Source: a virus. From it: a DNA stretch of 29,547 bases. Positions 1-29,547 of the stretch are shown in pieces. The notes beneath the pieces were generated by a model. It was not told the origin of the DNA and ran no database searches. It saw nothing but the letters and a program-made list of their open reading frames with translations. Each line of letters starts with the position of its first letter. Position 1 is the stretch's first letter. The position numbers and the translations under genes are program-made. The stretch spans positions 1-29,547 of the IMG/VR virus record IMGVR_UViG_3300003937_000003; one strand, given 5' to 3'.

Positions 1-135
1 ATAGAAGATGTGGAAAATACAACTGACTTAATGGCAAGTTATATAGATGGTGTGAATACAGATCTTGACAAGGATAAGCTCAAGACTCTGATGAACAGTC
101 TCTATAATGATGCCATAGATATGGAGATACAGTAA
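1..135 (+). CDS. 47: gp47-like recombination endonuclease subunit (3' end only)
   Basis: The first 44 codons of frame 1 are open and end at TAA 133-135, so this is the C-terminus of a gene that begins before the window. The peptide carries an LDKDKLKTLMNSLYNDAID segment that resembles the C-terminus of T4 gp47, the SbcD/Mre11-type nuclease that pairs with gp46 in processing DNA ends for recombination-dependent replication. gp46 follows after two small genes, the usual 47-46 order in T4-like phages, which supports the call. The catalytic phosphoesterase domain is outside the window and cannot be checked. The stop overlaps the next start by one base (TAATG). Confidence 0.75.
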   Translation: MEDVENTTDLMASYIDGVNTDLDKDKLKTLMNSLYNDAIDMEIQ

Positions 136-341
136 TGAAAATGAAAAAAGTTTCAAAATCAAGATGGGCAATGTTAGTATTTGTTATAGTTGCGCTTGTC
201 GTTTTATTTAATGTAGCTGGTTGTTCGATGCTAGAAGCACAAATGACTAAAGCAAAAGGATTAGTTGGTATAGGCGGCGATCCAATTGTTGTCGAAACAC
301 CAGCATGTGAAGGAGAAACATGCGAGGATATAAGAGGCTAG
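135..341 (+). CDS. Small predicted lipoprotein
   Basis: This 68-residue protein has a basic N-terminus (MKMKKVSKSR), a hydrophobic stretch at about residues 12-27, and a lipobox V-A-G-C that places the lipidated cysteine at residue 30. The mature part would be only about 39 residues and ends in a short acidic segment with two further cysteines. These features predict a signal-peptidase II substrate anchored in a host membrane. It starts in a TAATG overlap with gp47 and overlaps the following gene by 22 bases, so the three genes are probably translated together. I do not recognise the family. A role at the cell envelope during infection is inference from the lipobox only. Confidence 0.6.
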   Translation: MKMKKVSKSRWAMLVFVIVALVVLFNVAGCSMLEAQMTKAKGLVGIGGDPIVVETPACEGETCEDIRG

Positions 342-904
342 ATCAAGATGATCCAGATAAACTCCTATGGGGAATTTATCAATTTACAGTAACATGTATA
401 ATTATAGGATTAATAGCATGGCCAATATGGGTTTGGGCAGAAATCGAACAAGTATGGACAGATTTCAGCCCTCAGCCTGAGGTTATAGAAATTGTAACTG
501 ATGAAACTCCAACAACAGATCCGGATATACAGCCGACTTCTCTTGTTGAAGGATCAGATAGTGAGAGTTTAGACAAAGAAAAGTATAGAGTTTATTTTGA
601 AGATAAGTCTCTTGTACTTATGGTCTTAGGTGGAATAGAATATTGGAAAATGAATTGTGGTGAATTATCCCCACAAGGAAATTATTTTATGAATCTTGCT
701 ATTAAGAAACATGATATAGATCCAGAGGAAATGGATATGGATATGAGTTTCCAAACTGGTTTATTTGCAGCTCAACTATATAATAGTTGTGACCATTTTT
801 TAGGACAAGTAAAAACGATTGGATTAGATATGATGTTTGTGGTAGATCCGGGTGTCGCACCTTCTCCAGAAGCATTAAACAATATACAAAATTCAGAAGT
901 ATAA
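320..904 (+). CDS. Single-pass membrane protein of unknown function
   Basis: This 194-residue protein has one strong hydrophobic segment at about residues 15-41 rich in Ile and Trp, followed by an acidic, Thr/Pro/Asp-rich linker to about residue 80 and a folded-looking C-terminal part with several cysteines. The topology suggests a membrane anchor near the N-terminus with the C-terminal domain displayed on one side. Start ATG 320 is preceded by GGAGA at 312-316. The gene overlaps the end of the predicted lipoprotein, so the pair may act together at the envelope. No family is recognised. The stop codon abuts the promoter that drives gp46. Confidence 0.6.
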   Translation: MRGYKRLDQDDPDKLLWGIYQFTVTCIIIGLIAWPIWVWAEIEQVWTDFSPQPEVIEIVTDETPTTDPDIQPTSLVEGSDSESLDKEKYRVYFEDKSLVLMVLGGIEYWKMNCGELSPQGNYFMNLAIKKHDIDPEEMDMDMSFQTGLFAAQLYNSCDHFLGQVKTIGLDMMFVVDPGVAPSPEALNNIQNSEV

Positions 905-935
905 GTATGTACAAATCATACTTTCGTGATATAAT
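905..935 (+). promoter_or_regulatory. TATGTAC-type promoter for gp46
   Basis: GTATGTAC lies at 905-912 directly behind the preceding stop codon. It is followed after 17 bp by TATAAT at 930-935, with TG at 927-928 giving an extended -10. The same two-part arrangement recurs at six other gene boundaries in this window. Transcription should begin near 942-943, which is the ATG of gp46. Confidence 0.75.
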
Positions 936-942
936 ATAACCT

Positions 943-2604
943 ATGATATTATTCAAAGAACTTACTTACAAGAACTTTCTCTCTACAGGCAACAATCCAA
1001 TAATAATAGATCTCAATAAATCGAGATCTACTCTTATTGTTGGTATAAATGGCTCAGGTAAATCTACCATTTTAGATGCCATATCATTTGCTTTATTTGG
1101 TAAACCACATCGTAATGTCAAAAAAGGTGGCTTAGTTAATTCAGTAAATGGTAAAGGTTGTGAAGTTACAATTGAATTTGAAACTGCTGGTCACAATTGG
1201 AAAGTTAAGAGATGCATTAAACCAAATAAGTTTGAAGTCTATCAAGATGGTAATATGATAGATCAGCAGACTAATGTTAGAGACTATCAAAAGTTCTTAG
1301 AGCAAAACATATTAAAGCTTAATCATAAATCATTCCATCAAATTGTTGTTCTTGGCTCGAGTTCATTTATACCATTTATGCAGCTCAAAGCATGGGATCG
1401 TCGTGATGTGATTGAGGATCTATTAGATATTGGTGTATTTAGTAAGATGAAGACTGTATTAAAGACACGTAATGCTCAAGCTAAAGAATGGTCAAAAAAT
1501 TCACAAGTTGCATTAACTAATCAGAAGGACAAGATAGAATATCAAAAGAAACATATAGCACAATTAGAAGAAATTAATGAAGATGCTAAGAAATCGTTTG
1601 ATGCAGAGATAAAAGAAACACAAGATAATATTGATTCTCTAAAATTGGATTTGGATAAATATCCCGGCGGTTTACGTGGCAATCTCAATTCCTTAAGAAA
1701 AGTTAGAGAAGGTTTAACTGATGCTAAGGGTAGATGTAATCACGTTATGAAAGAGCTCGTTAATAGAGCCAAATTTTTTGAGAATAATGATGATTGTCCT
1801 ACATGTACTCAAGAGATTAATAAACAATTAAAAACTGCAATGCTTATTGAAGTCAAAGACCAAGCAAAGAAAACACAACAAGAAATTACTCATAACGAAG
1901 CAAAGATGAGTTCTACTATTGAAACATTAGATGGTGTACAGACACAGATATCTGAAATGGCTGATATTAGTTCTAAAATTTCAACGCATACAAATACATT
2001 GACACGTTTAGTGAATAAGCAAGTGAAAGAAGTTGATATAGATGCTCCAGCTAAAGAGCTCGTAGATATGACTTATGATTTAATCGATATACAAGACAAC
2101 TTAACAGAAGCTCAAGATGAGATATTATATAATGAGATAGCAGCTGAAATGCTCAAGGACACTGGCATTCGTACTAAAATTATAAAAGAGTATTTACCTG
2201 TAATGAATAATCTTATAAACAAATATTTACAAGTCTTAGAATTTTTTGTAGCATTTCATTTAGATGAGAACTTTCAAGAGTCAATTAAATCTAGACATCG
2301 TGATGAATTTGTATATGATAATTTCTCTGAAGGTGAGAAGATGCGTATTGACTTAAGTCTACTCTTTGCATGGAGACAAGTAGCAAAGATGAAGAACTCT
2401 ACAAACACAAATTTATTAATTCTCGATGAGACATTTGATTCATCTCTCGATGATGAAGGTACAGACAATCTAATGAAGATCTTAAAAACATTAGAAAGTG
2501 GCACAAATACATTTATTATATCACATAAACCATATGTGCTTGAAAGCAAAATGGAAAATAAGATCCAGTTTGTCAAAAAGAATAATTTTTCTCAAATTCT
2601 ATAG
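943..2604 (+). CDS. 46: gp46-like recombination endonuclease subunit (SbcC/Rad50 type)
   Basis: This is the ATPase partner of gp47 in the complex that resects DNA ends for phage recombination and recombination-dependent replication. The 553 residues (T4 gp46 is about 560) show Walker A GINGSGKS at 34-41, a coiled-coil middle with a zinc-hook CPTC at 285-288, an ABC signature FSEGEK near residue 466, and a Walker B LLILDE with D-loop just after. The N-terminus aligns with T4 gp46 from the first methionine, so start ATG 943 is secure. No Shine-Dalgarno sequence exists between the promoter and the ATG, and the start lies 8 nt after the -10 box, so the message is probably leaderless. Confidence 0.95.
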   Translation: MILFKELTYKNFLSTGNNPIIIDLNKSRSTLIVGINGSGKSTILDAISFALFGKPHRNVKKGGLVNSVNGKGCEVTIEFETAGHNWKVKRCIKPNKFEVYQDGNMIDQQTNVRDYQKFLEQNILKLNHKSFHQIVVLGSSSFIPFMQLKAWDRRDVIEDLLDIGVFSKMKTVLKTRNAQAKEWSKNSQVALTNQKDKIEYQKKHIAQLEEINEDAKKSFDAEIKETQDNIDSLKLDLDKYPGGLRGNLNSLRKVREGLTDAKGRCNHVMKELVNRAKFFENNDDCPTCTQEINKQLKTAMLIEVKDQAKKTQQEITHNEAKMSSTIETLDGVQTQISEMADISSKISTHTNTLTRLVNKQVKEVDIDAPAKELVDMTYDLIDIQDNLTEAQDEILYNEIAAEMLKDTGIRTKIIKEYLPVMNNLINKYLQVLEFFVAFHLDENFQESIKSRHRDEFVYDNFSEGEKMRIDLSLLFAWRQVAKMKNSTNTNLLILDETFDSSLDDEGTDNLMKILKTLESGTNTFIISHKPYVLESKMENKIQFVKKNNFSQIL

Positions 2605-2661
2605 AAAAATATTCTATCCAAAGCAGCTTTTATAGAAAAATACGTCTATTTTCAAAAATAG
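2600..2661 (+). repeat. AT-rich direct repeat and weak hairpin after gp46
   Basis: TATAGAAAAATA occurs at 2600-2611 (overlapping the gp46 stop) and again at 2631-2642, 31 bp apart. It is followed by the imperfectly stable inverted repeat CTATTT-TCAA-AAATAG at 2646-2661. There is no clear T-run, so this is not a convincing intrinsic terminator. The sequence may mark a weak 3' end or a protein site. Confidence 0.45.
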
Positions 2662-2685
2662 TCCCCTATTTGCTGTAAACTATGA

Positions 2686-2699
2686 TATAATGGTACCAT
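2686..2699 (+). promoter_or_regulatory. Upstream promoter with ATGGTACCAT palindrome (copy 1)
   Basis: TATAAT at 2686-2691 is preceded by TG (extended -10) and runs into the perfect 10-bp palindrome ATGGTACCAT at 2690-2699. There is no TATGTAC element and no good -35 box. A very similar unit of about 30 bp, from a GCTG..TAAA segment through the palindrome, is repeated at about 2787-2816. A palindrome covering the predicted transcription start is a plausible operator. Confidence 0.6.
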
Positions 2700-2847
2700 G
2701 TTAATTGAAAAGGCAACGAATTTCGAAAAGGTGAATTTCCCTGGCACCATAAAAAAGTCACCCTGGCACCATAAGTTTTCTCCAATGGCTGCTAAAACAT
2801 GTTATAATGGTACCATACTTAATAAAAAAGGACTAAATAATGAATAA
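2698..2847 (+). CDS. Possible 49-residue leader ORF across the tandem promoters
   Basis: An ATG at 2698, seven bases after the upstream -10 box, opens a 49-codon frame. It runs through both promoter repeats and stops at TAA 2845-2847, overlapping the start of the next gene by 8 bases. The peptide begins MLIEKATNFEKV and contains SPWHHKF. No family is recognised. The position at the expected transcription start matches the leaderless genes elsewhere in the window, and the terminal overlap would suit translational coupling. The frame also crosses repeated regulatory DNA, so it could be open by chance. Confidence 0.25.
   Translation: MLIEKATNFEKVNFPGTIKKSPWHHKFSPMAAKTCYNGTILNKKGLNNE
2739..2774 (+). 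repeat. Direct repeat CCCTGGCACCATAA (two copies)
   Basis: The 14-mer CCCTGGCACCATAA occurs at 2739-2752 and 2761-2774, a 22-bp period. The core TGGCACCAT differs by one base from the TGGTACCAT of the two flanking palindromes. So four related sites lie within about 130 bp between the tandem promoters. Confidence 0.6.
2803..2816 (+). promoter_or_regulatory. Downstream promoter with ATGGTACCAT palindrome (copy 2)
   Basis: TGT-TATAAT at 2801-2808 runs into a second perfect ATGGTACCAT at 2807-2816. This is the promoter closest to the AAA+/VWA gene pair. A ribosome-binding site (AAAAAAGGA, about 2824-2832) lies between it and ATG 2840. It repeats copy 1 and is probably controlled in the same way. 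Confidence 0.6.
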
Positions 2848-3997
2848 TGTGATTGAAAAATTAATGAGTAAATATCCTAATAAGACGATATTTACATCTA
2901 AAGAAATTAAAGCTGCTGCTGTTGAGATTGGTGAAAATCCTCGTTCAGCATATACAGCTGTTAAATATACACACAATTGTCCATCACCACATCGTGGATC
3001 TTATAACTTGGAAAATATGATGCCAAAATCTGCAAAACCTAAAAAAGTTAATGTTGAAATGGTTAAAGGTGTTGAATCAGTTTCAAATGATGAAGTCTTT
3101 GTTCCTGATTTTGATCCTACTTTTGTTCCTTGGGGCAACTTTACTGAAATCGTAAAACTTCTTAAATCAAGAATGTTTTATCCAACTTTTGTATCTGGTT
3201 TATCTGGAAATGGTAAAACATTTCAGATTGAACAAGCATGTGCTAAACTTAATCGTGAATATGTACGTGTTCAGATTTCTCCTGAAACTGATGAAGATGA
3301 TCTGATTGGTGGTTTTCGTCTTATTAAAGGTGAGACAGTTTTTCAAAAAGGTCCAGTGATTAAAGCTATGGAAGCTGGAGCAGTTCTTATGATTGACGAG
3401 ATTGATCGTGGAACAAACAAAATTATGTGTTTACAAGGTGTGCTTGAAGGAAAACCAGTTTTGATCAAAAAGACTGGTGAAGTTGTTGAACCTAAAGAAG
3501 GTTTTAACATAATTGCCACTGCAAACACAAAAGGTAAAGGTTCAGAAGATGGACGTTATTCAGGTGCAACTATTATTGACGATGCATTTTTAGAGCGTTT
3601 CACAATTACTCTTGAACAAACTTTCCCAACTATGGCAACTGAAGAAAAAATTGTCATGAAACATATGTCAAAATTTGAAAAAGTTGACGAAGAATTTGCT
3701 AAGCTACTTGTTGGTTGGGCAGATGCTATTCGTAAAACTTTTTATGACGAAGGTATTGACGAAGTTATTTCAACTCGTCGTTTATGCCACATCGTTCAGA
3801 CTTATTCAATCTTCAATAAACGTGATAAAGCAATTGCTTTATGTGTAAATCGTTTTGATGATGATACTAAAGAAGCTTTCATAGATCTTTATGAAAAAGT
3901 TGATGCTACTATCAATGATCCTGAACTTGACGAAGAAGCCTTGCTTGAAGAAGCTGAAGCTTCTTTCAAAGATAACAACAATTGGGAGGACGAATAA
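2840..3997 (+). CDS. MoxR/CobS-like AAA+ ATPase
   Basis: This 385-residue protein has an N-terminal domain of about 60 residues that looks helix-turn-helix-like, then an AAA+ module with Walker A GLSGNGKT at 120-127, Walker B MIDEID with D186-E187, and a sensor-1 region ATANT followed by an arginine-finger-like ERF. It resembles the proteins annotated CobS in T4-like marine phages. It sits 2 bases upstream of a VWA protein, the standard MoxR-VWA pairing in which the ATPase remodels or loads a target selected by the VWA partner. Nothing here shows cobalt chelation, so the cobalamin label should not be taken over. It is driven by the tandem palindrome promoters upstream. Confidence 0.85.
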   Translation: MNNVIEKLMSKYPNKTIFTSKEIKAAAVEIGENPRSAYTAVKYTHNCPSPHRGSYNLENMMPKSAKPKKVNVEMVKGVESVSNDEVFVPDFDPTFVPWGNFTEIVKLLKSRMFYPTFVSGLSGNGKTFQIEQACAKLNREYVRVQISPETDEDDLIGGFRLIKGETVFQKGPVIKAMEAGAVLMIDEIDRGTNKIMCLQGVLEGKPVLIKKTGEVVEPKEGFNIIATANTKGKGSEDGRYSGATIIDDAFLERFTITLEQTFPTMATEEKIVMKHMSKFEKVDEEFAKLLVGWADAIRKTFYDEGIDEVISTRRLCHIVQTYSIFNKRDKAIALCVNRFDDDTKEAFIDLYEKVDATINDPELDEEALLEEAEASFKDNNNWEDE

Positions 3998-3999
3998 TA

Positions 4000-6153
4000 A
4001 TGAATCTTTCAGCTCAAGAATATTTAGCGAAGCTACTTGCAAAAGAGAACTTATCAGTTCAGCACGGTAATTATTCTACTGCTTCATTTGATGTTTTAAA
4101 TCGTGTATTACGTTTGCCTTTATGGAAAGATAAAGGTAAAGATGTGTATGATCTTTTAGTTGGTCATGAAGTTGGTCATGCTCTTTATACTCCAGTTGAT
4201 GGATGGCACGATTCTGAAAAGAAAATTGGTAAAATTCCTAGAGCTTACTTGAACATTGTTGAAGATATTCGTATCGAACGTAAAATTCAAGAAGCATATC
4301 CTGGAATTGTACGTCGTTTTAGAAATGGTTATAAAAGATTATTTGATGATGATCTTTTCGGTACTAACGAAAGAGATATCAACAAAGCTGGACTTATGGA
4401 TCGATTGAATGTTTCTTCAAAAGGTCGTGGATATATTCCAGTTGAATTCTCAAGTGAAGAATCTCCATTAGTGAAAGAAGCTATGGAAGTTAAAACTTGG
4501 GACGATGTTGTTGTTGTTTGTAAAAAATTATTTGACTTTATTGAAGAAAATAAAGAAGAAAAAGAAGAAGACGAAGATATGGAAATGGGTATGCCATCTG
4601 ATGATGGTGATTCTCCTGACGATTCTTCTGGCGAAACTCCTATTTCTGGTGATGAAGAAGGTGAAGACGAAGGTGATGATGGTGAATCAGAATCTGAAGG
4701 TGACGGTAAAGAAGAAGAATCTAAAGAAGGTAAAGTTGAATCTGAAGAAGAAGTTCCTGAAGGTCACGAAACTTGGACCGAAGATACTCACAGAGAACGC
4801 GAAGAAGATTTGCTTGAAAAATCTCCTGAAAGACAATATGAAAAATCTGGTCAGCCACAATACACAAGTGGTATATCAGAAGAGAATATGGACAAAATTC
4901 TTTATTCTTATGATTTTGCTAAAGATTGTCGTGAAAAATGGTTAACTGAAAATGATCGTGATGCTGATGGTTATTCTCCATATAAACATAGAGCTTGTTT
5001 AGAAGATTGGTCAGAAACTAAAATGACTTATAAAACTCAAGCAAATTTAATTGCAAAAGATTTTGAACGTAAGAAAGCTGCATTTGAATATTCACGCTCT
5101 CGTACTGCAAAATCTGGAAAACTTGATCCTTTAAAATTACATCAATATAAAACTTCTGAAGATATTTTCTTGACTACTACTCAGTTAGCTCAAGCAAAAT
5201 CACATGGAATTTTGATGTTTCTTGATCTTTCTGGTTCAATGAACGAAATTATCGAAGACGTTACTGCTCAAGCAATTACTATTGCAATGTTTTGTCGTCA
5301 AGTTAATATTCCTTTTGCAGCTTATTCATTCACTACTACTTCATATTGGAGAAGAACAAGCACAGAAGAAGGTATGCGCGAGATTGAATCTAAAGAGTCT
5401 GAAATAGAGTCTGAAGGTTGTAAAGTTGTTGAGATGTTCTCTTCAAAGATGAACAAGAAAACTTTTGATGAAGCTGCTTATATGATGTTTGCTGTTGCTA
5501 AAGCTCATTCATATTCACGCAATCAAAAATATCATATCTCTGCACATTATATGCATGCTATCGACGGTATGGGTTCAACTCCTCTTATTCAAACTGCAAT
5601 GCTTGCAGCTAAGCTAACTAAAGAGTTTACACGTAAACATGCAATACAAAACACAAACATAATGTTTTTAACTGATGGCTATCCTGATGGATTGCATGTT
5701 AAAGAAGATAAAAATGCAAATGTTAATACTTCACGTGAGATGATAGTTAACTTTAATGGCAAGATGATTAAAGGTCAAGGTGGTCGTCAAATTTATAAAG
5801 AAGTTCTTTTAAGACTTAAAGAATTAACTGGAGCAACTATAATGGGTTTCCACCTTGCATATGATGCTTCTACTTTTGGACAAGGCTATTGCAACGTTAA
5901 TGAAGACAGAGACTTTCCTGATGTAATCAAAGATTGGAGAAAAGCTGGTTTTGCTGCTTGGAAAAATTGTGCTGGTTATGATGATTTTTTCATAATAAAA
6001 ATTAACAGATCTGCTCGTTTTGATTCTGATATATTTGAACCTAAAAAAGCTGATACTATCAACGATCTTAAACGTGAGTTCAAGAAATTTTCAAAAACTA
6101 AAAAAGGTAATAAGCAATTAGTGGCTCGTATCACTGACGCTGTTGCTGCTTAA
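4000..6153 (+). CDS. VWA-domain protein with HExxH motif (CobT-like partner of the AAA+ ATPase)
   Basis: The start is ATG 4000, preceded by GGGAGG at 3984-3989; a TTG at 3982 lies inside that ribosome-binding site and is not used here. The 717-residue protein has three parts. The first contains HEVGH at 56-60, a zincin-type HExxH motif. The second is a very acidic Glu/Asp/Ser/Gly linker at about 180-265. The third is a VWA domain with MIDAS DLSGS at 409-413, a GSTP threonine near 525 and a TDG aspartate at 559. With the upstream ATPase it forms a MoxR-VWA system. A peptidase activity is possible from the motif but unproven. An alternative is a purely structural metal site. Confidence 0.8.
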   Translation: MNLSAQEYLAKLLAKENLSVQHGNYSTASFDVLNRVLRLPLWKDKGKDVYDLLVGHEVGHALYTPVDGWHDSEKKIGKIPRAYLNIVEDIRIERKIQEAYPGIVRRFRNGYKRLFDDDLFGTNERDINKAGLMDRLNVSSKGRGYIPVEFSSEESPLVKEAMEVKTWDDVVVVCKKLFDFIEENKEEKEEDEDMEMGMPSDDGDSPDDSSGETPISGDEEGEDEGDDGESESEGDGKEEESKEGKVESEEEVPEGHETWTEDTHREREEDLLEKSPERQYEKSGQPQYTSGISEENMDKILYSYDFAKDCREKWLTENDRDADGYSPYKHRACLEDWSETKMTYKTQANLIAKDFERKKAAFEYSRSRTAKSGKLDPLKLHQYKTSEDIFLTTTQLAQAKSHGILMFLDLSGSMNEIIEDVTAQAITIAMFCRQVNIPFAAYSFTTTSYWRRTSTEEGMREIESKESEIESEGCKVVEMFSSKMNKKTFDEAAYMMFAVAKAHSYSRNQKYHISAHYMHAIDGMGSTPLIQTAMLAAKLTKEFTRKHAIQNTNIMFLTDGYPDGLHVKEDKNANVNTSREMIVNFNGKMIKGQGGRQIYKEVLLRLKELTGATIMGFHLAYDASTFGQGYCNVNEDRDFPDVIKDWRKAGFAAWKNCAGYDDFFIIKINRSARFDSDIFEPKKADTINDLKREFKKFSKTKKGNKQLVARITDAVAA

Positions 6154-6160
6154 TTAATTT

Positions 6161-6190
6161 AGGGTGAGGGTATGTACTTTCACCCTTTTT
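6161..6190 (+). terminator. Intrinsic terminator after the VWA gene
   Basis: AGGGTGA at 6161-6167 pairs perfectly with TCACCCT at 6180-6186, leaving a 12-nt loop, and is followed by a T-run at 6186-6190. The loop contains the GTATGTAC element of the next promoter, so terminator and promoter overlap. Confidence 0.8.
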
Positions 6191-6200
6191 ATGATATAAT
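6170..6200 (+). promoter_or_regulatory. TATGTAC-type promoter for the clamp operon
   Basis: GTATGTAC at 6170-6177 is followed after 17 bp by TATAAT at 6195-6200 with an extended TGA. The upstream element sits in the loop of the terminator hairpin. The expected start is close to ATG 6210. Confidence 0.75.
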
Positions 6201-6209
6201 AATACTATT

Positions 6210-6482
6210 ATGAAATTTAATGAATTAAAAAACATCAAAGAATTGACAGACTATGTTGAGGGTACTTACTCTAAACATTATGCTTCAAAAAATGGTGTAC
6301 AAAGTATGGATCTAATCTCTGCCTCAGGGTTGGGATTGGACTTTTGTCTTGGCAATGTATTAAAATATGCATCAAGATATGGTAAAAAGAACGGAGCAAA
6401 TCGTGAAGATCTAATGAAAATCATGCATTATACTCTATTAGCAATGAATGAACATGACTTAAAGGAGAATCATGAAACTTAG
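6210..6482 (+). CDS. DUF3310-like small protein
   Basis: This 90-residue protein contains the pattern HY at 23-24, then D-FCLGNVLKYASRYGKKNG and a DLxKxxHY segment near residues 67-74. That resembles the DUF3310 family found in many phages, often near nucleotide-metabolism or replication genes; its biochemical function is not established. No Shine-Dalgarno sequence precedes ATG 6210, and the ATG lies 10 nt after the -10 box, so the mRNA is probably leaderless. The gene overlaps the clamp gene by 11 bases and carries its ribosome-binding site (AAGGAG, about 6461-6466). Confidence 0.7.
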   Translation: MKFNELKNIKELTDYVEGTYSKHYASKNGVQSMDLISASGLGLDFCLGNVLKYASRYGKKNGANREDLMKIMHYTLLAMNEHDLKENHET

Positions 6483-7170
6483 TAATGAAATAAAAGATGT
6501 ATTGAATAACTTTCAAGGGATCAATAGTAACATCGCAATTGGTGAAGACAGCGGATTTATCCGAACTATGTCTACTTCTAAAACTCTAATGGCAAAAGCT
6601 CATGTCGAGCTTGACGCAGCATATCAATGGCCTTATCCATTTGGCATTTATGACTTAGGTGAATTCTTAAGTTGTCTTAATATGTTTGAAGATCCTACTC
6701 TCTCGTTTGATGACGATAAAAAGTTTGTTAAAATTACTGATGGTGTTACATCATTTAAGTATTACTTCTCTGACATCGACATCCTAACAGTCCCTACAAA
6801 TGATATTAATTTAGAATGTGAAGATCTAAAGTTTACACTTACACATGATGAATTAACTCAATTACGTAAAGCTTCTGCTACTCTTAAGACTAGTAATCTA
6901 AGCATACGTAAAAATGATAGCGCTTTATTTATTGAGTGTGTCATTGTCGATAAGCAAAACCCTACATCAAATCAATTCACAATGAATGTTGCGAATTGTA
7001 GTATAAATACTGATGCAGAGTTTGATTTTGTTTTCGATATAAACAATTTCAAATTTAAACCTGCTGACTCATATGAGTTTGGTATTGATAAAAAGCAGGT
7101 AGCATTAATTAAGGCGGGCAACACAGACTATTGGGTTGCTCTTGATAAAACTACAACATTTAAGGAATAA
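6472..7170 (+). CDS. 45: Sliding clamp gp45
   Basis: This is the processivity ring that tethers gp43 polymerase to DNA and, in T4, also activates late transcription. The 232 residues (T4 gp45 has 228) start MKLSNEIKDVLNNF and align with the T4 protein, including the INSNI segment near the N-terminus, an IYDLGEFLSCL segment near residue 65 and a C-terminal YWVALDKT. Start ATG 6472 has AAGGAG upstream and overlaps the DUF3310-like gene. The clamp-loader and late promoters with TATAAATA boxes elsewhere in the window fit a T4-type clamp-dependent late programme. Confidence 0.92.
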   Translation: MKLSNEIKDVLNNFQGINSNIAIGEDSGFIRTMSTSKTLMAKAHVELDAAYQWPYPFGIYDLGEFLSCLNMFEDPTLSFDDDKKFVKITDGVTSFKYYFSDIDILTVPTNDINLECEDLKFTLTHDELTQLRKASATLKTSNLSIRKNDSALFIECVIVDKQNPTSNQFTMNVANCSINTDAEFDFVFDINNFKFKPADSYEFGIDKKQVALIKAGNTDYWVALDKTTTFKE

Positions 7171-7172
7171 TA

Positions 7173-7424
7173 ATGGCAAAGAAAACTGAAAAAACGACAG
7201 AAGCTGTAGAACAACCACCTGTGCCTGAAGCGGCAGGACTTAACATAAGTGACATTCGTTCTTGTGTATCTATTATTGATATCGTAACAAAACGTGGTGC
7301 ATTTGAAGGTGTTGAGTTATCAGATGTCGGTTCATTACGTAATCGTTTAGATAATTTTCTAAAGGCTGCGGATGAAGCACAAGCTGCTAGAGTAGAAGCA
7401 GAAGCAGAAACTCCTGCTGAGTAA
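7173..7424 (+). CDS. Conserved small phage protein between clamp and clamp loader
   Basis: This 83-residue protein has a disordered N-terminus rich in Lys/Thr/Pro, a central helical part (SCVSIIDIVTKRGAFEGVEL, about residues 31-50), and an Ala/Glu-rich tail. I recall similar small proteins in T4-like marine phages, where the II-D-x-x-x-x-RGAF-ELS-VG pattern recurs, but no function is known to me. It lies 2 bases after gp45 and its stop is immediately followed by the GTG of gp44, so it is translated as part of the clamp/loader unit. A role linked to the replisome is only suggested by position. Confidence 0.7.
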   Translation: MAKKTEKTTEAVEQPPVPEAAGLNISDIRSCVSIIDIVTKRGAFEGVELSDVGSLRNRLDNFLKAADEAQAARVEAEAETPAE

Positions 7425-8354
7425 GTGAAAGAATTCTTATTCGTAGAAAAATATAGACCGAACACCATTGAGGATTGCATTCTCCCTAAAGGCTTAAAGG
7501 AAACATTCCAAAAAATAGTCGATAAAGGTGAATTGCCCAATATGATGTTTACGGGCTCGGCAGGTATAGGTAAAACTACAGTTGCTCGAGCATTGTGTAA
7601 CGAATTAGATCTTGATTACATGATGATTAACGGATCCGAAGACGGAAACATTGATACATTACGTGGAAAGATCAAACAATTTGCAAGTACAATATCATTA
7701 CAAGGTGGACAAAAAGTAGTTATCCTCGATGAGGCTGATTATTTAAATCCACAATCTACACAACCCGCATTACGTGGGTTCATTGAAGAGTTCTCTTCGA
7801 ATTGTAGATTTATATTAACTTGCAATTTTAAGAATCGTATAATAGATCCTCTCCATTCGAGATGTTCTATATATGAATTTAACCTAGGAAACAAGGCTGA
7901 AATAGCTGCGGCATTTATGCCTCGCCTCAAATTCATCCTTGATTCCGAAGGTATCATACATGATGACGCAGTAATTGCTGAACTCATTATGAAATATATA
8001 CCAGATTGGAGACGTGTTATTAATGAATGTCAACGATATGGTATGAGTGGCCATATTGATACTGGAATACTTGTTACTCTATCTGAGACAAGTATAAAGG
8101 GATTGATGGACGATCTCAAATCTAAAAACTTTAAGAAGATGCGTAAGTGGGTTACAGATAACATTGACGTAGAATCGGCAAAGATGTTTAGAATGATTTA
8201 TGATAATATGTCAAGTTATGTTGAGCCTTCAAGTATTCCTCAGTTAGTTTTAATACTTGCAGACTATTCATATAAAGATAGCTTTGTAGCTGATCATGAA
8301 TTGAATGTAGTGGCATGCATGACTGAGATTATGTCATCGATTAATTTTAAATGA
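7425..8354 (+). CDS. 44: Clamp loader large subunit gp44
   Basis: This AAA+ ATPase opens the gp45 ring and loads it on primed DNA together with gp62. The 309 residues (T4 gp44 has 319) show EKYRP at 8-12, Walker A GSAGIGKT at 44-51, Walker B VVILDEAD at 98-105 and the SRC motif at 145-147 that carries the arginine finger. The start is GTG 7425, directly behind the previous stop (TAAGTG), with no strong Shine-Dalgarno; no in-frame ATG lies before the conserved EKYRP. Coupled re-initiation is likely. Its partner gp62 is about 500 bp downstream rather than adjacent as in T4. Confidence 0.94.
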   Translation: MKEFLFVEKYRPNTIEDCILPKGLKETFQKIVDKGELPNMMFTGSAGIGKTTVARALCNELDLDYMMINGSEDGNIDTLRGKIKQFASTISLQGGQKVVILDEADYLNPQSTQPALRGFIEEFSSNCRFILTCNFKNRIIDPLHSRCSIYEFNLGNKAEIAAAFMPRLKFILDSEGIIHDDAVIAELIMKYIPDWRRVINECQRYGMSGHIDTGILVTLSETSIKGLMDDLKSKNFKKMRKWVTDNIDVESAKMFRMIYDNMSSYVEPSSIPQLVLILADYSYKDSFVADHELNVVACMTEIMSSINFK

Positions 8355-8413
8355 TAATATTTTTAGCAATATCTATTCCAATAATAGTAATATTGTTATT
8401 AATATTTAACTAG
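8351..8413 (+). CDS. 20-residue hydrophobic micro-protein
   Basis: ATG 8351 overlaps the gp44 stop as ATGA and opens a 20-codon frame that ends at TAG 8411-8413. The peptide (MIIFLAISIPIIVILLLIFN) is almost entirely Ile/Leu/Val/Phe and would span a membrane once. Coupling by ATGA overlap is the usual gene joint in this genome, and the stop is followed at once by the ribosome-binding site of the next small gene. No family is recognisable at this length. It could be a chance frame in AT-rich DNA. Confidence 0.35.
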   Translation: MIIFLAISIPIIVILLLIFN

Positions 8414-8422
8414 GAGAAAAAA

Positions 8423-8560
8423 ATGGAATTGACGAGTCTTCAAAAATTACCATCATTAACCGAAATATTTTTCGGTAAAGGTATAGACCCAACAACCGAC
8501 AAACCTTATGTCAAAGTAGAACCTAAAAAGGTAGTGTCTAAAAAAGCACTGAAAAAATGA
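8423..8560 (+). CDS. 45-residue small basic protein
   Basis: ATG 8423 follows a good ribosome-binding site (AGGAG, 8412-8416) and opens a 45-codon frame to TGA 8558-8560. The protein starts MELTSLQKLPSLTEIFFGKG and ends in a lysine-rich tail (KKVVSKKALKK). The final Lys codons run directly into the ATG of the next gene (ATGA overlap). I do not recognise it. The strong ribosome-binding site makes it more credible than the micro-protein before it. Confidence 0.5.
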   Translation: MELTSLQKLPSLTEIFFGKGIDPTTDKPYVKVEPKKVVSKKALKK

Positions 8561-8712
8561 GCATGGCTGAATTAGCAATATATGCACAATTAATTACAAT
8601 GTTAGGTGTAATAATGATAGTATGGCAACTAGAAAAAGCTGCTAAATTATTACAATTAATGAGTAAATTTTTAGCTGAAGCAGTAGAAGAGCATGCTAAT
8701 GAAAACAGTTAG
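8557..8712 (+). CDS. 51-residue small membrane-associated protein
   Basis: ATG 8557 overlaps the previous stop as ATGA, and the frame ends at TAG 8710-8712. It encodes a hydrophobic N-terminal helix (about residues 4-23, containing AIYAQLITMLGVIMIVW) followed by an amphipathic Lys/Glu-rich helix. A small inner-membrane peptide is plausible. It overlaps the next gene by about 20 bases. The family is unknown. Confidence 0.45.
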   Translation: MSMAELAIYAQLITMLGVIMIVWQLEKAAKLLQLMSKFLAEAVEEHANENS

Positions 8713-8875
8713 CAAAGAAGATCTATTGGATTTATTACTTGACTTCGATCTTGAAGTAACATATAAAACTATGGAAGGTAGCGAACAAGTATTGAATTTG
8801 CAAAAAGGATCATTAATACCAGAAACATCGCAATTTTTAAATAATATAATTATGGTTAAGACTATGCATAAATGA
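8693..8875 (+). CDS. Small acidic protein upstream of gp62 (possible DUF2693-like)
   Basis: The frame can start at ATG 8693 or at ATG 8699 (MKTVSKED); GAAGAG at 8686-8691 could serve either. The 58-60 residue product has DLEVTYKTMEGSEQVL followed by GSLIPE, loosely similar to the pattern of DUF2693 proteins of T4-like phages (valine-rich strand, KxxG turn, then xxIP). That resemblance is weak and is given as a possibility only. Its stop overlaps the gp62 start as ATGA, so it would feed ribosomes into gp62. Confidence 0.5.
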   Translation: MLMKTVSKEDLLDLLLDFDLEVTYKTMEGSEQVLNLQKGSLIPETSQFLNNIIMVKTMHK

Positions 8876-9243
8876 ATCCATTTGAATTAATTAAATCTAT
8901 ATCCAACACCAAAAAGGATATACTTGAAAATGAGAAAGATTATAATGCCTTTATGGTTAATCGTGGTCTTTCATATTTTCCTGATACAGTCATATATGCT
9001 AATGAAATGAATAAGTTCCATCATTTGGATAGCCGCTTGCAGTATCATTTTCTTATAAATACTATTAGAAAACGTAATCGTTTTTCTAAGTGGAACAAAT
9101 CTATTGAATCTGATAATATCAGTGCTATAAAAAAGTTTTATGGTTATAGCAATGAAAAAGCTCGTGATGTACTTCCGCTTTTAAGTAATGAAAATCTTAA
9201 ATATATAAGAGGAAGAATACAGTATGGCGGAATTCAACGATGA
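8872..9243 (+). CDS. 62: Clamp loader small subunit gp62
   Basis: gp62 forms the gp44/62 clamp-loader complex and is essential for its DNA-dependent ATPase. The 123-residue protein is shorter than T4 gp62 (187) at both ends but keeps the recognisable core: YNAFMVNRGLSYFPD at about residues 24-38, NEMNK, then a YHFLINTIRKRNRFSKW segment at about 58-74. Start ATG 8872 overlaps the preceding stop as ATGA and has no own Shine-Dalgarno, so it depends on upstream translation. It overlaps regA by 20 bases. The reduced size is notable but the gene shows no frameshift. Confidence 0.85.
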   Translation: MNPFELIKSISNTKKDILENEKDYNAFMVNRGLSYFPDTVIYANEMNKFHHLDSRLQYHFLINTIRKRNRFSKWNKSIESDNISAIKKFYGYSNEKARDVLPLLSNENLKYIRGRIQYGGIQR

Positions 9244-9634
9244 ACTGGTCAATTGGAAACCAGAGATGATGTTAGAAGTAACACTGGCAGAGCCAGACGA
9301 TTTTTTAAAGATACGTGAAACTCTAACGAGAATAGGTGTTGCGTCAAAGAAAGACAATAAATTATATCAATCATGCCATATATTACATAAACAAGGCAGA
9401 TATTTTATAACTCACTTTAAAGAGTTATTCTTATTAGACGGTAAGCCTTCTAATCTAACAGAAAATGATCTTAAACGTAGGAACACAATTGTCAAATTAA
9501 TGGATGATTGGGGACTACTCGCCGCAGTTTCTCCAATAGGTGAAGTTGCAGCTTTAAACCAAATTAAAATAATATCTCATAAAGACAAATCTGATTGGGA
9601 ATTATGTCCGAAATATAATATAGGAATCAAATGA
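9224..9634 (+). CDS. regA: RegA translational repressor
   Basis: RegA binds ribosome-binding sites of early phage mRNAs and represses their translation, including its own and clamp/loader messages in T4. The 136 residues contain the family core nearly unchanged: EVTLAEPDDFLKIRETLTR (residues 17-35), LYQSCHILHKQGRYFITHFKE near 46-66, DDWGLL, and a C-terminal WELCPKYNIG. It has about 14 extra N-terminal residues compared with T4 RegA; ATG 9263 would give the T4-like length, but ATG 9224 has GAGGAAG upstream. It closes the clamp/loader operon, as in T4. Confidence 0.93.
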   Translation: MAEFNDELVNWKPEMMLEVTLAEPDDFLKIRETLTRIGVASKKDNKLYQSCHILHKQGRYFITHFKELFLLDGKPSNLTENDLKRRNTIVKLMDDWGLLAAVSPIGEVAALNQIKIISHKDKSDWELCPKYNIGIK

Positions 9635-9640
9635 AACCTG

Positions 9641-9648
9641 TATAAATA
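9641..9648 (+). promoter_or_regulatory. T4-type late promoter (TATAAATA) for the hsp20 unit
   Basis: An exact match to the T4 late promoter core TATAAATA lies in the non-coding gap behind regA. Transcription would start near 9654, at the base of the hairpin described next. In T4 such promoters need the gp55 sigma factor and the gp45 clamp. Confidence 0.7.
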
Positions 9649-9651
9649 AAA

Positions 9652-9696
9652 TTGAATACGCCGAAAGGGTATTCAAGAACCGTGGCATGAAGCCAC
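9652..9696 (+). promoter_or_regulatory. Two hairpins in the hsp20 5' leader
   Basis: Hairpin 1 pairs TTGAATAC (9652-9659) and CC (9661-9662) with GG (9667-9668) and GTATTCAA (9669-9676), with a bulged G9660 and a GAAA tetraloop. Hairpin 2 pairs GTGGC (9682-9686) with GCCAC (9692-9696) over a 5-nt loop. Neither has a T-run. Hairpin 1 would sit at the very 5' end of the late transcript, which can protect an mRNA from decay. The ribosome-binding site AGGAGGT (9718-9724) is free. Confidence 0.55.
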
Positions 9697-9728
9697 ATTT
9701 ATAACCTTGCTATATATAGGAGGTCATT

Positions 9729-10184
9729 ATGACAAACTTAGCATTTAACTTCCCAAGAGATACATTCTTGGGTTTTGATCAACTCTTTAATACATTACAG
9801 AATACTACATTCGAGGCCGGACGTGGTCAAGGATATCCCCCGTATAATGTAATCAAAAGAGACGATGGTCACTTTTTAATTGAAATCGCTGTTGCAGGAT
9901 TTTCAAAAGAAGATATTGATTTAACACTTGAGAAAGGTGTTTTAACAATTAGCGGTAAGAAACAATCTGGTACAGACACTAGAGAGTATGCTCACCGTGG
10001 TATTTCTCAAAGGGCGTTTGAGCGTTCATTTACTTTAGCCGACACACTAAAAGTTGTTGGTGCTGATATTGTAGATGGAATGCTTGTTGTTATTTTGGAG
10101 AACGATATTCCAGAAAAGGACAAGCCTCAAACTATCAATTTAGGTGACCTGCCGAAATCAGCGAAGAAGCTGTTACTAGGCTAA
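9729..10184 (+). CDS. hsp20: Hsp20 small heat-shock protein
   Basis: This 151-residue protein has an alpha-crystallin domain at about 36-135 with the typical PPYNVIKR entry, IEIAVAGFSKEDI, a GVLTISG strand and a C-terminal GMLVVILEND. It resembles IbpA-type holdases, which keep unfolding proteins soluble, and such genes occur in marine T4-like phages, where a role in virion assembly has been suggested. It follows a late promoter, two leader hairpins and a very strong AGGAGGT site, so high late expression is expected. It heads a run of five genes with iscU next. Confidence 0.9.
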   Translation: MTNLAFNFPRDTFLGFDQLFNTLQNTTFEAGRGQGYPPYNVIKRDDGHFLIEIAVAGFSKEDIDLTLEKGVLTISGKKQSGTDTREYAHRGISQRAFERSFTLADTLKVVGADIVDGMLVVILENDIPEKDKPQTINLGDLPKSAKKLLLG

Positions 10185-10199
10185 ATACTAAGGAGCACT

Positions 10200-10589
10200 A
10201 TGGCATATTCAGATCAAGTTTTAGACCATTACAATAATCCACGCAATGTGGGTAAGATGGATATAACTGACAAAAATGTCGGAACTGGTATGGTAGGTGC
10301 TCCTTCTTGCGGCGACGTTATGAAGCTACAAATTAAAGTTGTAGATGATATTATTGAAGATGCAAAATTTAAAGCATACGGATGTGGAAGTGCGATTGCT
10401 AGTTCTAGCATGGTCACAGAATTGCTCAAAGGTATGTCATTAGAAGATGCAGGAAATATTAAAAATACTTCTATAGTAGAAGCTCTTAGTTTGCCTCCAG
10501 TTAAGATACACTGCTCGGTCTTAGCTGAAGATTCAATTAAAGCAGCAGTCAAAGATTATAAATCAAAACAACCAAAGGTACACAGATGA
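10200..10589 (+). CDS. iscU: IscU/NifU-like Fe-S cluster scaffold protein
   Basis: This 129-residue protein is a full-length IscU: YSDQVLDHYNNPRNVG at the N-terminus, the three ligand cysteines C37 (GAPSCGD), C62 (YGCGSA) and C105 (HC), the conserved D39, and LPPVK at 98-102. LPPVK is the segment bound by the HscA chaperone during cluster release, so the protein looks able to plug into the host Isc machinery. Cluster donor IscS is not in the window. AAGGAG (about 10190-10195) precedes the start, and the stop overlaps the next gene as ATGA. iscU-like genes are known from marine viromes; the need it serves here is unproven. Confidence 0.93.
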   Translation: MAYSDQVLDHYNNPRNVGKMDITDKNVGTGMVGAPSCGDVMKLQIKVVDDIIEDAKFKAYGCGSAIASSSMVTELLKGMSLEDAGNIKNTSIVEALSLPPVKIHCSVLAEDSIKAAVKDYKSKQPKVHR

Positions 10590-10876
10590 ATGACATTAGA
10601 TTAGTCCGACTTACGTCGGGTGAAGAATTATTATGTGAAAAAACAAATGAATCAGGTTTAACAATTACAGTAAAGGACATTGTAGCATTAGTGCCTACTC
10701 AAGAGAGATTAGGATTTATGCCATATATGCCTTATTGTGAAATCGATCAATTAGTAATTAAGAAAGAACATATTTTGTTTGATCTTACACCAACAATGGA
10801 ATTAGCAGCTCAGCATAAAGCTATGCATAGCGATACAAATATAGTTACACCAGACAAACCAGAAATAATAGTTTAA
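10586..10876 (+). CDS. Sm-like (LSm-fold) phage protein
   Basis: This 96-residue protein starts DIRLVRLTSGEELLCE and contains a LGFMPYMPYCE segment at about 42-52. That matches what I recall of a small family in marine T4-like phages whose structure showed an Sm-like fold. Sm/Hfq-type rings bind RNA, so a role in mRNA handling is possible, but no RNA-binding residue can be proven from sequence alone. It overlaps iscU by four bases (ATGA) and is followed after one base by the oxygenase gene, so all are co-translated. Confidence 0.55.
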   Translation: MNDIRLVRLTSGEELLCEKTNESGLTITVKDIVALVPTQERLGFMPYMPYCEIDQLVIKKEHILFDLTPTMELAAQHKAMHSDTNIVTPDKPEIIV

Positions 10877-10877
10877 T

Positions 10878-11525
10878 ATGAATCATGACATAAAGCATTA
10901 TGTCCATAAATCAAGATGGATTAATGATGAACTTTGCAATGAAGTAATTAATACACTTGATATTGAAGACACTTGGTTACCATTTCCAAAAGATGTTGTT
11001 AATGCATATCCAGGTGAGGGAAGATCACAAGATGGCATTGCTGGATCAACATTAAGCATTGATTGGGAACAATTCATGGGTGATCCAAATATTCCTGAAC
11101 AAGAGAGAAATTATGGCTTAGCTCATATGAAAAATCAAGATGTATTAGAAAGACTTCGATCGAGTATACACTCTGGATTAGAGCATTATGTTCACGATTA
11201 TTTAGATGATATAGAATGGTATGATTACTTCAGAAATTTTACTGATCCTAAATTTATGAAATATGAACAAGGTCATGATATGATAGAACATTGCGATCAT
11301 GTTGGAGCCATATTTGATGGCACAAGAAAAGGCATTCCAACTGTTTCAATCGTAGGCAATTTAGGTGATGATTTTGAAGGTGGAGCAATACGATTTTGGG
11401 ATAACACAGATTATTATATGAAGAAAGGCGAACTTATGTTTTTCCCTAGTAACTTCTTATATCCACACAGAGTTCGTAAAGTAACAAAAGGTTTAAGATA
11501 TTCTTTCGTGAGTTGGGTATGGTAG
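10878..11525 (+). CDS. 2-oxoglutarate/Fe(II)-dependent oxygenase
   Basis: This 215-residue protein has the iron triad of the 2OG-Fe(II) superfamily: H138 and D140 (HCD), H197 (YPHRV) and the 2OG-binding R207 in GLRYSFVSW. The order and spacing match prolyl-4-hydroxylase-like members common in T4-like marine phages. The substrate cannot be read from sequence; protein prolines and nucleic-acid bases are both possible. It lies in the same late unit as IscU, so two iron-dependent functions are expressed together. It overlaps the acetyltransferase start by 7 bases. Confidence 0.88.
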   Translation: MNHDIKHYVHKSRWINDELCNEVINTLDIEDTWLPFPKDVVNAYPGEGRSQDGIAGSTLSIDWEQFMGDPNIPEQERNYGLAHMKNQDVLERLRSSIHSGLEHYVHDYLDDIEWYDYFRNFTDPKFMKYEQGHDMIEHCDHVGAIFDGTRKGIPTVSIVGNLGDDFEGGAIRFWDNTDYYMKKGELMFFPSNFLYPHRVRKVTKGLRYSFVSWVW

Positions 11526-11986
11526 AACAAGCTACTTTAGATGATATACCCCAGCTTTGTATTTTGTTAGACGAATTATTTAGTCAAGAAGCAGAATTTA
11601 CTCCTAATCATGAAATACAAGGAAAAGGTCTAAGTAAGATTATAAACAATGAAGATATTGGAGCAATTTTAGTTTGTCGCGCATCAACAATTATGCCTCA
11701 ATTTAATAAAATAATAGGAATGGTAAATATTCTTTATACAATCTCTACTGCATTGGGTGAAAGAGTAGCTAATCTTGAAGATTTTGTCGTTTTGCCTGAA
11801 TTTAGAAATATAGGAGTAGGTTCAGAACTTATATCACATGCAATGCTTTTTGCAAAAGCAAAAGGTTGCCAACGAATTACCTTACTTACTGATGATGATA
11901 ATCAAGATGCACACCGATTTTATGTTAGAAATGGTTTTTCCCGTTCTTCAATGGTTCCATTTAGGCGAAATTTATTAACTACTTAG
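11519..11986 (+). CDS. GNAT-family N-acetyltransferase
   Basis: The best start is ATG 11519 (MVEQATLDDIPQL); a TTG two codons upstream is unlikely. The 155-residue protein shows the GNAT pattern: an N-terminal strand-helix, a central DFVVLPEFRNIGVGSEL with the acetyl-CoA loop R-N-I-G-V-G, and a C-terminal DDDNQDAHRFYVRNGF typical of the last helix and strand. It should transfer an acetyl group to an amine on a protein or small molecule; the target is unknown. The final codons contact the next promoter, whose GTATGTAC begins at the last base of the stop. Confidence 0.85.
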   Translation: MVEQATLDDIPQLCILLDELFSQEAEFTPNHEIQGKGLSKIINNEDIGAILVCRASTIMPQFNKIIGMVNILYTISTALGERVANLEDFVVLPEFRNIGVGSELISHAMLFAKAKGCQRITLLTDDDNQDAHRFYVRNGFSRSSMVPFRRNLLTT

Positions 11987-12017
11987 TATGTACTTTTAGC
12001 TCAAAACGTGGTATAAT
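11986..12017 (+). promoter_or_regulatory. TATGTAC-type promoter for DNA polymerase
   Basis: GTATGTAC at 11986-11993 is followed after 18 bp by TATAAT at 12012-12017, with an extended TGG. The expected start coincides with ATG 12024 of the polymerase. Confidence 0.75.
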
Positions 12018-12023
12018 ACTGCC

Positions 12024-14534
12024 ATGAATAAAGCTTTTTACACGTCAGCCTTCCGTCACGGCAAGGTCATTAAATATTTAGGCTATGAAAATGGTGAAAA
12101 AGTAAAGTTCACTATTCCATTTAAGCCTACTCTATTTGTCACAAACAAAGGTAATAATGCCCACGATTGGCATGCACTCGATGGTACTCCAGTAGAACCT
12201 CTCGTATTTGGATCTATGGGTGAAGCTACTGATTTTATTAAATCATATGCAGATGTACCTGCCTTTAATGTTTATGGCAATACAAATTATGTAGTACAAT
12301 ATATTAATGAAGAGTTTCCTGATGAGATCAAATGGGATCGTAATACAATTAATGTTACATCAATCGATATTGAAACAAAGTTTGGTGATGGGTTTCCTGA
12401 ACCTAAAGAAGCTGATCAGGAAGTAACAGCAATCACAATGAAGAACAATATCGATGATACCTATTATACGTTTGGTTGTGGTGAGTATGATGTGAAGTCA
12501 TCTCTTATGCAAACCAATTCTGTGATTTATGTCAAGTGCGCAGACGAGAGAGAACTCTTACATAAGTTTGTTTATCATTGGTCTAGGACTTCACCTGATA
12601 TTGTCACAGGTTGGAACTGTGAATTCTTTGATATACCATATCTTATTAATCGTATAAAACGTATACTTGGTAATTCACGAGAGAAGTTCCTATCTCCATG
12701 GAGAATGATTGATGAACGTGAGACTCATACAGGTTATGGTCAAACATCTCTCAAATATGAAATTAAAGGTGTGGCCATCTTAGACTATATGGCAATCTTT
12801 AAAAAGTTTGGTTTTACATATGGTCCACAAGAATCATATAAGTTAGATCATATTGCTAATGTTGTATTAGGTGAGAAGAAGCTTGACTTCGGTGAAGCAT
12901 CTGACTTAAATGAGCTGCACGCAAATGACTATCAAAAGTTTATTGACTATAACATCAAAGACGTAGAACTTATCGATCGTATGGAAGACAAGCTCGGTCT
13001 TATTAGTTTATGTCTCACTATGGCTTATAAAGGTGGCGTAAACTATGAACAAGTATTAGGTACTGTGGCTATATGGGATGCATTGCTTTATCGTGACTTA
13101 CATTCAAAACGTATAGCTGTACCACAAAACAAAGAGTCATTTAAAGCAACATTTCCTGGTGGTTATGTAAAAGAACCAATTGTTGGCATGCACGATTGGG
13201 TATGTTCGTTCGATTTGAACTCTCTATATCCATCAATAATTATGCAATACAACATGTCTCCCGAGACTATCTTACTTGATGATGAACCTAATGTCAACGT
13301 TGAATCTGTTCTTCGTGGTGAAGTAACAAACAATAAACCTAACACAGCATTAGCTGTCAATGGCGTTCGTTTTGATACAAAGAAACTTGGTATTATTCCA
13401 GCAATTATTCAAGAGATCTATAATGATCGTGTCAAATTCAAGCAAGCACAACTTAAAGCTGAGCAAGAACTCGAATTATGTGGTAACAAATCAGAAGTGT
13501 ATGCTCTTGAGAAACGTATTGCTATTGCCAAGAACCAACAAATGGCATTAAAGATCCTATTGAATTCCTTATATGGTGCGATGGGTAATAAGTGGTTTAG
13601 ATATTTTGATATGCGTATTGCTGAAGGTATCACACTCACTGGTCAAGCAACTATTCGTTGGGCAGAGAATAACCTAAACGATTACCTTAACAAAACTCTA
13701 CAAACAAATAGAGATTATGTTGTTGCTATTGATACAGATTCATTGTATGTTCGCCTTGACGAGTTTGTCAAACGTCTTGGTCCAGCCAAGCCTATTGACT
13801 TTCTTGACTCAGTATGCAGTGCATTAGAAGATACACTTACTGAATGTTATGATCGTCTATATAAAAACTTAGGTGGTATAGAAAACAAAATGGTTATGGG
13901 TCGTGAGGTGATTGCTGATCGTGGTATATGGACTGCTAAGAAAAGATATATACTCAATGTACATGACAATGAAGGTGTTCGTTATGCCACACCTAAACTA
14001 AAAATTATGGGTATTGAAGCAATTAAATCATCTACTCCTGCTATATGTCGCATAGCATTAAAAGATATATTTCGTAGGATTATGGAAACAGATCAGGCAA
14101 CGGTACAATCAGATATAGCAAACTTCAAAGTGGCATTTCAACAAGCGTCTGCTGAAGAGGTAAGCTTTCCACGAGGTGTAAATAATCTAAATAAATGGAC
14201 AGATAAAGAAACTGTTTATAAGAAAGGTACACCTATACATATTCGTGGTGCAATATTGCATAATAATATGATTAAAAAACAGAAATTAGGTAGAAGTATT
14301 CAAAAGATAACAAGTGGCGACAAAGTAAAGTTCACGTATCTTGTCAAGCCAAATCCAATTAGAGAGAATGTAATTGCATTTGTAGACTATCTTCCACGTC
14401 AATTTAAACTTGAGAAATACATAGATTATAACCTTCAATTCGAAAAGACTTTCCTTAGTGCCATCGAACCTGTATTGGAAGCAGTTGGCTGGTCAAGTGA
14501 GCATAAAGTATCATTAGAAGATTTTTTCGTTTAA
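12024..14534 (+). CDS. 43: DNA polymerase gp43 (family B)
   Basis: This is the replicative polymerase with proofreading. The 836 residues (T4 has 898) show the exonuclease motif DIET at 115-118, Exo II NCEFFDIPYL near 200, Exo III YNIKDVELI near 315, and polymerase motifs A DLNSLYPSI from D397, B KILLNSLYG from about 510 and C DTD at 570-572. The C-terminus ends in SLEDFFV, which resembles the short tail T4 polymerase uses to bind the clamp. The conserved N-terminus (FYTSAFRHG, KPTLF) fixes the start at ATG 12024. It has no Shine-Dalgarno and lies 7 nt after the -10 box, so translation is probably leaderless. Confidence 0.97.
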   Translation: MNKAFYTSAFRHGKVIKYLGYENGEKVKFTIPFKPTLFVTNKGNNAHDWHALDGTPVEPLVFGSMGEATDFIKSYADVPAFNVYGNTNYVVQYINEEFPDEIKWDRNTINVTSIDIETKFGDGFPEPKEADQEVTAITMKNNIDDTYYTFGCGEYDVKSSLMQTNSVIYVKCADERELLHKFVYHWSRTSPDIVTGWNCEFFDIPYLINRIKRILGNSREKFLSPWRMIDERETHTGYGQTSLKYEIKGVAILDYMAIFKKFGFTYGPQESYKLDHIANVVLGEKKLDFGEASDLNELHANDYQKFIDYNIKDVELIDRMEDKLGLISLCLTMAYKGGVNYEQVLGTVAIWDALLYRDLHSKRIAVPQNKESFKATFPGGYVKEPIVGMHDWVCSFDLNSLYPSIIMQYNMSPETILLDDEPNVNVESVLRGEVTNNKPNTALAVNGVRFDTKKLGIIPAIIQEIYNDRVKFKQAQLKAEQELELCGNKSEVYALEKRIAIAKNQQMALKILLNSLYGAMGNKWFRYFDMRIAEGITLTGQATIRWAENNLNDYLNKTLQTNRDYVVAIDTDSLYVRLDEFVKRLGPAKPIDFLDSVCSALEDTLTECYDRLYKNLGGIENKMVMGREVIADRGIWTAKKRYILNVHDNEGVRYATPKLKIMGIEAIKSSTPAICRIALKDIFRRIMETDQATVQSDIANFKVAFQQASAEEVSFPRGVNNLNKWTDKETVYKKGTPIHIRGAILHNNMIKKQKLGRSIQKITSGDKVKFTYLVKPNPIRENVIAFVDYLPRQFKLEKYIDYNLQFEKTFLSAIEPVLEAVGWSSEHKVSLEDFFV

Positions 14535-14535
14535 G

Positions 14536-14582
14536 GTATGTACATATCATAAAAATGTGATATAATATAACATATGAAATAA
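14536..14582 (+). promoter_or_regulatory. TATGTAC-type promoter with start-site mini-ORF (ATG AAA TAA)
   Basis: GTATGTAC at 14536-14543 is followed after 17 bp by TATAAT at 14561-14566 with an extended TGA. At the expected transcription start an ATG (14574) opens a two-codon ORF ending TAA 14580-14582. Its stop abuts AGGAGA, the ribosome-binding site of the gene at 14592. Confidence 0.7.
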
Positions 14583-14591
14583 AGGAGACTT

Positions 14592-15197
14592 ATGTCAGCA
14601 GATTGGGTAAACGATATTAATCGTATGCAAACAAAATATGGTGTTAGGGAATGGATAAACCATGCCACACCATTTCAACTTAAAAAATATTTAGAATTCC
14701 GATTAGATTTTATTAAAGAGGAATACGATGAAACACGAGAAGCACTTATTATGCAAGATTCTGAAGAGATCGTTGATGGTCTTATTGATCTTTGCGTTGT
14801 TGCTATTGGTACGTTAGATGCATTAGGTGTCAACGCACATAAAGCATGGGACGAAATATTAGAAGCAAATATGAATAAAGAAGTTGGTGTAAAGGAAGAA
14901 CGACCAAATCCTTTAGGACTTCCAGATTTAATTAAGCCAGAAGGTTGGACAAATCCATCGCACGAAGATAATCATGGTATTATTCCAACGGCTTTTGAAC
15001 CAGATGTTGATGATGAATTAGATAAACTTATTGAAAGTAAAAATCATTATACACCAGGACCAGGACCACTCGATGGAAAAGAAGCTAAAGAATTATTTGA
15101 TAAAGCTATGAAAGCAAATAAAGCAAGAACTGAAATTAGTGGTAAACATAATACAAGATGGACACCAAATGCATTAAAGGAGTATCATGACGTTTGA
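14592..15197 (+). CDS. MazG-like nucleotide pyrophosphohydrolase with C-terminal extension
   Basis: The N-terminal half is an all-alpha NTP-pyrophosphatase domain with EE at 43-44, E47, then E59 and D62 (EEIVDGLIDL), the EExxE...ExxD metal-binding pattern of MazG/dUTPase-like enzymes. A KEERPNPLGLPDLIKPEGW segment at about 101-119 is typical of the phage MazG-like family. The last 80 residues are hydrophilic with no recognised fold. T4 gp56, which removes dCTP so that hydroxymethyl-dCTP is used, is also an all-alpha pyrophosphatase, so a dCTPase-like role is conceivable beside gp42, but substrate cannot be read. AGGAGA precedes the start. Confidence 0.75.
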   Translation: MSADWVNDINRMQTKYGVREWINHATPFQLKKYLEFRLDFIKEEYDETREALIMQDSEEIVDGLIDLCVVAIGTLDALGVNAHKAWDEILEANMNKEVGVKEERPNPLGLPDLIKPEGWTNPSHEDNHGIIPTAFEPDVDDELDKLIESKNHYTPGPGPLDGKEAKELFDKAMKANKARTEISGKHNTRWTPNALKEYHDV

Positions 15198-15405
15198 AGA
15201 ACTAAACAGAGAATTTGAAAAACTAACAGCAGACTTATGTGCTGATGGAGTAAATGATCCATTAGCGTGTGCAGGAATTATGATGGCACAAGCCATGAGA
15301 ATTTATAAAACTGCTCTTAATGAAAATGAATTTAATATAATGACTGAAACAATATTAAAAAGTAGAAAAGACATTATTGAATTTGAAAGTCCTACAATTA
15401 ATTAG
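15187..15405 (+). CDS. Small helical protein of unknown function
   Basis: This 72-residue protein is predicted mostly helical with an amphipathic start (FEELNREFEKLTADL) and a central Ala/Met-rich helix (CAGIMMAQAMRIYKTAL). No metal or nucleotide motif is seen. Start ATG 15187 has AAAGGAG (about 15177-15182) upstream and overlaps the MazG-like gene by 11 bases. Its stop is directly followed by the ATG of the next small gene. Small proteins of this kind are frequent in T4-like marine phages, but I cannot assign a function. Confidence 0.65.
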   Translation: MTFEELNREFEKLTADLCADGVNDPLACAGIMMAQAMRIYKTALNENEFNIMTETILKSRKDIIEFESPTIN

Positions 15406-15567
15406 ATGGTAAATAAAAATAAATTGTGGATGAAAACTACGTGGACTTATGACGATTGGTTAAAAAAGTATAAAGGCAAATCTGTTCATGAAATTACTAT
15501 AAACGAACACACAAAGTGGTCTAAAGAATTTAAAGGTTGGAAAGTAGGTAACATTGAGAAAGTATAG
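15406..15567 (+). CDS. 53-residue basic, Trp-rich small protein
   Basis: ATG 15406 begins directly after the previous stop and the frame closes at TAG 15565-15567. The product is rich in Lys and has five tryptophans spread over its length (for example MKTTWTYDDWLKKYKG), an unusual composition that suggests a real, possibly nucleic-acid-binding peptide. It overlaps the next gene's GTG by one base (TAGTG). No family is recognised. The tight packing on both sides supports its being a gene. Confidence 0.55.
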   Translation: MVNKNKLWMKTTWTYDDWLKKYKGKSVHEITINEHTKWSKEFKGWKVGNIEKV

Positions 15568-16493
15568 TGGAATATTCCCTTACATTATTTAAAAGCATAT
15601 TCGATAACAAGACTGGCAAACGTATGGACTTTAGTAAGTACCATCAGTTTGAACATTTGTTATTTGAGTTAGCCCAACAGAAACGCAAAGATAAGAAGTC
15701 GGCTCCCCTTATATCTCCTGCAATTTACGTAGAAGATACGACTCGTGCGAATAATAATGTACTCGGTTGGGCTGGGTGGACGGCAGTAGATGTAGATGAA
15801 CATGTATTCGATGGTAATCTTGAGCAAGAATTATTAGATCGTTATGGAAAATGGAATCATGTTGTTTACTCTACTGCCTCATCTACTCGTGAACATCCTA
15901 AATTTAGATTAGTTTTTCCATTAACAATACATGTACCAAAAGAAAAGATTAAACATTTTTGGTTTGCATTGAATAAAGAATTAGGTGATGTAGGTGATCC
16001 TCAAACGAAAGATCTATCACGTATGTATTATGTTCCAGGCAAATACGAAGGTGCATATAATTTTATATTTAATAATTTCTGTGGTGAAGATATGAATCCA
16101 TATGAGATTATGTCAAAGCATGATTATGTTGAAAGATCAGGTTCATTAATAGATAATCTACCACCTGAAATACGTAAGGCTATGTTAGCACATCGTAAAA
16201 ATGAAATGGTAAATACAGATGTGTCATGGAGTAATTACAAAGATTGTCCATTTGTAAATAAAAAATTAGTAAAAGAATATAATGAAATCACTAATACGGG
16301 TTGGTATACGAAGATGTATTCAATTATGGTTTCAATTGCAGGTAATGCAATACGTAAAAAATATCCAATTACATCACAAGAAATTGCAGAATTATGTAGA
16401 CAAATTGATTTTGACAATGGTAATTGGTATGATAATAGACCATTAGATAAGGAGGCCGATCGTGCAATCGAATTTGTGTACGGAAACATTTAA
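15567..16493 (+). CDS. Primase-polymerase (AEP)-like protein
   Basis: This 308-residue protein shows a pattern typical of archaeo-eukaryotic primase-like domains of phages and plasmids: a metal-binding D75-V-D77 after a tryptophan-rich strand, YSTASSTREHPKFRLVFPL with H110 and R114, then D149 and R152 in KDLSRMYYVPG. A helical C-terminal region follows. T4-like phages normally use the DnaG-type gp61 primase, which is not in this window, so this protein may replace or supplement it. The start is GTG 15567, overlapping the previous stop. Catalytic activity is inferred from motif order only; a non-catalytic relative is possible. Confidence 0.55.
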   Translation: MEYSLTLFKSIFDNKTGKRMDFSKYHQFEHLLFELAQQKRKDKKSAPLISPAIYVEDTTRANNNVLGWAGWTAVDVDEHVFDGNLEQELLDRYGKWNHVVYSTASSTREHPKFRLVFPLTIHVPKEKIKHFWFALNKELGDVGDPQTKDLSRMYYVPGKYEGAYNFIFNNFCGEDMNPYEIMSKHDYVERSGSLIDNLPPEIRKAMLAHRKNEMVNTDVSWSNYKDCPFVNKKLVKEYNEITNTGWYTKMYSIMVSIAGNAIRKKYPITSQEIAELCRQIDFDNGNWYDNRPLDKEADRAIEFVYGNI

Positions 16494-17001
16494 TTATTTC
16501 GATTTAGACCAAGCTAAGATAGAGCAAAGGGCTAATGACGAGTTTGAAAAAATTACATTGACTGGTGGAAGACCAGCTGAAAGAATACTTTATCATTGTA
16601 AAATAGGTCAAGCTGCAGAAGTATATTTTCTAGATAAATGCGGATATACTGATAATCCAAAAGACTATCAAGATATATTTAATCCTGAAAGTGTGAATGT
16701 TGATGTTAAAGTTACAGAAAAAGGTGATCCTACACCAGGGCCTACATATGATATTCAAGGATGTTTTGATGGTGTAGTTGACCATATTATTGGTACAGTT
16801 TATCCTAAAGACCATCCAAAAGCTGGACAAATGAAAACACCGGGACTTGATAAAAGAAGATATGAATGGAATCAAGAAGTTGCTGATAAAATTTATTTTC
16901 TACATCATAACCCAACAACTAGACAATACACGTTTCTATGTACTGCATCTGCAAATAAAGAAGCACGTAAGTATGTACAAGACGCTGTAGATATGTTATA
17001 A
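16462..17001 (+). CDS. Candidate PD-(D/E)XK-type nuclease
   Basis: The start is GTG 16462 with an excellent AAGGAGG (16449-16455) inside the preceding gene; the overlap is 32 bases. The 179-residue protein has E53 in GQAAEVYFL, then D71 and a strand NVDVKVT with D81-V-K83. That spacing resembles the E...D...(D/E)xK core of the restriction-endonuclease-like fold. The DNA-binding or cleavage role is therefore a motif-level guess. Its last codons hold the next promoter: the stop TAA (16999-17001) is part of the -10 box TATAAT. Confidence 0.45.
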   Translation: MQSNLCTETFNYFDLDQAKIEQRANDEFEKITLTGGRPAERILYHCKIGQAAEVYFLDKCGYTDNPKDYQDIFNPESVNVDVKVTEKGDPTPGPTYDIQGCFDGVVDHIIGTVYPKDHPKAGQMKTPGLDKRRYEWNQEVADKIYFLHHNPTTRQYTFLCTASANKEARKYVQDAVDML

Positions 17002-17002
17002 T
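16971..17002 (+). promoter_or_regulatory. TATGTAC-type promoter of the modification operon
   Basis: GTATGTAC at 16971-16978 and TATAAT at 16997-17002 are 18 bp apart with an extended TGT. The whole promoter lies within the end of the candidate nuclease gene, and its stop codon is built into the -10 box. A CGAGGAG ribosome-binding site (17015-17021) precedes the next ATG. This promoter would transcribe the DUF1599 gene, gp42 and the four genes after it. Confidence 0.72.
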
Positions 17003-17027
17003 ATACTATATAAATCGAGGAGTAAAT

Positions 17028-17381
17028 ATGAAAGAATCATTAAAAGTTTTGCAGAAGGCTGCAGAAATTCAAACACAAAAATCAAACGATTATCAAAATC
17101 CTAATTCACGTATTCGTCAAGCAGATTATTATCAGCATGGCTGTGCTACATTATTAGATTTAATGTATGCAAAAGTATTACGTATGCAATCAGTACTTGA
17201 AGCTATGGAATCTGATCCAAATTATAATCCAAACTTTGAATCACTTGAAGATTCATGTGTCGATATTATAAATTATGCATCATTTTTTGTTAGCTATTCA
17301 CGTGGTAAAATGGATGGTCAAGATCCAACTCGTGATTTCTTAAATAGATTACCTAAACAAAATGTTAATACGACCGTATAG
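17028..17381 (+). CDS. DUF1599 / nucleotide-modification-associated domain 1 protein
   Basis: This 117-residue protein has the DUF1599 pattern: KSNDYQNPNSRIRQADYY near residues 18-35, KVLRMQSVLEA near 49-59, and ESLEDSCVDIINYASFF at about 71-87. The family is also called nucleotide modification associated domain 1 because it is found beside DNA base-modification genes; its reaction is not established. Here it is the first gene of the operon and overlaps gp42 (dCMP hydroxymethylase) by 20 bases, which fits that association. The acidic helices are reminiscent of all-alpha pyrophosphatases, so nucleotide binding is plausible. Confidence 0.75.
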   Translation: MKESLKVLQKAAEIQTQKSNDYQNPNSRIRQADYYQHGCATLLDLMYAKVLRMQSVLEAMESDPNYNPNFESLEDSCVDIINYASFFVSYSRGKMDGQDPTRDFLNRLPKQNVNTTV

Positions 17382-18114
17382 AGTATGTGATGTTCGTGAC
17401 TATTTTGTTGGTGCCAAACAAGGTGGCGGCTATGGTCAGACTATAGATAAAACTGGTGTAAAATGTATCGAATTAATTGGTGCATCATTTCTTGCAGATG
17501 AACCAGCAATATTCGGTACACCTAATATAGAATATATCCAAAAAGAAATTAGTTGGTATGAATCAATGTCTCTGAATATTAAAGACATATTTGGTCCAGA
17601 TAAAGAACCACCAGCAGCATGGCAATATGCAGCATCTAACGAAGGTTGGATACATTCTAATTATGGTTATCTTATTTTCCATGAACAAAATCACAATCAA
17701 TATGATAAGTGTTTAGCAGAATTAAAAGCTAATCCTAATTCACGTAGAGCTCTCATGATTTATAATAGACCTGAGATATGGAATGAATATGATATGGATG
17801 GTTGTTCAGATTTTATATGCACTAATTCAGTTGCTTATTATGTTCGTAATGATAAACTACATTGCTCGGTCTCTATGAGATCTAATGATGTCGTATATGG
17901 TTATAAGAATGATTATGCATGGCAACAATATGTGTTACATAATTTAGCAAATGATCTTAAAGTGGAAGTAGGCGATATGATTTGGCAAGTACAGAATTTA
18001 CATGTATATGAAAAACATTTTGACTTAATCAAACCAGGCCAAATTCCTGAACCAAAGCCGCAATTATCAACTGCAGCATCTTATGAAGGTTACGACAATA
18101 GGAATTATGGCTAA
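17362..18114 (+). CDS. 42: dCMP hydroxymethylase gp42
   Basis: This thymidylate-synthase-fold enzyme converts dCMP and methylene-THF to hydroxymethyl-dCMP, which lets the phage replace cytosine in its DNA. The 250 residues (T4 gp42 has 246) match T4 gp42 in KTGVKCIELIGASFLADEP at 30-48, SNYGY, SRRALMIYNRPE, SDFICTN with catalytic C153, and MRSNDVVYGYKNDYAWQ at 172-188. Counting from the RS pair, D184 stands where thymidylate synthases have the dUMP-specific Asn, as D179 does in T4 gp42, so dCMP specificity is supported. No PCH active site of thymidylate synthase is present. Start ATG 17362 overlaps DUF1599. Confidence 0.93.
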   Translation: MLIRPYRVCDVRDYFVGAKQGGGYGQTIDKTGVKCIELIGASFLADEPAIFGTPNIEYIQKEISWYESMSLNIKDIFGPDKEPPAAWQYAASNEGWIHSNYGYLIFHEQNHNQYDKCLAELKANPNSRRALMIYNRPEIWNEYDMDGCSDFICTNSVAYYVRNDKLHCSVSMRSNDVVYGYKNDYAWQQYVLHNLANDLKVEVGDMIWQVQNLHVYEKHFDLIKPGQIPEPKPQLSTAASYEGYDNRNYG

Positions 18115-19156
18115 GAAGTGGTTAAACGAAGAAGCACTAGATGTGCTTGTTAATTATTATTATCCAAGAGCTGCATGGCTACAAGATAATGTCAATTGGG
18201 GTCAATTAGATTACGAAGGTCCTGAAGCAAATAAAGAAGTTAATGATCCGCTATTACAAAAAATAGAAATTTACGATTGTTATACAAGAAATGCAGCTGG
18301 CTTTTCAAATGTATTACAAGACTTATTTCTTGGTTCTAAGACTCCTAAAAAAAGATGGCAAAATGAAAGGCGTAGAGATATATGTCGCTGGAATGATGAA
18401 ATCACATGGGGTCTATCAGCACGTTTTTGGGTAATGATGTGTCATCGTATTACCGGAAGTGGTGCATCGTTTGAAGATGACCATGGATATCGTAATAATA
18501 TTATGCAATATTGGGGAACACAATTTGCTAAAAATGGTATAAAAGAAATGAGTGAAAACATGGTAAAGATGAAAGCCAGTCAAGCAATATTTACTTCTAT
18601 TGGTAATCAACCACCTGCTCCAAAGAAGGGCACGAGTAATGTAGACTTCATGACAAAAGAATTGCCACAATTAATATTTAAATTTGTTGATTGGTTATTG
18701 TATGAAAAGATAGATGGTGAGTATAGAAAGACAATGAAAACTCATAAAGAAATTGTAGACTATTTCAATGCGTATAATAAATCAGCAGGTCATAGAAAGT
18801 TTAATTTTCAATATGCAGCATTCTCTATGGATTGTTCAGACTATTATCCTACAGCAGTAGACCCAGATTCACATACATATTTAGGCAATAATGCTATACG
18901 TTGTATGCAAAAGTTGTCATCAGGATATTCTTCAGATGAGTTCATGGATATATTAAGAGAACGTACAGGTGGAAGACCAAAAGATTTAGAAGATGTTATG
19001 TGTGACTTTGTTAGATTTGGACAGAATTATGTACCAAGAGGCAATGGTACATATGACCATATTCCAAGTGATATAACTAATAATAGTGGTTGGGAATCTG
19101 GTTGGAGACAAAGACAAGGTGAACCACCAGAACAAAACAATATATTACCAATTTAA
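18107..19156 (+). CDS. Helical protein A of the putative hypermodification cluster
   Basis: ATG 18107 (MAKKWLNEEALD) with TAGGA upstream overlaps the gp42 stop by 8 bases and is preferred over ATG 18083. The 349 residues are helical, rich in Trp, Tyr and Arg, with no signal peptide. Residues about 234-263 read YAAFSMDCSDYYP, then VDPDS and YLGNNA, which parallels FARYIAMTWPDLVDPES..GGTG in the next protein and loosely the PE....GPGA pattern of the 5-hydroxymethyluracil DNA kinase helical family (formerly aGPT-Pplase2). The relation is distant and unverified. Position directly after gp42 suggests action on hydroxymethylcytosine nucleotides or DNA. Confidence 0.75.
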   Translation: MAKKWLNEEALDVLVNYYYPRAAWLQDNVNWGQLDYEGPEANKEVNDPLLQKIEIYDCYTRNAAGFSNVLQDLFLGSKTPKKRWQNERRRDICRWNDEITWGLSARFWVMMCHRITGSGASFEDDHGYRNNIMQYWGTQFAKNGIKEMSENMVKMKASQAIFTSIGNQPPAPKKGTSNVDFMTKELPQLIFKFVDWLLYEKIDGEYRKTMKTHKEIVDYFNAYNKSAGHRKFNFQYAAFSMDCSDYYPTAVDPDSHTYLGNNAIRCMQKLSSGYSSDEFMDILRERTGGRPKDLEDVMCDFVRFGQNYVPRGNGTYDHIPSDITNNSGWESGWRQRQGEPPEQNNILPI

Positions 19157-20115
19157 TGCTGTTTGATAATCCAAATAATATAGTATATCCAAATACTACA
19201 GCTGTAGAATTAAATTCTAAAAAGAAACCTACAGATACGTGGATGCAAGACTATACTTTAGACCAAAGAAAAGAAAAGTTCTTTGAATTTTGTAATAAGT
19301 TTGATAAGAGAGAAGATGATTTATTAAGAGATGATTTTCAGATCTTTTCACATCGCTTGCATTGGCATGAACATCCTTATATAGATTTTTTTAAAGATAA
19401 AGAAACATCTTCATTCGACAAAATATGGTATACAATAGCATTCTCTTTTAGCAATGAACATTGGTTAACATTTAAAACACTGTACGATAATGGCAAAGAA
19501 GGATTACGTGAGAGATTTAGAAATCATCGTCACGCTCGTTCAGACTTATTTCAAATATATTATCCTAAAGGCACGAAGGTCAAAGATTGGTTAGTAGATG
19601 TACCTTATAAATGTGCAGAAGATATGGAAGGCATATTAAACACTGGACAAAAATGGACAATGATGCAAATAGCAAAAGAGTTTTGTAATTACTTTATGAC
19701 TCACCATGGTTTTAGAGCACCTATGTACCCATGCAAAAACTTTGCAAGATATATAGCAATGACATGGCCAGATCTGGTCGATCCTGAAAGTGTATTGTTT
19801 GGTGGCACAGGGCATTTCGATGGTATGCAACAAATATTTGGTGGTAAGAATTTAAACGGTAAAGTTAAATATGACATAGGTGACTATGGTGAATTTATTC
19901 CTACCAATAAATATGGTGAATTATGGATTGAACAAATGACTGAATTAGTAGAGGACTCTCGTAATCCTATGATGTCACAAAAATGGTTAAACGTAGAAGA
20001 TAAGACATGTTTCTTTTATAAACATATGGCTATTACTCATGGTGAGAAAAGGCCTACTAAAAGAATCCCAAGAGATTGGATATTTCCACAGGAGTTTAGA
20101 CTTGCCACACAATAA
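19156..20115 (+). CDS. Helical protein B of the putative hypermodification cluster
   Basis: ATG 19156 overlaps the stop of protein A by one base (TAATG). This 319-residue helical protein has a central FARYIAMTWPDLVDPESVLF followed by GGTGHFDGMQQIFGG at about 195-230. Small-residue plus G-x-G patterns after a PES are the most recognisable mark of the base-hypermodification helical proteins (HMUDK / aGPT-Pplase type), so I suggest a distant relationship with moderate doubt. An aromatic/His-rich stretch near residues 56-74 (SHRLHWHEHPY) could bind metal. A and B appear to be related neighbours and may work as a pair. Confidence 0.75.
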   Translation: MLFDNPNNIVYPNTTAVELNSKKKPTDTWMQDYTLDQRKEKFFEFCNKFDKREDDLLRDDFQIFSHRLHWHEHPYIDFFKDKETSSFDKIWYTIAFSFSNEHWLTFKTLYDNGKEGLRERFRNHRHARSDLFQIYYPKGTKVKDWLVDVPYKCAEDMEGILNTGQKWTMMQIAKEFCNYFMTHHGFRAPMYPCKNFARYIAMTWPDLVDPESVLFGGTGHFDGMQQIFGGKNLNGKVKYDIGDYGEFIPTNKYGELWIEQMTELVEDSRNPMMSQKWLNVEDKTCFFYKHMAITHGEKRPTKRIPRDWIFPQEFRLATQ

Positions 20116-20983
20116 ACATATAGAAGACGGATTTAATATCGATGTAGGTATGATGCAACCTGAGGAAGCAAAGGAATATTACTTAGATCTTGCTCAGTTT
20201 TGGACTGATCCTAATCCACCAATTGTTATAACTGAACATGATGGTATACGTTGTGTAAGAGATGACTTAATCGTTGGTTCAAAAACACGTGGTGGTGATT
20301 GTCTTATTAGTTCTCTTCCTCAGCATATAGATACTATTGTCTATGTTCAACCAAGAACGGGTTTAGCTGGAGTAAGTATATTAGATGTAGCAAAAAGACA
20401 TAATAAATCTGTAAGATTATTTATGCCTGCATCAAAAAAGATTTCACATCATCAAGCATGTTGCATAGAGGGAGGAGCAGAAGCATCTTTCCATCGTATT
20501 GCAGCTATGCCTAATCTAAATAAGATAGCAAAAGAATGGGCAGATCAGAAAGAAAATGCATTCTTTGTACCATTAGGATTAAAACATAGAATGGTTACAG
20601 CAGGACTTGTAAAGGTTGCATCACAAATAAAAGAACCTGAACAAGTATGGGTTGCTACATCAACAGGTGTATTGACACGTGCATTACAGATTGCTTGGCC
20701 AAATGCAGAATTTGTATCTGTGGCAGTAGCTCGTAATATGAAAGCAGGTGAATTAGGTAGAGCAAAAGTTATTAGTGAGCCTAAACAATTTATTGTGGCT
20801 GAAAAAGTAGAAAACCTTCCGCCATTTCCTTGTGTAGATACATATGATGGTAAAGTTTGGAAATATATTCCAAAGAATACTGATAAAGATATATTATTTT
20901 GGAATGTTGGTAGTGAACCTGTATTGAATGATATAACAATATATGAAACGGAAAGTTATAGAGATTGGGATAAGAACTTATGA
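20102..20983 (+). CDS. PLP-dependent enzyme, fold type II-like
   Basis: The preferred start is TTG 20102, placed 7 bases after AGGAG (20090-20094); ATG 20039 lies far inside the previous gene and lacks a site. The 293 residues carry VRDDLIVGSKTRGG at 52-65, matching the RxDL..G.(N/S)K.R signature of ACC deaminase/D-cysteine desulfhydrase-type enzymes with K61 as the Schiff-base lysine. TSTGVLTRAL at 186-195 sits where the phosphate-binding GSGGT loop is expected. PLP enzymes occur in phage thymidine-hypermodification pathways, where they process an amino acid attached to the base. Substrate here is unknown. It ends in an ATGA overlap. Confidence 0.75.
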   Translation: MPHNKHIEDGFNIDVGMMQPEEAKEYYLDLAQFWTDPNPPIVITEHDGIRCVRDDLIVGSKTRGGDCLISSLPQHIDTIVYVQPRTGLAGVSILDVAKRHNKSVRLFMPASKKISHHQACCIEGGAEASFHRIAAMPNLNKIAKEWADQKENAFFVPLGLKHRMVTAGLVKVASQIKEPEQVWVATSTGVLTRALQIAWPNAEFVSVAVARNMKAGELGRAKVISEPKQFIVAEKVENLPPFPCVDTYDGKVWKYIPKNTDKDILFWNVGSEPVLNDITIYETESYRDWDKNL

Positions 20984-21921
20984 TTACGGGAACATTCAAT
21001 AAAATACCACGTAAAAAGAATAGCCATGGATATGGTTGGGCTCGAACATGGTCAGAAAACCTAAATGTTCCTATTAATCACGATGGTAATAAAGCTGAAA
21101 TAATTTATGTAGACCATGGAGTAAACTTTGGTGGCAGTCTTAATTTATTTGGTGGATTTACACCTGAATTAAAACAACGTATAGATAATTTTCTATTAGC
21201 AGACGAAGTCTATTCACTTGACATGCCTATGCCAGAATATGGTAATATGTTAGCTAAGAGAAAAGATGTTGAGGATAAAGAATGGTGTGCACATGTTCAA
21301 GCTAAATGCTGGAATGCAAAAACATTATTATCGACAGATCTTGACACTACTTGGTTGACAATTGGTGATTCTCATACAGCAGCATTTGCCCCACCAGGGA
21401 GTATGGTTATTAAGACTGATGGACTTACACTTAATGGTCAAATCAGATCTGATTTTCAGTATATAAAAGATCATATATGGAAATGTAATAATCTAAAAGG
21501 AATCACAATGTCATTTGGTAACATTGATGTAAGACATCATCTTTGTAGATTAAATATAGATCCGAGAGATATGTGGATTGATTGGTTTAGATTTGGAGAT
21601 AGCTTACCTTTTGAGGTAGAGTATTCAACTCCATGGCCAATTGAGCATGAAGAAAGAAGATTACCAAAGACTGGTTATTATAGAGACCAACCATTTTGGG
21701 GTAGTCGTGAAGATAGAGTTATTCAATTAGAACGTATAATTGAAACATTCGAAAAGACTGATACTCCTAGAGTTGCATATCCACAAGATTGGTTAACAAT
21801 GGATCCAGAAGTATTTGCTAAAACAAAAATGGAAAGCACTAGCTCAGTACATATATCGCCTGAAAATTATAGAAGAAAAGACTTCGGTGAAGTATGTACT
21901 TTAGACGCTTTTATGATATAA
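20980..21921 (+). CDS. SGNH/GDSL-like hydrolase
   Basis: This 313-residue protein has the SGNH landmarks in order: WLTIGDSHTA with G129-D130-S131 as block I (candidate nucleophile S131), a DGLTLNGQ block at 147-154, a SFGNID block at 178-183 (G180, N181), and a late H291 in SSVHISPEN. The family includes esterases, deacylases and O-acetyltransferases. Start ATG 20980 overlaps the PLP-enzyme stop as ATGA, so the two are co-translated. It may attach or remove an acyl group in the base-modification pathway, which is inference. Its final codons contain the uvsX promoter, and its stop lies in the -10 box. Confidence 0.7.
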   Translation: MITGTFNKIPRKKNSHGYGWARTWSENLNVPINHDGNKAEIIYVDHGVNFGGSLNLFGGFTPELKQRIDNFLLADEVYSLDMPMPEYGNMLAKRKDVEDKEWCAHVQAKCWNAKTLLSTDLDTTWLTIGDSHTAAFAPPGSMVIKTDGLTLNGQIRSDFQYIKDHIWKCNNLKGITMSFGNIDVRHHLCRLNIDPRDMWIDWFRFGDSLPFEVEYSTPWPIEHEERRLPKTGYYRDQPFWGSREDRVIQLERIIETFEKTDTPRVAYPQDWLTMDPEVFAKTKMESTSSVHISPENYRRKDFGEVCTLDAFMI

Positions 21922-21938
21922 TATACTATATGAATTAA
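21892..21938 (+). promoter_or_regulatory. TATGTAC-type promoter of uvsX with start-site mini-ORF (ATG AAT TAA)
   Basis: GTATGTAC at 21892-21899 and TATAAT at 21917-21922 are 17 bp apart with an extended TGA, inside the end of the SGNH-like gene. An ATG at 21930, the predicted transcription start, gives a two-codon ORF ending TAA 21936-21938. A GAGGAG site follows at 21945-21950. Confidence 0.7.
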
Positions 21939-21966
21939 CTATTAGAGGAGAACTATTATCGGTATA

Positions 21967-22992
21967 ATGGACAAATTACAGAAGAACTCTCGTATAAAAG
22001 AGTCTTCGCCACTAGATAAATCACAATTATTTTCTAGTCAAGAAATGGTAACCACAAAGGTACCCATGATTAACGTTGCATTGTCAGGTGATCCTGACGG
22101 TGGACTTACTTCAGGACTAACAGTGCTAGCAGGACCATCGAAGCATTTTAAGACTTCGTTTGGATTGCTAATGGCCGCAGCCTACTTAGAAAAATATGAA
22201 GATGCTGTTTTGTTATTCTATGATTCAGAGTTTGGCTCACCGCAACAATATTTTAAATCGTTTGGTATAGACACTTCACGTGTACTACATTGTCCCATTA
22301 CAAATGTAGAAGAGCTTAAGTTTGATCTTATATCTCAGCTCGAAAATATTGAACGAAAAGATAAAGTCATTATTATGATTGACTCTATCGGTAACCTAGC
22401 TTCTAAGAAAGAGCTAGAAGATGCTATGAATGAAAAGTCAGTAGCAGATATGTCAAGAGCGAAAGCTCTTAAAGGTTTATTTAGAATGACAACCCCTTAT
22501 CTGACAATGAGAGATATACCATTGTTAGCTGTCAACCATACATATCAAGAAATAGGCTTATTTCCCAAAGCAGTCGTTTCCGGCGGCACAGGTATTTACT
22601 ACTCCTCAGATAATATCTGGATCGTCGGACGTCAGCAAGAAAAGAAGGGAACAGAAATTCAAGGTTATCATATGATTATTAATGTAGAAAAATCTAGATT
22701 TGTAAAAGAAAAGTCTAAGATTCCTATTAGTGTTACATGGGAAGGTGGTATTGAAATATATTCTGGTTTATTAGATGTAGCAATGGAAGGCAATTATGTT
22801 GTTAAACCTCAAAATGGTTGGTACTCTAAAGTCGATAAATCTACTGGTGAAGTAGAAGACAAAAAGGTCCGATTAAGTGAAACATTAAAAGAAGAATTTT
22901 GGAGACCAGTATTTGCAAATACAGATTTTAAAGATTATATTAAAACTAAATATGAAGTAGGTCATGCGGAGATGATTAAGAGTGCAAATTGA
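21967..22992 (+). CDS. uvsX: UvsX recombinase (RecA-like)
   Basis: UvsX forms presynaptic filaments on ssDNA and drives strand invasion for recombination-dependent replication. The 341 residues align with T4 UvsX through TKVPMINVALSGDPDGGLTSG, Walker A GPSKHFKT at 56-63, LFYDSEFG, Walker B-like VIIMIDSIGNLASKKE and VNHTYQE, then the WYSKVDKSTGE region. It lacks the long acidic C-terminal tail of T4 UvsX (391 residues). The start is uncertain: ATG 21967 is 16 bases from GAGGAG, while ATT 21955 and ATC 21958 lie at normal spacing, so a rare start codon or an unusual site is possible. It overlaps gp41 by 11 bases. Confidence 0.95.
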   Translation: MDKLQKNSRIKESSPLDKSQLFSSQEMVTTKVPMINVALSGDPDGGLTSGLTVLAGPSKHFKTSFGLLMAAAYLEKYEDAVLLFYDSEFGSPQQYFKSFGIDTSRVLHCPITNVEELKFDLISQLENIERKDKVIIMIDSIGNLASKKELEDAMNEKSVADMSRAKALKGLFRMTTPYLTMRDIPLLAVNHTYQEIGLFPKAVVSGGTGIYYSSDNIWIVGRQQEKKGTEIQGYHMIINVEKSRFVKEKSKIPISVTWEGGIEIYSGLLDVAMEGNYVVKPQNGWYSKVDKSTGEVEDKKVRLSETLKEEFWRPVFANTDFKDYIKTKYEVGHAEMIKSAN

Positions 22993-24331
22993 AACATTAA
23001 TTCTTCGTAATTTAATGTTCAATGAGGATTACACCAGAACGGTGATTCCTCATTTGAAAACTATATACTTTGAAGACCCACACAGATCAGTATTTAATGA
23101 GATCGTTGACTTCGTTAATAAGTTTAATAAGTTGCCATCAGCAGATGCACTAATTATTGAGTTAAAGAATAATCCTAAGATTACATCAGATTCTCTTGCT
23201 CTTATGCCTGAATTAAGTAAGGTAGATACAGAACAAACACAAGAATGGTTAATTGAGAAGACAGAGAAATGGTGTCAAGATAGAGCAATCTATTTAGCAA
23301 TTATGGATTCTATTAATATTATTGAAGGCAAGCATGATACATTAGATAAGAATGCATTGCCATCTGTGTTAAGTGATGCATTAAGTGTTAACTTTGATAT
23401 GAGAGTTGGTCACGATTATGTAGATGATTCTGATGGTCGTTATGAATTCTATCATAGACAAGAGGAACACTTACCATTTGACTTAGAAAAGTTTAACACA
23501 ATCACCAAAGGTGGTCTCGTTAAGAAGTCTCTTAATGTTGCCTTAGCAGGTACAGGTGTTGGTAAGTCTTTATTCATGTGTCATGTCGCTGCTGGTGCCC
23601 TAACACAAATGAAAAATGTCTTATATATAACTATGGAAATGGCAGAAGAAAGGATAGCAGAACGTATTGACGCTAATCTAATGAATGTGCCTATTGACCA
23701 ATTAGAGAATTTAAGTAAGGATATGTTCGATAAGAAAATGCATAAGCTTACTGATAAAGGTGTTGGTAAACTTATTGTGAAAGAATATCCTACAGGAGCT
23801 GCAAGTTCTATTCACTTTAGAGCACTATTAAAAGAATTAAAGATTAAGCGTGACTTCACACCTGATCTTATTTGCATAGACTATCTAAATATATGTGCAT
23901 CATCAAGAATGAAATCTATGGGTGGTGCAATCAATTCATATATTATGGTCAAAGCAATTGCAGAAGAATTGCGTGGCTTAGCAGTAGAATATAATTTACC
24001 TATTGTTACAGCCACACAAACCACACGTTCAGGTTTTGCATCATCTGATGTGGGACTAGAAGATACAAGTGAATCATTTGGTTTACCAGCTACGGCTGAC
24101 CTCATGTTTGCACTTATATCTACTGAAGAACTAGAGAACCTTAATCAAATAATGGTTAAGCAATTAAAGAATAGGTATAATGATCCTACAGGTGGAAACA
24201 AAAAGTTTGTACTTGGCATTGATAGATCGAAGATGAGATTATATGATGTAGAGGATACGGCTCAAACTCTAAATGTTAGAGATGACCAACCTAAAAAAAT
24301 ATCACAATTTGAGGATTTTAAGTATGAGTAA
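22982..24331 (+). CDS. 41: Replicative helicase gp41
   Basis: This DnaB-type hexameric helicase unwinds the fork and works with a primase. The 449 residues (T4 gp41 has 475) show the DnaB-like N-terminal helical domain, then Walker A GTGVGKS at 190-196, YITMEMAEERIAERIDANL, a Walker B region DLICIDYLNI and SESFGLPATADLMF near residue 365, all matching T4 gp41. The start is GTG 22982, in-frame, with GGAG about 10 bases upstream, overlapping uvsX. The uvsX-41 order is as in T4 minus gene 40. The usual primase gene 61 does not follow; a dCMP deaminase does. Confidence 0.95.
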   Translation: MQIETLILRNLMFNEDYTRTVIPHLKTIYFEDPHRSVFNEIVDFVNKFNKLPSADALIIELKNNPKITSDSLALMPELSKVDTEQTQEWLIEKTEKWCQDRAIYLAIMDSINIIEGKHDTLDKNALPSVLSDALSVNFDMRVGHDYVDDSDGRYEFYHRQEEHLPFDLEKFNTITKGGLVKKSLNVALAGTGVGKSLFMCHVAAGALTQMKNVLYITMEMAEERIAERIDANLMNVPIDQLENLSKDMFDKKMHKLTDKGVGKLIVKEYPTGAASSIHFRALLKELKIKRDFTPDLICIDYLNICASSRMKSMGGAINSYIMVKAIAEELRGLAVEYNLPIVTATQTTRSGFASSDVGLEDTSESFGLPATADLMFALISTEELENLNQIMVKQLKNRYNDPTGGNKKFVLGIDRSKMRLYDVEDTAQTLNVRDDQPKKISQFEDFKYE

Positions 24332-24791
24332 TTTATTAACAGCAGAAGGATGGGGAAATAAATATACCCATCTTGCAAAAGAAATATCTACATGGTCTAA
24401 GGACCCAAGCACTAAAGTTGGTGCTATAGTTGTTGGTGAAGCAGGCCAAATATTATCACAAGGATATAATGGTTTCCCAAGAGGTATTAAAGATTCATCA
24501 GATAGATTAAATGATCGTGAAAGAAAGTATGAATTAGTTGTACATGCAGAGATGAATGCTATATATAATGCTAGTCTTAATGGAGTTTCTTTAAAAGATT
24601 CTACATTATATGTGTATGGTTTACCTATTTGCAATGAATGTGCTAAAGGCATTATTCAAGTTGGTATAAAAAAGGTTGTTGCTATGAGACCTCAAATATA
24701 TAATTCCGAATGGGATAAATCACTAAAAGCTGCTGAAGCTTTATTTAGAGAAGCCGAAGTAATGTATTTAATTGACGTGGAGGATGAATGA
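24324..24791 (+). CDS. cd: dCMP deaminase
   Basis: This zinc enzyme converts dCMP to dUMP, feeding dTTP synthesis. With start ATG 24324 (overlapping gp41 by 8 bases) it has 155 residues with KDPSTKVGAIVV, the catalytic HAE at 74-76, and the zinc ligands C103 and C106 (PICNEC). An upstream in-frame ATG at 24273 lies deep in gp41 and adds an unrelated leader. With gp42 present, dCMP is the shared substrate of two enzymes, the same branch point as in T4. Its stop overlaps the next small gene as ATGA. Confidence 0.9.
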   Translation: MSNLLTAEGWGNKYTHLAKEISTWSKDPSTKVGAIVVGEAGQILSQGYNGFPRGIKDSSDRLNDRERKYELVVHAEMNAIYNASLNGVSLKDSTLYVYGLPICNECAKGIIQVGIKKVVAMRPQIYNSEWDKSLKAAEALFREAEVMYLIDVEDE

Positions 24792-24922
24792 GTAAATCGC
24801 CAATACCGTATGTTATACGGAAAAGAGATCATAATAAAAATATTATCTCTAAAAAATATTTAAGCCATGGAACATTCAGATGTAAACGTCACCCTAATAG
24901 TAAGAGGTGTAAAAATGCTTAA
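24788..24922 (+). CDS. 44-residue very basic protein with two cysteines
   Basis: ATG 24788 overlaps the dCMP deaminase stop as ATGA; the frame ends at TAA 24920-24922. The peptide (start MSKSPIPYVIRKRDHNKN) contains about 14 Lys/Arg plus FRCKRHPNSKRCKN, a C-x9-C spacing with a histidine between. The strong positive charge suggests nucleic-acid or ribosome contact. No family is recognised. The gene ends 5 bases before a promoter element, so it would close the uvsX-41-cd transcript. Confidence 0.5.
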   Translation: MSKSPIPYVIRKRDHNKNIISKKYLSHGTFRCKRHPNSKRCKNA

Positions 24923-24927
24923 AAAAA

Positions 24928-24959
24928 CTATGTACAAAGCGCTAAAAGTATGTTATAAT
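24928..24959 (+). promoter_or_regulatory. TATGTAC-type promoter for the glycine-zipper gene
   Basis: CTATGTAC at 24928-24935 (one base different from the usual GTATGTAC) is followed after 18 bp by TATAAT at 24954-24959 with an extended TGT. AAAGGAG (24972-24978) then precedes ATG 24985. No ATG lies at the expected start here. Confidence 0.7.
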
Positions 24960-24984
24960 AGTACTTTAAATAAAGGAGTAGTAT

Positions 24985-25431
24985 ATGTGGAAATATAAAG
25001 TAAAAGGTTTCGTTATTGGTGTTTTATTAGTCGCTTCTATGCAAGTATTAGCTGCACAGAACATCAGATCAGGTGTAGTCAAAGATCATTATCATGATGT
25101 CGTAGTTATTGAACCATACTATGTTGAAGTATGTGGTGAAGAAACTCAAATGGCAGGTGATGTTGTTGATGGCGCTATATGGGGTGCAATTTTTGGTGCT
25201 GTACTCGGTGATGTTATAGATGATGAGAATGGTAGATTACCAGGAGCAATTATCGGTGGCGCTATCGGTGCAAAGACTGAAGAGAATAAAGGTGATGGTT
25301 CAACTACTATTGTATGTAGAACTGAGCAGCGCAAAACTAAAACTGCTAAAAGACAATATTCACACTCAACAATACACTTTACAGTACAAGGTACAGCATA
25401 CGAATTAGACTTTATTCGTAATGACCGTTAA
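24985..25431 (+). CDS. Exported glycine-zipper protein (17-kDa surface-antigen-like)
   Basis: This 148-residue protein has a signal peptide (basic start, hydrophobic core at about 8-22, cleavage near VLAA) without a lipobox. It is followed by a glycine-zipper pair at about 61-96 (GAIWGAIFGAVLGDV, then GAIIGGAIGAKTEEN) like the Rickettsia 17-kDa antigen family, and a C-terminal basic/beta-rich tail. Two cysteines, in EVCGEE and VCRTE, flank the zipper and could form a disulfide in the periplasm. Such proteins sit in or on the outer membrane. A role in altering the infected cell's envelope is inferred. It overlaps the next gene by 11 bases. Confidence 0.75.
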   Translation: MWKYKVKGFVIGVLLVASMQVLAAQNIRSGVVKDHYHDVVVIEPYYVEVCGEETQMAGDVVDGAIWGAIFGAVLGDVIDDENGRLPGAIIGGAIGAKTEENKGDGSTTIVCRTEQRKTKTAKRQYSHSTIHFTVQGTAYELDFIRNDR

Positions 25432-25729
25432 AAAAGAAATACCATTCAAAAAATGGACATTTGTAGATAAACAAGATCTCGATACTGATCATTGGTATAT
25501 ACGATTAGATGGTGGTCTATACCATAATGTGATATTTCGTTTTATGAAAGTATCATTAAATATGGATGCTAAGTCTATAGATTTTGATTATGAAGTGGTA
25601 GATTATCCAAGTATGGATGACCCACATGGTGAGCCTGCATTTACAGAAATGGCAGGCGATATTTTAAAAAGTATCTTAGATGATGCTATGGATAAACAGG
25701 ACTATATAATTGGCCCTAAAAATGAATGA
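25421..25729 (+). CDS. Hypothetical phage protein
   Basis: This 102-residue protein is acidic and predicted alpha/beta, with DHWYIRLDGGLYHNVIF near residues 23-39, FDYEVVDYP near 55-63, and a helical end (FTEMAGDILKSILDDA). I recall similar small proteins in T4-like marine phages, but no function is known to me. ATG 25421 lies in the end of the glycine-zipper gene, and the stop overlaps the next start as ATGA, so it is translated in the same unit. Confidence 0.65.
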   Translation: MTVKKEIPFKKWTFVDKQDLDTDHWYIRLDGGLYHNVIFRFMKVSLNMDAKSIDFDYEVVDYPSMDDPHGEPAFTEMAGDILKSILDDAMDKQDYIIGPKNE

Positions 25730-25998
25730 ACGTAAAAGAAACATTAACCATTCTCTCAGAAGAGTGCGCGGAAGTAATACAAGCTAACTCTAAATTAATC
25801 CGATTCGGCCCATATGATGAAGATAATGTGCACGAATTAGAAAAAGAGCTCGGCGATATCATGGCTATGATACTTATACTTGATTATTATGGTTATGTTT
25901 CAACAGAAAACATTACAAATAATGTTATTCCAAAACTTACAAAGCTTAAAAAGTACAGCAAAATTAAGAATTTAAATAAAATTATAAAGAATTTGTAA
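25726..25998 (+). CDS. Small MazG-like pyrophosphohydrolase
   Basis: This 90-residue protein has E12-E13-C-A-E16 and, after about 25 residues, E41-L-G-D44, the EExxE...ExxD magnesium-binding pattern of MazG-type all-alpha NTP pyrophosphatases. The C-terminus is lysine-rich. It is the second MazG-like gene in the window and is much shorter than the one at 14592. Substrate is unknown; non-canonical or unmodified dNTPs are candidates. It is the last gene before the late promoter and hairpin at 26003-26036. Confidence 0.7.
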   Translation: MNVKETLTILSEECAEVIQANSKLIRFGPYDEDNVHELEKELGDIMAMILILDYYGYVSTENITNNVIPKLTKLKKYSKIKNLNKIIKNL

Positions 25999-26002
25999 TT
26001 AT

Positions 26003-26010
26003 TATAAATA
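26003..26010 (+). promoter_or_regulatory. T4-type late promoter (TATAAATA) for the 3' operon
   Basis: An exact TATAAATA lies in the 42-bp gap between the early-type MazG-like gene and the kinase gene. Late transcripts should begin near 26016, inside the 5' arm of the hairpin that follows. Confidence 0.75.
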
Positions 26011-26036
26011 CCCTTATATCGTAATTTATATAAGGG
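26011..26036 (+). promoter_or_regulatory. Hairpin that can sequester the kinase ribosome-binding site
   Basis: CCCTTATAT (26011-26019) pairs perfectly with ATATAAGGG (26028-26036) over an 8-nt loop. AAGGG, the only Shine-Dalgarno-like sequence before ATG 26041, lies in the 3' arm. Read-through RNA would hide it. RNA from the late promoter would lack the CCCTT part and leave it free. The T-run after it is only three bases, so a terminator role is weaker. Confidence 0.6.
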
Positions 26037-26040
26037 TTTC

Positions 26041-26763
26041 ATGCAGTCATTTAAGATTTATCTATCAGAAGGAAGACACGATCCTTCAATATTCAAGGCA
26101 GTTTTTATGGCAGGTGCTCCAGGCGCAGGCAAATCTTTTGTCTCTGATTGGATGGCATTAGGACCACAACTTGGATATAAAGTAATCAATTCTGATACAG
26201 AATTCGAACGTTATATGAAAGAGGCAGGCTTGACTGATGATAAAGGTGCAGTTATTCTTGATCCTAAAAGAGAATTCGAACGTGGTGTTATACGATCAGT
26301 AGCAAAGAGACATACACAAGCTAAGCAAAGACATGCCTTAATTGGTAGATTAGGTCTTGTTATCGATGGTACAGCTGCAAATGCGGCTAAAATAATAAAA
26401 CAAAAGAAATTTTTAGAGACACTTGGTTATGAATGTGCTATGGTTTATGTTAATGTTCCTTTAGATGTTTCAATAGCATCAGACAAAGAGCGTGGTGAAC
26501 AAGGTGATAGATCAATAGGACCAGAACTTGTCACACAAAAATATAATGAATTAGATAAAGGTATACCTAAATTAATAAAAGCATTTGGCACAGTAACTAC
26601 TGGATTTGGGCCTAAACCTAGTAAATCAATGTTTTTTATAGTAGATAATACAGTAAGAGAAAAAACACCAAGTCTAATTCGTAAGGTGTTAGGTGATATT
26701 ACTAAGTGGTCTAAACAACTACCAAAAAATAGTGCAGCAAAACAATGGATGAGAAATAACTAA
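26041..26763 (+). CDS. P-loop kinase (zeta-toxin/AAA_33-like) with capsid-targeting-like N-terminus
   Basis: This 240-residue protein has a Walker A GAPGAGKS at about 26-33, then NSD near residue 57 and a conserved IDGTAAN around 105-111, the layout of zeta-toxin-like small kinases found in T4-like marine phages. The N-terminus MQSFKIYLSE-G resembles the T4 internal-protein targeting sequence MKTYQEFIAE-A, including position 4 aromatic, 8 aliphatic and 10 Glu. The substrate is unknown; nucleotides, nucleotide sugars and proteins are possible. It starts the late operon and its stop overlaps the next ATG (TAATG). Confidence 0.75.
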   Translation: MQSFKIYLSEGRHDPSIFKAVFMAGAPGAGKSFVSDWMALGPQLGYKVINSDTEFERYMKEAGLTDDKGAVILDPKREFERGVIRSVAKRHTQAKQRHALIGRLGLVIDGTAANAAKIIKQKKFLETLGYECAMVYVNVPLDVSIASDKERGEQGDRSIGPELVTQKYNELDKGIPKLIKAFGTVTTGFGPKPSKSMFFIVDNTVREKTPSLIRKVLGDITKWSKQLPKNSAAKQWMRNN

Positions 26764-28427
26764 TGCAACAATTTAAAGAGCAAGTTCACGAGACAACACA
26801 AATGCGTATTATCGATCTTCTTCCAAAGAAGGTCAAGCATATGATATACAGAATTGCACATCAAGACAAATATAAAGGTGCTTTGCTTATGATTAAGCAT
26901 TTAAGAAAAGATCCTGATGTAATCTCAAGAGGCTTAAGTAAAAAGAAAATACAAGACATCGCTGCTGATCATTTTAAATTAAATCATCGTGAGTTTGAAA
27001 AGATACTTAATCGTAAGACTAGATACGAAGAAGCTCCTCCAGGAATGGCAGACACAGTCAAGAAATTTAAAGCAGATGGGATGGATGATGAGATGGCATT
27101 CGCTCTTGCTTGGAAAATATATAATAAGAAAGAAGAGTATATCACTGAAGAAAAAGGTGATGACATTTTGCCTGATGACTTCTTAGGAGGATTACCTCAT
27201 GAAGTAGATATGAAAGCTTCTTCTGGTGTACGAACGGTATATAAAGTTCGTTCATCAGATAGAGAGGCAGATAGAGATGAGATACTACGAATCTTAAGAC
27301 AAGCTGGAGTTACAGCTCAAATAGGTTCAGGAAGTTCAAGTGTTGATCCGATTGATGGCGAATTTGACAATATGCGATTTAGAATTTTAGTTAAACCAGT
27401 ATCAGGTGGTATGGGTGAGACAACACTTAATTCAAGTATTACTGAGTTATTTCCATGTATTGCTTTTGAAACTAATTATAATCCAAAAAGTGTAGAAGAA
27501 TTTCATAAGTATTTGCTTGGCGTTGATGTTAGCAAGCTTTCATGTGTATTAGGTAAGGATCTTGCGGCCGCTGAAGAAACAATTAATAAAGCAGATACAT
27601 CTACTAAATTTGCAGAAAAAATGGAAAATGCTATTGGTATATGGCAGTTTTTAAAAGATCAGCATAAAGATAAGCCAATAAAAAATGTTTATTGGGGATA
27701 TAGAGCAAAGCCGGCCGGTGTTGGAAGAGGACATCCAGGAGATATGTTTATTGAATACACTGATAAGAAAATGCTTGGTGTAAGTTTAAAAGCTGGTGGA
27801 AAGAAAACATCTGAACCTCAATTGAATACATATGTTAGACCAGTATTTGATGCATTTAAAGAATCACGAACAATGGCATCATTAAGAAGTAAAGCATATC
27901 AGCAAGTATATTCTAAAATTAAAGATATGCCTGCAGAAGAAGGCTTTGATGGCGGTCCCAATGGTAGACATAAAGATAGAGCAAAGACAGAAAATATTTT
28001 AAAAGTCTATGATAAAAAGAATAATCGTGCATACGAAAAAGATTATGATACAATGCTTGAAATAATGAGACAAGGTATTGTAGACCTCTTCAATAAAAAT
28101 AAAAAGAAGACGGTTGAATATATTATAGCAGAAATTTTAAGAGATGCTCCCGGTGTTCCGACTATGGTGATTAAAGCAATTGGATCTACATATGAGGAAG
28201 TAACTGACAGAAATGAAGTAGGTGTATTTCTTCCGCAAGTAAAGTTTGTAAAAGCTGTTACGGCCAGATCATCTAAACAAAATTGGTATATAATACTACA
28301 ATCTGGTAATGATAGTATTACAATGGCAATGTCAATTAGATCAAATAAATCTGGACATGCTGGTAAAAAGAAATTAGGACAATTTCCTTTAGGACTTGCA
28401 GTTAAATATAATGGTATAGCTAAATGA
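26763..28427 (+). CDS. Large late protein of unknown function (possible nuclease-like core)
   Basis: This 554-residue protein starts MQQFKEQVHE-T, again like a T4 capsid-targeting sequence. Residues about 1-85 are basic and helical; a DGMDDEMAFALAWKIYNKKEE motif common in such phage proteins lies near residue 100. Near 325-355 a strand pair HPGDMFIEY (D327) and LGVSLKAGGKK (S341-L-K343) resembles the D...(D/E/S)xK core of restriction-like nucleases, with Gln and Asn after it. That is a weak match. The C-terminal end is a beta-rich domain. The gene sits between two genes with the same N-terminal tag and overlaps the next by ATGA. Confidence 0.7.
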   Translation: MQQFKEQVHETTQMRIIDLLPKKVKHMIYRIAHQDKYKGALLMIKHLRKDPDVISRGLSKKKIQDIAADHFKLNHREFEKILNRKTRYEEAPPGMADTVKKFKADGMDDEMAFALAWKIYNKKEEYITEEKGDDILPDDFLGGLPHEVDMKASSGVRTVYKVRSSDREADRDEILRILRQAGVTAQIGSGSSSVDPIDGEFDNMRFRILVKPVSGGMGETTLNSSITELFPCIAFETNYNPKSVEEFHKYLLGVDVSKLSCVLGKDLAAAEETINKADTSTKFAEKMENAIGIWQFLKDQHKDKPIKNVYWGYRAKPAGVGRGHPGDMFIEYTDKKMLGVSLKAGGKKTSEPQLNTYVRPVFDAFKESRTMASLRSKAYQQVYSKIKDMPAEEGFDGGPNGRHKDRAKTENILKVYDKKNNRAYEKDYDTMLEIMRQGIVDLFNKNKKKTVEYIIAEILRDAPGVPTMVIKAIGSTYEEVTDRNEVGVFLPQVKFVKAVTARSSKQNWYIILQSGNDSITMAMSIRSNKSGHAGKKKLGQFPLGLAVKYNGIAK

Positions 28428-29547
28428 ATTTAAAGCAACATATAGTAGAAGCAAAGAATACACACATGGTGCATATCGAAGATATGGTCATAGATGGTGG
28501 AGTGGATGGCGCACGTGCCGCTATATTTGCTTTAAGAGATTTAAGAGACATGTTAGCTGGTCATACGAATGATAGTAAAGCAGTTACAGTTAAATGGGAT
28601 GGTGCACCAGCCGTATTTGCTGGCATTGATCCATCTGATGGTAAGTTCTTTGTTGCAAAGAAAGGCATATTTAATAAGAATCCCAAAGTATATAAGAGCG
28701 TTAAAGAAGTTAAAGCCGATACTTCAGGTGATTTAGCAGCAAAGCTTACAGAAGCATTTAAAGAATTTAAGAAACTTGGTATAAAGAAAGGAGTCTACCA
28801 GGGTGACATTATGTTCATCAAAAAAGACTTAAAGAAAGCAACAATTGATGGGAGAAAGTATGTAACTTTTCACCCAAATACTATAGTATATGCAATACCC
28901 GTTGAAGCAGCAACAGAAATTATGAGAGCAAAAATTGGCGTAGTGTGGCATACTTATTACTCAGGCTCAACCTTTGAATCTATGAGTGCATCCTTTGGTG
29001 TAACCACTGCTGCATTTAAAAATGTCCGAACGGTGTGGCAGAAATCAGCCAACCTACCAGACATATCTGGTTTAGCCACATTAACCAAAAAGGACACAGA
29101 TGAAATTACGAAACATATATCAAACGCGGGAAAACTCTTTCAAAAGATCGCGTCTAGTACGCTTAATGACGTGGCTACAAATCCAGATATTAATTTATTT
29201 ATCAATACCTTTCGCAATACGAAAGTTAGAGCACAAAGCGAAATTAGCAACACATCGGCCCATGTACAAGAACTTATTGACTGGATCGAAAACCGCTATA
29301 ACACAGAAAAGGAGAGACTTAAAAGCGATGCTGGTAAGGATAGAAAGGAAGAAGCGAAGCTTGCAGCACTAGAATTCTTTACAGATGACAATAAAGATAG
29401 TCTTGTCAGCATGTTTGATATGCAAAATGAACTCGTATATGCTAAGAAAAAGCTATTAACACACTTGGACAGTATGGATAGTATAAATACATTTATAAAG
29501 ACTAAAGATGGTTTTAGAGTAACGGGCGCTGAAGGATATGTTGCTAT
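28424..29547 (+). CDS. Nucleotidyltransferase-like late protein (DUF6267-like), truncated by window end
   Basis: ATG 28424 overlaps the preceding stop as ATGA and the frame stays open through the window edge (374 codons seen). It contains VKWDGAP with K57, the KxDG adenylation motif of DNA/RNA ligases and capping enzymes, then KKGIFNKNPK, YQGDIMF at 125-131 in the motif-III region, and GAEGYV with E370 as a motif-IV candidate at the very end. I recall this family in many T4-like marine phages, usually without assigned function (DUF6267-type). The N-terminus MNLKQHIVE-A is again targeting-like. Motif V would lie outside the window. Confidence 0.75.
   Translation, partial: MNLKQHIVEAKNTHMVHIEDMVIDGGVDGARAAIFALRDLRDMLAGHTNDSKAVTVKWDGAPAVFAGIDPSDGKFFVAKKGIFNKNPKVYKSVKEVKADTSGDLAAKLTEAFKEFKKLGIKKGVYQGDIMFIKKDLKKATIDGRKYVTFHPNTIVYAIPVEAATEIMRAKIGVVWHTYYSGSTFESMSASFGVTTAAFKNVRTVWQKSANLPDISGLATLTKKDTDEITKHISNAGKLFQKIASSTLNDVATNPDINLFINTFRNTKVRAQSEISNTSAHVQELIDWIENRYNTEKERLKSDAGKDRKEEAKLAALEFFTDDNKDSLVSMFDMQNELVYAKKKLLTHLDSMDSINTFIKTKDGFRVTGAEGYVA

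Follow-up and report, generated by a model that had tools for sequence, protein, structure and literature searches.

A gene cassette behind gp42 that is exchanged with sugar cassettes is a candidate non-sugar decoration set for hydroxymethylcytosine

The window, which is the whole stretch of 29,547 nucleotides of viral DNA analysed here, contains a six-gene operon, in which gp42 is followed by genes for two helical proteins (H1 and H2), a PLP fold-type-II enzyme and an SGNH-like protein (the H cassette). What is observed is the gene content with its families or folds, the constant association with gp42, the lack of glucosyltransferases of the T4 type and the repeated exchange with sugar cassettes. 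The first-pass annotation proposed that the genes behind gp42 decorate hydroxymethylcytosine (hmC) without a glucosyltransferase, and this proposal is supported by sister phages, which hold sugar cassettes in the same slot but never both types. That the cassette is a non-sugar hmC-decoration set is well supported, hmC in DNA being inferred as its substrate, and the installed group is most likely derived from an amino acid, as inferred for its chemistry. The best explanation of the whole, in which the operon both makes hmC and decorates it by activation, amino acid, PLP and SGNH steps, is reasonably probable.

All six ORFs are confirmed on the plus strand, each of them overlapping the next. They had been annotated as a single unit behind one promoter, and this is what is found: the promoter (TGTACA-N17-TATAAT, plus strand) is located at 16974-17002 and belongs to an enriched phage-specific motif. 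Four matches to the exact motif TGTACA-N15-18-TATAAT are present in the window, always on the plus strand, as compared to 0.15 expected. None of 100 shuffles reaches four copies, and each copy is located shortly upstream of an ORF (starts 943, 14592, 17028 and 24985). Unlike this motif, a generic sigma-70 scan is uninformative, scoring the operon promoter no better than shuffles. The six-gene operon behind a phage promoter is genuine. The starts of the H1 gene at 18107 and the PLP gene at 20102 (TTG) are favoured by the lengths of the homologues over the longest-ORF starts at 18083 and 20039. The uvsX gene (21967-22992, plus strand; T4_UVSX_C, E = 1.8e-16) is the right border of the exchangeable slot. 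The dCMP deaminase gene, cd (24273-24791, plus strand; PF00383, E = 2.3e-20), is located downstream of uvsX in the window, and the gene order of many relatives places it within the slot, after gp42 and before the cassette.

The gene at 17362-18114 (plus strand) is certainly gp42 and, judged from its sequence, of dCMP-type specificity; its activity on dCMP is inferred. Its product matches PF00303 (E = 1.8e-22), and its best solved match is T4 dCMP hydroxymethylase (1b49, E = 1e-70), followed by thymidylate synthases at E = 5e-16 or weaker. The segment RSNDVVYGYKND aligns with RSNDVVFGFRND of the T4 enzyme, such that the specificity Asp (not Asn) and the catalytic Cys are matched. The pyrimidine-specificity Asp is conserved in 42 of 42 non-redundant gp42 relatives, and an F-x-C-T motif surrounds the catalytic Cys in nearly all relatives. 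The earlier identification of this gene as encoding dCMP hydroxymethylase is confirmed by these matches. Because the hydroxymethylase is of the dCMP type, the modified base would be cytosine. The first gene of the operon (17028-17381, plus strand) encodes a small MazG-like/DUF1599 (Nmad1) protein. Its annotation as DUF1599 is only partly upheld: the ORF and a weak match to PF07659 are present, but the score (17.6 versus 25 bits, E = 0.005) is under the Pfam cut-off. The protein also matches phrog_18404 (hydrolase), which is common to the upstream MazG protein. This gene occurs with both H and sugar cassettes, and is more likely to function in clearing of the nucleotide pool because it is located upstream of the latter too. 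The protein is probably a dCTP-pool enzyme.

The strongest evidence for a role of the cassette in hmC decoration is its exchange between gp42 and uvsX. Among 84 distinct relatives, this slot is occupied by the H cassette in 59, by a sugar cassette in 19 and by an HMUDK_hel+SGNH cassette in 6, and never by two kinds. The cassette type switches about 12 times on both the gp42 tree and the uvsX tree. In a gp42-ascertained set, H and sugar cassettes number 17 and 20, respectively, and none is mixed. Several sugar cassettes include a DNA alpha-glucosyltransferase-family protein. Two of the sugar-slot transferases examined match PF11440, the DNA alpha-glucosyltransferase family, to which the T4 enzyme acting on hmC belongs, and the same search detects PF11440 in 5 of 7 sugar-slot records versus 0 of 2 H-cassette records. 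The window had been noted to lack a glucosyltransferase, and this is borne out: neither T4 family (PF11440 or PF09198) is found in the window or, beyond it, in 12 related records that contain the module and are incomplete, with the PF11440 search working as a control. Of the fetched loci, 88 extend as far as the primase gene, and gp42 is found in every one of these; the PLP and SGNH genes accompany gp42 in 114 of the 124 loci that have it (some contigs counted twice). An unrelated 212-kb phage with SGNH-H1b-H2-PLP has a second hydroxymethylase-like gene elsewhere, also with the dCMP-type Asp. T4-like phages keep hmC-modification genes between the DNA polymerase gene and uvsX (PMC8056088). All of the records are metagenomic, most are incomplete, and none has a known base composition.

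H1 (18107-19156, plus strand) and H2 (19156-20115, plus strand) are predicted to belong to the fold group of amino acid:DNA transferases and 5-hmdU DNA kinases (the ADDT/HMUDK group), less firmly for H1. They had been described as two related helical proteins. The AlphaFold models (pLDDT 84 for H1 and 87 for H2) are indeed all-helical or nearly so, but the relatedness of the sequences is only weak (hhalign P = 0.0013). When the predicted structures are compared with BFVD and PDB, both folds are consistent with the ADDT/HMUDK_hel group. The best named BFVD matches of H1 are ADDT, aGPT-PPlase1 and HMUDK_hel proteins. Its fold link is weaker, because its PDB matches are HhH DNA glycosylases (8-oxoguanine glycosylases, Z up to 10) and DUF2419, and nothing else. 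Among solved structures, H2 is most similar to 8z2n, the PaMx11 phage 5-PmdU glycinyltransferase (Z = 9.7, 227 residues aligned; the next chain scores 7.2), and its top BFVD match is A0A6J5LCY1, named 'Amino acid:DNA transferase' (TM 0.91). On the basis of its model, H2 is a candidate amino acid:DNA transferase, with the transfer activity being inferred.

Profile comparison does not establish the expected connection of H1 and H2 with HMUDK_hel/ADDT-type families. The curated families PF18723 (HMUDK_hel) and PF18724 (ADDT) are matched by 0 of 40 H1 and 0 of 19 H2 proteins at E <= 5, with M6 gp51 and gp55 matching as positive controls, and hhalign of H1 and H2 against the M6 HMUDK, M6 ADDT and marine HMUDK_hel families is not significant. 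As a gauge of sensitivity, hhalign gives only P = 0.0026 for the known relatives HMUDK and ADDT. H1 and H2 have no match in Pfam (also run member by member for the 40 H1 and 19 H2 proteins), PHROGs or NCBIfam. Likewise, a tblastn search of 50,697 phage records with H1, H2 and a divergent H2 as queries gives no match, and neither does the H2 profile against PDB sequences. A C-terminal ExxxCx(F/W/Y) motif is common to H1/H2 and HMUDK/ADDT, but it is short and was spotted post hoc. Thus, because Pfam fails and hhalign is not significant, the link rests on the predicted folds and this motif. H1 is present in nearly every cassette copy; H2 is optional beside H1a and nearly always accompanies H1b. 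H2 is present in 17 of 143 H1a cassettes of the fetched loci (some contigs counted twice), and six H1a records that were checked contain no H2 elsewhere. Assignment of H1 as the kinase and H2 as the transferase is untenable as a rule, because most H1a cassettes are without H2 and a simple split into one kinase and one transferase cannot fit them all. The P-loop kinase encoded at 26041-26763 is rejected as the source of the kinase step, because its homologues are not consistently present. Commercial 5-HMUDK leaves hmC unphosphorylated (PMC6457204), so that a new specificity would be needed for an hmC kinase.

The PLP enzyme (20102-20983, plus strand) is, from its sequence, homologous to M6 gp52 and retains the putative PLP lysine. 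It matches phrog_7093 of PHROGs (E = 2.7e-37), and its PALP match is under the Pfam cut-off. The M6 gp52 HMM detects the cassette PLP proteins at E of about 1e-5, hhalign of the cassette family against M6 gp52 gives 98%, and Lys82 and a PFP..YD.K.W..FWN(V/I)G block are common to both. The fold-type-II annotation thus withstands the profile check. In phage M6 this enzyme reportedly acts on a DNA-bound amino acid, with decarboxylation proposed as its step; such an action of the cassette enzyme is inferred.

The SGNH-like protein (20980-21921, plus strand) matches phrog_13881 (E = 7.8e-52). It has no SGNH/GDSL match in Pfam, and its profile has no match among PDB sequences, but the GDSH, G(N/S)ID and SxH motifs, with block III and the block-V His, agree with its annotation as an SGNH-like hydrolase. 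In 30 aligned members GDSH and the block-V His are invariant, and the block-III Asn is replaced by Ser in many. The protein is an accessory of hmC-decoration cassettes, and the step that it performs is not established. In other gp42 phages it adjoins a genuine HMUDK_hel protein, in a cassette in which no PLP protein is found and near which an inositol-1-phosphate-synthase-like gene is located, and in Aeromonas phage 44RR it is fused to an HMUDK_hel-type domain. ORF25 and ORF26 of phiAS4 are rejected as homologues of the H proteins, ORF25 being a UDP-galactopyranose mutase and ORF26 having no match. The SGNH arrangements lend support to an explanation that we consider unlikely, though not negligible, in which hmC is decorated without an amino acid: H1 activates hmC, the SGNH-like protein, as an acyltransferase or other transferase, couples an acyl, ester or polyol group to it, and the PLP enzyme makes the small-molecule donor. 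The frequent absence of H2, the best candidate transferase, also speaks for it, as does the PLP profile, which is distantly like cysteine synthases, so that the PLP enzyme could make a free metabolite. However, the closest characterised setting of the PLP enzyme is the M6 thymidine-hypermodification locus, where it adjoins an amino acid:DNA transferase, and H2 resembles a glycinyltransferase.

It is very improbable that H1 and H2 are instead HhH-fold DNA glycosylases or nucleases for defence or destruction of host DNA, located beside gp42 by chance. The PDB matches of H1 would fit such enzymes, and glycosylases with activity towards hmC or glucosyl-hmC are known from anti-phage defence (PMC13160076). 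However, a Pfam glycosylase-family match is found in 0 of 59 H1/H2 members, and the constant company of PLP and SGNH and the swap with sugar-transfer cassettes are unexpected for a repair enzyme. The least credible reading gives the cassette no connection with DNA and has it act in metabolism or at the cell surface, for example in turnover of amino acids or as an esterase directed at the host. Although enzymes of the PLP type-II and SGNH kinds are frequent in metabolism and phage auxiliary genes of many kinds are present in the neighbourhood, the strict gp42-uvsX placement, with gp42 in every informative locus, and the mutual exclusion with glucosyltransferase cassettes argue against it.

The preferred reading is that the operon makes hmC and decorates it with an amino-acid-derived group. 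In the proposed pathway, gp42 would make 5-hydroxymethyl-dCMP, and the DUF1599/MazG-like protein and the MazG protein at 14592 would probably remove dCTP, such that C is replaced by hmC. Acting by itself or together with H2, H1 would flip out hmC in DNA, activate, as inferred from the analogy to 5-hmdU DNA kinase, its hydroxymethyl group, and attach an amino acid to the activated hmC. The PLP enzyme would trim this amino acid, probably by decarboxylation as reportedly proposed for M6, to give an amino-alkyl group, and the SGNH-like protein may add, remove or edit an acyl or ester group. The order of the activation and transfer steps and their assignment among the cassette proteins are inferred. 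With only slightly more confidence than doubt, we propose that H1 and H2 represent an hmC-specific kinase/transferase family, which, with the M6-type PLP enzyme and the SGNH-like protein, does for hmC what HMUDK and ADDT do for 5-hydroxymethyluracil, and which is widespread among marine T4-like phages, being exchanged as a cassette for glucosylation genes. No report of amino-acid-derived hmC is found in the open-licence literature searched.

The suggested resemblance to thymidine-hypermodification pathways is supported by the helical folds and the PLP homology to M6. Like the window, phages M6, PaMx11 and ViI obtain a hydroxymethyl-pyrimidine from a thymidylate-synthase relative and have helical HhH-fold kinase/transferase proteins, with the gp52-homologous PLP type-II enzyme adjacent in M6. 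Unlike these phages, the window has a hydroxymethylase of the dCMP type (Asp), so that the base is cytosine, its H1 and H2 fall into neither of the curated families (HMUDK_hel and ADDT), and it has an SGNH-like protein in addition. The radical-SAM-family protein encoded next to the PLP gene of M6 is not seen in the window. Amino-acid chemistry has been demonstrated on thymine-type bases, and the known hmC decorations in phage DNA are, to our knowledge, sugars and carbamoyl. A cytosine version, if true, would provide a new DNA base, new enzymes and tools for hmC handling. The contents of the gp42-uvsX slot also offer a simple route to further base chemistries. The hmC glucosylation of T4 shares with the window the hydroxymethylase and the genome region, and sister phages of the window have PF11440-family proteins in the very same slot, whereas the window has no PF11440 or PF09198 protein. 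Phages with covered hmC are protected from defences that target this base, McrBC and hmC glycosylases among them (PMC13160076). Decoration of hmC other than by glucose next to a dCMP hydroxymethylase is also represented by arabinosyl-hmC of RB69 (PMC6024577) and 5-carbamoyloxymethylcytosine identified by MetaGPA (PMC8670742), but a glycosyltransferase is used in the former and a carbamoyltransferase in the latter, and the H cassette has neither. Aeromonas phages 44RR, 31 and UP87 have, like the window, an SGNH domain (25-31% identical to that of the window), but it is joined to a helical domain that belongs to the HMUDK_hel group, unlike H1 and H2, and no PLP, H1 or H2 homologue is detected in them. 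In 44RR and 31, gp42 is present and a glucosyltransferase is absent (PMC2993671). The present analysis bears on the question raised in 2010 of what, if anything, covers hmC in such phages, and the SGNH-HMUDK_hel protein of the culturable phage 44RR now has a candidate role.

The window has a G+C content of 34% over its entire 29,547 bases and encodes a T4-like set of proteins: a sliding clamp, a clamp loader, a regA-type translational repressor, DNA polymerase B, a primase-related protein, gp42, uvsX, the gp41 helicase and dCMP deaminase. Its source is a T4-like virus known from metagenomes only; no close isolate is found, and near-identical contigs are present among IMG/VR viral contigs. Six overlapping genes behind one promoter were claimed in the first-pass annotation, and the region 17028-21921 does consist of six + strand ORFs, every one of which overlaps its successor. 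According to the lengths of homologues, the gene for the first helical protein (H1) starts at 18107 and that for the PLP enzyme at 20102 (TTG). The promoter is also recovered, at 16974-17002, as a member of the phage motif TGTACA-N16/17-TATAAT, and is followed by GAGGAG and then by ATG at 17028. This motif occurs four times (0.15 expected), only on the + strand and each time shortly 5' of a gene (908-935, 14539-14566, 16974-17002 and 24931-24959). A similar motif is also present in relatives of the window. Genes for a 2OG-Fe(II) oxygenase, a GNAT acetyltransferase and a Zeta-toxin/AAA_33-type kinase lie near the operon (10878-11525, 11513-11986 and 26041-26763); these could be extra modification enzymes, with a linkage to the operon that is not consistent. 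A NifU-like N-terminal protein (10200-10589) and an Hsp20 chaperone (9729-10184) are encoded as well.

The 17362 product is by sequence a dCMP hydroxymethylase, as its designation gp42 implied (match to T4 gp42, E = 1e-70), and is ~50% identical to that of known T4-like isolates. The residue distinguishing dCMP-type from dUMP-type enzymes is Asp, the same as in T4, and is Asp in 42/42 non-redundant relatives. The hmC-modification genes of T4-like phages are kept between the DNA polymerase and uvsX (PMC8056088), and the main result of this analysis is that the cassette between gp42 and uvsX is swapped. When loci with a complete gp42-to-uvsX interval are counted as distinct by gp42 protein, this slot contains the H cassette (H1, with or without the second helical protein H2, plus the PLP and SGNH genes) in 59, a sugar cassette in 19 and HMUDK_hel plus SGNH in 6, and never two kinds together. 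These loci were ascertained partly via H1/H2. In the set ascertained by gp42 only, the complete slots are 17 H, 20 sugar, 0 mixed and 1 neither (Fisher P = 6e-10, kinship ignored); the single 'neither' slot, that of locus L347, is found to carry HMUDK_hel plus SGNH. Parsimony gives ~12 switches of cassette type on the gp42 tree and on the uvsX tree, of which at least 5-6 are forced by well-supported branches, and the sugar cassette is present in phages whose gp42 is up to 87% identical to that of the window.

The sugar cassette includes genes for nucleotidyltransferases, epimerases and UDP-galactopyranose mutase, as well as for proteins resembling glycosyltransferases. Of the transferases examined, two score 46 and 106 bits against PF11440, the family of the T4 DNA alpha-glucosyltransferase, and this family is found in 5/7 sugar-slot records and 0/2 H-cassette records, one of 140 kb. 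Nine H slots contain an epimerase-like gene, and a glycosyltransferase is not detected in those nine. Most sugar cassettes also encode a C5-cytosine-methylase-like protein (PF00145, E = 5e-13; loci L292:14450-15685, L329:9254-10471 and L326:13420-14622). Aldolase/synthase-like ('IIAGPCQHE'), nucleotidyltransferase-like and nucleotide-sugar-type genes flank the cassette in some phages with the window type of H1 (L098:3150-7090 and 11027-12774).

H1 (18107-19156) and H2 (19156-20115) match no curated family in profile searches and have no relatives in 50,697 isolate phage records; hundreds of relatives are present in viral contigs. H1 proteins form an H1a branch, to which that of the window belongs, and an H1b branch, with 27-30% identity between the two. 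H2 accompanies H1b in 64/66 loci and H1a in 17/143, counts that include contigs fetched twice. The AlphaFold models are confident (pLDDT 84 for H1 and 87 for H2). The solved structure best matching the H2 model is the PaMx11 5-phosphomethyl-dU glycinyltransferase (8z2n; Z 9.7, 227 residues; next chain 7.2). Among viral models, the top match is a protein that database annotation calls 'Amino acid:DNA transferase domain-containing' (TM 0.91, 51% identity). The best named viral models for H1 are amino acid:DNA transferase (ADDT), aGPT-PPlase clade 1 and HMUDK_hel proteins; in the PDB, H1 matches HhH DNA glycosylases (Z up to 10), which have the same general fold as this group. Sequence profiles give no significant link for H1/H2; a comparison of HMUDK with ADDT, which are known to be related, scores nearly as low. 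H1 and H2 had been described as two related helical proteins; their sequence similarity to each other is weak, and both predicted folds match ADDT/HMUDK-type proteins. A C-terminal motif, ExxxC-x-(F/W/Y), is common to all five families compared, but was spotted post hoc and is suggestive only. Because the modelled folds match, but curated families and profiles do not, H1 and H2 are regarded as new families within the ADDT/HMUDK fold group and are not filed as PF18723/PF18724.

The assignment of the PLP enzyme holds. The 20102 product matches phrog_7093 (E = 2.7e-37), and the profile of gp52 of phage M6, whose gene adjoins that of the M6 amino acid:DNA transferase gp51, retrieves the cassette PLP proteins (E about 1e-5; hhalign 98%). 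The cassette and M6 proteins have in common the PLP lysine and a PFP...YD.K.W...FWN(V/I)G block. In the M6 pathway, the PLP enzyme reportedly decarboxylates the DNA-bound amino acid. Isolate relatives are fused to or adjoin DNA-modification-type genes: they lie within 'DNA modification methylase' proteins in Erythrobacter phages R6L and ZS04 and by ParB/sulfiredoxin-fold genes in Microcystis phage Mae-JY30 (L003 8001-8696, L004 6384-8702 and L005 2326-4764), possibly representing another PLP-based DNA modification.

The SGNH-like protein conserves GDSH and a late SxH motif, and is also found in Aeromonas T4-like phages. In 44RR, a cultured phage with gp42 and without glucosyltransferase, the SGNH domain is joined in ORF233c (L001:6992-9379) to a domain with a weak Pfam match to HMUDK_hel and a match of E = 2e-35 to a marine HMUDK_hel protein; a sodium:solute symporter gene adjoins it. 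44RR is a ready test case for the role of SGNH-HMUDK_hel. The third slot type consists of a marine HMUDK_hel protein (PF18723, E = 1.7e-9) and SGNH (L347:11162-13314; L356-L374), accompanied in L347 by an inositol-1-phosphate-synthase-like gene, and suggests a further decoration of hmC.

A second lineage, with records of 126-212 kb, carries SGNH-H1b-H2-PLP as one operon to which gp42 is not adjacent. A DUF6378 protein is encoded 5' of it in one record, the 212-kb G002. Elsewhere G002 encodes a thymidylate-synthase relative with Asp at the specificity position (L223:7892-8747), a divergent dCMP-hydroxymethylase-like gene whose reading frame seems broken by a frameshift near its end. No such relative is seen in the other records of this lineage, which are incomplete.

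The best-fitting mechanism is a decoration of hmC in DNA. gp42 would make hm-dCMP, DUF1599/MazG-like proteins would remove dCTP, and hmC would be incorporated into DNA. H1, with or without H2, may then carry out activation and amino-acid transfer on hmC, after which the PLP enzyme would trim the attached amino acid and SGNH would edit an acyl or ester group. Where the activating (kinase) step occurs without H2 is not settled by the data, because searching six H1a records gives no H2, and the occurrence of P-loop kinases is inconsistent.

Amino-acid decorations are known on 5-hydroxymethyluracil. The decorated forms of hmC described are glucosyl, gentiobiosyl, arabinosyl and carbamoyl (PMC2993671, PMC6024577, PMC8670742); no report of amino-acid-derived hmC is found in the open-licence literature searched, and key papers lie outside that scope. 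hmC is not a substrate of commercial 5-HMUDK (PMC6457204), so that a cytosine-specific activating enzyme, if the proposed mechanism is true, would be new.
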